From positions 23,340,366 through 23,404,365 of the forward strand of contig NC_088644.1 in the NCBI RefSeq assembly GCF_964019385.1: a stretch of DNA of 64,000 nt. Direction: 5' to 3'. A model generated the notes under the pieces. That model ran no database searches and had not been told where the DNA came from. It worked only from the letters and a program-made list of their open reading frames with translations. The stretch's first letter is position 1. Every line of letters begins with the position of its first letter. Positions 1-64,000 of this stretch are shown one piece after another. Source of the DNA: Sycon ciliatum. Its lineage: Eukaryota; Porifera; Calcarea; Leucosolenida; Sycettidae. Position numbers and translations under genes: made by a program.

Positions 1-2
1 AC

Positions 3-785
3 TACCTCGTCGTCGTGGATTATTTCTCTCGGTATATCCACGCATCTCCGGTCCGCAGCACGACATCGCAGTCAATTATCAAGGAACTGCTGAAGTTGTT
101 TGCGATACACGGTGTACCCGAAGTCCTGGTATCGGACAATGGCCCGCAATTCGCCAGTGCCGAGTTCTCAGCCTTCGCAACCGTGATGAAAGTCAGCCAC
201 CGTACGAGTAGCCCGAGATATCCGCAGAGCAATGGTGAGGCGGAGCGAGCAGTACAAACCGTCAAGCGTCTTCTCAAGACTAACGACAACCTTGACGATG
301 CCCTTCTCGTCTACCGGTCCACACCATTAGCGAACGGGTTCTCACCAGCAGAACTGCTATTCGGTCGCCGTCTTCGCACCCGTCTTCCGTCTACGAAGGA
401 AGCGCTCCGTCCCGGCTGGCCGGATATCGAAGCACTACGGAAACGTGAGGCAGCCAGCAAGACACGCCAGAGTGCTAGCTATGATGCCGCACATCGAGTA
501 CAGCCACTGCCAGTACTAGAGCAAGGTACAAGAGTTTGGATCCCTGACCTAGAGTCAGAAGCAGTTGTCACTGAACGTACCGATGAGCGTTCGTATACCG
601 TAGCCACAGACGACCTCACCGAGTACCGCCGTAACCGTCGCCATATCAAGATACTGCCCGATGTGCAACCGGCGCCGCAGTTGAATGCCAGTGCACCTGA
701 ACCTCCATCCGCTGATGTAGAGTTTCAACCTGCCTTGCGCCGATCCACACGTCCTTCCCGGCCGCCGCCGAGACTCGACCTGTGA
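3..785 (+). CDS. Ty3/gypsy integrase, C-terminal part of pol (partial)
   Basis: The reading frame is open to the left edge and ends with TGA at 783-785. It shows the retroviral-type integrase core: VVDYFSRY carries the first catalytic Asp, SDNGPQF the second, and NGEAERAV the Glu. Behind it are the usual gypsy motifs (YRSTP, SPAELLFGR) and a basic tail (RRSTRPSRP). Integrase joins the cDNA copy of the retrotransposon to chromosomal DNA. Protease, RT and RNase H would lie left of the window. No stop or frameshift is seen in this part, so the copy may be young. A polypurine-like tract and a probable LTR follow directly. The family call is firm; the clade is not resolved. Confidence 0.9.
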   Translation, partial: YLVVVDYFSRYIHASPVRSTTSQSIIKELLKLFAIHGVPEVLVSDNGPQFASAEFSAFATVMKVSHRTSSPRYPQSNGEAERAVQTVKRLLKTNDNLDDALLVYRSTPLANGFSPAELLFGRRLRTRLPSTKEALRPGWPDIEALRKREAASKTRQSASYDAAHRVQPLPVLEQGTRVWIPDLESEAVVTERTDERSYTVATDDLTEYRRNRRHIKILPDVQPAPQLNASAPEPPSADVEFQPALRRSTRPSRPPPRLDL

Positions 786-887
786 ACACATTGCTCAGTA
801 TTATGTGTTTCTGCCCTCTCTTGTTTGTATGTGCAGGACTCTGTATTCTCTGAGTTTTGCGTTTCTCTTCAAACATAAAATGGGAGA

Positions 888-1150
888 TGTTGTGGTCCCA
901 TTCGCTTACCCATAAATGGATGACACAATCTATATAATTATCGTTCTATGTACTCTGTACTCTCATGAGTCTATCGATGTACCCGATCCGTTCCTGGATC
1001 AGTTACCTATGCATTCCCGTACTGTGTACATATACACATCATGACAGTTTATCTTTATCTTTCCTTCTTCTTGTAAATAAACCTCAGTCGTTGTCTGGAG
1101 CTGTTGAGTGGAGTCGTGTGTTTGACGTTGGGACAAACCCAAACGTTACA
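888..1150 (+). repeat. Probable 3' LTR of the gypsy element
   Basis: A purine-rich tract (AAAATGGGAGA) precedes TGTTGTGG, and the segment ends ...AACGTTACA, giving TG..CA ends over 263 bp. It holds a TATA-like run near 930 and AATAAA near 1076. Position after the integrase stop fits an LTR. The 5' LTR is outside the window, so the boundaries are inferred. Confidence 0.55.
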
Positions 1151-3037
1151 ATGTGTGTGTCTCGGGGGGAGGGGCGATAAGTTGGAGTTACCAGCACACC
1201 TACATATACATGTGCAGGAGTTGCATTTTGATATAAAGTATATTTTTCGCAGTAAAAGAGTATTTATTTGTAGAGCTTGTGTTGATACAGATTCCTAGGT
1301 TCAACCCCCCCCCCCCCCCCCGGGCAGTTAGTTACATTTTTCTCTCCTTGCGTATTTTGTATCTGCATGTTATTACCCTTTCCGGAATCGCTCGTGAGTA
1401 ATGTATGAGTCGTGTGGCTACCGTATTTCCCCACTTTACCCGTACGACTGTCTGTTGTGAATTGTGATTGGCTGCTAGTATTATTGTTCTAGAATATTCC
1501 AGAGCTGTGAACTGTGATTGGTTAATTATGCTACTGTTTCTAGAATTTCGTCGGCGACCGGTTTTTGTAGATTGCTGATTGGTTAATGACCTAAAAACAT
1601 GGCTGCCGCTCGCCGTGTGTTTTGTCTTCTTGCATTGTTCTTTTCTTGTGCTCTTTCACTTCTTATCTTTACTTGCCGAGTGTGCAACTAATATTCTGTC
1701 CTTACGAGTATTCGTAAAACCACAAAGTGAGTGCTTTATTTACAGTAATCATCATACATTGTACATGTCCCTGTAGATGGCTCCAAAAGGCTTACTTTTC
1801 TATTTATTTCCCTTGCATATTGACTGTCTTATAGTTCCTTTCAATTGTAATAATTATAGAAATAAAGTACACATTGACATAGAGCATGGAAAGAGCTTCA
1901 TTTTGATATGCATGTCATACTATACAAAATATGGGTTCACATTGTTGGAAATGCTCATTTCGCTAGAAAGTTCAAGAATCTATTTATTCATTTATTTCTT
2001 ATTTGTCTGAAGTCACTAACTAACTTACATTACAATTACAGTCTTCTCAGATATTTATTTACCGGTTTTCATTCCGTTTGGCTATTGCAGACGCTCGTTT
2101 GTAGTGTGCGTCTCATACTACGTAACTGTTTCTACGTACCGGTAACTTCTTCAGCGGACACAGATACGTGTAACGTGTGCACGTATAACTTGTCCTACAT
2201 ACGCGCGCACCCCTTTGTGTGCGCATGCTGTTCCTTTTTTGCTATGCTCTTGTAAAATGAAATCATTCTTGTTTTCGAGTTATCTGTCGTCCATTGCTTG
2301 GACTTCTTTGGAGCGAATAATTATTGAAGGGAAGAGTCAAGATGTATTCCGAGCCTTGTTGGAATAATGAGCATGAGCCTGATGTCAGTGATGAGGATAT
2401 CAATTTAGTGAATCCTCCAGTTCCCACGGAATTCGTATGTTGAGAGTTTCGTACACACATACATTCAAAGGGGACTTCGGGTATAAGGACACTTCGCAAA
2501 TAAAGACACTTTTCTGATGCGCCGCCGAGTGTCGTTATTCGCAAAGTTGACTGTATAACCAATGCTATGGACAGCAAGCAGTTATGCCCCTGGGCCATAG
2601 TGACTAACATGTGGGGCGAGAGTAGACACACTGGGCAACATGTCCTTTGGTTTTCAAATGGCGAAAAAGCCCCACAATACCGTACGTGCAGAGTGGAGCA
2701 CTTGCATGGGTTCGGTTGAGCAATGAACGCACAGTCCAGACATGTATGTACGTGTAAACTTGCAGAGAAGACGTGTACATGCCCACATGCACATAGAACT
2801 GGTATACAATCAAATCGGCTGGTGCCAGCTGAAACGACTCCTGGGGCTATTTACGACTCGTATGCCAGTTTTTGAGAAGAATTTTAGTAGTTGCGCAATA
2901 GTTTTGTATGCTCTTGTGGTGCGCAAACTGTCAAAGTTTGCCCCCCCCCCTCCCCCCCCCCCCCTTGGCCCCATCCCACTCTCACACATGCAGGCACGTG
3001 TACACCCACCCACCCACACATGAGTATGGCAACTCAC
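1151..3037. other. Non-coding stretch left of ABCG gene A
   Basis: No convincing coding frame is seen. It contains a poly-C run (about 1305-1321) and a C-rich run (2940-2964). On the minus strand this is downstream of the last visible exon of gene A. The exon that follows in gene B (ending RFMLIA) has no visible counterpart here. Confidence 0.6.
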
Positions 3038-3196
3038 CTTTGCTGTGGGAACGGGGCCTTGGTAAGCAATTCTTCCGCCTGCTTCCATCAGAATGACGTT
3101 ATCAAATTGTTGAAAGATGTCATACTGAGGCTGATGAATGACCATGACTATAGTCAGTTTACCAACAAGTGCAATCACCTTCAGCAGCTCAATAAC
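3038..3196 (-). CDS. ABCG gene A, exon with H-loop (third visible exon)
   Basis: A 159-nt, 53-residue phase-0 exon. The acceptor is CTCTGCAG before GTTATTGAG, and the donor is GTGAGT after GCAAAG. It encodes VIELLKVIALVGK, then TIVMVIHQPQYDIFQQFD with the switch (H-loop) His in the ABCG-typical VIHQP, then the end of the nucleotide-binding domain. The gene B exon at 51352-51510 has the same length and phase and near-identical protein, and the flanking intron is also recognisably related. No further downstream exon of gene A is visible before the left edge. Either the membrane domain lies beyond it or the gene is truncated. Confidence 0.88.
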
Positions 3197-4979
3197 CTGC
3201 AGAGTGCAGAAGACAACAGATAGTTTTTATCACCACCACCAGCAGCAGGGGCGTCGGAAGGTAATTTAGTGTGGTACGGTCAGCCATGTGAAGTACAATT
3301 CACATGTGTGGGAAGGATGGCTGAGCCGAATATTTTGGGAAATTAGAGCCCAAATCAGTGCATTTTTATTGATTCACAGGGTACTTGGGGCAAATAGTGG
3401 TACGGTCAATACCGTAGTGACAGGACCGTGTCCGACGCCCCTGACGACCAGCCTTATACTCAGTATTCGTATGATTGTAGAAATAATAGAGAACATCACC
3501 AGTTGACCACCACCAGCCTTTGGGTTGGCTCACATATCGCCGGTACGCGCCAGGAGGCACCGGCAGCGAGCCAGCTCCCGGTCAGCCCCCGTGCCAAAAG
3601 AGATCACATGCATATGGTCCGAATACTGCTGTAGAACCAAATCTACTACTAAGCATTACAAACTGTACCCAAAATGCTATGACAGCCTGGATTGAAAATT
3701 TGAACTTCAATTCTATTGTTTCTTTAGTAGGTAATGGGACAGTGTAAGGCTCTATCCGTGATGGTCACTTGGTGATGCCTTTTACTGCAGAGTAAGCGAT
3801 GGAGTCGAAATTATGCATGCAACGAGAAGAATGGATTGGTATGCTGACATTATTTCACACCTTTGAAGCAACTAAAAGAGTGGTGAATAGACCTAATGTT
3901 TAGCGTCAATTTAGGAAATTATAGGACGAGCCTTGGTTTGAAATGTTGAAAAGGTCTGTGTCCCGGCACCGGCGATCACTGGCGTGCACGGTTCACATAC
4001 CACTTTTGATCAAAATTGTAGGTGATCGGTGCCGAGGCAGATCGCAAGAGCTGGGCATTGCCCAACGTCTACAGCCCCCACCACACATGATTTATCAGGC
4101 GAATTTGGAGCGCATTGTAATTAGGGCTAAAACGATCGTTCAATAACTCCTAACGATCAACCAATTTTAATATCATTAACGATCAATTTATTGGTTTTCT
4201 CGATTCTTGTTGGCTCTACCCGTGTACCTCGAACACCCGTTTAGGAAGAAATTCCATGATACCTTTGGTACGTTAGCACTGGACTGTTGACATCTGAACC
4301 TTGTCATCACCCTCTGGCAACTGCTCTTATCTCCGACCTCTCCCAGAAATGAGGCAAAAAGACAAAGTCTTCTCTCCCGTTCTCTTTCAAAGCCACACAT
4401 CAATTTTATTGTGCTTGAAAGTACACAAGTGTACTCGTATTCACTATCAAATGGAGTGCAACGGTTAGAATGCTGTCACTGATATGCATGCATAAAAATC
4501 GTTAGCACTCGTTTTGAACACTAACGATCATCGATTGCACTCTTAACGATCGATATCGGTGAGTTATCGGTATAATTGTTTCAGCCCTAGTTGCAATAAT
4601 TCACATTATGCACAATCCACCAGGAGAGGTTGCGAAAGGCACTCCCGGCCCGGCGCTATGTGACCCAAACCCTTACAGTGCTCATTGTGGAGACAGTGCA
4701 TAGGTACACAGTAGAAGAAGAGTACTGTGGAACGGATCATTTCAGCGGGTACATTTTTTTTGCATTTATGGATCAGGACCATTCTGCGAAGCAATAATTA
4801 TTTTAGCGATCTGAGTTCAGCGAAAAAAACACACATTTTGCTAAAATGGCTAAAATATCACCAGCCTCGCTAAAATCACCCGCTTTACAATAGTCTATAC
4901 ATTAGACTTGTAATGTCAAAAAGCGATGTAGGGTGTCTGGCACAGCAAGGGTCCACAGGCTTAAAAACATTAAAGTGTC

Positions 4980-4982
<3 letters not shown>

Positions 4983-5046
<64 letters not shown>

Positions 5047-5069
5047 ATGTGTGTGTGTGTGCGCGTGTG

Positions 5070-5118
<49 letters not shown>

Positions 5119-5155
5119 ATGTGTGTGTGTGTGTGTGCGCGTGTGCATGTGTGTT
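4983..5155. repeat. (GT)n microsatellite, interrupted
   Basis: About 170 bp of GT dinucleotides with a few GCATGT and GCGCGTGC interruptions. All long open frames here are repeat artefacts. Confidence 0.97.
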
Positions 5156-5382
5156 CGAGCCGACGGGCTGTGTTTCTCGGTGCAGCAGCATGCCCTCATG
5201 CACGATGACATTGCCAGATTGTTCAGTAGCACACTCCTTCGTCTTATATAATCAATCTTGAGCTTGAGCACCGGGCAATTTTGCAAAATAGGGTATAAGG
5301 TTATGTTTCAAAGAAGCAGATCCACTCACTGTCCTGAAGTATTTTCGTTTCACTGAACCATAACCATATTATATTTGGAGTA

Positions 5383-5475
5383 CAGTAACTCTTTATGTAC
5401 AGTAACTCTTTATGTACAGTAACTCTTTATGTACAGTAACTCTTTATGTACAGTAACTCTTTATGTACAGTAACT
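5383..5475. repeat. 17-bp tandem repeat
   Basis: More than five near-perfect head-to-tail copies of ACAGTAACTCTTTATGT. Confidence 0.95.
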
Positions 5476-6050
5476 GTTGTTCTTTGCAATAATAACTCTT
5501 TAGTACAGTAAAACCTGTCAAGGCGACCACTCGGATAAGGCGACCACCTGTTCAAGGAGATCACTGAAGCCAGGATCAAGCAGGCGCGTACGCCGGTGCC
5601 CTTCAAAGGGGGTTCCGGGAGGTCCCCCCAGGAAAAATTTCAAAAATGAAGCAAAATCCTGCATTTTGAGCAAAAAAGGGGGGTTCCGGGCACCCAGGAA
5701 CCCATACGGGGCACGCGCCTGTCAAGGGATGCTATTTCCAGTCAAATGACCCTGGATAGGGAGACCACCTGGTAACAGAGACCACATTTTGAAGGTCCCT
5801 TGAGCGGTCGTCTTAGACAGGTTTCACTGTGTGTGATAAAAAAAGTCATGAAGCATTTTTTCCCACAGGAAGAAGGACAGACATGGAGCTCTCTTTATCG
5901 TCTGGAAAATGGCGGTCAGCACACAAATGTTCGGCGTTTGTTGACCGTAATTCTAGGAGATCCCAGTTTTCAACTCCTTGAAATTTCCTTTTTTTTTAAT
6001 AAACTTGTCTCAACAATGACAAGGTAAAGCTGACCATGTAATAGACATAC

Positions 6051-6242
6051 ATTCTTGCTGGTTACGCTGTCCAGTCCGCTAGTTGGCTCATCAAGGAAGA
6101 GAATGCTAGGTTCAGCAACTAACTCCATTCCAATGTTGACACGCTTCCGCTGGCCGCCGGAAATCTTTTTAGCGGAGAATTGGGAGCCGATGATGGAGTG
6201 CCGAATCATGTGCAAACTCAGGAGGTGCTCAATATTCCTTAC
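6051..6242 (-). CDS. ABCG gene A, exon with ABC signature and Walker B
   Basis: A 192-nt, 64-residue phase-0 exon. The acceptor ends GGTTGTAG; the donor is GTATGT after AAGAAT. It encodes [11 protein letters not shown], then the ABC signature [15 protein letters not shown], then Walker B and D-loop ([13 protein letters not shown]). These residues form the ATP-hydrolysis site of the half-transporter and sit directly after the exon ending AEK at 10140. It ends SVTSKN where gene B has SVTSEE. The two copies differ at many silent sites, so the duplication is not recent and is not an assembly echo. Confidence 0.9.
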
Positions 6243-6539
6243 CTACAACCGACAGCAGCAAACACAGCAGTAAAGGATGTGGACAAACAGATGAGTGGGG
6301 GTTAGTGCGACAACTGTGTGTGTGTGTGAAGAAGAAAAAAATGGAAAAATGAAAAATAGGCATTCACTGGCCAGAAAAAATCACTTCAAAACAGCTGTGT
6401 GGTGGATACCAGGCTAAAAATAGTGGCGGTCAATTCATCAGCCTTGCAAGCTGTTGAATGGTGTAATCCCAGCACAAGTTGCTATGTCTAACATAGCTGT
6501 TCGCTATCATTGCTTCCGCGATGGGCATATCTGAGGTCT

Positions 6540-6540
6540 G

Positions 6541-6575
<35 letters not shown>
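6540..6575. repeat. (GT)n microsatellite
   Basis: About 36 bp of GT dinucleotides. A 15-bp poly-C run lies nearby at 6725-6739. Confidence 0.95.
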
Positions 6576-6576
<1 letters not shown>

Positions 6577-7333
6577 ACATTGTGGTGCGGGCGTATTATT
6601 GCAATAGTGTGAGTGATACAACATTTCCTACTGTTTGCATAGCAGACGGTCACGCCAATTTGTTTAAATAGAATGATACTCTAAGTGGGCGAGTGGTTTC
6701 AAACGTGAGGTTGTGGGTTGGATCCCCCCCCCCCCCCCCATGAGACCCATCTAGGATTGGGTATGTACCTGACCTCGGCTGGGGAGACTTGGGAGAGGAG
6801 ACGAGCACTGCCCTCACTATGTTGAGCTCATTGAAACAGGATGTCTCTAACATCTCCCTTATTCTTCGTGTTCCGACGTTGCATTCACAATATCTACAGT
6901 TCACTCCTCTCTGACATGTTCTCCCTTCGCCGTGACTGCGCTCACGCAGATAGAGTCACCCGTGGCCAAGTCAATAATTCCCTTTTCTTTACCCATTGTG
7001 CAGACTCAAGCTGGAAACAAATCTATTTTAGGATGGCGGCAATAAACAGAATCAGCTGAAGCGTCATGTTACGAAGGTTTTATTGCGAGAGAGACAGAAT
7101 TCTGTCACTAGTGTTGCTTCATACTTGAATTTTGTCCCCTTGGAGTGTTTGATTGTTATCTTTCACGCACATGGTATCTTGTAAGAATACCTTGTGATAC
7201 TTTTTTGGTATTGTTTAGGTGTTACTTGGTGCACCTAGTTACAATTGGTGCTTATCTTCACACTTGTCTTAGGAAGAAAATACATATATTTGAAGCATGC
7301 CACAATCACAAAACACTATGTACATGATAATTT

Positions 7334-8396
7334 CAGGGCTCACCACGACCATACAAAATTCAAAAAGCATCGACCACCATTTTGAAAAATGGCGATTGCC
7401 GCACAGGCCAGCGTTGGCGCAGTCATAGCGGCTACGCACCCGAGTTCATGCTAATCAATGTACAGCGCTGTACAGTCGAGTTGTAAAATACCAGTATTTT
7501 ACAACTCCCTGGTCTAGTCTGTACAGCAAAGGGTCAGTGCCAAAGAGAATCTTGTTGTTTGATGCCAGGAAAGACACGAGGAGAAGACGTCCTTTCTCCA
7601 AGCAATCTGGGTCATTTCTCTCAATCTGCTTGTGCATGTCGACCAAGACATGTCCGTGATATACTGGTGAACTGGAGTCCTGGCATCTAGCTAACCAATG
7701 TTGTCAGTAGAACCGTCAGCGTTTCCTGATCACGGGTCGGCGCACTCTTTTTTGTTTGACCTCGCAGCTATCACCCTGCGAGTGTGGAGTTTCCTGGCCA
7801 CAAATGAATTCCTTAGTCATGACCATGATGACAAGTGACTGGTATGATTCCTGACTGGCCTGAGTCCTTAGCTTGAGTCAACACGAAGGTAAATTCTTCA
7901 CTTGGAACGCTTGCTGTCTCCTCGGCCCTTTCTTGTTGCACTTGCAGATATGTGCACGGCTGCCAGGTTTTGTTGGTGCACGCGAGTGCGCACGGCCGAC
8001 CTCGATGTCTTCAAAAAAGTAAAACAGCGGTTCTACTTGGCCGATTCTCACCGTCGATAGCTCATTTTCTCGGTCTTGGAATTCTCTATTGCTTTACTGT
8101 CCCCGACTTCTATTTTTCTCTTCATTCACGTGTTTGCACGTCTTCGAGTTTGAGTGATTTCACCATCCGATCTCAGCCAAACGAAGGCCAAATCGAAAAA
8201 TTCAAGATGGTAACCCTCCAAGGACATACCTTCTGAACACGAATCCACAATGGCCTAATGTTTAAAGCCAAAGAGTACAGCCAGGTTCAGCTCAGAAAAC
8301 ACCCCACAATTGCAAGAAACGTGCCGTTTGCCGTGTGCTGATTGGTCAAATCCAAATGACCGTTATTGACGCTTTGTACGGTCGTGGTGAGCCCTG
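7334..8396. mobile_element. Non-autonomous DNA transposon, hAT-like ends
   Basis: The ends are CAGGGCTCACCACGACC at 7334 and its inverse GGTCGTGGTGAGCCCTG ending at 8396, a nearly perfect terminal repeat of about 20 bp. AATTT flanks both sides (7329-7333 and 8397-8401), shorter than the 8 bp expected for hAT. CAGGG ends fit hAT-type MITEs. No transposase frame is seen inside. It lies in the first intron of gene A and contains a palindrome at about 7476-7506. Confidence 0.65.
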
Positions 8397-8986
8397 AATT
8401 TACATGTCAGTGAACAACTTTGCCGAAAATTCAAGCACGTTACACGTCCTCCTCGCCACTATCGTCGCTGGAGGAAGAGCTCAAAACGTTCGATCCGGAC
8501 AGCTGCTGCATGTTTCATAGCTTGTTTCACTTGTCCTACGGTCTCGAATCACGCTCAAAGGCAGTGCATGCCTGTCACCTTGCCGCTCAGAAGCTGAATG
8601 AGACTACCCACGTGTTGGCTGTAAGTTTTATCCCCGTTCGTCGCAATAATGCGACTTTGTTTGAGACAAAAAGGCAGTGCCACATCAGTGTCCTTTTTTC
8701 AAATTGCCTCTTGCACTTGTTGTACTTGCTAATCCACACCCAGCCACGCGAGCCGCTGGGACTTGTACATGCAGTGCAGTGCTAGCTTCCGCTTGATGTA
8801 GCACCTGTGTGTACTGCACCTAAGTCCTCGCGCCTTGCACCCGTCTTTTCGGCTAGTTTCCTGAAAGTCCTTTGCCCGAGAGTTGGTGCTTATTTTGATT
8901 CGCTCCTTGGCCCGGTCCTCTGTGAGCTTCAGAGTGTGTCTGCCAGATTGGTCTCACTTTCTGGAGATGTCGACATGAGGTGCAGT

Positions 8987-9151
8987 TTATTCGTCAGCGA
9001 TTTGCTGGTGACAACTCTTCACTAGGCGCTGTACTTTGCGAGCACTGACATTCAAGCTCGCAAAGCGCTTTTTCAACTTTTCTATACCTCCCCGCGGTAA
9101 ACCATCCTTGCCACCAGACAGCTGGAAGTAGGCAGAAACTGTATTCTCCAT
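8987..9151 (-). pseudogene. Possible relic of a transposase DNA-binding region
   Basis: A short frame begins MENTVSAYFQLSGGKDG and continues LPRGGIEKLKKRFASLNVSARKVQRLVKS. This resembles the helix-turn-helix start of mariner-like or related transposases, with the pattern (L/P)RG-x-I-x-K-L-x-x-R-F. A further stop-ridden stretch downstream on the same strand (near 8830-8930) reads KLTEDRAKERIKIS, which fits the next part of such proteins. Several stops break the frame and no catalytic domain or terminal repeat was found. The call rests on motif likeness alone; chance similarity is possible. Confidence 0.3.
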
Positions 9152-9459
9152 CGCTCTGAAATGCGAACATCCCGACCTATTTTACGGACTCGAGCGGAGG
9201 TTGCAGTGTTTTCTTGCGTGTTCATCAGTGGCAGCTCCAATTAAAAGACTCAAACGAACCGATCACAACTCCTGTGGTGGTTTGTGCTGCCATGTTGTCG
9301 GATGTAATGGTCAATGGTTATGTTCGGAAGGTGAATTGGTGGTTCCATGCTGTATGACACAGGCACAACACCTAAAAATCAAGTGCAAAGACAAGCGGCA
9401 ATTTTAACTTGGCGGACCAAGTATTTATCACTGTTGATCCTTTACAATAGTCTGTGTTG

Positions 9460-9760
9460 CAATTTGTTAATTAGCACAACGATGCTTCCTGATGAGCGTT
9501 GTGCGAAAGCCAGTTCTATGCACTTTTATACATTTCATCGTTCCTATTATTGTTCTTCACATTACAAGTACATTTCCATCACAGTTATTTCTTGGTCCAT
9601 CACCACTTTCTCACTTTCTCTAGAATTTGTTCATGACATCTCAATAAAACCTTCGTAAAAATTAATGATGCTTCAGCTGATTTTGTTTATTGCCATCCTT
9701 AAACTGTTATCACCTCGCCGCCTGTACAACTCTATTTCATGCCTTTTTTGTTGTTCAAGA
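9460..9760 (+). repeat. Degenerate Penelope-like 5'/pLTR relic
   Basis: CCTGATGAGCGTTGTGCGAA at about 9488-9507 matches the hammerhead core of the PLEs at 22.9, 46.5 and 47.7 kb. Downstream, TTTCATCGTT and later CTGTTATCACCTCGCCGCC match the PLE leader (GGTTATCAAATTG.. CTCCTCGCCG). Helix I of the ribozyme no longer pairs. It sits in the intron of gene A. Confidence 0.5.
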
Positions 9761-9845
9761 ATTGTGAAATTTGAAACTCGGATGTTGAGCCAATAATAAA
9801 ATTAATGGAGAAAGGAAAGGAACATAATTATGGATACAAGCTGAA

Positions 9846-10081
9846 AGTAACTGTCCACCACTGTAACTAGATACTAGATACTTTCTCAGTGACAGTCAGA
9901 AAGTGCAACAACTTGGCACAAAACTAACAGAGTGCTGAGACATTCAAAGACCTGACACAGATCTCCTTCTCCTCTTCTCTGTCTTCGAATGTCTCAGCAC
10001 TCTGTCAGTTTTGTGCCTAGTTGTTGCACTTTCCGACTGTATAAAGTATCTAGTATCTAGTTACAGTGGTGGACAGTTACT
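9846..10081. mobile_element. Fold-back (MITE-like) element
   Basis: Two inverted arms of about 100 bp (9846-9948 and 9982-10081), starting AGTAACTGTCCACCACTGTA and ending with its inverse, surround a 30-bp CT-rich centre. The arms differ by a few bases. It lies just downstream of the gene A exon 1 donor. No target duplication was identified with certainty. Confidence 0.7.
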
Positions 10082-10139
10082 CTCAACTCGTCACATGATC
10101 CAATTGTGAAATTATTATTATCTTCACCTTCAAACTTAC

Positions 10140-11690
10140 CTTCTCCGCAATCTTATCGTAAGCCATTTGGCGTGATGAGCGCAGCAAAGCCTGGTACATG
10201 AGTACTTCGTGAACAGTCAGGTTAGTATGCATTGTATCATCCTGAGGAACGAAACCCAACACATTGCGATACTCCTCAACACCACTCACTTCCTCACCAT
10301 TGATACGCAGTACACCAGTGCGCTCCGCATAGTACGCCTTGCCACACAAGCAGTTCAGAAAGGATGTCTTGCCAGTGCCCGAGTTGCCCATGATAGCCGT
10401 CAGCTCAGCTGGCTTGATGCTGCCACTCACATTGTTGACAATTGTCTTCTTGTTGCTATGGAGAGTGAGCTTGAGATTTTCAAACCCAATATGTATGGTG
10501 TAATCTTTCGGCTTGACCAAGTCCTTAAAGGCAGCAAGCTTGTTCCGGACGCCTTCAACCAGTCCCAAGTCGGTGTTTGCTCTCTTCCTCATAGGTTTCT
10601 GGCTAAAGACATTCAGCATCTGTGGTGAGAGGGGCATGCCTCTTTCAACATGTGGTGTGAGTAGCTTGGTTCTATCAGGCCGTGGTGAGAGGGACCTGCT
10701 TCTTTTAGCCTGTGGTGAGAGGTGCTGGGACCTTCCACGATGTGGTTTGTTCAGCACGTGATGAACCTGTTGGGGAAACAGTGGAACCCATTGTGAAGAA
10801 GGGGGTGCCATCTCCGCATCTTGCAGGTCTGAGCTTTGGCTTCCAGGATTTCCTAGGACACTAGCTGCCGGCGTGAGACTGGCCATATGGACTGCAACCA
10901 TGGCCTGCGGAATATGAAAGGCTGGCAACGGCTTCATTTCCTCCTCTACATTCGCCTGGCTGCCAAACTTTTCGTTCAACTTCTTATACACCGGGACGGC
11001 GATGAGACTAATACATGCCCAGACTACACATAGCACAACTCCAAACAAGTTGAACGCGGGTGCAGTTGATCCAGCTTTACAGAAAGCCAATGATGGGCAC
11101 TTCTCGGGTTTGTGCGACCCTTCTCGGCAGTAGTGAGACTTTGGACAGAGGATCTTCTCGCCTCCACCAGGACAGTAATACCCCTCTTGACATGGCTGAT
11201 CAGTTGTTGCACCACCACAACCTATGCTGTAATTGGAACCTGTGTTTGGGATCCGCCTCTCGGATCCAACGTACGGTTCACAACAGCCACCTGGATTCTG
11301 CACACTACACCGTTCACTTGCAGTCTCTACGGTCGTGTTGTATTGCTTGCAGTAGGCACCTGGGGAGCACTTGATCAGGCACAGTTTGTTCATGGGACAG
11401 AAGAACCCATTCGGACAGGCCCTAGCCTCCGGACCAACTGCATAGTAACCTCCCTGACACGCTGGGTGTTGCCACGGCCCAGGGACGCAGGCAGTATTGT
11501 TGCTATGTGCTTCTCGTATGGTCCGGCAGCAGAAACCTGAGTACGGCGAGCCTCTGCAATCGATGTCCACCGGGACAAGAGGCACGTCTCCATACTCCAC
11601 ACAGATGGATGAGCAACGAGTGGATAGCACTAGCAGTAAGAGCAGCGCAAAGCCCAGCCTACTGGCCCTGAAATTAGATGGCGTTGACAT
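10140..11690 (-). CDS. ABCG gene A, exon 1: Cys-rich ectodomain, TM, Walker A
   Basis: The exon starts at ATG 11690 and ends at AAG before a GTAAGT donor: 1,551 nt, 517 residues. Residues 1-28 look like a cleavable signal peptide (LGFALLLLLVLS). Residues 29-210 are a Cys-rich ectodomain with repeated CPxGxxC/GYYCPGG units. A membrane segment lies at about 213-235, followed by a Ser/Pro-rich linker with four roughly 10-residue repeats (xxxLSPQ/LTP, about 321-358). The nucleotide-binding domain follows, with Walker A GNSGTGKT at 435-442 and Q-loop VPQDD at 481-485. This layout matches the ABCG subgroup with an N-terminal ectodomain (plant ABCG24/28-like and protist or invertebrate relatives), which act as membrane transporters of unknown substrate. 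Signature and H-loop exons follow to the left. The internal stop seen when reading through is intronic. Confidence 0.9.
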
Positions 11691-12600
11691 GCTAGTACAT
11701 GTAGCAACAGTACATAATGAACTTTAGGTAGTATTATACTTCTCACAACCACCCCCAGAAAGCCTGGCTGCTTCTGGTCAGTTTGATTTGAAGCTGAGCT
11801 ACAATTTGTAGTCTATGCTTTCATAGCACGCTGTTTTCCGCCTACAGACGTAGACAGTGTTCCCCCTGGCCCTACGCGCTTGGATTCTTTTTGAGGACCA
11901 GGCCGGCTGCATTGTTCGCGGTGCGTTTATATTTGGACAAAGCTCTCGGAGACGTGCCGTTATTGTATACTACAAGTAGACAGACTGTACTGCGCTTTTA
12001 CATAGGGAGTCGTCAAATACTGGTATTTGACGACTCCCTGCTATATATCGAGTTCAATTTTTGTCAAAATGCGATCGGGCGGGACTGATCTTGACTTATA
12101 CTGACTTATAGACCGCTTTTAGCTGCAATGATTCTACGAGTGGCCGGATCGGGTACTGTGTGTACATCCACCAAGATCAGATAAGATCCCAGGGAGGGAG
12201 CTAAAATGAGCTCCCATGAAGCTACTTTTGTGTAGAACCTCGCGTGACCAGCAAGTTAGTCATGTTTCTTCCAAAACTAACTAACTAACGTTACTTGCTG
12301 ATCTTCGATAGCATGAGTCTTACCCGAAGTAGCCATTGGCGGACTATGCTCGGCCAGTCGTCAAATTATGCTTTTGATTATGCCACAATTAATGAATTAT
12401 GCCAACAAATATGCTGAATTATGCTGAATTATGCTCGGTTCCACTATGTATTCACGCTGTACACAAAGGATTGATAAACCACGCATACACACACGCGGCT
12501 CCAGGGCTTTCTGACAAAGCTGTATTATGCCCTAATAAACTTAGCATAATTTTTGTCTAAAAAGATTATAATGCAATGAATATAACTAAATGCGCACTCA
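11691..12600. other. Upstream region of ABCG gene A
   Basis: This should hold the gene A promoter and 5' UTR, but no clear TATA box or other element stands out. It contains the palindrome at 12004-12039 and AT-rich degenerate repeats (TGAATTATGC twice near 12412-12436). Confidence 0.4.
12004..12039. repeat. Perfect palindrome, AGGGAGTCGTCAAATAC arms
   Basis: Arms of 17 bp surround TG. A related palindrome (GAGTTGTAAAATA arms) lies at about 7476-7506, and a third variant (GGGAGTAGTAAAATACG) at 26584-26612. Similar single ends occur near 50091 and 59453. These look like joined or solo ends of one repeat family. Confidence 0.8.
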
Positions 12601-12627
12601 TATCACAACCATGGGGACGAATCATGT

Positions 12628-12665
12628 ATTCCAGAAAGTTTTCTTGTCACAATTATCAATGGAAT
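12628..12665 (-). ncRNA. Degenerate hammerhead ribozyme of PLE-1
   Basis: On the minus strand, ATTCC precedes a mutated core (TTGATAA for CTGATGA). Then come a TTG/CAA stem with a 3-nt loop, GAAA, and a closing GGAAT that re-pairs with ATTCC. Layout matches the intact ribozymes at 22875 and 47703. Two core substitutions make it probably inactive. Confidence 0.5.
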
Positions 12666-12872
12666 TCGTGACTAAAGAGAATGATGAAACTACAATGGGA
12701 TTTATACACTTGGAGTGGAACAGCGAGGATACAAGCATAGTGAGAAATATAGTACAAACCTAGGAACAATTTGCACAGTTAATAAACTATAGGTGAGGTG
12801 AGAAATGATAGGAAATTCAGCAAGTGCAGTGTGACAATGGACATGCATGTGCAAGTGTGTGTGAGTGCGAAT

Positions 12873-15700
12873 TTACTGGAATAGCGTAAGTGCGGTGACA
12901 TTTTCTTTTTGTTTACAAAGATTTGGATCACGAATGCGAATGTAGACTGCTTCTAGAACTTTCAACTGCTTGAAACTACATGTACTTGCAGAACGAACAA
13001 CACTGAACCAAGAATCATCATAACTTTCACGACACACGGGGTTAGACAACAAATGCAATTTAATTGCCGATGTATTCTTCTTCTTCTCACCGCCTCCGCC
13101 TTCACTTGGTTTCTGACCGCCACCGTCCTTCACACCATCTGTACCATCATCGTCATCATCGTCATCGTCCTCTTCATCATCGCTGCCACCTTCACCTGTC
13201 ATCGGCACTCCCAGCAACTGACCACCGGGTTCATCATCGTCACTGCACACGTCGCTTCCACACTCCTCCTCCAGCTGCCGTCGCGTTCTCTTCCTGACCG
13301 GTCTTCCCTTGCCATTGCCAAACACCTGACAGTCGTCAACTCTTCCGCTGGCATCATCCATATCCGGAGAGTTTCGATGCATCTTTCCAGTCACCTCTGC
13401 AAACCGAGCTGCCGCCAGCCGTTTGCTCCTTCTCAGCTTTGGTGAGTTGCGGTTGTCTGCGTCCGACGTACCGGTACTCGCTGATAATGAAGATAAGACA
13501 CAGTGTTCGTCTTTGTTTACATTAAAGTTTGTTCCCGATTTCTGCGTGCTGTGTTGGTTTTTCCGAGACACCGTTTGTGGAGCAGAAGCCTCTGCCGGAA
13601 CGGACAGTGGAGTCGGGTGCTTACGTGGTCGGCCACGCTTTGGTCGGGAGGACCTAGCCGCCTGTGACAATAGCGAGAGCGGCACGTGTTGTTTGATACG
13701 TTCGGACAGATGTTGAAGGGTCTTACCAACATACCGACTACCACATTGTCGGCATTCAAAGTAGTAAATGAGGTGACTCAATTGTAGGGTTGGTAGGACA
13801 TCCTTCAACATCGTGAACGAACGGATCGTAGTGAACACGGTAACCACATTGGTGGCAAAGTAGGTTTTCTCCACTAGGGATTTCACCACACGGGCCGTGT
13901 CCTTCGATTCTTTCCCTTTCCAGGGCAAGCAAAGAAATACGCGGCACGGCAACGGTCCGATAGGTGTAGTTGTTAGAAGTTTGTCGAGGAGCTGCTGCGG
14001 GTAGCCATTCTTCACAAATACGGAGCGTAGAAAATCAAGTTCCTGCTGTAGCTTTGTTGGTGAACAAATGCGTTGTGCCCTATTTACAAGGTTACGAACT
14101 AAGTTTGACTTGTACTGGGAAGAGCAGAACGAGTCAAACATCATGTACTGCCCGGTGAAAGTGGGTTTACGGTATACTGTAGTCAATACACCAGTCTGGG
14201 TCTTTTCGACTAACACATCCAGAAACGATAGCTTATTGGACTCTTCATGTTCACACGTAAATCTAAGTGCAGGATGGATTGTATTCAGTTTCAGCAGAAA
14301 GTCGTCAGCGTCTGCTCTCGAATCAAAGTACATGTACGTGAAGGAGTCATCCACAAACCTGACGTACGGCCACTTATCTATCTTCGATTCACAGTACCCA
14401 ACAAACACATTGGCTAGGACCGGACCCAATGGAGAACCCATAGCCACGCCATCCGTCTGTTTATACATGATGTCGTCAAATGAAAACTCTACACCACTCG
14501 TAACCATCAACATCAAGCGGCGAAAAGCCGCTTCGGACAGCCATGGTACATCTTTTATTTCCTTGTTGTGGTACAGTGTTTCAGCACAGATATTGATTGT
14601 CTCGGATAATGGTACGTTTGTAAACAGACTGACAACATCAAAGGAACACATGTGCGCAGAAGATGGAACTGGGTTCTCATGTAAGATTTCAACAAACTGG
14701 AAGGTGTCTTTGACGTTGTGCTTACAGTAGAAATCCAGCACTGGCTGGATCATCATACACAGCCATTTGGATATTCTGTATTCCGCTGAGCCAGTCATGG
14801 AGAGTATCGGACGTAGCGGGCAAGATTGCTTGTGAATTTTTGGCAAGCCATACATCCTAGGTCGCACTGAACCGATTGGCTTTATCCGTGCAAATTCAGA
14901 TGCGAATATTTCATTTGCGTTTTTCAGTGTCTACAGGTATTTCACTAGTTGCTTTTCTCGGATTAGAGTTCGATCGTGCGTTGATACAGGGCCAAGCAAC
15001 TCAAATTTGGTCCTGTCATCCAAAATGTTGGCCATTTTGGACTTATATTCAATTCGACTTATGACTACAGTGGCGCGGCCTTTGTCCGGTCTCGTGATGA
15101 CTATATCCTTGTTCGCTTTCATTTCTGACCGGGCTTTCATGTGCTCTCTCGATAATGAAAAGGCTTTCCTATCCACCGGCTGCTCGGCATGTTCCTCTGC
15201 TATAGCACGGAGGTTAGCAGTGCATACCGCTTTCTTCGATTGTGTTACCGGCACAAACTCTTCTAGTTTGCGGTAGAATAACTCGAAGTCGGCCAGGACC
15301 TGTTCTTTCATGTTGGATTTTGGCGGTATTCCGAAGTCAATGCCTCTGGAAAGTAATTCCTTCTGTACTGTAGTGAGTTCAATGTTTGTGAGATTGATGA
15401 TGATGTTGGTGTTAATAGATATTGAACCAAAACGCTTGTTCCTAAGCCATTTGATATTCTTTGAATACTTAGCGATGAGTCGGGTCTGCAGTTTATCATC
15501 GTTCTCCGAAATGAGCATGGAAAAGCGGAGAAAGTCATGCTCCGAGAGAAATGCACGGGCTTGACGATACAGCCACCGGAATTGTGACCGTACTTTGCCC
15601 AAGGTATCAGTAGACCTAGCTATGTCATCTCTAATGAATGTTTTTTCGATGGCCAAAGACTGGTACGCTTTGGCTTTCTGCACTCTCTTCTGGATTTTTG
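12873..15700 (-). pseudogene. PLE-1 RT / GIY-YIG polyprotein, one in-frame TAG
   Basis: The frame is continuous from about 15700 to the stop at 12873 except for one TAG at 14931-14933. The N-terminal part carries RPDKGRATV, as in PLE-2. The RT follows with LPKIHK, LRPILS, motif B (VAMGSPLGPVLANVFVGY) and motif C YVRFVDDSF with the catalytic Asp pair. The end carries a GIY-YIG domain (HLIYYFECRQCGSRYVGKT, then RIKQH), giving the endonuclease that nicks target DNA for primed reverse transcription. An acidic low-complexity tail and the PLE C-terminal block (LKVLEAVYIRIRDPNLC) close it. The single stop makes it formally a pseudogene; otherwise it is well preserved. A start codon is not preserved because the 5' end is lost. 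Confidence 0.88.
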
Positions 15701-18700
15701 GACCATGGGGTGACGGCCATGGATGGAGGTTCCTCCTCGGATCCTCCACAACAGTCTGCACAACGGTTTGGGCTAAACAATGAGTTTAGGGTCGCTACAT
15801 TCAACGTACGAGGACTCACTGCGCCATGGAAGAGGCACTCGCTCGAACGAGACCTCAAGCGGTATCGAGTTGATGTTTGTGCAGTCCAAGAAACAAAAAT
15901 TTGTGAAGCAAATTGTACCGTGTTACCGCTGGGGTACCGGCTCATAACGTTCGCTCAGGACCATGGATATCAGCGAGGAGTAGGCATTGTCGTCGCTCCT
16001 CGTCTGGACCCGTTCCTGTCAAGATACTGGAGCGTTGGTGAGAGAATTGGTGTTGCGGAATTTGTTTTCCCTTGCAACAAAAATAATAGTAATTGTAAAC
16101 CAACTCACAACACGGTACGTGTCATAAGTGCATAATTATGGCCCTACCGCTGTTTCCTGTGAAGAGAACCCATCGCTGAGAGAGGAGTTCTACAGCGCCT
16201 TGTCGACTGTATGGAAAGATACAACGAGAAGCGGAGTTCTATGCTTCATCGCTGGAGACTTCAACAGCAAAGTTGGAATTCGTAAGAGAGCTGATGAAAG
16301 TAAATGGCTAGGCTCCTTCAGCAGAGGCGCCAGAAATGATAACGGACAACACATGTTGGAATGGTCAATTGAAAATGATGCCTTCTTGGCCAATACAGCT
16401 TTTCAACACCGCCAGAGCCACCGCACTACATGGACGGGTTGGCGGCGACCTGGGAGTGGAGAAGTTGGCCCACAACCTGTCTACAACCAGATCGATTTTG
16501 TTCTTTGCCGTACGCAACACAAGCCACTGCTGTGTAATGCACGTAGCTATGCAGGCTGCGAGACACCAACGGACCACAGAATAGTCATTGCCACACTGCA
16601 GCTTCGTGCGTTATTTCCAATCTGGCGGAAGGGAAACCAGACAACTAAGCGTAGCTTCAACACCTCGATGTTTACTCAGAACCCCCAGGTCTGTAGTCAA
16701 TTCCAGGAGGAGGTAGACAAAGCACTGGCAACGCAACAAACGCAGCAGGGAACTGTTTCAGCTGAGGCACGTTTCGGAGGTGTGAGGGACGCACTGGAGT
16801 CGGCTGCAACAAAAACAGTTGGATATAAAAAGAGAGCCGAATGTAGCCGAAAAGCCCATGATCCTGGCATAGCCCTTCTATCAGCCCAACAAAAAGAACT
16901 GCGGGTAAAAATCGACTCGACAAAATGCCCAGACGGGAGGAAATCACTGAAACGCGATCGGAATCAGATATTACACCAGATACGAGATATCGCCCGGAAC
17001 AACTCTGAAGCCCGCCTGGACTCCTTCGCTCAAGAAGTAGAGAAGCTGAAAAACAATGCAAGGGTCTTCCAAGCAGCCTCTTTGCTGCGGCGGCAGTCTC
17101 CCGCGCCATTGGTTGTTCATGACGCTCTTGGACGGATAATCGCCAACGATAAAGAAGCGGCAGAGAAGGTAGCTGACCACTTCAGGCAGCAGTTTCGGGA
17201 TCCATCCGCAGTAAATGATATTCTGAGACCGCTGGGCTCGAAGTATCTTGAAGATAGGATCAGCGCTGCGGAGGTTGCCCTGGCAATTAGATTACTGAAA
17301 TCGCAGAGGGCAGCTGGGCCGGATGGCATCCCCGGGGACCTGTTCAAGCATGCTGGTGAGAGGGTCGCACATGAGATCGCTGCCATTCTAAACCAATGTT
17401 TTGCGGATGGCAGTGGAATGGATCTTGGATGTGGAACACTAATCCCGCTCCCGAAACCAGGGAAACCCAGAGGGCCGCTAACCAGTATCAGGCCAATAAT
17501 ACTCTTGAACTCTATACGCAAATGCCTGTCAACAATCACACTTCGCAGGATTATGCCAAAGATTGACTCCTACCTATCTCCAACCCAGAGCGCTTCCCGT
17601 CCGGGTCGGAGTACCGCGGATATTGTCTGGTGTGGCCGGTGGCTGGCAGCCAAGGCTGAACGTTTCAAGTGGCAATGTACGGTCCTCGGAATGGATATGA
17701 GCAAGGCGTTCGACACAGTGCAGCGGGGAAGATTGGTGGAGGTAATGAAACAAATAGTTAACACAGATGAGGTACGAATGGTGGAGATGTTGTTGCACAA
17801 CACAAGGCTAAGAGTGAAGATAAAGAATGCGCTCTCGGCAGAATTTCCAACATCAATAGGCATCCCACAAGGAGATAGTTTGTCGCCGGTGCTATTCACC
17901 TGTTATCTCGAAGCGACAATGCGTTGCCTGCGTCCCAGGATATCGCCAAGACCTGCCATACTGAATATTGGAGGGACAGCCTACACGACTGTCGATATGT
18001 CCATACCTTGCGAAACAGCATACATGGACGACGTTAACCTGTACTCCACGGACCGTCAACATCTAGCGTGCGCACTAACAGAGGCAGAGGTAGTGTTCAA
18101 AGAGTGGAACCTCAACATCAACCCTACCAAGACCGAGTGGACCCATCTATACCAAGAAGAGGATGTTGCAAGAAGAGGTGAGGAACGATGGAGGTCCACC
18201 CGGTTGCTTGGTTCACTGTACGGAGTCACAGAAGACCTCAAGCGCCGGCGCCAGCAAGCCGCAGCTGCCTTCAACACACTTGTCAACCTGTGGATGCGGA
18301 GACAAGTTATCTCAGAAGCAACCCGCCTGAGGTTGTTTGATGCATTTGTGCTATCTATTTTGACCTACAACTGCGGCGTGTGGGTGCTTTCATCCCGGGA
18401 TGCTACAGCAATGGATGCGTTCCACAGAAAGCAGCTCCGCCGTCTATTAGGGATATCTTACCCGGAAATTATCTCCAACACAGACCTATATGCCCGCTGC
18501 AATGCCGAGCCAATATCCGTACTAAGCAGAAGAGCACGGTGGAAACTGTTTGGTCATGTTCTACGCCTCCCTGAAGCAACTCCAGCGCAGGTGAGCATGA
18601 CAGCGTATTTCCAGCGACAGAATCGGGGCTGGCTCGGACGCCCGCGCATCACCCTACCAGTGGTGATAGACAACGAATTAGCTAAGGCAACGTCCATGCG

Positions 18701-19396
18701 TCTCCGGAGTCTGAAGGACCTGGAGACACTGCGTTTGGTGGCTCGGAACAGGCAATCATTCAACGATATAATCGCACAGGTCACATTGTAGAGTGCAGAT
18801 CACCTAGTGCTTTCAACAATAATAACGTACTTCCACATTATGGTTATATGGTTATATAGTGCTTAGCAAATAGTTGTCGTCATCTTTGTCTTCACACCCA
18901 TGGACCCAACTACATTGATGCTTTGCATTCTATTCTCCATGTCACTAACACATATTCACACTTACAGACACAGCTCTCCACTTGGCTCCTTCACTTTCTA
19001 CCAACACACTTCACCATTGCTGCTGGTAACCACACTTCTCGTGCTTTCCCTTCACATCGCACTAACACATATTCACACTTACAGACACAGCTCTCCACTG
19101 GTCTCTTTCGCTCCTTCCCTTTTTACCAACACACTTCACCATTGCTGCTACCCTTCACACATACAAAGATTTCCAGCACTACCGCACCACACAGCATATA
19201 TACTCGTTTCAGTTTTTGTTGGCTTTAGTTGAATGGTTTTCTTTTTCACCCTGAAGATGGGCCATGCCCGAAAATTTGGTGCATTCAATTTATATCTAAT
19301 ATTAAAAAAATCAAAACACATGCGGAATAGTATGGCTGAGGTGTGGCCCCACCAACTGGACGGAGGACCCATCACTTGCTAGCGGAGTCGGCATAG
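15700..19396 (+). mobile_element. LINE (APE-type non-LTR retrotransposon), copy 1
   Basis: Starts abruptly next to the truncated PLE-1 and runs through endonuclease, RT and a 3' UTR. The 3' UTR contains two copies of a roughly 34-bp motif (CACATATTCACACTTACAGA near 18949 and 19064) and ends in AT-rich sequence before a tRNA-like unit. The exact ends and a target duplication were not found. Confidence 0.8.
15719..18791 (+). pseudogene. LINE endonuclease-reverse transcriptase, frameshifted
   Basis: A likely start ATG lies at 15719. The first part (to 16135) has the APE-type endonuclease opening (RVATFNVRGL, VCAVQETK). A frame change near 16130 moves the rest into the frame of 16128-18791. There the endonuclease continues with FIAGDFNSKVG (about residue 40), then TDHRIV. 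The RT has AAGPDGIPGDLFKHAG (about 395), GIPQGDSLSPVLF and the catalytic YMDDVNLYS (about 632). The C-terminal RRLLGISYPE...KLFGHVLRLPEA block is typical of RTE/CR1-like LINEs, but the clade is not settled. Product: nicks DNA and copies the element's RNA at the nick. One short indel is the only visible lesion. Confidence 0.88.
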
Positions 19397-19407
19397 CTAA
19401 AAAACCG

Positions 19408-19480
19408 CCAGACCCACCAGGACTCGAACCTGGGACCCTGCTTGTCATGAGCAATGCTCTAACCACTGTGCTATGGGACC
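19408..19480 (-). tRNA. tRNA-like unit (copy 1)
   Basis: Same 73-nt cloverleaf as the array at 21220-22651 but with GCACAG instead of GCTCAG in the D arm, which breaks the A box slightly. It follows the LINE 3' end. Confidence 0.5.
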
Positions 19481-19651
19481 AGGCTGAACCTAGAAGGCGC
19501 TGACAAGTTTTTCACTCCAAAGGCAGCTCACAACACGTGCCACACATACTGATGGCACTTGGGTCTTTTTCCCTCCCCCAGGGGACCAACCACGGTCAGT
19601 TTCTGGAAACTACCAGAGGTGAAAGAAAGTGATTAAATTTGGAAAGGATTG

Positions 19652-21208
19652 AGAATTTCCAACATCAATAGGCATCCCACAAGGAGATAGTTTGTCGCCG
19701 GTGCTATTCACCTGTTATCTCGAAGCGACAATGCGTTGCCTGCGTCCCAGGATATCGCCAAGACCTGCCATACTGAATATTGGAGGGACAGCCTACACGA
19801 CTGTCGATATGTCCATACCTTGCGAAACAGCATACATGGACGACGTTAACCTGTACTCCACGGACCGTCAACATCTAGCGTGCGCACTAACAGAGGCAGA
19901 GGTAGTGTTGAAAGAGTGGAACCTCAACATCAACCCTACCAAGACCGAGTGGACCCATCTATACCAAGAAGAGGATGTTGCAAGAAGAGGTGAGGAACGA
20001 TGGAGGTCCACCCGGTTGCTTGGTTCACTGTACGGAGTCACAGAAGACCTCAAGCGCCGGCGCCAGCAAGCCGCAGCTGCCTTCAACACACTTGTCAACC
20101 TGTGGATGCGGAGACAAGTTATCTCAGAAGCAACCCGCCTGAGGTTGTTTGATGCATTTGTGCTATCTATTTTGACCTACAACTGCGGCGTGTGGGTGCT
20201 TTCATCCCGGGATGCTACAGCAATGGATGCGTTCCACAGAAAGCAGCTCCGCCGTCTATTAGGGATATCTTACCCGGAAATTATCTCCAACACAGACCTA
20301 TATGCCCGCTGCAATGCCGAGCCAATATCCGTACTAAGCAGAAGAGCACGGTGGAAACTGTTTGGTCATGTTCTACGCCTCCCTGAAGCAACTCCAGCGC
20401 AGGTGAGCATGACAGCGTATTTCCAGCGACAGAATCGGGGCTGGCTCGGACGCCCGCGCATCACCCTACCAGTGGTGATAGACAACGAATTAGCTAAGGC
20501 AACGTCCATGCGTCTCCGGAGTCTGAAGGACCTGGAGACACTGCGTTTGGTGGCTCGGAACAGGCAATCATTCAACGATATAATCGCACAGGTCACATTG
20601 TAGAGTGCAGATCACCTAGTGCTTTCAACAATAATAACGTACTTCCACATTATGGTTATATGGTTATATAGTGCTTAGCAAATAGTTGTCGTCATCTTTG
20701 TCTTCACACCCATGGACCCAACTACATTGATGCTTTGCATTCTATTCTCCATGTCACTAACACATATTCACACTTACAGACACAGCTCTCCACTTGGCTC
20801 CTTCACTTTCTACCAACACACTTCACCATTGCTGCTGGTAACCACACTTCTCGTGCTTTCCCTTCACATCGCACTAACACATATTCACACTTACAGACAC
20901 AGCTCTCCACTGGTCTCTTTCGCTCCTTCCCTTTTTACCAACACACTTCACCATTGCTGCTACCCTTCACACATACAAAGATTTCCAGCACTACCGCACC
21001 ACACAGCATATATACTCGTTTCAGTTTTTGTTGGCTTTAGTTGAATGGTTTTCTTTTTCACCCTGAAGATGGGCCATGCCCGAAAATTTGGTGCATTCAA
21101 TTTATATCTAATATTAAAAAAATCAAAACACATGCGGAATAGTATGGCTGAGGTGTGGCCCCACCAACTGGACGGAGGACCCATCACTTGCTAGCGGAGT
21201 CGGCATAG
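19652..21208 (+). mobile_element. LINE copy 2, 3' half only
   Basis: Created by the tandem duplication, not by a separate insertion. The frame 19692-20603 repeats the last 303 residues of the LINE protein (after motif B: MSPVLF... to the stop) with one visible residue change (VVLKEWN for VVFKEWN). It lacks endonuclease and the front of the RT and is a dead fragment. Confidence 0.9.
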
Positions 21209-21219
21209 CTAAAAAACCG

Positions 21220-21292
21220 CCAGACCCACCAGGACTCGAACCTGGGACCCTGCTTGTCATGAGCAATGCTCTAACCACTGTGCTATGGGACC
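21220..21292 (-). tRNA. tRNA-like unit (copy 2, in the duplicated segment)
   Basis: Exact partner of the unit at 19408, offset by 1,812 bp. It shares the GCACAG D-arm variant. Confidence 0.5.
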
Positions 21293-21525
21293 AGGCTGAA
21301 CCTAGAAGGCGCTGACAAGTTTTTCACTCCAAAGGCAGCTCACAACACGTGCCACACATACTGATGGCACTTGGGTCTTTTTCCCTCCCCCAGGGGACCA
21401 ACCACGGTCAGTTTCTGGAAACTACCAGAGGTGAAAGAAAGTGATTAAATTTGGAAAGGATTGGGAGAACTTCATATTCAAAGGATCAGTCGGGGAAGTG
21501 AACTGCCTGAAAAGAGAAAAAAACG

Positions 21526-21598
21526 CCAGACCCACCAGGACTCGAACCTGGGACCCTGCTTGTCATGAGCAATGCTCTAACCACTGAGCTATGGGACC
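21526..21598 (-). tRNA. tRNA-like unit (copy 3)
   Basis: Folds as a class I tRNA: 7-bp acceptor with one T-T mismatch, GCTC/GAGC D stem, TTGCT/AGCAG anticodon stem, CCAGG/CCTGG T stem. The A box (TAGCTCAGTGG) and B box (GGTTCGAGTCC) match consensus. The 7-nt anticodon loop is CATGACA, so position 33 is A rather than the near-universal T and the anticodon would read TGA. That makes a functional tRNA doubtful. Confidence 0.55.
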
Positions 21599-21832
21599 AG
21601 GCTGAACCTAGAAGGCGCTGACAAGTTTTTCACTCCAAAGGCAGCTCACAACACGTGCCACACATACTGATGGCACTTGGGTCTTTTTCCCTCCCCCAGG
21701 GGACCAACCACGGTCAGTTTCTGGAAACTACCAGAGGTGAAAGAAAGTGATTAAATTTGGAAAGGATTGGGAGAACTTCATATTCAAAGGATCAGTCGGG
21801 GAAGTGAACTGCCTGAAAAGAGAAAAAAAACG

Positions 21833-21905
21833 CCAGACCCACCAAGACTCGAACCTGGGACCCTGCTTGTCATGAGCAATGCTCTAACCACTGAGCTATG
21901 GGACC
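21833..21905 (-). tRNA. tRNA-like unit (copy 4)
   Basis: As copy 3, with one change (CCACCAAG for CCACCAGG) that alters the T stem. T-run terminator present. Confidence 0.5.
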
Positions 21906-22139
21906 AGGCTGAACCTAGAAGGCGCTGACAAGTTTTTCACTCCAAAGGCAGCTCACAACACGTGCCACACATACTGATGGCACTTGGGTCTTTTTCCCTC
22001 CCCCAGGGGACCAACCACGGTCAGTTTCTGGAAACTACCAGAGGTGAAAGAAAGTGATTAAATTTGGAAAGGATTGGGAGAACTTCATATTCAAAGGATC
22101 AGTCGGGGAAGTGAACTGCCTGAAAAGAGAAAAAAAACG

Positions 22140-22212
22140 CCAGACCCACCAAGACTCGAACCTGGGACCCTGCTTGTCATGAGCAATGCTCTAACCACTG
22201 AGCTATGGGACC
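22140..22212 (-). tRNA. tRNA-like unit (copy 5)
   Basis: As copy 4, with the same CCACCAAG change. Confidence 0.5.
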
Positions 22213-22445
22213 AGGCTGAACCTAGAAGACGCTGACAAGTTTTTCACTCCAAAGGCAGCTCACAACACGTGCCACACATACTGATGGCACTTGGGTCTTT
22301 TTCCCTCCCCCAGGGGACCAACCACGGTCAGTTTCTGGAAACTACCAGAGGTGAAAGAAAGTGATTAAATTTGGAAAGGATTGGGAGAACTTCATATTCA
22401 AAGGATCAGTCGGGGAAGTGAACTGCCTGAAAAGAGAAAAAAACG

Positions 22446-22518
22446 CCAGACCCACCAGGACTCGAACCTGGGACCCTGCTTGTCATGAGCAATGCTCTAA
22501 CCACTGAGCTATGGGACC
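22446..22518 (-). tRNA. tRNA-like unit (copy 6)
   Basis: Identical to copy 3. It faces the inverted copy 7 across the hairpin at 22519-22578. Confidence 0.55.
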
Positions 22519-22578
22519 AGGCTGAACCTAGAAGGCGCTGACAGTGAAAAACTTGTCAGCGCCTTCTAGGTTCAGCCT
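22519..22578. repeat. Hairpin joining the two array orientations
   Basis: AGGCTGAACCTAGAAGGCGC and its inverse flank a short GACAGTGAAAAACTTGTC centre. This is the point where the tRNA-like array flips strand. Confidence 0.9.
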
Positions 22579-22651
22579 GGTCCCATAGCTCAGTGGTTAG
22601 AGCATTGCTCATGACAAGCAGGGTCCCAGGTTCGAGTCCTGGTGGGTCTGG
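22579..22651 (+). tRNA. tRNA-like unit (copy 7, inverted)
   Basis: Same sequence as copy 3 on the plus strand, followed by GCGTTTTTTTCTC. Confidence 0.55.
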
Positions 22652-22874
22652 CGTTTTTTTCTCTTTTCAGGCAGTTCACTTCCCCGACTGATCCTTTGAA
22701 TATGAAGTTCTCCCAATCCTTTCCAAATTATTATTATTATTATTTGATAACCGCAATCAGTAATACAAGCTGGATCGACATTTGAGTACACTGTATTCAT
22801 GTATTGTAAAACTGTGGAGACAATGTGCAATAAAACGATGAAAAATGTAAAGAAATTGTGTAGAGAAAGAAAGG

Positions 22875-22912
22875 GATTCAAACTAGTTTTCGTACAACAC
22901 TCATCAGGAATC
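22875..22912 (-). ncRNA. Hammerhead ribozyme, PLE-2 3' side
   Basis: On the minus strand: GATTC, core CTGATGA, a short helix II (GTGTTGTAC), GAA, AACTAGTT, T, GAATC. Helix I pairs GATTC with GAATC. The helix III sequence AACTAGTT is self-complementary, so it can form only between two molecules, as described for dimeric hammerheads of PLEs. All core bases are intact. Confidence 0.8.
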
Positions 22913-23142
22913 GTCGTTGTACTAAAGGACACTGAAACAAAAATTGAACTGTTATAGAAAATCTAAGTTAGAGAAATAACACTAAGAGCAACAACAGTGA
23001 AATTTACAAGTGTGAATTTTAACAATCAAAGCGAGAAATGAACAAAGGAGAAAGGAAGGAAAGACAACGTGATAACACATAACAGCAGTACATTACACCT
23101 AGAACATTAACGGCCAAGCTTGGCCGCACTAAACACGACACG

Positions 23143-23720
23143 TTACTTGAACAATTTCAACCCAATTATACTATCTTTCTGTACACACAAATTAGGCTTG
23201 TACAGACGCTGATAGATAGCTTCCAACACTTTTAACTGTAGTCCATAACCATGACGACCACGGCACAATACAGTGAACGAAGAGTCGGAATACGCACCGC
23301 AACAATCAGGACTAGCCAGCAGATGATTGTACACTGAAGACTTGCTACCACGAAACCTACGCACAACACTAACACTCTCACCGGCACTCTCACCATCACT
23401 CCCATCACTGCTCTCCGACCCACTGCTCCCTCCGCCGTCCGTTCCATCCTTCGCTTCCTCTGTACTCTCTCTGTCTCGTCCATCACGCCTGACCGGGTCC
23501 ATTGAACTCAACTCGGCCGTCCCCCTGCTATCACGTCCCTCCTTTCGCCTTCGTCCGCTGAGTGCGTAGCTTCTGTTGTAGTTGGCTGTTGATCGTCTTG
23601 GTCTTTCAATTATGGGCTTGGATGGTGGATTAGTTGTGGTTGCTGTAGATTGCGTTGTTGGTGTTGGTGTGGGAGTTACTGATATGCAAGGTGGGTCTTT
23701 TTGAGTCGGCATTTGTAGTG
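23143..23720 (-). pseudogene. PLE-2 C-terminal coding segment
   Basis: The frame 23143-23712 encodes the Thr/Pro-rich and Ser/Asp-rich tail and the closing block LKVLEAIYQRLYKPNLC, nearly identical to PLE-3 (one visible change, RRRKEG for RGRKEG). It is cut from the rest of the polyprotein by the transposon inserted at TTAA 23721. A 14-bp palindrome, GGCCAAGCTTGGCC, lies just outside at about 23112. Confidence 0.85.
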
Positions 23721-23724
23721 TTAA

Positions 23725-26286
23725 GGTGGCAGATCCCCTTTTGGGTCCAAAAAAAGGAGCAAAAAACGAAAGTTGTCAGAATGAGGCCATATCCGGCTCA
23801 TTTTCCTCCTGAAGTGATGAACTTTCCGCTGGTGTAATTTTTTATGCGGTAAACAACACGACGGTTGGGAAATTTTAAAAATTCAAACCAACTCCCACTG
23901 CGAATTTGTAAAAAATCAGCTGATCTCCACTATGAATGCAGTTCGCAAGCGCGATCAATCTTCGTTCCGGTTCACTGCGTGGATCGCGGAGGGTGCCAAG
24001 AGCGCCAGCTCTTTGTGAAATTGTGTGTGTGTGCCGTGTACGCGTGTTGGCTTGTAGTTGTACCCCGTACCGACCCGTACATCTACTCAGCTCTGCATGC
24101 AGTCAGCACCGTACGGTCACGGTGTCAGCACGAACAAAAAAATGCAAATCCGCGTCAAAGGAAGTACAGAAAAGTTGGAAATTGGCGTGTTCGCTGTTCT
24201 CTGTAGCTGTTGTCTTCTGGTCATTGGCAATAAGAGGAGATAGTCCGCTAACTACAGAGCCAAGAAGCGTGTTTTCTACGGAAACCAGTTCCAGAGCTCC
24301 AAGCGCAGAGATCTGGAGCAAGAAAACGAGTCTGCATCTCGTGCTCAAACTGAAAGTGACTCTGAGCAATTGGGAGTACCTGACACGTCTCGTAGCTGCG
24401 AACCCTTGGCTGGCGATCTGAACTTACTTGCAGATGAGGATACTGAGAGCGCTGGTGACACCAATGAAGGCTCGAGTGAGGAGAGTGATGAAGTCCTGGA
24501 TTCTGACAACTGGAATTTTAGTTTGCAGAAATTAAATTTAATTGCAGAATTTATTGTCCACAATAGCAGTTTGCAGAAAATGTAAAGAGCTGGCCTAGTC
24601 TCCATAATTGAAGTTGCATGCAACTACTGCACTTCTGTTGCTTCACCGCCCGCAGTGGGAAAGATATCCAGTTATTTTGAATTGAATAGAAAGAGCGTAC
24701 TGGCTATGCGCCTGCTTGAACGAGGCCGCGAGGATTTACGGAAATTGTGTGCATTCCTCGATTTGCCAGCGCCGGTTGAAAGAAGAACTACCAGCGCCTC
24801 GTGAAGAATCTTCACCAAGCTGCTAAAGCTAGTGCAAGTTTGAGCATGAAAAATGCTGCTGAAATTGTGTTCACACAGCAAGTTGCAGCCGGGGAGGAAT
24901 CACCAGCCGAAATCGCCGTGACAACGGACGGAACATGGATACGACGAGGATACATCTCCTTATATGGCATGCAGACTGTGATTGCTTGGGAGACGCAAAA
25001 ATTTGTGGACGTGGAAGTGTTGACCCGCTATTGTACTTTCTGCACAAGGAAGGAGACTCCCTGCGGAACTATTTTGGAAATTCTATCTGCAAGATTGCAG
25101 GCTTCGTCACAGCGATGGCCCGTGTTATTTGGGCATCTGTTTGCCACAACGTACAGTCCAAGGATGCCGAGAAATGCAATCAGTTCTGCCCGGAAGGACT
25201 CATGGTGCAGGTGGCAGCAATAGAAGTGTGGATATGGCAATGTTTCTGTGGCAGTTTCTTCATCGTCGAACAACACTATCCCTGTTGCAGTCTTTGAAGA
25301 AATTAAACCTGTATATGTCCATCTTGCCGACAAATCCCTCCTACAGGGCTGTGTTCGCCGTGCCACACAGAATGCCAATGAAGCACTCAATGGCACTATT
25401 TGACATCTCTGTCCAAAGGAATCGTTCTGTAGCTCCATAACTGTTGAGACTGCTGTGTTCCTGGCAGTGATTGTGTTCAATGAAGTCCACAGTGAGCTTG
25501 CCGAAGTGGTACAGCGTATGGGATGCACTGTTAGTCCGTCGTTGGAGAGAAATCTAGGTGTCTTTCAAGAGGAAAGCTGTACCACAAGCGTAGAAAGTCG
25601 TCAGAAGAGGAGCAAAAGGCAAGTAAGCATTGCAGAGCAGTGAAGAAAGGGTTTCTGGATCAGGCACAGCACAAGGAAGAAGAAACATATGCTGCTGGTG
25701 GCTTTTGAAAGGTGAAACTGGAGTGTACTTTTTCATGAATTTGACCCTCTTTTTCATAGACTCCGACAAGTTTGAGCCAACATATCTCAGGGCTTACTTG
25801 TCATAGAATCATAATCTTGGGCATTATTCACATCTACATGAAATTTGCTAGGTGCTAAACTAAACAGAACTGTCAATATCCCAGCGAGGTTCTTCCAACT
25901 GGCATGTCTCTGAATTATCTGTAAACATCGCGTTTCTGATCTGTAAAACTGAAAATCACAATGCTCCACTGTACATATGTTTACAAGGTTTAGTCTAGTT
26001 TAGCACCTCGAGCTGTTAGTCTGCATGAGTTCTGAGCAAATTTATACTGCTGGGCACCATTAGCCTCTGTTCTTTTTTGGCTCAATCCTTGCCCTGTACG
26101 TGCGATATGAACGCATTTTGGCTGAGAGCAAGTTCGGCACTTCAAGATATGTGAGATGTGTGAAAATGATTCTGAACCTAGGTATGAACACCCTCAACAT
26201 CACTGCCAAGTTTGGTTTGGATATTCCTAGCTGTTCATGACTTCTGGTCCAAAGAGTGTAGTATACGGAAAAGGGGAACTGCCACC
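23725..26286. mobile_element. TTAA-flanked DNA transposon (Kolobok-like), degenerate
   Basis: Both sides carry TTAA (23721-23724 and 26287-26290). The empty site in PLE-3 has a single TTAA, which proves the insertion. Terminal repeats are GGTGGCAGATCCCCTTTT and the inverse of GGTGGCAGTTCCCCTTTT, with one mismatch. TTAA duplications occur in the Kolobok and piggyBac superfamilies; the remnant transposase fits a DGTW-type (Kolobok/Mutator-like) family rather than piggyBac. Length 2,562 bp. Confidence 0.85.
24801..25643 (+). pseudogene. Broken DGTW-type transposase
   Basis: Coding remains lie in three shifting frames. DGTWIRRGYISLYGMQTVI begins at 24927 and continues to DVEVLTRYCTFC. Near 25130-25230 comes CHNVQSKDAEKCNQFCPEG, then SWCRWQQ. 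Near 25302-25520 comes VHLADKSLLQGC, TQNANEALNGTI, a TGA where Trp is expected, CPKESF and the following helix region. These blocks in this order characterise a large metazoan transposase family whose first Asp is in DGTW. Several indels and stops show it is dead. Reverse-strand frames across the same area are shadows. Confidence 0.7.
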
Positions 26287-26290
26287 TTAA

Positions 26291-26379
26291 TGCAGCTGTC
26301 AGTGTTGCTCGCGGTCTGCCACTGGCAAGCTCCACCGCCGCAAGAACCGATGGCGGAGGATCAGGAGGAGGCAGTGGGA
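26291..26379 (-). pseudogene. PLE-2 coding sliver between two insertions
   Basis: Eighty-nine bp matching PLE-3 46801-46890 (Pro-rich PPDPPPSVLAAVELASG region on the minus strand). It shows that the transposon and the palindromic element landed about 90 bp apart in the same PLE. Confidence 0.85.
26374..26379. repeat. Left 6-bp target site duplication GTGGGA
   Basis: Same hexamer at 41293-41298. The uninterrupted PLE-3 site reads GGTCCCACTGCC, with a single copy on the opposite strand. Confidence 0.93.
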
Positions 26380-26414
26380 AGTAGTAAGTGCGGGGCGGGT
26401 TCTGGCCCACTTTT

Positions 26415-26427
26415 TGACCTTTGACCT
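26415..26427. promoter_or_regulatory. DR1 nuclear-receptor-type site
   Basis: TGACCTTTGACCT, whose inverse AGGTCAAAGGTCA is the perfect DR1 consensus bound by RXR/HNF4/COUP-type receptors. A second site (TGACCTTTGACCC) lies at 26492-26504. Both repeat in the right arm at 41245-41257 and 41168-41180. Function is inferred from the motif only. Confidence 0.5.
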
Positions 26428-26732
26428 TTGGGCCAAATAAGGCACACTGTGTCGGTCGTGCTTGGTCTGGCCCGCGGGACCCCCCAGAGTTTGACCTTTG
26501 ACCCCTGGCATGCCATAAATGTGCCATAAAGGTTCTTTTCCGTGGCGAACGTGCACTTGTGTACGTTCGGTGCATTCGCACCGGGGAGTAGTAAAATACG
26601 TACTATTCCCTGATTTGCACATCGTAGATGCAGTGACATGATACAGTACAGTTTCTTTGGTAATGGTGTTTCATTTACTTTTGTATTTTCAGTTCGTTTT
26701 CTTTGTATTTAACTCCTCATTGTTTTTTTACC

Positions 26733-27070
26733 AGGCGTGGGCCATCCCCTGACTTCATAGGTGCCAAACATTTTACGTTTTTCATTTCTATTTTTTGTAC
26801 TACAGTATACATGGGTCCTTGCTGCTGCAGAGTGCTTTCGGTAACTATCCGTGGTGTGTTTGGCTACTGTTCTGCTTCAGTACCCCCCCCCCCACTTTTT
26901 CATGATTTTGAATGTTATCGTTTTCTCGGATTCCGGTTTTCCACTCTGTTATGTTCGAATCCATAGTCTGTTTAGTCTGTACACGATTTGTGCGGAACTT
27001 CTCATTGTTTTTTTTTGTTTTTGTTTTTTTTTTACCAGGCGTGGGCCATCCCCTGATCATAGGTGCCAAA
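26733..27070. repeat. Direct repeat ACCAGGCGTGGGCCATCCCC
   Basis: Two copies (about 26733 and 27037), each after a TCATTG-plus-poly-T run and followed by TGA..CATAGGTGCCAAA. Mirrored in the right arm. Confidence 0.85.
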
Positions 27071-27181
27071 GACTATGCTTCTCTTGCTGTCTGATCACAT
27101 GCGACGTCATCATTATGTGATTTGTTTTCAATCCTCCGCCATGGCAAATTGTGTTTTGTTCGCCCGTAAAAGAGGCTTTTA

Positions 27182-27187
27182 CAGACT

Positions 27188-27222
<35 letters not shown>

Positions 27223-27271
27223 AGTACTACAGTATACATGTAGTATCAAGAGTAAAAAAAAAAAAAAAAAA
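27182..27271. repeat. Two poly-A tracts
   Basis: Long A runs (about 27187-27220 and 27254-27271) separated by ACTAGTACTACAGTATACATG. Mirrored as T runs at about 40399-40486, with slightly different lengths. Confidence 0.9.
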
Positions 27272-27390
27272 GACATATTGCGCATGCGTGCATACGCACG
27301 CGGAGCGTATGACCTTCAGAGACCCTGCTTGCGGGAAAGACGCAGTGCAACACAAGGTGTACTAGTACACGTGTCATTATACTACTCCCT

Positions 27391-27797
27391 GATTCGCACT
27401 TCGTAGATGTGCAGCAAACAAGTTACAGTCCATTCATCGGAAACTGGCCCGCTGGCTTTTGAAAGTCGGATTTGGGCCAAATTGAGGATCAAAAACCCAC
27501 TTTAAATCTCAAAATTCTGGGTTTTGGATCTGCTTCTCCATACATTTTGCCATGGCATACCTGTCCTAATTGTGTAAAACCTGGCTGAATTTCTATTTCC
27601 CTGTTCTTGGACTTTTCTGGCCTCAAATGTGGCAAGGAGTAATCGCACGAGTCACACGATGCAGGATGTACTGTTGTTTTCACGATATCTACAACTATGT
27701 GAGAGAGACACCAAAAAGTTAGGGTGCCAGTTTCCAATGAATGGACTGTAGTTCACGTGCCATGCACTCGTTTTATTCGCACATCGTAGATGTGCAC
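27391..27797. repeat. Iteron-like hairpin motifs and inverted pair
   Basis: ATTCGCACWTCGTAGATGTGC occurs at 27391 and 27775, with a related shorter copy (ATTTGCACATCGTAGATGC) at 26613. GCACATC-GTA-GATGTGC is itself a hairpin. Between them ACAGTCCATTCATCGGAAAC (27427) and its inverse (about 27727) form a second inverted pair. Mirrored in the right arm. Confidence 0.7.
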
Positions 27798-27814
27798 TGA
27801 CAAGTTGCCCATAC

Positions 27815-28100
27815 AGAGCATGCCTAATCGGCTTTTCGATCGGTTAAGAGAATGTTCAAATTCGGCCATATTATGAGCTCCAAGATCAGAATTCGGCTCA
27901 ACATAGTACTTGAAGTCACCGTTCCCATTACGTCATGTACATTTACCGGTACATACACCCTGTTGAAGCACTGAAGCATCGGTTTTCGGCGAATTCAACA
28001 TGCAAATTTTTGAAAATTCGGCGAAAAGATGGGTAATTTCTTCAAAACCACTGTTTTCGGCGAATTTTTCGCCCGGCCGATTAGGGAAATGCCTACTGTC
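27815..28100. repeat. TTCGGCGAA-rich MITE-like repeat within the arm
   Basis: Begins near GCCTAATCGGCTTTTCGATC and ends GCCGATTAGGGAAATGCC, with several CGGCGAA/TTCGCCG motifs inside. Relatives lie outside the element at 51786-52510. The frame 28029-28418 that starts inside it is probably not a gene. Confidence 0.65.
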
Positions 28101-28455
28101 CATGCAGGTCCATTAGATGCAAATTTCTATTTTGATCAGGATACAGTTAGAATCAACCGGCTCCGCCCGCAGTATCATGCATCAAAACAATTATTGAAGG
28201 GGTGTCACAGTGAAGCAGTGTTGCTACGCACCGCAAATCCCCTCTGCACTGCACCGAATCTATACTGGAGAATGCAGAGTGACCAGCAAAGAGTCACAAC
28301 CCGCAGGTATCCAGTCACACTAAGGCAAATCCACCATTCCCCACATATTCACTGTAACAAACACAATACTGTTTACTATAATGCACTTTTATTTAAATGG
28401 ACTTGGATGAGTCTGTAGAAGAGAACACAATGCACGCACACGCACGCATGCGCGG

Positions 28456-28459
<4 letters not shown>

Positions 28460-28502
<43 letters not shown>
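28460..28502. repeat. (CA)n microsatellite
   Basis: About 40 bp of CA, mirrored as (TG)n at about 39170-39213. Confidence 0.95.
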
Positions 28503-28503
<1 letters not shown>

Positions 28504-28942
28504 CTAGGTTATAGTGTTATACACATATCTAGGGTTTAGGAAGCACGAGAATGTGTCGAAGCACCCACACATACCCCTTCATGCAGTGTACTTCAGTTGC
28601 CCAACACATTACGACTGCACAGGACCATCACAAAACACATTACGACTGCTATAGCACAGGACCATCACAAAACACTACACACTGTTACTACACTACACAC
28701 ACAGTTACTACACTACGCCTGTTACAAGTACTTACAAATAATTTTGAAACAAATGGCACACCCCGAAGACGGCAGCTCCAGACCTTCATACATCATCATC
28801 TGTAAAACAAAACATGAGCGCACACAAACACTATTAGTGTCACGAATACGAAAGCAGGGTAAGACAAGAGGATACGAAACAAGTAAGTATCGCTATAACG
28901 AGGGGGGGGGGTAAGTATACATGTAGACAGAGCAGTGCTTAC

Positions 28943-29372
28943 TTACAGGGTCCTAATACGCTCCACGGCATCCCGGTAGTCGGACTGCAACAGCAGCCCG
29001 ACCTGGCGACCCTCCCAGTAACGGGTTAGATGGGCCGCACCCGCCAGGTGGGCGACCACGGCTGGGCTTCCCACCAGCCTTTCTCCACTGTAAAAACGAA
29101 AGAAACCGCAGAAAGCACAGTGTCATAGAGCTCTTTTGTTGGGGGAGAGAGCTAGGAGCACTGCACACTTACCATTTGTCACAATATATGATGAGAAAGA
29201 GGCGGCGCTTGACGCACCGCCTCAGGTGCTGAAACAGGGTTATTACCCCTGACATTCGAACGCTACAGTGACAAGTGAAAGCCATTTGGACTGTAATGAT
29301 ACTGAAGTGAAGGTGTGAACCGCAAAGCAAGGACTTTACCTTCTTCCTGTCGAATTCGCTTCCCAGCTGCAT
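28943..29372 (-). CDS. Spliced small zinc-binding protein, left arm copy
   Basis: Two exons, 29173-29372 and 28943-29087, joined by GT..AG (donor GTAAGTGTG, acceptor TTTTTACAG), give 114 residues. An upstream Met at 29372 is used here; a second Met lies at residue 30. Visible motifs: FTCHCSVRM, then HLRRC, then across the splice junction YCDKCGERL. These Cys/His pairs suggest a zinc-binding fold. The second half is helical and basic-acidic (YWEGRQ, LLLQSDYRDAVERI). The stop lies in the next donor-like GTAAGT, so splicing or retention there gives the same end. The gene is divergent from the RING gene, about 175 bp apart. Family unknown. The open frame across a spliced junction and an identical second copy support it as real. 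Confidence 0.6.
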
Positions 29373-29547
29373 ACCGACATCATCCGCTAAAACCCAATCA
29401 TACCAAGTAACGCAAAGGTCATCAGTTGACCTTTTTGACTTTTCAACTCTTATCCAAAACCACCAAGAGGAAAAAACCAGGATGAAGAAGACGTCAGTTG
29501 TAGAAGCGTTTGTGGAGGAGTTGTTACATTATTCTCAGTAAATAGAT
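29373..29547. promoter_or_regulatory. Shared intergenic region of divergent arm genes
   Basis: The 175 bp between the starts of the zinc gene (minus) and the RING gene (plus) must hold both promoters. It contains AAAGGTCATCAGTTGACCTTT, an everted/inverted pair of AGGTCA half-sites, echoing the DR1 sites near the element ends. No TATA box seen. Confidence 0.4.
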
Positions 29548-30336
29548 ATGGCTGATACATTCGGTGTAGACGTGGACGACCGGTCGTGGTCTCTCACCAC
29601 GGGTCCTTTACTAATAGAAAGGCGGACGCCAATAAGAACTGTTGTGGAGGTGGCAGATCAAAACGCGCAGCAAGAAATTTGGCACGTCGATGGTAGACTC
29701 CATCAGGAGGACGGACCAGCTCTTGTTGATAGTAGGGGAGTGTCCGCCTGGTGCTATGAAGGTCGCCTTCATCGCGTTAATGAACGGGCTTGGATAGGAC
29801 GGGGTAGCATCGAGTACTACCTCAACGGTGTCCGTCATAGAGCCGGCGGTCCTGCAGTCAGTTATTGTGACGCCACATGCTGTATTCTACGGTGGTATCA
29901 CCAAGGAAGGCTCCACAGGGAGAATGCGCCAGCGGTTATACACAGGGAAGGTAACAATCGTGGACGGGAGTGGTACCGATACAACCTTTGGCATAAGGAA
30001 GATGGACCTGCTTTCATCTCTCAGGAGGAGGAGGGTGTCTATCAGTGGTACCTCAACGGGGTGTATTACGGTGACCACCATCAAGACCAGGCAATACACC
30101 CCATGGAGCTGCAGTTTATTGATGTAGTGCCTACTAAGGTAGACTCGTCAGCAATAAGTCATGAGTCCAGTTGTGTGATTTGTCAGGATGCCCTGGATCG
30201 TCCTCTATCCAAGTTGGAGTGTGGTCATGAATTTCACTTCCACTGTATCAAGTAGTGGATCAGTTCTGCCCCCAGCCCAACTTGCCCAACCTGCCGCTAC
30301 TCCATGACTGCCGAGGACTTGGTTGAGTTCTTGTAG
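29548..30336 (+). CDS. RING-finger protein with LHR..GPA repeats, internal TAG (left copy)
   Basis: Starts at ATG 29548. Residues about 45-190 are tandem repeats of the form (D/E)GRLH(R/Q)E(D/N)xPA..., e.g. GRLHQEDGPAL, GVRHRAGGPAV, GRLHRENAPAV, LWHKEDGPAF. Such repeats are known from large DNA viruses and some MORN-like proteins. The C terminus starts a RING finger (CVICQDALDRP, LECGHEFHFHC). A TAG at 30253-30255 falls inside the RING. The same frame then supplies the last Cys pair (CPTC) and ends at 30334-30336. RING proteins are usually ubiquitin ligases. Either the RING is truncated or TAG is read through; the sequence cannot tell. The right-arm copy has the same TAG plus another stop. 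Confidence 0.7.
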
Positions 30337-30422
30337 TAATACATGACACAGCTGCATGTAGGCGACTACGAATGACCAGTCATGTGCTACAGACGGACAC
30401 GGACACGCCACCCTAAGTAGCC

Positions 30423-30647
30423 ATGAGCGGCTCTTTGGACAAGGGCAACAAAGCACCCCGTGGGCGGCCAAGGTTGACACTAGCCACAAGTCTGCTCGCT
30501 CAGTTGAATAAGCTGGGTGTGCCCATGAAGACCATGGAAGACCTTTCCAGGTGCCGGCAACAAGCAGAGGATAAGACAGACTGGAAGAAACTGTGCAGCT
30601 CGACACTCGAGGACAAATCAGTATCAGCAGCTACTACACGTTGCTGA
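30423..30647 (+). CDS. Hypothetical 74-aa protein (left copy)
   Basis: Frame with RGRPRLTLATSLLAQLN and a charged Cys-containing tail (DWKKLC). It follows the RING gene and precedes an AT-rich end. The GRPRLT...W pattern recalls LINE C-terminal tails but is too short to assign. Identical copy at 37024-37248 minus. It could be a chance frame. Confidence 0.3.
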   Translation: MSGSLDKGNKAPRGRPRLTLATSLLAQLNKLGVPMKTMEDLSRCRQQAEDKTDWKKLCSSTLEDKSVSAATTRC

Positions 30648-30789
30648 TGATGCTCACAAGACAGAAGTGGGAAAAACACTGAATTTCTTTATTTAGTGCT
30701 CAACTACGCGAAATGTGTTATTATTATTATACATGTTCAACTGTACTCAGTCTGGCTGACTGCCATTCTCTACCACACATTACCGGACA

Positions 30790-31925
30790 CTGTTGTGGTT
30801 GTCGTCGTTATCGTCGTCGTCATTGTTGATGTTGTTGTCGGTTGTTGTCGTCGTTATCGTCGTCGTTGTTGATTTTGTTGGTGGCTGTTGCTGTCGGTTG
30901 TTGTCGGTTGTTGTCGTTTGCTGTTGGTTGTTGTTGGTTGTTGTTGATGTTGTTGTCGGTTGTTGTCGTCGTTATCGTCGTCGTTGTTGATGTTGTTATT
31001 AGTTGTTGCTGTCGGTTGTTGGTTGTTATTGGTTGTTCCTGTCGGTTGTTGGTTGTTATTGTTGATTGTTGTCGGTTGTTGTTGGCTGTTGGATGTTGTT
31101 ATTAGTTGTTGCTGTCGGTTGTTGGTTGTTATTGGTTGTTGCTGTCGGTTGTTGGTTGTTATTGTTGATTGTTGTCGGTTGTTGTTGGCTGTTGGATGTT
31201 GTTGCCGGTTGTTGTCGGTTGTTGTTGGTTATTGTTCGTTGTTGTTGGTTGTTGTTGGGCGTTGTTGGTTGTTGTCGGTTGTTGTCAGGTGTTGGTGGTT
31301 GTTGTTGGTTGTTGTTGTCGGTTGTTGTCGGTTGTTGGATGTTGTTGTCGGTTGTTGGGTGTTGTTGTCGGTTGTTGGGTGTTGTTGTCGGTTGTTGGGT
31401 GTTGTTGTCGGTTGTTGGGTGTTGTTGTTGGTTGGTGTTGGTTGGTGTTGGTTGTTGTTGGTTGTTGTCGGTTGTTGTCCGTTGTTGTTGGTTGTTGTTG
31501 GTTGTTGTTGGCTGTTGTTGGTTGTTGTTGTTTGTTGTTGTCGGTTGTTGGTTGTTGTTGTGTGTTGTTGTTGGTTGTAGTTGGTTGTTGTCAGTTGTTG
31601 TTGGTTGTTGGATGTTGTTGTCGGTTGTTGTCGGTTGTTGTCGGTTGTTGTTGGTTGTTGTTGGTTGTTGTTGGCTGTTGTTGGTTGTTGTTGGTTGTTG
31701 TTGGTTGTTGTTGTTTGTTGTTGTCGGTTGTTGGTTGTTGTTGTTGTTTGTTGTTGTTGTTGGTTGTAGTTGGTTGTTGTCAGTTGTTGTTGGTTGTTGT
31801 ATGTTGTTGTCGGTTGTTGTCGGTTGCTGTCGGTTGTTGTCGGTTGTTGTTGGCTGTTGTTGGCTGTTGTTGGCTGTTTTTGGTTGTTGTTGGTTGTTGT
31901 CGGTTGTTTTTGGTTGTTGTGGTTT
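30790..31925. repeat. TTG/TCG-rich satellite, left arm
   Basis: About 1.1 kb of GGTTGTTGTTGGTTGTTGTC-type units. Being stop-poor, all frames are open: the minus strand gives an Asn/Gln/Thr-rich 295-residue frame (31056-31943) and the plus strand gives Val/Cys/Leu-rich frames. These are treated as repeat artefacts, although a QN-rich product cannot be excluded. Confidence 0.93.
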
Positions 31926-32350
31926 AATCGTTATTTTGTTCATTATCCAGGAGGATGTTGCTATGATCTAGTACCATTTTTTCACATATATGAGACAAGT
32001 TTGTGTAACGTTAGTGTGACGTGGGGTATGCTGATTGGATGTGAGGTGGTGAGAGTATGCTGATTGGCGATAACAATTAGTGGAAGGGATAAAGTAATGC
32101 GCTGCTTGTGCAGCGTAGCCAAACACATGGTCAGTGGGAAACACCCTAGTACAATAAATAAAATAATAATAACATGAATTGCCACCGGCACTTGAGAGAC
32201 TCGAGCCCCGCCACCTTGTTCAAATCGGACTTGGTAGCTTCATACTGGAACTTAATCTTCTTCTTTTTGAGGTATGACCGTACAAAACGTGCTTGGAATT
32301 TTTCATTTTATTTTATTTTTTATTTGTTTTATTTTTTCATTGCAACTTTT

Positions 32351-32710
32351 TTAGCAGATATCAACTTTTTTAGCAGACTCGTGAAACAACGGTGAATCTG
32401 GAACGCATAAATGGTCCATGTCAAAGGCATGACGAGTCTCGAAGTCTTCACATTCATGATGGAACCTTGTCATGATTGACGCATTCCTTGATGGTGCGCA
32501 CATGAAATCACCCTGGCTCATCTTTTCCAACTCCATTCTTTTCACATCCTGCAACCCATACCCTACTAGTATCAGTGGGGATGCTAGAATCAGAAGAGGC
32601 AAGGCAGCACTCTTCCGTGGATGTATTACTTGACACAACACCACCCATACTTGTTTTCTAGAAGTTTTGACTATAATGATATATTGCAGCAGGAAGTAGT
32701 ATACAGTCAA
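32351..32710 (-). CDS. Small membrane protein (left copy)
   Basis: A 119-residue frame. The N terminus is hydrophobic (YYFLLQYIIIV), then a basic loop, then a membrane segment (ALPLLILASPLILVGYGL) and an acidic C-terminal tail with Cys and His. The start lies only about 50 bp inside the arm, so the two copies have different upstream sequence: this one is driven from the left edge of the core. The right copy (34961-35320) is open too, with only two residue changes. Open frames in both suggest a real product, but no family is recognised. Confidence 0.5.
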   Translation of the reverse strand: MTVYYFLLQYIIIVKTSRKQVWVVLCQVIHPRKSAALPLLILASPLILVGYGLQDVKRMELEKMSQGDFMCAPSRNASIMTRFHHECEDFETRHAFDMDHLCVPDSPLFHESAKKVDIC

Positions 32711-32861
32711 ATAGGATAGGATAAGAATGAATGATCAACTGTCTGATAAAGAATGCAGTTCAGGGTTTAGAAATATGCACAAGGCATAGTCGCAGTAGGG
32801 CAGCATGGCGATTTGTTTGTCGAACTATTAGAATGCGTAGAGTGAATAGAGTGAAGTCCAT

Positions 32862-32900
32862 ATCCCGACCGGTTTCGCTGTCTGTAGCTCATCAGGGGAT
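32862..32900 (-). ncRNA. Hammerhead ribozyme in the element core
   Basis: On the minus strand: ATCCC, core CTGATGA (32895-32889), helix II GCT..AGC with a 6-nt loop, GAA, ACCGGT, C, GGGAT. Helix I pairs ATCCC with GGGAT. ACCGGT (32868-32873) is a perfect palindrome, so helix III would form between two RNA copies. All catalytic-core bases are present. Its sequence differs from the PLE hammerheads in the window, so it was not copied from those. Confidence 0.75.
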
Positions 32901-33002
32901 GCTTTAAAGAAAAGCCGTGGACTAAAAATTAATAAAATGTGAGTAGGGATATATAGTGGGTTTTTCCAGGGCAATTATCAGGTACAACCATTGGGGTAGA
33001 GG

Positions 33003-33043
33003 ACCTCATATCCTCTCCGACGTGTTGGAGAGGGTATGAGGAT
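33003..33043. repeat. Stem-loop upstream of the zinc-ribbon gene
   Basis: CCTCATATCCTCTCC pairs with GGAGAGGGTATGAGG (one mismatch-type pair) around a GACGTGTT loop. It lies just before the TATA box. Confidence 0.8.
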
Positions 33044-33054
33044 AGGATTGGTTA

Positions 33055-33060
33055 TATAAA
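33055..33060 (+). promoter_or_regulatory. TATA box of the zinc-ribbon gene
   Basis: TATAAA in the context GGTTATATAAAG, 50 bp before the ATG at 33110. Confidence 0.55.
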
Positions 33061-33109
33061 GTAGATATCATGCTGGATATAGTGTCATAATGAGGATGTT
33101 GGTGTGAAG

Positions 33110-33547
33110 ATGAATTCTGAATTTAAGATCTTACCTGCTTATGTACGTGAAAGGAGACTTCATGAGAAGGATGAAGAAGAAGAAGAAAAAGAGCAATACG
33201 GGGAGGAAAAACAGTGTCAACATCTTGATCATGTTTTACATGAAGGAAGATACGTGTGTTCTTCGTGTGGACTTGTCATGGCGGTGATTTACTTCCCTGA
33301 AGATGATGTGCATAGGAGATGTAGTTTGATGAAGAAGCCTTACGCGGTACATGAGCGGTTAAGCGGTGTGCATCGTCATCTTTTGCATTTTCTTTCGAAA
33401 ACTGAACTCTTATCCGATCAGCTTTGCGTACACACTCTTCGGGAGCAGATACTTGCGATGAAAAAAATCCTGTTTGTACAAGAGTATAAACTATGCTATA
33501 GCATTATCCTGCATAGTATACGATACGAATGTGGATGTACTACGTAA
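33110..33547 (+). CDS. TFIIB-like zinc-ribbon protein (N-terminal frame)
   Basis: Start chosen at ATG 33110 after a TATA box. After an acidic stretch (EEEEEKEQ) comes a zinc ribbon: CQH, 12 residues, then the knuckle CSSCGLVM. The order C-x-H ... G-x-x-x-C-x-x-C-G-L-V is that of TFIIB-type ribbons, with the CxH variant seen in large DNA virus factors. TFIIB proteins recruit RNA polymerase to promoters, so a transcription role for the element's own genes is likely but inferred. The frame ends at 33547, but a better-looking continuation lies in the +1 frame from 33462 to 33884, meeting at a run of seven A (33461-33467). The gene may be frameshifted or use slippage. Confidence 0.6.
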   Translation: MNSEFKILPAYVRERRLHEKDEEEEEKEQYGEEKQCQHLDHVLHEGRYVCSSCGLVMAVIYFPEDDVHRRCSLMKKPYAVHERLSGVHRHLLHFLSKTELLSDQLCVHTLREQILAMKKILFVQEYKLCYSIILHSIRYECGCTT

Positions 33548-33884
33548 ACTGCGTTCCTACTTACCTCGTAGCAATGTATCATGGTTGAGGTTCAGTCGAA
33601 TCATGAAACCTCTTCCTCAGCATTTTCCACTCCTATATGTACTGCATCTCATGGAGTCGACCAGGATGGTGTCTTCTTCTCAACTGTCCACGTTGCGTAC
33701 GAATTTGCTGATTTTATCTCCATCTGATACATCTCTTATGGCATCATTGATTGATGCCTATTGTTGGGAAACCTATTCACTTGATCACGTGATTCAGAAC
33801 TTGCACACGTTTGACTCTGATCTTATTTCCATACTGTATCAGTTCACTAAAGTGGCGGTATCATGTAAGGAATCTTTAAGATGA
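33462..33884 (+). CDS. Continuation frame of the zinc-ribbon gene
   Basis: Open in the +1 frame from the A7 run to a TGA at 33882-33884. No good ATG begins it. It is leucine- and helix-rich (AIALSCIVYD, RSYLPRS, SLIDAYCWE), which would suit the helical cyclin-like part expected after a TFIIB ribbon; that match is by character only. Best read as the rest of the preceding gene rather than a separate one. Confidence 0.45.
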   Translation, partial: KKSCLYKSINYAIALSCIVYDTNVDVLRKLRSYLPRSNVSWLRFSRIMKPLPQHFPLLYVLHLMESTRMVSSSQLSTLRTNLLILSPSDTSLMASLIDAYCWETYSLDHVIQNLHTFDSDLISILYQFTKVAVSCKESLR

Positions 33885-33891
33885 GATATGA

Positions 33892-34024
33892 TTTTGGTGG
33901 GCATGCCGCTGATTGGACAAAATGCTTTTGGCGGGTTTGATGCTGGGTGGTCAAATGTTTTTGGTGGGCTCAATGCTGAGTGGTCAAATGTTTTTGGCGG
34001 GCTTGATGGTGATTGGTTGACCTA
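33892..34024 (+). promoter_or_regulatory. Four 33-bp promoter repeats
   Basis: Units start at 33892, 33926, 33959 and 33992, each TTTTGG(T/C)GGG ... TG(A/G)(T/G)TGG(T/A). TTTTGGCGGG resembles an E2F site, and GATTGG in the first and last units is an inverted CCAAT box. They stand about 40 bp before a TATA box, so they look like an upstream activating array for the gene at 34128. Confidence 0.65.
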
Positions 34025-34062
34025 GCTGACACATATTTTATCACTTCAACCCGCCTCCGTCT

Positions 34063-34070
34063 CTGCCTTG
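34063..34070 (+). promoter_or_regulatory. TATA box of the second core gene
   Basis: TATAAATA in CTTGTATAAATACGGG, 58-65 bp before ATG 34128. Confidence 0.6.
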
Positions 34071-34127
34071 TATAAATACGGGTGGTTGTCCTGTAGTCGA
34101 GTCATTCGTTCATCGAATACAGTGCTG

Positions 34128-34466
34128 ATGAGTTGTTCTCCCTTCGCTTCCTGGAAGATGGATAACCTATACGAGCGGCGGGTGAGGAAGAATTCCGCTC
34201 TTCCTGCTGACCCTCCTCAAGTTGTGCTCTCTTCGAAGGCAGTACCGGCTAAGCGTCTCTATGTGTCACCTGCTCCTACCAAGCTCCACAAAGAGATTGT
34301 GGTAGATGGGTTTCAGGAGGACATGCAACTGTCCTACAAGTCATCAGGTAGATCCTTCTACAAGCCTGGTTATAAGATGTACTTCCCTTCAGGAGCTCTA
34401 CCAGCCTGTGGTAGTACGGCAACAGCTCGCAAAAAGATGCTCAAGGACAGGTTTACATCGAACTGA
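34128..34466 (+). CDS. Unknown core protein, N-terminal frame
   Basis: Start chosen at ATG 34128 downstream of the TATA box; an earlier in-frame codon at 34068 would overlap the TATA box. About 112 residues, basic and Pro/Ser-rich (YERRVRKNSALPADPP, KRLYVSPAPTKLH), then Tyr/Gly-rich (SGRSFYKPGYKMYFPSG). It ends at 34464-34466. A second frame overlapping its last bases carries on to 34900 in natural-looking protein sequence, so the gene is probably one ORF broken by an indel near 34450. No family recognised. Confidence 0.5.
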   Translation: MSCSPFASWKMDNLYERRVRKNSALPADPPQVVLSSKAVPAKRLYVSPAPTKLHKEIVVDGFQEDMQLSYKSSGRSFYKPGYKMYFPSGALPACGSTATARKKMLKDRFTSN

Positions 34467-34900
34467 ATGAGTCCACTGAGTTCATCATTACGAACTTGAT
34501 CAAGACTTGTCCATCGCTCCGTGACACTCTCCGAAGAGGACGTGTGGAGAAGATCAAGACCAACTTCTACCCATCACGTTCGTCCTACGGTCAATGTCGG
34601 GTGTACATCAACGGTGAAAGCAAGCTAGTCCCGACCAGCGGGTTCGAACTGGATGTGGAACAAGATGTTTTCATCTACCCCGGGGCAGTCTCCCTCGACA
34701 TTGACGAGCAAGCGTTGAAGGTACGTCTTGCTGTTGCTCCAATCGTCTGCATCAACGTGGACCCCAGATGTTTTCATCGTTCTCTGGACGCACACATGAC
34801 ACTTTCTACCACGGAACTGAAACAGCTAACTGAGAGCTTCATATCATTATGCAGTGTCGCCGTCCAACATGACGATCAGCTGGTAGAGACCTTCCAATAA
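34439..34900 (+). CDS. Unknown core protein, C-terminal frame
   Basis: Open frame from about 34439 to the TAA at 34898-34900, without a convincing ATG. It contains TEFIITNLIKTCPSL, YPSRSSYGQCRVYING, and a beta-rich stretch with repeated valines (DVFIYPGAVSLDID, RLAVAPIVCIN). It overlaps the previous frame by about 28 bp. The stop lies 8 bp before the right arm. The function is unknown; nothing identifies it as a capsid or polymerase part. Confidence 0.5.
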   Translation, partial: AQGQVYIELNESTEFIITNLIKTCPSLRDTLRRGRVEKIKTNFYPSRSSYGQCRVYINGESKLVPTSGFELDVEQDVFIYPGAVSLDIDEQALKVRLAVAPIVCINVDPRCFHRSLDAHMTLSTTELKQLTESFISLCSVAVQHDDQLVETFQ

Positions 34901-34960
34901 GTCTTTAATGAACTGCATTCTTTATCAGACAGTTGATCATTCATTCTTATCCTATCCTAT

Positions 34961-35320
34961 TTGACTGTATACTACTTCCTGCTGCAATATATCATTATAG
35001 TCAAAACTTCTAGAAAACAAGTATGGGTGGTGTTGTGTCGAGTAATACATCCACGGAAGAGTGCTGCCTTGCCTCTTCTGATTCTAGCATCCCCACTGAT
35101 ACTAGTAGGGTATGGGTTGCAGGATGTGAAAAGAATGGAGTTGGAAAAGATGAGCCAGGGTGATTTCATGTGCGCACCATTAAGGAATGCGTCAATCATG
35201 ACAAGGTTCCATCATGAATGTGAAGACTTCGAGACTCGTCATGCCTTTGACATGGACCATTTATGCGTTCCAGATTCACCGTTGTTTCACGAGTCTGCTA
35301 AAAAAGTTGATATCTGCTAA
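34961..35320 (+). CDS. Small membrane protein (right copy)
   Basis: Same 119 residues as the left copy except Arg for Gln near residue 33 and Leu for Ser near residue 82. It starts 60 bp after the stop of the preceding core gene, so it could share that transcript, whereas the left copy must have its own upstream sequence. Confidence 0.5.
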   Translation: MTVYYFLLQYIIIVKTSRKQVWVVLCRVIHPRKSAALPLLILASPLILVGYGLQDVKRMELEKMSQGDFMCAPLRNASIMTRFHHECEDFETRHAFDMDHLCVPDSPLFHESAKKVDIC

Positions 35321-35746
35321 AAAAGTTGCAATGAAAAAATAAAATAAATAAAAAATAAAATAAAATGAAAAATTCCAAGCGCGTTTTGTACGGTCATACC
35401 TCAAAAAGAAGAAGATTAAGTTCCAGTATGAAGCTACCAAGTCCGATTTGAACAAGGTGGCGGGGCTCGAGTCTTTCAAGTGCCGGTGGCAATTCATGTT
35501 ATTATTATTTTATTTATTGTACTAGGGTGTTTCCCACTGACCATGTGTTTGGCTACGCTGCACAAGCAGCGCATTACTTTATCCCTTCCACTAATTGTTA
35601 TCGCCAATCAGCATACTCTCACCACCTCACATCCAATCAGCATACCCCACGTCACACTAACGTTACACAAACTTGTCTCATATATGTGAAAAAATGGTAC
35701 TAGATCATAGCAACATCCTCCTGGATAATGAACAAAATAACGATTA

Positions 35747-36880
35747 AAACACAACAACCAAAAACAACCGACAACAACCAACAACAACCAAAAACAGCCA
35801 ACAACAGCCAACAACAGCCAACAACAACCGACAACAACCGACAGCAACCGACAACAACCGACAACAACATACAACAACCAACAACAACTGACAACAACCA
35901 ACTACAACCAACAACAACAACAAACAACAACAACAACCAACAACCGACAACAACAAACAACAACAACCAACAACAACCAACAACAACCAACAACAGCCAA
36001 CAACAACCAACAACAACCAACAACAACCGACAACAACCGACAACAACCGACAACAACATCCAACAACCAACAACAACTGACAACAATCAACTACAACCAA
36101 CAACAACACACAACAACAACCAACAACCGACAACAACAAACAACAACAACCAACAACAGCCAACAACAACCAACAACAACCAACAACAACGGACAACAAC
36201 CGACAACAACCAACAACAACCAACACCAACCAACACCAACCAACAACAACACCCAACAACCGACAACAACACCCAACAACCGACAACAACACCCAACAAC
36301 CGACAACAACACCCAACAACCGACAACAACATCCAACAACCGACAACAACCGACAACAACAACCAACAACAACCACCAACACCTGACAACAACCGACAAC
36401 AACCAACAACGCCCAACAACAACCAACAACAACGAACAATAACCAACAACAACCGACAACAACCGACAACAACATCCAACAGCCAACAACAACCGACAAC
36501 AATCAACAATAACAACCAACAACCGACAGCAACAACCAATAACAACCAACAACCGACAGCAACAACTAATAACAACATCCAACAGCCAACAACAACCGAC
36601 AACAATCAACAATAACAACCAACAACCGACAGGAACAACCAATAACAACCAACAACCGACAGCAACAACTAATAACAACATCAACAACGACGACGATAAC
36701 GACGACAACAACCGACAACAACATCAACAACAACCAACAACAACCAACAGCAAACGACAACAACCGACAACAACCGACAGCAACAGCCACCAACAAAATC
36801 AACAACGACGACGATAACGACGACAACAACCGACAACAACATCAACAATGACGACGACGATAACGACGACAACCACAACA
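35747..36880. repeat. AAC/CAA-rich satellite, right arm
   Basis: Mirror of 30790-31925. The plus-strand Asn/Gln/Thr-rich frame 35728-36615 and reverse-strand Val/Leu/Cys frames are repeat artefacts. Confidence 0.93.
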
Positions 36881-37023
36881 GTGTCCGGTAATGTGTGGTA
36901 GAGAATGGCAGTCAGCCAGACTGAGTACAGTTGAACATGTATAATAATAATAACACATTTCGCGTAGTTGAGCACTAAATAAAGAAATTCAGTGTTTTTC
37001 CCACTTCTGTCTTGTGAGCATCA

Positions 37024-37248
37024 TCAGCAACGTGTAGTAGCTGCTGATACTGATTTGTCCTCGAGTGTCGAGCTGCACAGTTTCTTCCAGTCTGTCTTAT
37101 CCTCTGCTTGTTGCCGGCACCTGGAAAGGTCTTCCATGGTCTTCATGGGCACACCCAGCTTATTCAACTGAGCGAGCAGACTTGTGGCTAGTGTCAACCT
37201 TGGCCGCCCACGGGGTGCTTTGTTGCCCTTGTCCAAAGAGCCGCTCAT
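37024..37248 (-). CDS. Hypothetical 74-aa protein (right copy)
   Basis: Identical in sequence to 30423-30647. See that entry. Confidence 0.3.
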   Translation of the reverse strand: MSGSLDKGNKAPRGRPRLTLATSLLAQLNKLGVPMKTMEDLSRCRQQAEDKTDWKKLCSSTLEDKSVSAATTRC

Positions 37249-37334
37249 GGCTACTTAGGGTGGCGTGTCCGTGTCCGTCTGTAGCACATGACTGGTCATT
37301 CGTAGTCGCCTACATGCAGCTGTGTCATGTATTA

Positions 37335-38123
37335 CTACAAGAACTCAACCAAGTCCTCAGCAGTCATGGAGTAGCGGCAGGTTGGGCAAGTTGGGCTGGG
37401 GGCAGAACTGATCCACTACTTGATACAGTGGAAGTGAAATTCATGACCACACTCCAACTTGGATAGAGGACGATCCAGGGCATCCTGACAAATCACACAA
37501 CTGGACTCATGACTTATTGCTGACGAGTCTACCTTAGTAGGCACTACATCAATATACTGCAGCTCCATGGGGTGTATTGCCTGGTCTTGATGGTGGTCAC
37601 CGTAATACACCCCGTTGAGGTACCACTGATAGACACCCTCCTCCTCCTGAGAGATGAAAGCAGGTCCATCTTCCTTATGCCAAAGGTTGTATCGGTACCA
37701 CTCCCGTCCACGATTGTTACCTTCCCTGTGTATAACCGCTGGCGCATTCTCCCTGTGGAGCCTTCCTTGGTGATACCACCGTAGAATACAGCATGTGGCG
37801 TCACAATAACTGACTGCAGGACCGCCGGCTCTATGACGGACACCGTTGAGGTAGTACTCGATGCTACCCCGTCCTATCCAAGCCCGTTCATTAACGCGAT
37901 GAAGGCGACCTTCCTAGCACCAGGCGGACACTCCCCTACTATCAACAAGAGCTGGTCCGTCCTCCTGATGGAGTCTACCATCGACGTGCCAAATTTCTTG
38001 CTGCGCGTTTTGATCTGCCACCTCCACAACAGTTCTTATTGGCGTCCGCCTTTCTATTAGTAAAGGACCCGTGGTGAGAGACCACGACCGGTCGTCCACG
38101 TCTACACCGAATGTATCAGCCAT
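37335..38123 (-). pseudogene. RING/LHR-GPA repeat gene, right copy with extra stop
   Basis: Same gene as 29548-30336. It carries the shared TAG inside the RING and an additional TAG at 37914-37916 (TAT in the left copy), which ends the frame after 69 residues. A Phe-to-Tyr change occurs near 37554. One arm copy is therefore broken while the other stays open to the RING. Confidence 0.75.
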
Positions 38124-38298
38124 ATCTATTTACTGAGAATAATGTAACAACTCCTCCACAAACGCTTCTACAACTGACGTCTTCTTCATCCTGGTTTTTT
38201 CCTCTTGGTGGTTTTGGATAAGAGTTGAAAAGTCAAAAAGGTCAACTGATGACCTTTGCGTTACTTGGTATGATTGGGTTTTAGCGGATGATGTCGGT

Positions 38299-38728
38299 AT
38301 GCAGCTGGGAAGCGAATTCGACAGGAAGAAGGTAAAGTCCTTGCTTTGCGGTTCACACCTTCACTTCAGTATCATTACAGTCCAAATGGCTTTCACTTGT
38401 CACTGTAGCGTTCGAATGTCAGGGGTAATAACCCTGTTTCAGCACCTGAGGCGGTGCGTCAAGCGCCGCCTCTTTCTCATCATATATTGTGACAAATGGT
38501 AAGTGTGCAGTGCTCCTAGCTCTCTCCCCCAACAAAAGAGCTCTATGACACTGTGCTTTCTGCGGTTTCTTTCGTTTTTACAGTGGAGAAAGGCTGGTGG
38601 GAAGCCCAGCCGTGGTCGCCCACCTGGCGGGTGCGGCCCATCTAACCCGTTACTGGGAGGGTCGCCAGGTCGGGCTGCTGTTGCAGTCCGACTACCGGGA
38701 TGCCGTGGAGCGTATTAGGACCCTGTAA
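38299..38728 (+). CDS. Spliced small zinc-binding protein, right arm copy
   Basis: Exons 38299-38498 and 38584-38728, mirror of the left copy with the same splice sites and no difference seen in the coding parts. Further donor/acceptor-like sites (acceptors ending at about 38870 and 39260) and AATAAA near 39280 suggest the transcript continues through 3' UTR exons. Confidence 0.6.
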
Positions 38729-39167
38729 GTAAGCACTGCTCTGTCTACATGTATACTTACCCCCCCCCCTCGTTATAGCGATACTTACTTGTTTCGTATC
38801 CTCTTGTCTTACCCTGCTTTCGTATTCGTGACACTAATAGTGTTTGTGTGCGCTCATGTTTTGTTTTACAGATGATGATGTATGAAGGTCTGGAGCTGCC
38901 GTCTTCGGGGTGTGCCATTTGTTTCAAAATTATTTGTAAGTACTTGTAACAGGCGTAGTGTAGTAACTGTGTGTGTAGTGTAGTAACAGTGTGTAGTGTT
39001 TTGTGATGGTCCTGTGCTATAGCAGTCGTAATGTGTTTTGTGATGGTCCTGTGCAGTCGTAATGTGTTGGGCAACTGAAGTACACTGCATGAAGGGGTAT
39101 GTGTGGGTGCTTCGACACATTCTCGTGCTTCCTAAACCCTAGATATGTGTATAACACTATAACCTAG

Positions 39168-39169
<2 letters not shown>

Positions 39170-39213
<44 letters not shown>
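39170..39213. repeat. (TG)n microsatellite
   Basis: Mirror of the (CA)n at 28460-28502. Confidence 0.95.
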
Positions 39214-39217
<4 letters not shown>

Positions 39218-39571
39218 CCGCGCATGCGTGCGTGTGCGTGCATTGTGTTCTCTTCTACAGACTCATCCAAGTCCATTTAAATAAAAGTGCATTATAGTAA
39301 ACAGTATTGTGTTTGTTACAGTGAATATGTGGGGAATGGTGGATTTGCCTTAGTGTGACTGGATACCTGCGGGTTGTGACTCTTTGCTGGTCACTCTGCA
39401 TTCTCCAGTATAGATTCGGTGCAGTGCAGAGGGGATTTGCGGTGCGTAGCAACACTGCTTCACTGTGACACCCCTTCAATAATTGTTTTGATGCATGATA
39501 CTGCGGGCGGAGCCGGTTGATTCTAACTGTATCCTGATCAAAATAGAAATTTGCATCTAATGGACCTGCAT

Positions 39572-39857
39572 GGACAGTAGGCATTTCCCTAATCGGCCGG
39601 GCGAAAAATTCGCCGAAAACAGTGGTTTTGAAGAAATTACCCATCTTTTCGCCGAATTTTCAAAAATTTGCATGTTGAATTCGCCGAAAACCGATGCTTC
39701 AGTGCTTCAACAGGGTGTATGTACCGGTAAATGTACATGACGTAATGGGAACGGTGACTTCAAGTACTATGTTGAGCCGAATTCTGATCTTGGAGCTCAT
39801 AATATGGCCGAATTTGAACATTCTCTTAACCGATCGAAAAGCCGATTAGGCATGCTC
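39572..39857. repeat. TTCGGCGAA-rich MITE-like repeat, right arm
   Basis: Mirror of 27815-28100. Confidence 0.65.
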
Positions 39858-40450
39858 TGTATGGGCAACTTGTCAGTGCACATCTACGATGTGCGAATAA
39901 AACGAGTGCATGGCACGTGAACTACAGTCCATTCATTGGAAACTGGCACCCTAACTTTTTGGTGTCTCTCTCACATAGTTGTAGATATCGTGAAAACAAC
40001 AGTACATCCTGCATCGTGTGACTCGTGCGATTACTCCTTGCCACATTTGAGGCCAGAAAAGTCCAAGAACAGGGAAATAGAAATTCAGCCAGGTTTTACA
40101 CAATTAGGACAGGTATGCCATGGCAAAATGTATCGAGAAGCAGATCCAAAACCCAGAATTTTGAGATTTAAAGTGGGTTTTTGATCCTCAATTTGGCCCA
40201 AATCCGACTTTCAAAAGCCAGCGGGCCAGTTTCCGATGAATGGACTGTAACTTGTTTGCTGCACATCTACGAAGTGCGAATCAGGGAGTAGTATAATGAC
40301 ACGTGTACTAGTACACCTTGTGTTGCACTGCGTCTTTCCCGCAAGCAGGGTCTCTGAAGGTCATACGCTCCGCGTGCGTATGCACGCATGCGCAATATGT
40401 CTTTTTTTTTTTTTTTTTTACTCTTGATACTACATGTATACTGTAGTACT

Positions 40451-40484
<34 letters not shown>

Positions 40485-41244
40485 AGTCTGTAAAAGCCTC
40501 TTTTACGGGCGAACAAAACACAATTTGCCATGGCGGAGGATTGAAAACAAATCACATAATGATGACGTCGCATGTGATCAGACAGCAAGAGAAGCATAGT
40601 CTTTGGCACCTATGATCAGGGGATGGCCCACGCCTGGTAAAAAAAAAACAAAAACAAAAAAAAACAATGAGAAGTTCCGCACAAATCGTGTACAGACTAA
40701 ACAGACTATGGATTCGAACATAACAGAGTGGAAAACCGGAATCCGAGAAAACGATAACATTCAAAATCATGAAAAAGTGGGGGGGGGGGTACTGAAGCAG
40801 AACAGTAGCCAAACACACCACGGATAGTTACCGAAAGCACTCTGCAGCAGCAAGGACCCATGTATACTGTAGTACAAAAAATAGAAATGAAAAACGTAAA
40901 ATGTTTGGCACCTATGAAGTCAGGGGATGGCCCACGCCTGGTAAAAAAACAATGAGGAGTTAAATACAAAGAAAACGAACTGAAAATACAAAAGTAAATG
41001 AAACACCATTACCAAAGAAACTGTACTGTATCATGTCACTGCATCTACGATGTGCAAATCAGGGAATAGTACGTATTTTACTACTCCCCGGTGCGAATGC
41101 ACCGAACGTACACAAGTGCACGTTCGCCACGGAAAAGAACCTTTATGGCACATTTATGGCATGCCAGGGGTCAAAGGTCAAACTCTGGGGGGTCCCGCGG
41201 GCCAGACCAAGCACGACCGACACAGTGTGCCTTATTTGGCCCAA

Positions 41245-41257
41245 AGGTCAAAGGTCA
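41245..41257. promoter_or_regulatory. DR1 nuclear-receptor-type site, right arm
   Basis: AGGTCAAAGGTCA, mirror of 26415-26427. Partner site GGGTCAAAGGTCA lies at 41168-41180. Confidence 0.5.
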
Positions 41258-41292
41258 AAAAGTGGGCCAGAACCCGCCCCGCACTTACTACT

Positions 41293-41298
41293 GTGGGA
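41293..41298. repeat. Right 6-bp target site duplication GTGGGA
   Basis: Matches 26374-26379. The PLE-2 sequence resumes directly (CCGGGACCGCAAGCGG). Confidence 0.93.
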
Positions 41299-42953
41299 CC
41301 GGGACCGCAAGCGGCACCGCCTCAGCCAAAGCCGCCGGGGGCACTGACGAGGGAACCACCGACGGCCGGAGCAAAGGCGGCGACACAAGCCGACCCGATG
41401 AGCCACCACGCCCATTCTCCTCCACCACTGCCACCAACGACGGCGGAGCAAGCACAGTCTGAGAGCCAGGATCCGCGGGTTGTGTAGGCAACGGCTGTGT
41501 GGTTAATGGTTGTTTTCTAGGTCGCCCTCGCTTCGGTCTTTGTTGTTGTGCGCAAGGTGGAAGTATGTGACGTGGTGTGTGTTGTTTGATGCGTGCGTTC
41601 AGGTGCTGAACAGTCCTACCAACATACCGACTAGCGCATTGTCGGCATTCAAAGTTGTAAATAAGATGACTAAGGTGAAGGGCTGGTAGGACATCCTTCC
41701 GCACCGTAAACGCACGCATCGTCGTAAAAACTGGCACAAAGTGTACTGCATAGTATGTTCGACGAACAACGGACTTGACTGCACTACAAACTTTAGTCGA
41801 CTCCTGTCCTTTCCAAGGCAAACATAAATAGACGGGACAACGAGCAGGACCAAACAAAGGAGCCTAAGTAGTTTGTTCGACTTTCAACAACTTCTGCAAC
41901 AAAAACTCAGGGTACCCGTTCTTAACGAAAACTGACCGGAGAAAGTCAAGCTCTTCCTGCAGCTTACAGGACGAACAAATACGCTTCGCACGGTCTACAA
42001 GGTTACGCACTAAGTTTACTTTATATTGAGACGAACAATAAGAGTCATATACAATGTACTGACCAGTATACGTCGGCTTACGATAAACGGTTGTCAGAAC
42101 GTCACTACTCGTTTTTTCCACCAGCACATCCAGAAATGACAACTTGTTGGACTGTTCATGCTCACATGTGAAACGAAGGGCAGGGTGAATACCATTTAAC
42201 ACGTCCAGAAACTCGTTACTACGCTCCTCATTATTAAAATATGTGAATGAGTCGTCCACGAAACGTACATAAAGGTCAGGCCACAATGAATCATCAATCT
42301 TCGACTCACAGTAACCGACAAACACGTTTGCCAATACTGGACCAAGGGGCGAACCCATCGCGACACCATCGACTTGTTTGTACATGACATTGTTGAACGA
42401 AAACTCAACTCCAGTTGTGACCAGCAGCAACAACCGTCTAAACGCACTTTCAGATATCCAAGGAGTGTCAATGTCATCATTACGGTACAAAACATCCATG
42501 CAGATGTCAACAGTTTCTTCAATCGGCACATTAGTAAAACTGACGACGTCAAACGAACACATGTGTGCGTTGGGTGGTACAGGCTTGTTGCGGAGCTTTT
42601 CGACGAAATCAAAACTGTCTTTTACAGTGCGCTTGCAATAGTGGTCCTGCACTGGTTGTAAGTAAATACACAGCCACTTGGAAATAGAATACTGAGGCGA
42701 GGCCGTCATAGAAAGGATGGGACGTACTGGACATGTGGGCTTGTGTATTTTTGGTAAGCCATATAGCCTAGGCCGGAGCGTGCCTGTCGGTTTTATGCGA
42801 TCGAAATCATTGGAGAATATTTCTCCGTCGGCTTTCAGTTTCTTTAGGTAAGCTACTAGTTCTTTTTCTACTTTCTCTGTTCGATCAAAACTTTCAACCG
42901 GGCCGATGGTCTGGAACTTTGATGTGTCATTTAGGATGACAGACATCTTGTCT
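41299..42953 (-). pseudogene. PLE-2 RT and GIY-YIG segment, one in-frame TAG
   Basis: From the right: MSVILNDTSKF, LPKIHK, RPILSMTASPQ, motif B VAMGSPLGPVLANVFVGY, motif C YVRFVDDSF with two Asp, then a TAG at 41864-41866. The same frame continues with the linker (LCLPWKGQES) and GIY-YIG domain (HLIYNFECRQCASRYVGRT, RIKQH), then the Pro-rich tail as far as the palindromic element. The frame is otherwise intact over about 550 residues. RT primes on nicked target DNA; GIY-YIG makes the nick. The N-terminal part is separated by the 2.56-kb insertion to the right. Confidence 0.87.
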
Positions 42954-45513
42954 ATTTAGAAAAGCGATCCTGTCAGCTTTTCTATTATTGTGTTCACATG
43001 GCAAGAAAAACGACACCGCTATGCTACGTAAGTTTCTACGTAAGGTGCTCGGTATTTCACTTAGGTTACGTAAGTCTCTACGTAAGGTGCTCGGTATCTA
43101 CCAACGCATGGTAGCCGCGTGCTGTGCACGGCAGACATTGTGTTACTAGTCCTTGTCCGCGGATATCCGTGTTCGGATGTGCATGCGCGAGGAACTTCCT
43201 TCTTTGGAACTGCTTCTTGCATGAGCTGTTTCGGATATTTCGACTCCTGGCCTGGCTTATTTCGTTTCGGCGCTGCTGAGACCTCCTTTCGCGGAATATT
43301 ACTCACACATAGGTGAGTTGACCAGTTACCGTTGATTCATTTGCTTGTGTTGACTCTTTCATTCACGAAAAATGTGCTGATTTTAGGCGGAAGGCAAAAA
43401 ATAATGGAAAAGCTGACAGGATCTCTTTTCTAACTTTAGCTTTTCCGCTGCCGAGGCCACCTTTTACGGAATACGCGATGACAGGTGATCTCTGAGTTGA
43501 CCGGTTTCCTTCGATTCATTTGCTTATGCTCGCCCTTTCATTTACGGAAACGTGTGCTGATTTTTTTCGGATTTAGATCCATTTTTATCTCTTTGCCCTT
43601 GTCTACAGTGTACGAAGAACGCGAGTTCAACTTCTTGACGGTAAGGTTTATGTTAGATGTGTTGTCGAAATACTTATATTCATTGTACATCGGTACGTTA
43701 CAAGTAAGGCACTGGTCAGTGGCATACTATCGTTGGCAGTTCCCAATCTGGAGGGAAAGGTTCAAGGACCCATTGGCCGAGTTTGCAAAATAAATTCGCA
43801 TATCAGGGAAAATCTCCATTGTGGAGAGGTTCAGTAACTTGTTTGCTTCATACGAAACAATCCAATGGGTGGAGTCTCGTGAAAATCTCGTACTTGTATG
43901 ATTGGATTTGTTTACTCGAGTCTGGGCTGTTTGATTTGTGAGTACCGCCGAGATTGCACTGCCCCAAATAAAGTTTCGTGCCGCCAAAGGAAGAATTACG
44001 ATCTGCGATATGTTTGTAGTGTACCTGCAAGAATGTGGAGTACATGTATCGTACTTTCTCTGTTGCTGTTTCAGTTGCCGTCATGTTGCTAAAGAAACGT
44101 TCAGTAGAGAGGTTCTGCAAAACGAAAATTCGAACGAAGTTTCGCGACAGTCCTTGTGAAAGTGTGTACGAATTTTTGCACGAACTTGGCATTCTGCACA
44201 GTTTGCGCGGGCCAAGTGCACGTACACCATGACCCGATCTCACGAAATTATTTCCTACGACAGTTCATTTCGCGTTCCCTGCAAGTTTCGCGTCCAAAGG
44301 TGCGAAAGTTCATGCGAAGTTTCGCACTTCATGATGTAGAGCGAAAGTTTGTACGCATTTTCGTTTTGCAGAACCTCTCTAGTGACTCATTTGTTTCATA
44401 CGAGACGAGTCGGTGTGGCTTAGAATCTTTCGCTGAAGAAGAAATCTATTCGTCTGTCTATTAGAGAAGTAATTGTATTCACTGGTTATAAAATAGGTTA
44501 AGACAAACACACAGAATAAATACCATCGGTCCCTTGGTGTTCGTCCTAAAGAGGTTCGACTGGATATCATTCATACTCACCAAAAGACGTGTAACATTTT
44601 ATTATTGTGGAGTGCCTTGTTTATCTCTCAGTACCTCCAACCATAGCCTTGCCCCTTTTATCCTCAGGATCAGTGTAGTTGTTGGAACTAGGTGTCGGAC
44701 TCAGCAATGTATTTGTTTACATTTTAATACACGTTTATTGTTCCTCCTTTACTGTGTTGTTTTAGAAAATCGTGGACTAACAGTTTGAAGTCATTGAACT
44801 ACTTCCAAAAGTTGTATCGACATCAACAGGATTACCATTTCAGTGCAATATGATGCAGGATGACCTTATCACGATAACCCATGATTCTAAACCATTATAA
44901 ACAATCACCACCACCAGACCACTACTCACATGTTTCCTCGCAGAAGACCATGCATTATGCTAGTGCCATTTTCTGCAAGAAAAGGCTTGCACATCAATGC
45001 GTATAATACGGTATTGATATGATGTGAAGGCCATCATTTACATATTGATACAGTACACGTATATATAGGGCATTCCATTGATTGGTGACAGAAAAAACAA
45101 AAGAAATTATAGCAATAAAAACTGCTTTATGGCAGTTTTCTAAAAAAGGTTATTGTGTTCTAGTCCATGGACCCCGTCTAAAAAGTAAGAAATTAACGAA
45201 ATGTGATAGCTGAAAATTAAAATTTCACACAAAACCTCACAATAATCACAACACTTGAAATGCTGCTTTCAACACCAGACTTGTACTGCACCAACAATTG
45301 GCAACATGCATGCATAGGAAAGAGGATCACGATGGGGAAAAGGTCTTCTTCATGTAGCTTTTCATTCTGTGTGTAATTATTGTGAGGTTTTGTGTGAAAT
45401 TTTAATTTTCAGCTATCACATTTCGTTAATTTCTTACTTTTTAAACGGGGTCCATGGACTAGAACACAATAACCTTTTTTAGAAAACTGCCATAAAGCAG
45501 TTTTTATTGCTAT
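42954..45513. mobile_element. 2.56-kb insertion of small elements in PLE-2
   Basis: PLE-2 coding stops at ...GACAAG (42953 side) and resumes at ...GATTACAT (45514 side); the junctions share AT. Inside are inverted TTAGAAAAGC..GCTTTTCTAA-type ends (42955 and about 43434), a repeated ACGTAAG.TCTACGTAAGGTG block (43026-43090), a second roughly 70-bp repeat (about 43310 and 43490), and the elements at 44106 and 45106. No transposase frame is supported. Confidence 0.6.
44106..44380. mobile_element. MITE-like element, 275 bp
   Basis: Ends AGAGAGGTTCTGCAAAACGA and the inverse TCGTTTTGCAGAACCTCTCT, flanked by AGT on both sides (44103-44105, 44381-44383). Inside, repeated CGAAAGTT/AAGTTTCGCG motifs. 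Confidence 0.75.
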
Positions 45514-45516
45514 AAT
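45106..45516. mobile_element. Fold-back element with 141-bp arms
   Basis: 45106-45246 and 45376-45516 are inverse copies with one visible mismatch, starting ATTATAGCAATAAAAACTGC. The right arm forms the junction with PLE-2. The PLE N-terminal frame reads by chance into it, giving a false C terminus. Confidence 0.88.
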
Positions 45517-46374
45517 GTAATCAGTTCTGAGCATCAGAACTGTAGCCCGCCCTTTGTCCGGGCGCGTGACGATAATTTCAGTGTTTTTGCGGAAGTCACG
45601 CAGGGCTTTCATGTGTTCCTGGCCTAAGGAAAACGATCGCTTGTCTGGAAGTTTGTCCGCATGCTCCTCAGCCTCAGCTCGGATCTTTGCAGCGCATATT
45701 GATTGTTGGGCCTCTGATATTGGCGTAAAGCGTAATAACTTTCGATAAAACAATTCGAACTCGGTCATGATAACTTCCTTTTTCTTTGATGATGGGGGAA
45801 CGCCAAAATCAGTGCCACGGCAAAGGAGCTCCTTCTGTACAGTAGTCAATTCCAATGGGGTTAAGTTGATTATTGTTGTGTCGGGATCGATGTTAACTTG
45901 GCCGTAACGTTTCCTTCTGAGCCAGTTATATGTCTTGTCATGTTTGGTAATAAGTTTTATTCGTTGTTTCTGGTCGTTCTCAGAAAGGAGCATTGAGAAA
46001 CGGAGGAAGTCATGAGATGACAAAAATGTACGTGCACGATCATACAAAGACCTAAACTGGGAACGAGACTTGCACACCGTGTCACCGGACCTGGCAATCT
46101 CATCCTTCATGAAAACGCGCTCAATGTTCAACGTGTGGTATGCCTTGGCTCGGTGAACACGCTTTTCTACACCGCTAGGACATACGCCATTGTCTAAACA
46201 TCGTCTAAGAAAACCTACGTTAAGGGCGACACTACCGTAATGAAAACGTGCTTTCAGCGTTAGATTCAGAATATCTATCTGAGGCTGGGTGTATCTCGAT
46301 TTAAAATATTTGAACAAACGGCGAGGAGACAACAATTTGATAACCGCAATCAGTAATACAAGCTGGATCGACAT
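45514..46374 (-). pseudogene. PLE-2 N-terminal coding segment
   Basis: From Met at 46374: a hydrophobic start (IQLVLLIAVIKLL), then RRLFKYFKSRYTQPQ, KRVHRAKAYHTLNIERVF, LSSHDFLRFSMLLSEND, IINLTPLELTTVQKELL and RPDKGRATVLMLRTDY, colinear with PLE-1. The true sequence ends at the insertion junction near 45514; residues after that belong to the fold-back element. Because this copy retains the upstream leader, it gives the best view of a PLE protein start in the window. Confidence 0.85.
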
Positions 46375-46467
46375 TTGAGTACACTGTATTCATGTATTGT
46401 AAAACTGTGGAGACAATGTGCAATAAAACGATGAAAAATGTAAAGAAATTGTGTAGAGAAAGAAAGG

Positions 46468-46505
46468 GATTCAAACAAGTTTTCGTACAACACTCATCAG
46501 GAATC
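46468..46505 (-). ncRNA. Hammerhead ribozyme, PLE-2 leader
   Basis: Same layout as 22875-22912: GATTC, CTGATGA, helix II, GAA, AACTTGTT, T, GAATC, all core bases present. Helix III is AACTTGTT, one base off the palindrome AACTAGTT. It sits about 95 bp before the PLE protein start, and the element ends at the cleavage region. Confidence 0.78.
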
Positions 46506-46608
46506 ACGCATCAATTAACACACACCACGTCACATACTTCCACCTTGCGCACAACAACAAAGACCGAAGCGAGGGCGACCTAGAAAACAACCATTAACCA
46601 CACAGCCG

Positions 46609-47472
46609 TTGCCTACACAACCCGCGGATCCTGGCTCTCAGACTGTGCTTGCTCCGCCGTCGTTGGTGGCGGTGGTGGAGGAGAATGGGCGTGGTGGCTC
46701 ATCGGGTCGGCTTGTGTCGCCGCCTTTGCTCCGGCCGTCGGTGGTTCCCTCGTCAGTGCCCCCGGCGGCTTTGGCTGAGGCGGTGCCGCTTGCGGTCCCG
46801 GTCCCACTGCCTCCTCCTGATCCTCCGCCATCGGTTCTTGCGGCGGTGGAGCTTGCCAGTGGCAGACCGCGAGCAACACTGACAGCTGCATTAACACTAC
46901 AAATGCCGACTCAAAAAGACCCACCTTGCATATCAGTAACTCCCACACCAACACCAACAACGCAATCTACAGCAACCACAACTAATCCACCATCCAAGCC
47001 CATAATTGAAAGACCAAGACGATCAACAGCCAACTACAACAGAAGCTACGCACTCAGCGGACGAGGGCGAAAGGAGGGACGTGATAGCAGGGGGACGGCC
47101 GAGTTGAGTTCAATGGACCCGGTCAGGCGTGATGGACGAGACAGAGAGAGTACAGAGGAAGCGAAGGATGGAACGGACGGCGGAGGGAGCAGTGGGTCGG
47201 AGAGCAGTGATGGGAGTGATGGTGAGAGTGCCGGTGAGAGTGTTAGTGTTGTGCGTAGGTTTCGTGGTAGCAAGTCTTCAGTGTACAATCATCTGCTGGC
47301 TAGTCCTGATTGTTGCGGTGCGTATTCCGACTCTTCGTTCACTGTATTGTGCCGTGGTCGTCATGGTTATGGACTACAGTTAAAAGTGTTGGAAGCTATC
47401 TATCAGCGTCTGTACAAGCCTAATTTGTGTGTACAGAAAGATAGTATAATTGGGTTGAAATTGTTCAAGTAA
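46609..47472 (+). pseudogene. PLE-3 C-terminal coding fragment
   Basis: Encodes the Pro/Ala-rich linker, Thr-rich and Ser/Asp-rich regions and the final block LKVLEAIYQRLYKPNLC. It has no RT and only the distal end of the nuclease region. Its uninterrupted state defines the empty target sites of the TTAA transposon (TTAA at about 46892) and of the palindromic element (about 46803). Confidence 0.85.
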
Positions 47473-47702
47473 CGTGTCGTGTTTAGTGCGGCCAAGCTTG
47501 GCCGTTAATGTTCTAGGTGTAATGTACTGCTGTTATGTGTTATCACGTTGTCTTTCCTTCCTTTCTCCTTTGTTCATTTCTCGCTTTGATTGTTAAAATT
47601 CACACTTGTAAATTTCACTGTTGTTGCTCTTAGTGTTATTTCTCTAACTTAGATTTTCTATAACAGTTCAATTTTTGTTTCAGTGTCCTTTAGTACAACG
47701 AC

Positions 47703-47740
47703 GATTCCTGATGAGTGTTGTACGAAAACTTGTTTGAATC
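47703..47740 (+). ncRNA. Hammerhead ribozyme, PLE-3
   Basis: GATTC, CTGATGA, GTGTTGTAC, GAA, AACTTGTT, T, GAATC. Identical in layout and sequence to 46468-46505. Confidence 0.78.
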
Positions 47741-47994
47741 CCTTTCTTTCTCTACACAATTTCTTTACATTTTTCATCGTTTTATTGCACATTGTCTCCA
47801 CAGTTTTACAATACATGAATACAGTGTACTCAAATGTTGATCCAGCTTGTATTACTGATTGCGGTTATCAAATTGTTGTCTCCTCGCCGTTTGTTCAAAT
47901 TATTATTATTAAGAAAGGTTTGCTCCCCACACCGGAGCTCGCGCTATTCCAAACCTTTCTTACAAATCATCGCCGAAGTCGCAACCACTATTTC

Positions 47995-47996
<2 letters not shown>

Positions 47997-48075
<79 letters not shown>
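47997..48075. repeat. (ATT)n microsatellite
   Basis: About 80 bp of uninterrupted TTA/ATT units. The flanking AAGAAAGGTTTG (47910) and AAACCTTTCTT (47952) form a small inverted pair. Confidence 0.96.
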
Positions 48076-48077
<2 letters not shown>

Positions 48078-48471
48078 CTGGTACCCAAAGAAAAGTACCC
48101 AAAGAAGTTGAAGGTGACAAAAGTTCTAAAGGTGACAACGAAACGCACCAGCGGTCCGTGCTGCTGGGACATGCATACAGATGGCGCTAGACACACGCGT
48201 GAAGCAGACAATCTATAGTAATACTAATGATATAATAATAGAAAAAAGGACCAAGTACAAATTACACTACACTGTCCACTAACACCACCCGTTACTAAAC
48301 AATCAGCTCATGCGATAACATTGCACGACACTGACCGACGGTACTGACGTTCTGGAACAGTTACTACAACTATTACTTGTAGTTCCTTGGTCCTTTTTCT
48401 TTTCTAAAGTATAAAAATAATCCTTGGCTCTCCATCCGAGTCGATCCACTGATGATAACGTTGCCACATAC

Positions 48472-48523
48472 ATGTATACAATCATGTATACAATCATGTA
48501 TACAATCATGTATACAATCATGT
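48472..48523. repeat. 12-13-bp tandem repeat (ATGTATACAATC)
   Basis: Four to five copies of ATGTATACAATC. Confidence 0.93.
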
Positions 48524-49048
48524 ACAATGACTTTTTGTAGGTCTACATCATGCATACAAGTGAGAGATTGATGCCTGATGCCGTGATGGCAATGATTCTC
48601 CCATACCGGTAGTGACGTGACAACGAGGTGAGACTCGTCGGAAGGCCAGACAGAGCGACACATGGGCATTCACTCACTGGCTGTACTGCCAAACAAATCA
48701 CTGTACTGCATGCCCGCCCGTCGTGTGGGGTTCCTCCGCTGCCACTCTCCTGCCGTTGACGACAAAGTAACTACTTCCTACAGTGTAGTTGTTGTTGTTG
48801 TAGGCGCACAAGTAGCCAGTGGCAGTGGTTAATTATTTAGATTGTTGTGGAAGGGATGCTCAACGAAGGTCCGTGGAGCAACTTCCTGAGGCTCCGTCAC
48901 GGAAAGCAGCTAGGCCGAACGAGGGAGTGTTTCGTGCCTGGAGCGTTCATGTCTGTTGTCGCTCGACGAGGGCGGAGGGCAGCCTGCAGCGCAAGTACGA
49001 AGAGGAAGAGGAAGCCTTCTCGTCAACATCTCAGTGGAAGTAGCAACA

Positions 49049-49195
49049 TGGCGGAAAGCGTCGACAAATCATCCCAATCGATCACTCTGGAATCGAGGCG
49101 AGTCTCTCTGACTCAATCAGATGCATGCTGCCAGTTGCTGAGCTACAAAAGTAACGAAGTCTACCTCGGCAACAGTTTATCTCCGCGAGCCTGGT
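49049..49195 (+). CDS. Possible first exon of an unknown gene
   Basis: AACATGGCGG gives a good start context. The frame (MAESVDKSSQSITLES...) runs 49 codons to GCCTGGTG before a GTGAGA donor. The region upstream is rich in stops only in other frames. No family is recognised. It precedes ABCG gene B on the same strand, but encodes neither Walker A nor a signal peptide, so it is not the missing exon of that gene by similarity. Confidence 0.25.
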
Positions 49196-49229
49196 GGTGA
49201 GAAAGTTTGTGTCTTTCGGAGCAATCATG

Positions 49230-49700
49230 AAATTTTATTAATGCGATTAATAGTATAAGTGAAGTGGACATTACAAAATGATGAATGAGAATACATGTAT
49301 CTAAAATGGTTGTTCCTAATCGATTTTCTTGAGACTATCATTAGGGAAAATCGTCTCACAATAGAGGCTATACGGAGAAACAAACTATTTATAGGTTATC
49401 GGATAGTGGGAAGTATACAAGGTGAGGTGTGAAAAAAACTAAAGTGGGAGAGAAGACGAAAGAAATTAGAAGAAAAGATGTGAGAGTGTTCTGACGGTGT
49501 GAGCTACTACAAAAGGTGAGTGAAATGAAGGCGTGGAAGCAGGTGAATGTGATAGAGTGAGGAACTGTGAGGTGTAGGTGTATGCGAATGAATACGTGTG
49601 TGAATGCTAGGTGAAGAGTCTCAGTTTTGTGACATTTTCTTTCTGAATGCATAGATTAGGATTGTGTTTACGGATGAAAACAGCTTCTAATACCTTAAGT
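49230..49700 (-). repeat. Penelope-like fragment (PLE-4)
   Basis: The minus strand from about 49710 to 49630 encodes RRFRELKVLEAV, then NPNLCIQKENVT, the PLE-1-type C-terminal block. Its 3' side holds a ribozyme relic at 49313-49348 (CTAATGA for CTGATGA, TTCC/GGAA helix I kept). Confidence 0.65.
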
Positions 49701-49775
49701 TCACGAAACCTACGAGCACCTAATCTATGCATTCAGAAAGAAAATGTCACAAAACTGAGACTCTTCACCTAGCAT
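49604..49775. repeat. 57-bp inverted repeat in PLE-4
   Basis: 49604-49660 (ATGCTAGGTGAAGAGTCTCA...) is exactly inverse to 49719-49775, with 58 bp between. It overlaps the PLE-4 coding end. Confidence 0.93.
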
Positions 49776-49779
49776 GTCG

Positions 49780-50846
49780 CCTAATCATGAAATTGTGCGT
49801 GTGCTTTGAATGGCATACTGCAGAACAAATAATATTATTTTAAATTGCTTGTGCACATCGAAGAGGCGCACCTCATTGCTGGTATGACTGTTCTGGCACT
49901 GCTTGGAAGTGTTCTTTTCACTTCTGCGTCTACCTTAGCTGTGTTTACAGTGTGAGCACGTTGGCAATCTTCCTACTTCCCCACTTCACATGCTGGTGCC
50001 AATTTGTTTACTTTTAGGCTAGCAAACATTGCCACCCCCAGCTTCCAAGAAATGGGCCATAGGGCTTGAAAGTGATGACGTCAAAATGGCCAGGGAGTAG
50101 TAAGTTGACAATAGATTTCTATTTTTGGATCCACTAAGGTGTGACTTTGCTATTGCCTAAGTATGTGGGTGCATAGCAACCCACTCATGTCGCATGCAGG
50201 TGTGACTTTTATTTCGCCACCAGTTGTAACCCCGCCCCAGTAGCCAAATCAGTCAGTTTCACTGGCTACATCACCATGCTGTGGGTAAGACCGCTTGAAA
50301 TGTGCTTGGATCCATACAAAAACTGGATCCAAGTGGATCCAGTTTTTGAATTTTTGAAATTGTTGCTATGCTGTGACGTAGCACTTTCAAGCCCTATTAC
50401 GTGCCCTAACCCGAGTGTAAAAGATTCAGAACTATAGAACAGAAGTATAACGTTTCTGACTCTCATAATATCCTAGATATTTGAATCATTAGTCATGTTC
50501 TATGTTCCAGAGGTAAGGTACCGACCGGTATGCAAACACCTTTGGACAAAATTTACATTTTGTGACAAATCCTTTTTGGGATATGCTCGCATAAAATGAG
50601 CCATATTGTAGTGAACGTTGCATGGATCGGTCTAATACTACATTTTCCGAGAGTCCATACCCATAATTATCGATGAGAGTCTGTAAAAATAAAACTGGTT
50701 TTTTTGTCCCCGAAGGTCGATTTTCCCAGGCAACTGGCCACATCAAACTCACAACATGATCACATCAAAAGGCGATCCTCAGTTACTTGATGCTAAGTTT
50801 AAAGTGCTTGTCTATATCCTGTACTACTGTGCTTTCTGTGTTGTAG
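49780..50846. other. Non-coding region before ABCG gene B
   Basis: No coding frame supported. A palindrome built from CAAAAACTGGATCC lies at about 50317-50349. GGGAGTAGTAA at about 50094 matches the repeat-end family seen at 12004 and 59453. This is where upstream exons of gene B should be; none is seen. Confidence 0.55.
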
Positions 50847-51038
50847 GTAAGGAACATTGAACACCTCCTTAGTTTGCACAAGATTCGGCACTCCATTATC
50901 GGCTCTCAATTCGCTTCTCAAAAGATTTCCGGCGGGCAGCGCAAACGTGTCAACATCGGAATGGAGTTGGTTGCTGAACCGAGTATTCTCTTCCTTGATG
51001 AGCCAACTAGCGGTCTGGATAGTGTAACCAGCGAGGAG
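50847..51038 (+). CDS. ABCG gene B, exon with ABC signature and Walker B
   Basis: Acceptor TTGTAG, donor GTATGT; 192 nt, same phase and length as the gene A exon 6051-6242. Encodes [16 protein letters not shown], signature [15 protein letters not shown], and [13 protein letters not shown], ending SVTSEE. Substitutions are mostly silent, suggesting the exon was under protein-level selection in both copies. Confidence 0.9.
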
Positions 51039-51239
51039 GTATGTGGGCGGCGTGGAGAGCTTTACCTCTTCACATATTTGTAGAGACGTTAAACTACATG
51101 GATCACCTTTGTACTTGTTACTACTATGTTGTTACCTCACAAGTACTTGAAGTATATTGCATAGCTTTGGGAAAACACTACTCTTCCTCTACAGTGTGCG
51201 TATGTTCTTCTTTATAACTTTCTACAAACATTGAGTACT

Positions 51240-51330
51240 GACTGTAAGGCTGGTGGTGGTGATGTTCTCTATTATTTCTACAATCATTGAGTACTGACTG
51301 TAAGGCTGGTGGTGGTGATAAAAACTATCT
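51240..51330. repeat. Short tandem duplication in gene B intron
   Basis: GAGTACTGACTGTAAGGCTGGTGGTGGTGAT-type sequence occurs twice, about 60 bp apart. It is related to the gene A intron near 3440-3515. Confidence 0.8.
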
Positions 51331-51351
51331 GTTGTGTTCTGAACTCTGCAG

Positions 51352-51510
51352 GTTATCGAGCTGCTGAAGGTGATTGCACTTGCTGGTAAACTGACTATAG
51401 TAATGGTCATTCATCAGCCTCAGTATGACATCTTTCAACAATTTGATAACGTCATTCTGATGGAAGCAGGTGGACGAATTGCTTACCAAGGCCCCGTTCA
51501 AGAAGCAAAG
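51352..51510 (+). CDS. ABCG gene B, exon with H-loop
   Basis: 159 nt, 53 residues, acceptor CTCTGCAG, donor GTCAGT. VMVIHQPQYDIFQQFD carries the switch His; the exon ends AYQGPVQEAK. It differs from gene A in few residues (Ala for Val at residue 11; QEAK for PTAK). Confidence 0.9.
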
Positions 51511-51785
51511 GTCAGTAGCCAAACTCATGTGCATTGGTTAGGTGGGTAATGCCGAAAGAAAATATGCAGAATTTGGTACTTTTTCTGGTATGTTTCATGT
51601 TTCATGTTTGATATATGGATAAAGAAATGGAGCATAATTCAAGGAAGTGCCTGCCATGTTTTGGGGTTCTGTCCGTTTCTCTGCTTTCCGAGCAGAATCT
51701 GCCAATTTTTCAAGCGTTATCCGCCATGGGCCAGGGCACGTGCGTGCATGTTTGTGACTGGGGTAGAGGTAGGGTGCGGGTAGGC

Positions 51786-52510
51786 ACTTCCCAAATCGGC
51801 CGGCCCAAAAATTCGCCGAAAAAAGTGGTTTCGAAGAAATCACCAATCTTTTCGCCGAATACGCCATTTTTCTGCTGATTTCGCCGAAAATCGATGTTTT
51901 GGTGCCTCACCAGAATGCAAATACAATTTCTGTAGCCATTATCTGCGAAAGGTGTGTGGGAGAATTAGACTGTTATTATTACATACCGAAGGTTTATACA
52001 ATGAATAAGAACAAATGCAAAGGAGCCATCAAAACTACGCTCCTTTCCGCACAAAACAGCAAGAAACAACTAAGGAACAAAAGAGATCGCGTGCCTTGCG
52101 CACGCAGGCACGACAGGCTAAATCAGGTACAGCAGAAGAGAATACGTCATGATGTACAAGAATGCATAAGTACGACGTAAGAAGAGCCGCATGAAGTAGT
52201 ACACTGTACACATCAAGGGGCATTTCCGGAAACGGTCAACAGGAAAAGAAATCAATGGCTGTCAAGAAATCGCCGATAATTGCGCCGAATTTACAAATTT
52301 CGCGCTGAATTCGCCGAAAATGGATGTTTTAGTGCCTCTACAGCATGCAAGTAAATGTACATCTATCCTGTGAGAGGTAACTTCATATGTACCGCTTTGA
52401 GCCGAATTCTGACTTTGGGGCTCATAATATAGCCGAATTTGGACATTCTCTTTGCCGATCGAAAAGCCGATTAGCTGAAAAAATCGGGCCGATTTGGGAA
52501 ATGCGTAGGC
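51786..52510. repeat. CGCCGAA-rich dispersed repeat
   Basis: Two related blocks (51786-51910 and 52205-52510) with AAATTCGCCGAAAA and GATCGAAAAGCCGATTAGCT motifs. They match the repeat in both arms of the palindromic element (27815-28100, 39572-39857) at lower identity. Confidence 0.65.
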
Positions 52511-53156
52511 GGGGGATAGACATATTTGGGCCATTGCAAGCCAGATAGTTTCTTCAAGGCTAAGTCGCATAGCTAATTTTCATGAAGACCTCATTTTCGT
52601 ATCGATTTTAAAACTTGACTGCTCGTTCCACAAGAGCATGAAAACTATCCTGCGACAACTAACAATTCTTCTCGAAACTGGCCTCGAGGTTGAGCGCGAA
52701 AGTAAATGGTTGCTGGCAGCTTTGCACTAGTATACCAGCTCTATACATGTATGTAATTACAGTGAGTCATGTACAGTCATGATCATGCAGTCTAGACTGG
52801 AACTTGCTTGCTTGCTCTGCTCAACCCCTACAAGAGCTCCATGTATGATTTTTGCAAATACATCCTCCTATTAGGCCATGTAAAATATATTGATTGTTTA
52901 TCGTCAGATTTTCCTGAGAAGCCGGGGCGGACGGGAGGTTTTTAATTTTATTTTTTATTATGCATGTATGGCTGTAGGGTAGGTGTTCGCAACCCCAGAC
53001 ATGCCTTTTCTTCGCTTTTCTTATTTATATATTTTAATGACTGCGAAAAGTTTCGTTTCGATATCGGCCAAAGTTTCTCGTCGGCCAATATTTGTTGATT
53101 TACAGTATAAGGAGATAAAAAGAAAAGAAGGAGCAAACCCAAAGTAGGTGATATTA

Positions 53157-53566
53157 GAGAGGTTCCGGGGTACGATTTTCCGTGCCAAAATCCGTGTGGG
53201 CGCTACGGATTTTTTCCAGGCGTGCTCCATACGATTTTTCGGCACGGAGAATCCGTGTGGACTGGCTTTCATACGAACCATGTTTCGTATGGAGATTTTG
53301 CGTCATCGGGTGCAGAAAGATTTTTCGCGTACAAATTTGGTACGAGAAACATCGAATTTCCGCGGGAAGTTTTGTTTTCGGTACAAATTTTCAAAATAAA
53401 AGGGCATAGCGCGGGAATGTGACGTGTTTGCGAGCGTAACCTAGGCAATTACGGCAAACACATAAGTTCAGTACTCCGGAACATTTCACTGCTCGAAAAC
53501 GACGTATAAAAAATCCGTAGCGCCTCTACGGATTTTGGCACGAAAAATCGTACTCCGCAACCTCCC
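53157..53566. mobile_element. MITE-like element, 410 bp
   Basis: Inverted ends of about 45 bp (GAGGTTCCGGGGTACGATTT / inverse of GAGGTTGCGGAGTACGATTT) flanked by TATTA, or TATTAGAG if an 8-bp duplication is counted. Confidence 0.75.
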
Positions 53567-53799
53567 TATTAGAGAAATGACAATCCGCAATAAATTCTGC
53601 AAATACTTTTGCCTAACTCATAATATTCAAACTGATTGAAACGTTTTTGCAATACAATGATGTGGCCAACGGAAAAAAAACATTTCCATCAGTTCTTATA
53701 ACATGTACGATGAGCTAGGCAAAAAAGCATAAAAGCATAGCGTAGGGCCCTGATCTGAGCTCCCAAGCTCTCTCGTTTGATGGCTTGCTTTTGCATCAG

Positions 53800-54075
53800 A
53801 TGTTCTTTGATTCAATTGGATACGACAACTGCACTGGCCTGACCAATCCCGCCGACTACTACCTCAAATGCGTTGACACTTGTCTTGTGGAAAATGAGGA
53901 GACTCGCAAAGCCACCGGAGAGCAGAAAAAGACCGTCGCTGATTTGTGGGAGGAAGAGCGGAAACAAATGTCAAATGCACCTGAATCATTCCCAGAAGAG
54001 AAGTTTCGGCCGGTTGTACGACCAACCATGATCATGCAATTCCTCTACATGCTCAGGCGTTTCATGCTGATAGCG
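53800..54075 (+). CDS. ABCG gene B, linker exon after the nucleotide-binding domain
   Basis: 276 nt, 92 residues, phase 0; acceptor TTTTGCATCAG, donor GTAAGC. Begins MFFDSIGYDNCTGLTNPADYY, matching the ABCG motif (F-x-S-x-G-y ... NPADY) that links the ATPase to the membrane domain. A charged region follows, then RPTMIMQFLYMLRRF at the first elbow helix. It continues into the exon at 62539 across an 8.5-kb intron. No gene A counterpart was found. Confidence 0.85.
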
Positions 54076-54479
54076 GTAAGCGCGCAGTTTTGGGTGAATG
54101 TTTGAATTTTCTTACAAAATTTGGGACTTTCCAGTACTCGTATTCTTTGAATTTTGCATTCAAATTTTCAGAGAAAAATCGCAGGATGTGGACAGGCCTA
54201 GACAGCACCCATAGTGGAGTTGCACACTCTAGTCTAGCCTGGTCTAGAGGGTAGTGTACTCTTAACGCTGGTCCATGAGGCCTCATAACCATGATCGAAA
54301 CCATCACGGGATGGGTGACTGTGACTTTAAATTTGACAATATGGATGATGGTTCTTTATGTCCTAGGATGAGTCAACTATCAGCAGTACCTTGTCGACAA
54401 ATTTCATCCCGGGATAAAATCCAGCTACCATATCATGTCTGTTCAATTGCTAATTTTCTTAGTCTCCCGACAACTAGCT

Positions 54480-57400
54480 ATTTTGATCATCACGGTCTAA
54501 TGAATGACCGTCATTGATAGCATTGCTAAATCGACTCAAAGCATCAAAACAAGAGTGCTCTAGCTGCGATAAACGCAGTGAGCTTTGCACCAGGACAGAT
54601 GACTTTGACACTAGCCAGAAAAGGTTGCTCAACCAAGCCCAGGTAAAGGAGCATAATACTCATTCTCAGCTTCAAATTATTTGCCCATGCGGCACCCCGC
54701 ATACTGAGCCACAGCCAAGCACAATGACTACATACATGCGGTGTGTGCAGGCCTGCTGGACAAGACTTCTTGCCATAATCAGATACAATCAGATAATAGT
54801 ACAAGCTCAGCAGTAATCGCACTCATTAAACCTAGAACTAAAACAGCCGCGAAGAAAAAAAAGAAATAAAAAAATAACAATCAGCAGCACGTAACCCGGT
54901 GTCAGGCTAGAGTACTAGTAACTGAATTCCACAGTCGGAAGAAGAAACTACAGTTGTGTACGGAAAAGGCTGGTCTTATCTGCGTTGAGCAGCATGCGGC
55001 TGATAGAGGATGGCTCGAATCGAGGTAAACAGAGTATAATAATGTGGGTGGGTGGTGTTGCCCCGTAGGCGACTTTGGCGACAAGCAACACCCGTCGTAT
55101 GCAACATACTTTGTATTCACTGCTACACTTTCTGTAGTCTGGGCTTCATGTATGACTATCACTGCCATTGATGTATTGACTTTCAGTTGGCTCCAGTTAC
55201 AACTGCCGGTACACATGGTACATGAACTGTCTGACCCCTTTCATGCATTCATATGCAGCTGTCACCTAACACCGGCACCGCTTTTGTCATCTACTACTGT
55301 AGTATGTATCATTTGCCGCTACGCCAGGATCGGGATTGTAGGCTGTGATCCGTAGGCGTAGATCGGTGTTTTGTTTTCCTTGGTGTTAGTTTTAGGTTCC
55401 TGCTTCCGTGGTGCAGGTTATCGTACTTGTTTTAGTTGAGTTAGCTTTTGGCATGAGAATGAAAGAGTAATAATACGGTCTTCGTATAGTACAGTAACGA
55501 CGTTACGTTGGTGGAATGGTGAATCAAGACGAGAGGTAGAAACAGGTGGGGTGGGGTGTCTGCACACTTGGCAAGAAGAAAAACAATGAACGGCAAATCT
55601 GTGCAGACACACTTTTTCGCAGCAACCAAAGCCCTCATACCCATTCAGCACATGCAAATAATTTTGCAGAGAACGAAATTTCTCGTTTCTTTCCCTTCGC
55701 TCAGCCAACGAGAAATAAGCTTTTCTCAGCTTCAAATTATTTGCCCATGCATCAACCCGCATACTGAGCCACAACCAAGCACAATAACTACATGTACATA
55801 CATGCGGTGTGTGCAGGCCTGCTGGACAAGCTGCACAAAGCATAGCAAAGATGGGCACTGCTTGACACGGCAGTAGTGGCAGGATATTTTAGTCCTGCAA
55901 AACTAACTTCAACCAGCTGACAGCGCACTTCAGTGATGCCCGACTGATATCACTGCAGTGTAGATTCCCGGCCATTACGCCATCCTCACCACTGCCCCCA
56001 GCGGTAGCCACAACCCAACACCTGGTGTCTCCTACTTCGGCTCCAGGAGCCTATACATGCAGCAGCCTCTGACCGACACTCGGTGCCTGATACCTCAAAC
56101 CAGGATCCAGGCTCCCAAACCAGCCGCAGCAGCCACTCGACACCTGGTGTCTAATACCTCAGATCGGGGATCCCGAACCAACATAGCACCCGGTACTACC
56201 TACAGGACATAACCACTCACAAACGTACACACAACATGCACCCACAAACAAAGCTCCGCAGTAAATGCTCCTAATATGAACTCTCGTCTGGCTCATTCTT
56301 TTAAAATCAATTTTTCAATTTGATCGACATACGCGCCGTACAATAGAAATAACAATAATACTCCTCTTTGCCAAAGCCGTTCCGACAGTATATCACGTGT
56401 AGGATCTCAAACAGCAATTGACACATGATAATACACTACATCAAGGCATTTGAGCAGCCTTACGAAACAGACTCGGCTCAGTGAATCAATGCTGCATGGT
56501 TTGATGGCCTATTTGCCTAGTGGTATTCATACGTTGTTGCGGGAAGCTCCTGACGTAGTGACCTGCCTGCCCACATCGATGGCCAATGTCTGCTCTAGGA
56601 TTGTAGGACAGCCGGGTACACGTGTACCTGGCGCAACCATTTCAACCGGGTCGAAGCCGGGCACACATGTACCTGGCGCTGTCTCACTAGCCGAGTCACA
56701 TGCTTTTAAACCTGGTTGGTTGGTTTATCTTAATTCGGGCAATAAACAGGAACTAGGCCCAATGATATTAAGGCGAATGGATAAGCCGCATTTAGAAAAG
56801 AGAGGACAAGAATTAGAAAATTACGAAAGAAGAAGCATCTGACACATACAAGCCATGTAGTCAGTCCTTTCAAAGTTCGAAAGTGTAAAGGACCAACCGG
56901 GTCACAGGTGACCCGGTACTATATTTTCAACCGGGTCTAAGCGCCGCCCAACCGGGTGGATTACCCGGCTCACCCGACGCTGGAGCAGACACTGATCGAT
57001 GGCAAACCCCAGCGCGTAGATTACCCTGCATAGGTTGTATGGGCATGGGTGACTGCCTAAGCGGCAAACCGGCTCCCTGTGTTATGGGGATATCCATGCT
57101 TTGCATGCTTGCCCCCTGCACGGCTCCGGCTGCTTTCTTTTTTGCTCCCTCGGCCTGGATAGCCGCTTGGAGACGTTTCTGCTTTTTTCAGTCCCCAACC
57201 ACAGCCATAATTTGGCTCCCGTCTTGATAAGCTGTTGCCACCTGGTGGCCATGATTCTCTGCTATCAGCAGCCATTCCTGCCTCTTCTTCAATAGCCTCT
57301 CATCTTTCTTTGCAACTTTCCTTCTCCTTGTCTTCGATTTTGATTTCTGGGCTTGGAGCAGATCCAGCAGGTCTGTATTCAGCACGAACTGCTTCGCGTA

Positions 57401-58300
57401 GCTCTTTGTCTCCCAGCCTGAGACACCGGGTTTTCTTCTGCACTTCGGGGATCTAGAACTGCTAGAATCCGTGGAGGAGGAGGACGATGACCGTGACGAA
57501 GACAATGACGATTTAGAGTCTGAAGAATCTCTTCTCTTCCTCTTCAGTGATCTGCCTCTTTCCGTCAGCTTTGCTTACGCTGCGCTCTAGCATCCTTAAC
57601 TTCATCCCCAGCAGGTCCCTCTCTGCTTTGAGCTGGGAACGTGGCATCCGGGATGAAGGCGCTTCTTCATTCTGCCTCTCCGGGGCAGTTTCGTATTCGG
57701 ACGATGACGTATTTATCTTGTCCGAATCGGGAAAATCGAAGGCGGACACATCACGAGCACCTCCTTTCCCCCCTCGACCTCTAGCTTTTCCTCTGCCTCT
57801 ACCAGAAGGACCAGCGCTTGCACCACGACAACTCGTGACGATGTTTTGAGAGGAAAAAACTCAGACAACGAAAACTAAGTATCTGCACACTTGGCAAGAA
57901 GAGAAACAACGAACTGAGCAAATCTGTGCAGACACACTTTTTCCTAGCAACCAAAGCCCTCATACCCATTCAGCGCATGCAAATTATTTTGCAGAGAAAA
58001 ATTTCTCTTTTCTTTCGCTTCACTCAGCCAACGAGAAATAAGCATATCTCCGGACAGCTAGCCGTTTCGATCTTGTTAGATCTCGTCAGCGGAGCTCAGA
58101 GTTACTGGCCGAACCCATCGCAATGAAGTCTAATGAAGTCTAATGAATGCGGACAAACATTGTTTAAACCGACTCAAAGCATCCAAGTCAGAGTGCTCTA
58201 ACTGCTATCAACACAGCACACTTTGCACGATTGCTTATAATACAAGTCAGAGTGCTCTAACTGCTATCAACACAGCACACTTTGCACGATTGCTTATAAT
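54480..58300. repeat. Shuffled dispersed repeat family
   Basis: CTGCACACTTGGCAAGAAGA...CAACGAGAAATAAGC occurs at about 55558-55723 and 57890-58045. CAGCTTCAAATTATTTGCCC...GCTGGACAAG occurs at about 54668-54767 and 55729-55830. A CGACTCAAAGCATC-type block occurs near 54533 and 58170, the latter followed by a 58-bp tandem duplication (58188-58303). These look like fragments of one element rearranged several times. Confidence 0.75.
57060..57870 (-). pseudogene. Possible gag-like relic of a retroelement
   Basis: Two minus-strand frames (57513-57749 and 57188-57505) of differing phase give charged, low-complexity protein: a GRGRGKARGRGGKG-type start, SRMPRSQLKAERDLL with coiled-coil character, a Ser-rich run, then WETKSYAKQFVLNTDLLDLLQAQ and a Lys/Arg-rich part. 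This resembles gag-type proteins of DIRS/Ngaro-like or other retroelements by style only. The repeats around it (55.5 and 57.9 kb) may be its termini. No RT is seen. Confidence 0.3.
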
Positions 58301-59302
58301 AAATCCATGTGTAGCCAAATTGGAGTTCGGAATGAGGCTTCCTGCAGCTCCATTGTAATGCAATTGGGTAGATGGCAGCACTAGACAACACTCCTCAGGC
58401 ACGCTGCAATTTCACACGGTCAATGAGAAGTTGTGGCTCAGCATTTCGATGCGTCTGGTGACCATCTTCAGATCCGATGAAGTAAGCCAGGCAGACTGTA
58501 TAAAAATAACAAATTGGATAGGTGGGTGTGGGGAAACTGCTGCTAAAAACACAACGCATTTTGCGCACGGATTGAAGAATTGCTTTGTAAGCATTTTCAT
58601 CCCGGGATCAAATTCACATCAAAACTTTCATTTTCACCAAAGAAATTATATGTACAGTAAACCAGGCTTGGGAGATTTTTCGCTGGTAGTACAGACGAGA
58701 ATTTTTGGTCTGTGAAGCTGACCAAAGCTTGTTGGGATCTGCTCAAATCATTCGTTACTTACATCGTATCTGCTGGGTCCAAAGTATGAACAAGTAATAG
58801 TGCAACAGGCCTGGAGGAGAAATGCTATAATGATGACTTACCGGTAATTAAGACTACGTTTTGGCGATACTAAAGACAGACAATATTTGCATGCACACGA
58901 AGAAGATTGAAAAGGTTGAACAAGGCTAACACTAAGCCTTTTCTGTGCGAGTTTCGTACGAATTATTGAATTTCAAAATTTCTTTCGCAATCGTGTCTAC
59001 TGTCTCTCTTTTCCACCATGCCTCTGTACTTATCCTTCTGATCAACAAGACGCTAACTTTGTTCGTCTGGGGTGTGCTATACTGTCGACTGGCCCAGGAC
59101 AGAAGTTGACTCCATTCTCACATTCCATGTCCTGTGTGTACTTGCAAAATATAATAAAATATGGCTACACAAATGATGCACATGTACATCCGCACAAACA
59201 ATAAGAGGACAGAGAAAGTGTTTTACATCTGAGTTTCACGCACTATTGTGGTGGCAGACTACCCAAAAATTCGCTGAAAATCGAATTTGTAAATTCATAT
59301 TA

Positions 59303-59640
59303 AGGACGTTTAGCAACGCGAAAGTTCGAAAGAAAATTCGAGTCTGGGAATGAGTACAGAAACAAAGGTCGAAACTTCGAAAACTTGGACGCGAAGTTGC
59401 AGTGATTTGCGAAAGTAACTTTCTCTTTTCTCGGTACGCATTTCACTACAGGGAGTAGTAATTTTACAGCCCCCTGCTTGAGACTGAGCTGCATATACGG
59501 TACGGTACTATAAGATTCAAATAGCTTCGAGAAAAAGTCGTTTCGCATTGCTAAACCTCACAAGTTTTCTTTTTCGAAATAGATTTTCGCGAAATATCGC
59601 CACCACCAAAAGTTCGAATTTTCGCATTGCTAAACGTCCC
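59303..59640. mobile_element. MITE-like element, about 338 bp
   Basis: Ends GGACGTTTAGCAACGCGAAA and the inverse TTTCGCATTGCTAAACGTCC variant, flanked by TATTA/TATTG-like sequence. CAGGGAGTAGTAATTTTACA inside belongs to the repeat-end family noted at 12004. Confidence 0.65.
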
Positions 59641-60639
59641 TATTGAGTGCTACGTCAGTTGACAGAGCATGAATAGCTGCAAATTCTCTGAAAATTGTGT
59701 CCCGATCTGACCAGCCGTTCAAGAGTTATGGCCGAAAATGTGCCCTTGCAAGGAAAGATTTTTTTGTTGCATGCTGTCATTTGTTGGCAGCACTGTATTT
59801 GAATGTGAGCAGACCTTGCGCAACTTGTCGTATCATAGAAACACGCGAAAGTGTGCAGAATTTTGCTCCAAGTCCAAAAAAGTCCAAAAAATCACGTTAA
59901 AAAACCAAGTATTGGGCTGCAGGACTTTTGCCAGCACCCTCGTGACGTTGCAGATATGTGGCTTGATTATTGTAGTTGACGTTGATTTAGTGACTTTGGC
60001 AAGTTTGAGTCGTGTCAAGAAGTCAGGTAGGATTCAGTACTAGGCAGTAGTGGAATGTGAGTGGTAGTCTTTGCCGGTTTCTGAGGGTATCCTGGATTTA
60101 GTGTGCAGCGCTTTGGAAATGGCTTGCTGTGGACGTCCCAACACTGGATGTTGTATCAAAGGTACGACCTCGTAGCACGTGCTAAACCTAAAAAAATCGA
60201 AAAAATGACTTGGGTCTGTGGGAGTCTGTGAGAGAATGCCCACTCGTTCTGTTGTGACAGATTCCAGGGCCACGTTGAGGGGCCCTACCCATGGCTGCTT
60301 CTGGACTTGTTTTAGGTTTGGGTCCCAATTTGTAAATGCATTTGTTTGGCTCCTGGGTGGCTCGCACACCGTGGCACTATGCCGGAAATTTGAGTTTTTC
60401 CGGCCTGGAAAGCCTATCAGTGAGGCGCAAGAACTTGTAAATCATGTCCTGAGGGCCAGCATAGTGGCAGGAGTGTGCGGTCAAAATTTCACTCAAATCC
60501 ATTGAGAAACACCAAAGTTACGGTCAATTGAATGTCATATGAAATTTATGGGTAGGCTGCCCCCTTAACGCGATCATCAGAAACCAGTAATGAGCAAATC
60601 TAGATTCGATGTTTCAAGCGTAGCCTCACGGTCTCAGGA

Positions 60640-61022
60640 TAACATTCGGGTACCCACCATGCCACCCAACAGCCACCATTTGTCGTCGTCACAAAATCAT
60701 TCCTGTCGCCAGCCGCTATAGACTAAAAATATTTTGCCTCGTCTATAAACATTTGCATGGCCGCCGCAGCCCTCTACTTGCTGAGCTTTTTGTACTTAGA
60801 TCAAATAGCAACCATACGGATGCCTTGACCAGGGGACAGTCCACCCTCGCTTTAGCCCTGCCTAATGCTTCGTCACGGTATGGTTACTACAAGCATACTT
60901 TGCCCTACCTGGCTGCTGACAGGTGGAATTCTCTTCCAGCAGCATGCCGCCAGCTGGCCAGGCAGCCTCATTTGCAATGTTCAACAGTATTCTACGCAGC
61001 CTCTTTTGCAATAATGGCATAG
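60640..61022 (+). pseudogene. C-terminal fragment of a CR1/jockey-like LINE protein
   Basis: The plus strand encodes IIPVASRYRLKIFCLVYKHLHG, SPLLAELF, then YYKHTLPYLAADRWNSLPAACR, the widespread C-terminal pattern of CR1/L2/jockey LINEs (LPV..R..YKI..L.YK.L.G..P.YL ... LWNSLP). It is a different family from the LINE at 15.7 kb. 5'-truncated; lies in the gene B intron. Confidence 0.65.
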
Positions 61023-61153
61023 TATGCAGCCCCCGTTTTTATTTACTCTATTTCGCGCACTTACGGTTTTCTTCATTCAGCTCTATTTCACGCACTTACC
61101 TAAGGTACCCTGTGAAAAGACGGGGATTGCCCTAGTAAAATAATAAATACTGC

Positions 61154-61460
61154 TACCGTAAAGTACCGCCAGAGCGCCCCGTCTCGCGAGAGCTCCCCAC
61201 CTTGATTTTACAGCCAGAGAAAGGAAAATCGTATGGCAGAGTGCAACGAAGTTTGTACGATGTAAGAATCTTAGTGTACTAAGGTCACACTTGGCAGGTT
61301 TTTGTGTGGAGCTTGTGTCCGCTTGAAGGTACTGATTGACTGCAAAACGTGCTATATGTGTACAAGGTTCATGTCGTATGACCTACAGACAGCAGACCAC
61401 CTCCACAATACGACCACGAAAGGATGAGATGGTGGGCCGCTCTGGCGGTACTTTACGGTA
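61154..61460. mobile_element. MITE-like element, about 307 bp
   Basis: TACCGTAAAGTACCGCCAGAGCG at the left and its inverse at the right; no clear target duplication. It is followed by a roughly 150-bp imperfect tandem repeat (about 61540-61830, GGCCAAA..CGCGAAATTTGTTG). Confidence 0.6.
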
Positions 61461-62538
61461 CTACTCTGTCCCTGCGGGAATTTGCGGAAAATATCCTAGA
61501 AAACTTGCGCAAGAAATTGCGGCAGAAAACAACAAAAAATGCGGCGAAAAGTGCGGAACTTGCCAGGAACTCGCGGAATTATTGGCAGAAAATTGCGGAT
61601 TTGGGCCAAATCACGAAATTTGTTGTATCCTTAGAATCGCTATTTGCGTACTGTGGAACCTACGAGCAGGATCATGCCTTTCATGGAAAGCACTGTATAC
61701 TGCGTGAAAAGTGCAGAAAAATGTCAAAAGAAGTGCAGAAAACAGCAAAAAACGCGGGAAATCGCGGGTTTGGGCCAAAATCGCGAAATTTGTTGCGTCC
61801 GTGGAATCGCGATTTCCTGGAGGGACAGACTACTAGATCAGCATTGGTTTATAAACCCACATACACACATGTAATAATACACATACACATAGACATAATA
61901 ACACCGAGGTACAAGTGCGAGAAAACCTAACAAGCGTGTTAGCATTGTTGCAATCTTGTCTCCCAGGAAACTATATATGCATGTACATGTAGAAATGATT
62001 CTCGCCCTAGCCCTGCGGACTGCAGACTCACGAGCGTGATGTCAGGTTCTCCCACATGCTCTTCCTCCATACAATTATATAAAATCATTGTGAAAAAGGT
62101 ACTCAAGAATGAACTCGGATGGAGAGCCAAGGATTAATTAATTATATAAAAAGTAAAAAGTGGTGTAAGTGGACATTATAGTGTAACTTGTAGTTTCTTG
62201 GTCCTTTTTACTTCTTATAAAAACAGGTACTCTTCAAAAGTATTAGAAAACGGCAAAGGAGCTGCAACTTTGTATGAAAGTGTGACAGGACGGGGCAAGA
62301 ACTGTTCCTGTGTGCCATATGTAACCCCTTTCATTAGTTTTAAGCTCATACATTCATGTATACCGGTATTAAAGAAGTTACCAGAGATCTAATACTAGTA
62401 CCTCCATCATGCTTTTCTGTGATTTAAGCCGGTATTCTCTGGCTCTTGTGGTGGTGGTGGGATTGGTGCTGCTTGCTTTGTTGTTGTCATGGTTGCCGGC
62501 TGTGTTGTTGTCTTTGTTGTTGTTATGTTCATGCACAG

Positions 62539-63291
62539 ATAAGAATGCGCACGGACTTCGCAACGGATCTTGCACTGGTAGTATTGTGTGGATGTATGCT
62601 TGGTATCCTCTTCATTGAGGCTAGCCTATCGAGATGGAACCAGGCCAATGCATTTTCTGGACTTGTAGTTGGTCTGACCGGAATGATCACAGCCCTACGA
62701 CCGCTTGGTACGGATGAAACCCGTCCCATCTTTTGGCGAGAGAGCTCCAGTGGGATCAACCGACTTGCCTACTTCTTATCTATCACTGTCGGACATTTTC
62801 CGGTCATGGTCTTGTATCCCGTCTTCTTCTTGGGCCCGTACTACTTTCTAACATCACCTCGAGCCTCTTACGGAGACATGTACATTGTGCTGATATTTAC
62901 ATACTGGGCTGTTCTGGGTGTAGGGTACTTGATCTCCATAATCCTCCATCCGGACAACAGCAAAATGGGGACTATCGTCGTTGCCATGTTTTGTACCGCC
63001 ATGTCGGGCGGAACGCCGACAACCATCTGCACATTTCAGACATATACTTTCATCGGGCCGTTAGCGTACACCATCGCTTACAGCAAGTGGTATTCCGAGG
63101 CCATGTTTGAACTCGAGGCAAACGCGTACCATCCAATCATGGCGTTTAACGTACAGTACATTGCTGGCTTCCAGGACTATAGCCTGACCAACTTTGCCTT
63201 CTGCTTGCTAATGTTGCTCGCTATCGGTGTGGTTAGCAGAGTTATCGCTTTTCTCTTCCTCATTTTCACTCATCGAGGAGAACAAAAGTAA
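62539..63291 (+). CDS. ABCG gene B, last exon: membrane domain
   Basis: Acceptor CATGCACAG, 250 codons and TAA at 63289-63291. It starts IRMRTDFATDLALVVL, completing the elbow before the first membrane helix. Six hydrophobic segments can be seen: LALVVLCGCMLGILFI, FSGLVVGLTGMITAL, a long FLSITVGHFPVMVLYPVFFL, YIVLIFTYWAVLGVGYLI, TIVVAMFCTAMSG and AFCLLMLLAIGVVSRVIAFLF. This is the ABC2-type half-transporter membrane domain. With the upstream exons it gives a normal C-terminal half, so gene B may be expressed if an N-terminal exon exists elsewhere. Confidence 0.9.
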   Translation: MRMRTDFATDLALVVLCGCMLGILFIEASLSRWNQANAFSGLVVGLTGMITALRPLGTDETRPIFWRESSSGINRLAYFLSITVGHFPVMVLYPVFFLGPYYFLTSPRASYGDMYIVLIFTYWAVLGVGYLISIILHPDNSKMGTIVVAMFCTAMSGGTPTTICTFQTYTFIGPLAYTIAYSKWYSEAMFELEANAYHPIMAFNVQYIAGFQDYSLTNFAFCLLMLLAIGVVSRVIAFLFLIFTHRGEQK

Positions 63292-63848
63292 GGTCATATG
63301 AAGTGCAGTAAGTTAGCTGAGACGGTGTGCCAGCACCCTTGCTACTTCTAACTCATTCCATTTACATGATGAACAGTGGGTCGTCGGATTCTGCTCAAGA
63401 TTTTTTTGCTTTTGATCAGACTCATTAGTATTAAATGCTTTCAGTCTGCTCGCAAAAGACCATGATTCTGCTCAATGCTCTGCTTCTCTTTATTGTATGA
63501 GATATCCTCAAATACAATCAAGTACATACTTGTAGGTCCGCATGCCATGCGATAGACACATTCTTTATTGCAGTTTTGGGAGGGTTGTCTACACCATAGC
63601 CAATCAGCATCCTCCGTGAGCGGGCAGGTATTTTCGTGTATTGCCCGCTGGATCAGATAACTGTGCACATGCCCATTAGTCGGTTGAATCCTGAGCGTTT
63701 CCCGAGCAGATAGCATTTTTGGTCTGATAGATCTAGCCGGTTGACACGCCGATCACCAAAATGACGCAACAAGCTCGGGAAGAATGGAGGGCTCCACTTG
63801 CGATGGGCATGTGTAGAATAATCTGATTCAACAGTCCATACATCTTCG

Positions 63849-63938
<90 letters not shown>

Positions 63939-64000
63939 TTGTTGTTTTTGTTGTTTTTTATTTGTTTTTTGTTTTACTTGAAACCACGCACCCAATTCGT
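63292..64000. other. Downstream of ABCG gene B
   Basis: Presumed 3' UTR and beyond. No further gene seen. A tail of microsatellite starts at 63845. Confidence 0.6.
63845..63957. repeat. (TTG)n microsatellite
   Basis: About 95 bp of pure TTG/GTT followed by TTTTTG units. Confidence 0.97.

Follow-up and report, generated by a model that had tools for sequence, protein, structure and literature searches.

Giant palindromes with Maverick-type ends form a mobile family in the sponge Sycon ciliatum

The genome of the calcareous sponge Sycon ciliatum contains a family of giant palindromic elements, mostly about 15 kb long, that has moved: its copies carry the Maverick end motif and 6-bp target duplications, the two arms of each copy are nearly identical to one another, and one form has been copied with its genes already broken. 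We give a probability of about one half to the reading that these are Maverick-like satellites, mobilised in trans by Maverick enzymes and replicating via a giant self-annealing hairpin. One copy, a 14.9-kb insertion at 26380-41292, lies in the 64,000-nucleotide stretch of DNA analysed here (the window).

A preliminary description of this sequence had reported a 6-bp duplication, AG..CT ends and inverted arms of about 6.38 kb. All three are confirmed at exact coordinates, the termini being Maverick-type (AGTAGT...ACTACT); the palindrome is real, and was understated. The features of the locus are as follows:

26374..26379, no strand: left target duplication, GTGGGA (single copy at the empty site 46894-46505)
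26380..32762, plus: left arm, 6,383 bp, first letters AGTAGTAAGTGC (arm-to-arm comparison)
29542..30336, plus: left arm gene, YwqK/MORN-like repeats and a RING finger, with an in-frame stop within the RING
30798..31924, plus: minisatellite of 10-bp period in the left arm, with a mirror copy in the right arm (from the sequence)
32763..32964, no strand: filler of about 200 bp between the left arm and the old palindrome centre, core positions 1-202 (copy comparison)
33004..33041, no strand: remnant of the palindrome centre, a 15-nt stem with an 8-nt loop GACGTGTT and one mismatch in the window copy (read from the sequence)
33083..33884, plus: core gene 1, weakly TFIIB-like, frame broken into 33083-33547 and 33462-33884, TATATAA at 33053
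33886..34017, plus: four direct repeats of 32 nt upstream of core gene 2, TATAAAT at 34071 (from the sequence)
34026..34900, plus: core gene 2, no assigned function, frame broken into 34026-34466 and 34415-34900
34909..41292, minus: right arm, 6,384 bp, last letters GCACTTACTACT (arm-to-arm comparison)
37335..38129, minus: right arm gene, with the in-frame stop within the RING and a further stop at 37914
41288..42955, minus: Penelope-like frames (RT, GIY-YIG) at the insertion site (frame and domain reading)
41293..41298, no strand: right target duplication, GTGGGA, a perfect match to the left one
46505..46894, minus: empty-site paralogue of the insertion site, within Penelope-like sequence (joined-flank match)

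The left and right arms differ by 12 substitutions and by 3 gap positions in two indels. The window holds 15 AGTAGT and 19 ACTACT sites, and at spacings of 200 bp to 40 kb the element's own pair is the only one with equal 6-bp flanks. The outer flanks are different sequence on the two sides. Joined minus one GTGGGA, they match uninterrupted sequence at 46894-46505 (390 bp, 3 mismatches, 99.2%); the left flank contributes 93 bp of this match and has no match farther out.

The preliminary description had called for a search for further copies with the same ends, and 14 more inverted pairs were found and read. The 538-Mb assembly contains 451 candidate ends, 40 of which were scored, all 40 matching at 95-100%; 30 of these form 15 inverted pairs, the window's included, and 10 are single. 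Two loci of the terminal 16-mer were considered as family ends, and both were taken as chance, the one inspected (L001) having no sign of a terminus. The contigs that carry the other copies range in length from about 1 to 47 Mb. Perfect duplications flank 13 of the 14 other pairs (C6 is without matching ones), and the AGTAGT...ACTACT motif stands at the junctions of 12, those of C7 and C10a lying outside the comparison. The pairs C10a, C8d, C6 and C10d are partial or disrupted.

Most copies read are near-complete palindromes. The complete form of the family is a giant palindrome in which a unit of about 7-7.7 kb, containing the RING gene, the minisatellite and the two core genes, is mirrored around a short centre. 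Core sequence occurs on both arms in 9 of the 14 other copies, making these near-complete palindromes, two of which carry one-sided insertions (about 2.1 kb in C3, about 4.5 kb in C8e); in C12, one arm shows a length difference of about 107 bp. Arms measure about 7.0-7.7 kb in the 7 fullest of 10 copies measured, and 6.4-7.7 kb when the window copy and its sister C13 are counted. The loop GACGTGTT also sits at the centre of copy C7, and both core orientations surround one centre in three of five one-ended stretches. The unique 2.1-kb core described earlier thus holds for the window copy and C13 and fails as the plan of the family: the single-copy core of the window is a derived, one-sided form. 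Its ancestor would have been a complete palindrome, one arm of which was stripped of the core genes, with the filler added.

The window copy and C13 occupy different target sites, and their 2,146-bp cores are identical, broken genes included. The same RING stop is present on all four of their arms, whereas the stop at 37914 is in the window's right arm only. This form therefore transposed although none of its own genes was intact, and the non-autonomous nature proposed in the preliminary description is the simplest reading of the shared broken genes. In C8e and C3 the frames of core gene 1 are unbroken, encoding 260 aa. Its resemblance to TFIIB is weak, consisting of a zinc-ribbon motif read by eye and a Pfam zinc-ribbon score of 15 bits, under the cut-off of 29. 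Core gene 2 has longer relatives, P0002 (256 aa, 32 members) and P0001 (a EukProt entry), and a metagenome relative, P0007, at 50%; EukProt includes a Sycon protein for this gene. Structure predictions for both core proteins were of low confidence (pLDDT 34 and 40), comparisons with PDB, PHROGs and NCBIfam gave weak or chance matches only, and the IMG/VR viral contigs returned no relative of core gene 2 (searched in three forms), the RING protein or the TFIIB-like protein. The filler is matched in C13 only, among the 14 other copies. A hammerhead-like core motif lies within it on the minus strand at 32872-32895 (1 match against 0.05 expected); an Rfam search gave no hammerhead match for this motif, and when folded this stretch did not exceed its shuffles in stability (z 0.97).

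Mavericks are described in PMC8097293 as 12.7-24.6 kb long, with the signature 5'-(AGT)2//(ACT)2-3' and 6-bp duplications; inverted repeats of intact vertebrate Mavericks are given there as 46-1,447 bp. The Sycon family has the same ends and duplication and falls within this size range, but its arms of 6.4-7.7 kb are far longer than those of the intact vertebrate elements (PMC8097293). As the preliminary description had it, recognisable Maverick core genes are absent from the frames scanned. A Pfam scan of 67 of the 79 frames of at least 50 aa in one arm plus core, at a sensitivity that could miss remote relatives, recognised neither a Maverick core family (polymerase, integrase, ATPase, protease or capsid) nor a Rep-like gene; matches to KNOX1, YndJ and P19Arf_N (E 0.003-0.008 over the 67 frames) were taken as chance. 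Twelve selected frames from other copies and one-ended stretches likewise held no Maverick core gene recognised at this sensitivity. For the single ends this covers 5 of 10, read over their first 9-10 kb, with frames of at least 220 aa viewed by eye and three scanned with Pfam.

Arms resemble their own partner far more than those of other copies. Mean divergence is 0.11% within copies against 3.69% between copies, and in a tree of 14 copies the two arms of a copy pair together in all 14. Between C12 and C14, 20 differences are present on both arms, with 9 private and no shared asymmetries; the corresponding counts for C7 and C10c are 17, 6 and 0. The window copy and C13, compared with left and right swapped as C13 lies in the opposite orientation, have 5 arm asymmetries in common, 8 private and 1 both-arm difference. 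At least one transposition therefore left the arms not fully rebuilt.

In the mechanism that we propose, integrase from a Maverick works in trans and inserts the AGTAGT ends at cuts staggered by 6 bp; a helper Maverick, if the genome has one, would be expected to end in AGTAGTAAGTGCGG. A protein-primed polymerase, also supplied in trans, would copy the linear form starting at the repeated ends, and each displaced strand would then anneal to itself, giving a hairpin about 7 kb long. Repair or resynthesis of this hairpin would equalise both arms before reintegration. Hairpin replication had been suggested in the preliminary description, and the arm identity seen copy by copy speaks for it; ordinary gene conversion remains a close rival.

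Y-chromosome palindromes have arms kept alike by gene conversion, and intrachromosomal conversion after insertion could do the same for a palindrome mobilised by Mavericks and lacking any special replication. We consider this possible, though somewhat unlikely. It would account for the pairing of arms by copy and for the both-arm substitutions without a new mode of replication and, if imperfect, it fits the asymmetries common to the window copy and C13. The one-arm insertions of C3 and C8e and the difference in C12 have, however, neither spread nor been removed, although they may be young. Conversion would also be expected to act most easily near the short centre, yet arm differences lean inward, a weak point against it: 23 fall in the outer and 52 in the inner half (p=0.001), with 7 of 11 copies leaning inward, 2 outward and 2 tied. 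Much of this excess comes from the window copy (p=0.006 alone, 0.039 minus the minisatellite) and C13, which are not independent, and the strong bias weakened once such copies were dropped (11 outer against 23 inner without the window copy, C13 and C10a; p=0.058).

Galileo and other foldback elements have inverted arms of great length that contain internal repeats, and a Galileo-like or other long-armed DNA transposon, using an unrelated transposase that gives 6-bp duplications, could produce long arms with tandem subrepeats such as these. Galileo differs in its ends and duplication length. The Maverick-type termini and 6-bp duplication (PMC8097293) argue against a foldback origin, as do the RAG1-like gene of C8e and the hAT-like gene of a one-ended stretch (L042), both of which lie outside the common unit, and we find this reading improbable. 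A fold-back assembly error is unlikely, indeed the least credible explanation, even though perfect palindromes are a familiar failure mode of assemblers. Against it stand 14 loci, the window's included, at which the flanks are distinct and the duplications perfect, together with the megabase-scale contigs of the other copies, mutations private to one arm (among them the additional stop in the right-arm RING gene), one-arm insertions and the empty site in the window.

Parvoviruses have self-complementary hairpin genomes, and if the hairpin model holds, a single strand of the Sycon element would likewise self-anneal over much of its length; unlike parvoviruses, the family is integrated with 6-bp duplications. 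Invertron-type linear plasmids such as Podospora pAL2-1 also have terminal inverted repeats, and racquet or panhandle intermediates have been invoked where these are very long; unlike the Sycon family, they are mitochondrial, encode their own polymerase and have long repeats of flanking mtDNA (PMC1864894). Among the papers listed, from a literature with few subscription titles, none on Mavericks (with sponges, with TFIIB or as non-autonomous forms), transposable elements of calcareous sponges, foldback palindromes, snap-back or panhandles describes such an element in its title or abstract. It is conceivable, though in our view doubtful, that the family represents a novel kind of animal mobile element or viral satellite that replicates as a self-complementary hairpin. 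Each strand would fold over about 7 kb and be rebuilt every cycle into a complete palindrome by enzymes of a helper Maverick, and intact copies would use transcription factor-like and ubiquitin ligase-like genes of their own to exploit the helper or the host.

Instability would be expected of a whole palindrome as large as 15 kb, yet in this animal a family of them has been mobile and is still present. Should Maverick enzymes be what moves it, the family would offer a natural system in which to test protein-primed replication, the origin of snap-back genomes, and the way in which Maverick satellites survive with neither a capsid nor a polymerase gene. Differences between the two arms of a copy serve either as an internal clock of that insertion or as a direct record of conversion between the arms. 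The centre of copy C9, which falls within the TFIIB-like gene at 5 bp of microhomology (ATCTT/AAGAT), was considered as proof of fold-back synthesis and set aside, since the same product results when a deletion at microhomology removes an existing centre.

The window element has the left end AGTAGTAAGTGC and the right end GCACTTACTACT, with GTGGGA duplicated outside both. Its two arms differ by 12 substitutions and two small indels. The parts referred to below are:

26380-32762 (+): left arm, 6,383 bp
34909-41292 (-): right arm, 6,384 bp
between the arms: core, 2,146 bp, with core genes 1 and 2
32763-32964: filler (core positions 1-202)
29542-30336 (+) and 37335-38129 (-): RING gene, left and right arm

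With one GTGGGA removed, the joined flanks align to 46894-46505 with only 3 mismatches in 390 bp, of which the left flank contributes 93 bp; this empty-site match shows the insertion event within the window itself. The target is a Penelope-like sequence with RT and GIY-YIG frames. The ends, duplication, inverted arms and coordinates of the preliminary description are borne out by the window sequence. Immediately left of the element lies a Mutator-like transposase fragment (24801-25223, plus strand; Pfam PF20700, 1.4e-10). Seven tRNA matches at 19409-22650, six on the minus strand and one on the plus, are probably a tRNA-like repeat. Towards both sides of the window, on opposite strands, lie fragments of ABC-transporter coding sequence for the ATP-binding and membrane parts, at 10083-11723 (-) and 62428-63291 (+).

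A search of the genome (538,412,230 bases, 313 contigs) with the terminal 221 bp returned 451 candidate places, of which 40 were given a score, every one of them 95-100%. Thirty of the scored ends can be arranged, from their position and orientation, into 15 inverted pairs, the window's among them; the other 10 are single. The further genomic copies that the preliminary description called for thus exist as 14 more pairs, which were read as halves; 13 have perfect target duplications (10/10 in the first batch and 3/4 in the second, C6 differing). The window element is real, multi-copy and unusual, and the family has spread.

The window element carries the second of two motifs published for vertebrate Mavericks with 6-bp duplications, 5'-(AG)3//(CT)3-3' and 5'-(AGT)2//(ACT)2-3' (PMC8097293), in agreement with the Maverick-type ends first noted. 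Its size also lies inside the range reported there for intact elements (12,723-24,620 bp). The inverted repeats in that report measure 46-1,447 bp, and the arms of the window element are 4.4 times as long as the largest of them. Pfam recognised no Maverick genes in 67 of the 79 window-element frames (12 minisatellite frames were left out), as the preliminary description had held. The family, which integrates with Maverick-type ends, is Maverick-like by ends and duplication and not by gene content or arm length. It is a family of Maverick-type elements that are palindromic and probably non-autonomous.

The one-sided 2.1-kb unique core originally taken as the element's plan does not hold for the family, since nine of the 14 other copies contain the core sequence twice. 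Seven of the ten first-batch pairs (C12, C8a, C14, C7, C9, C8b and C10c) have it in both halves, in C9 only from core position 460, and their arms come within some 230 bp, or closer, of the point where the halves were cut. C8e and C3 also carry it twice, with one-sided insertions of about 4.5 kb and 2.1 kb, respectively. In C13 the lopsided core equals that of the window letter for letter. The remaining copies are:

C10a: partial copy
C8d: partial copy
C10d: 8.3-kb form without core
C6: disrupted copy

Five of the ten single ends were read over 9-10 kb each, and three have the core in both orientations about one centre. Another (L039) has frames that are Gypsy-like on reading by eye, and in L042, on contig C9, a weak hAT-like transposase frame (2316-4322, plus strand; E 0.0015) adjoins a Maverick-type family end. 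The insertion in the right arm of C8e contains a 1,024-aa RAG1-like frame (L032:5884-8955, minus strand; Pfam RAG1_imp_bd 4.2e-9, DUF1280 1.9e-15).

Allowing up to 2 mismatches, the centre of C7 is a stem closed by the 8-nt loop GACGTGTT, and the centre spacers of the others are 0 (C8b), 14 (C10c), 18 (C9), 49 (C12), 53 (C14) and 83 nt (C8a). The C7 loop is still present in the window at 33004-33041, and the filler is matched, among the 14 other copies, in C13 only; the window copy is therefore best read as a former palindrome, one arm of which has lost its core genes. Beside the old centre, the filler includes a hammerhead-ribozyme core motif (CTGATGAG...GAAAC, 32872-32895, minus strand; 0.05 expected by chance), unreported by Rfam and lent no support by folding.

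Arm identity goes by copy. A tree built on the RING-gene region from the 28 arms of 14 copies, leaving out C6, groups every arm with the other arm of its own copy, in all 14 cases; seven of these pairings have support of at least 95/80, four are identical rows over the kept columns and three have lower support. Arms differ by 0.11% on average within copies (maximum 0.55%) and by 3.69% between copies (minimum 0.06%, C10c versus C10d). Over whole arms, C12 and C14 have 20 sites at which the arms agree within each copy but the copies differ, nine private sites and no shared asymmetries, and C7 and C10c have 17, six and none. The window and C13, allowing for the latter's opposite orientation, have one, eight and five; because they share five asymmetries, the lopsided form was copied without full rebuilding of its arms. 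Arm substitutions in 11 copies number 23 in the outer half and 52 in the inner half (11 and 23 without C10a, the window and C13; p=0.058).

We propose that a putative helper integrase, supplied in trans, integrates the element, and that a putative helper protein-primed polymerase may be supplied likewise. Single strands would self-anneal to a hairpin, on which the arms could be made equal. For casposons, a panhandle stage at the inverted repeats has been suggested on the pattern of the Maverick model (PMC4046053), and panhandles have also been called on to explain long inverted repeats flanking linear plasmids (PMC1864894). The main rival to equalisation on a hairpin is gene conversion between the arms after insertion, which would account for the same arm identity.

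The arm gene product has YwqK/MORN-like repeats and a RING finger, and it has intact relatives in P0014 (21 members) and P0015 (10 members). In the window, a stop falls within the RING on both arms, with one additional stop on the right. Among the 14 copies compared (all except C6), eight have an open RING on each arm (C12, C14, C7, C10a, C9, C8b, C10c and C8d), four have a stop on each (window, C13, C8a and C3) and two, C8e and C10d, have one on a single arm. Both core-gene frames are broken in the window; some other copies have unbroken frames. C13 has this same broken core at a different target site, so random sequencing errors can hardly explain the breaks, and the form was copied although it had no intact genes of its own.

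Core gene 1 weakly matches the TFIIB zinc ribbon (15 bits against a cut-off of 29), and no known domain was recognised in core gene 2. The latter is 97% identical to EukProt entry scpid42763/scgid21042, 'scpid' identifiers denoting Sycon ciliatum proteins (PMC6526912); the host is taken to be this species or another calcareous sponge close to it. Also related to core gene 2 are P0002 (32 members), P0003 (10 members) and, at 50% identity, P0007, a JGI metagenome protein of 277 aa on a 1,228-bp contig; a viral-contig scan with P0007 gave no match. There are TATA boxes at 33053 and 34071, and upstream of core gene 2 a set of four 32-nt repeats.
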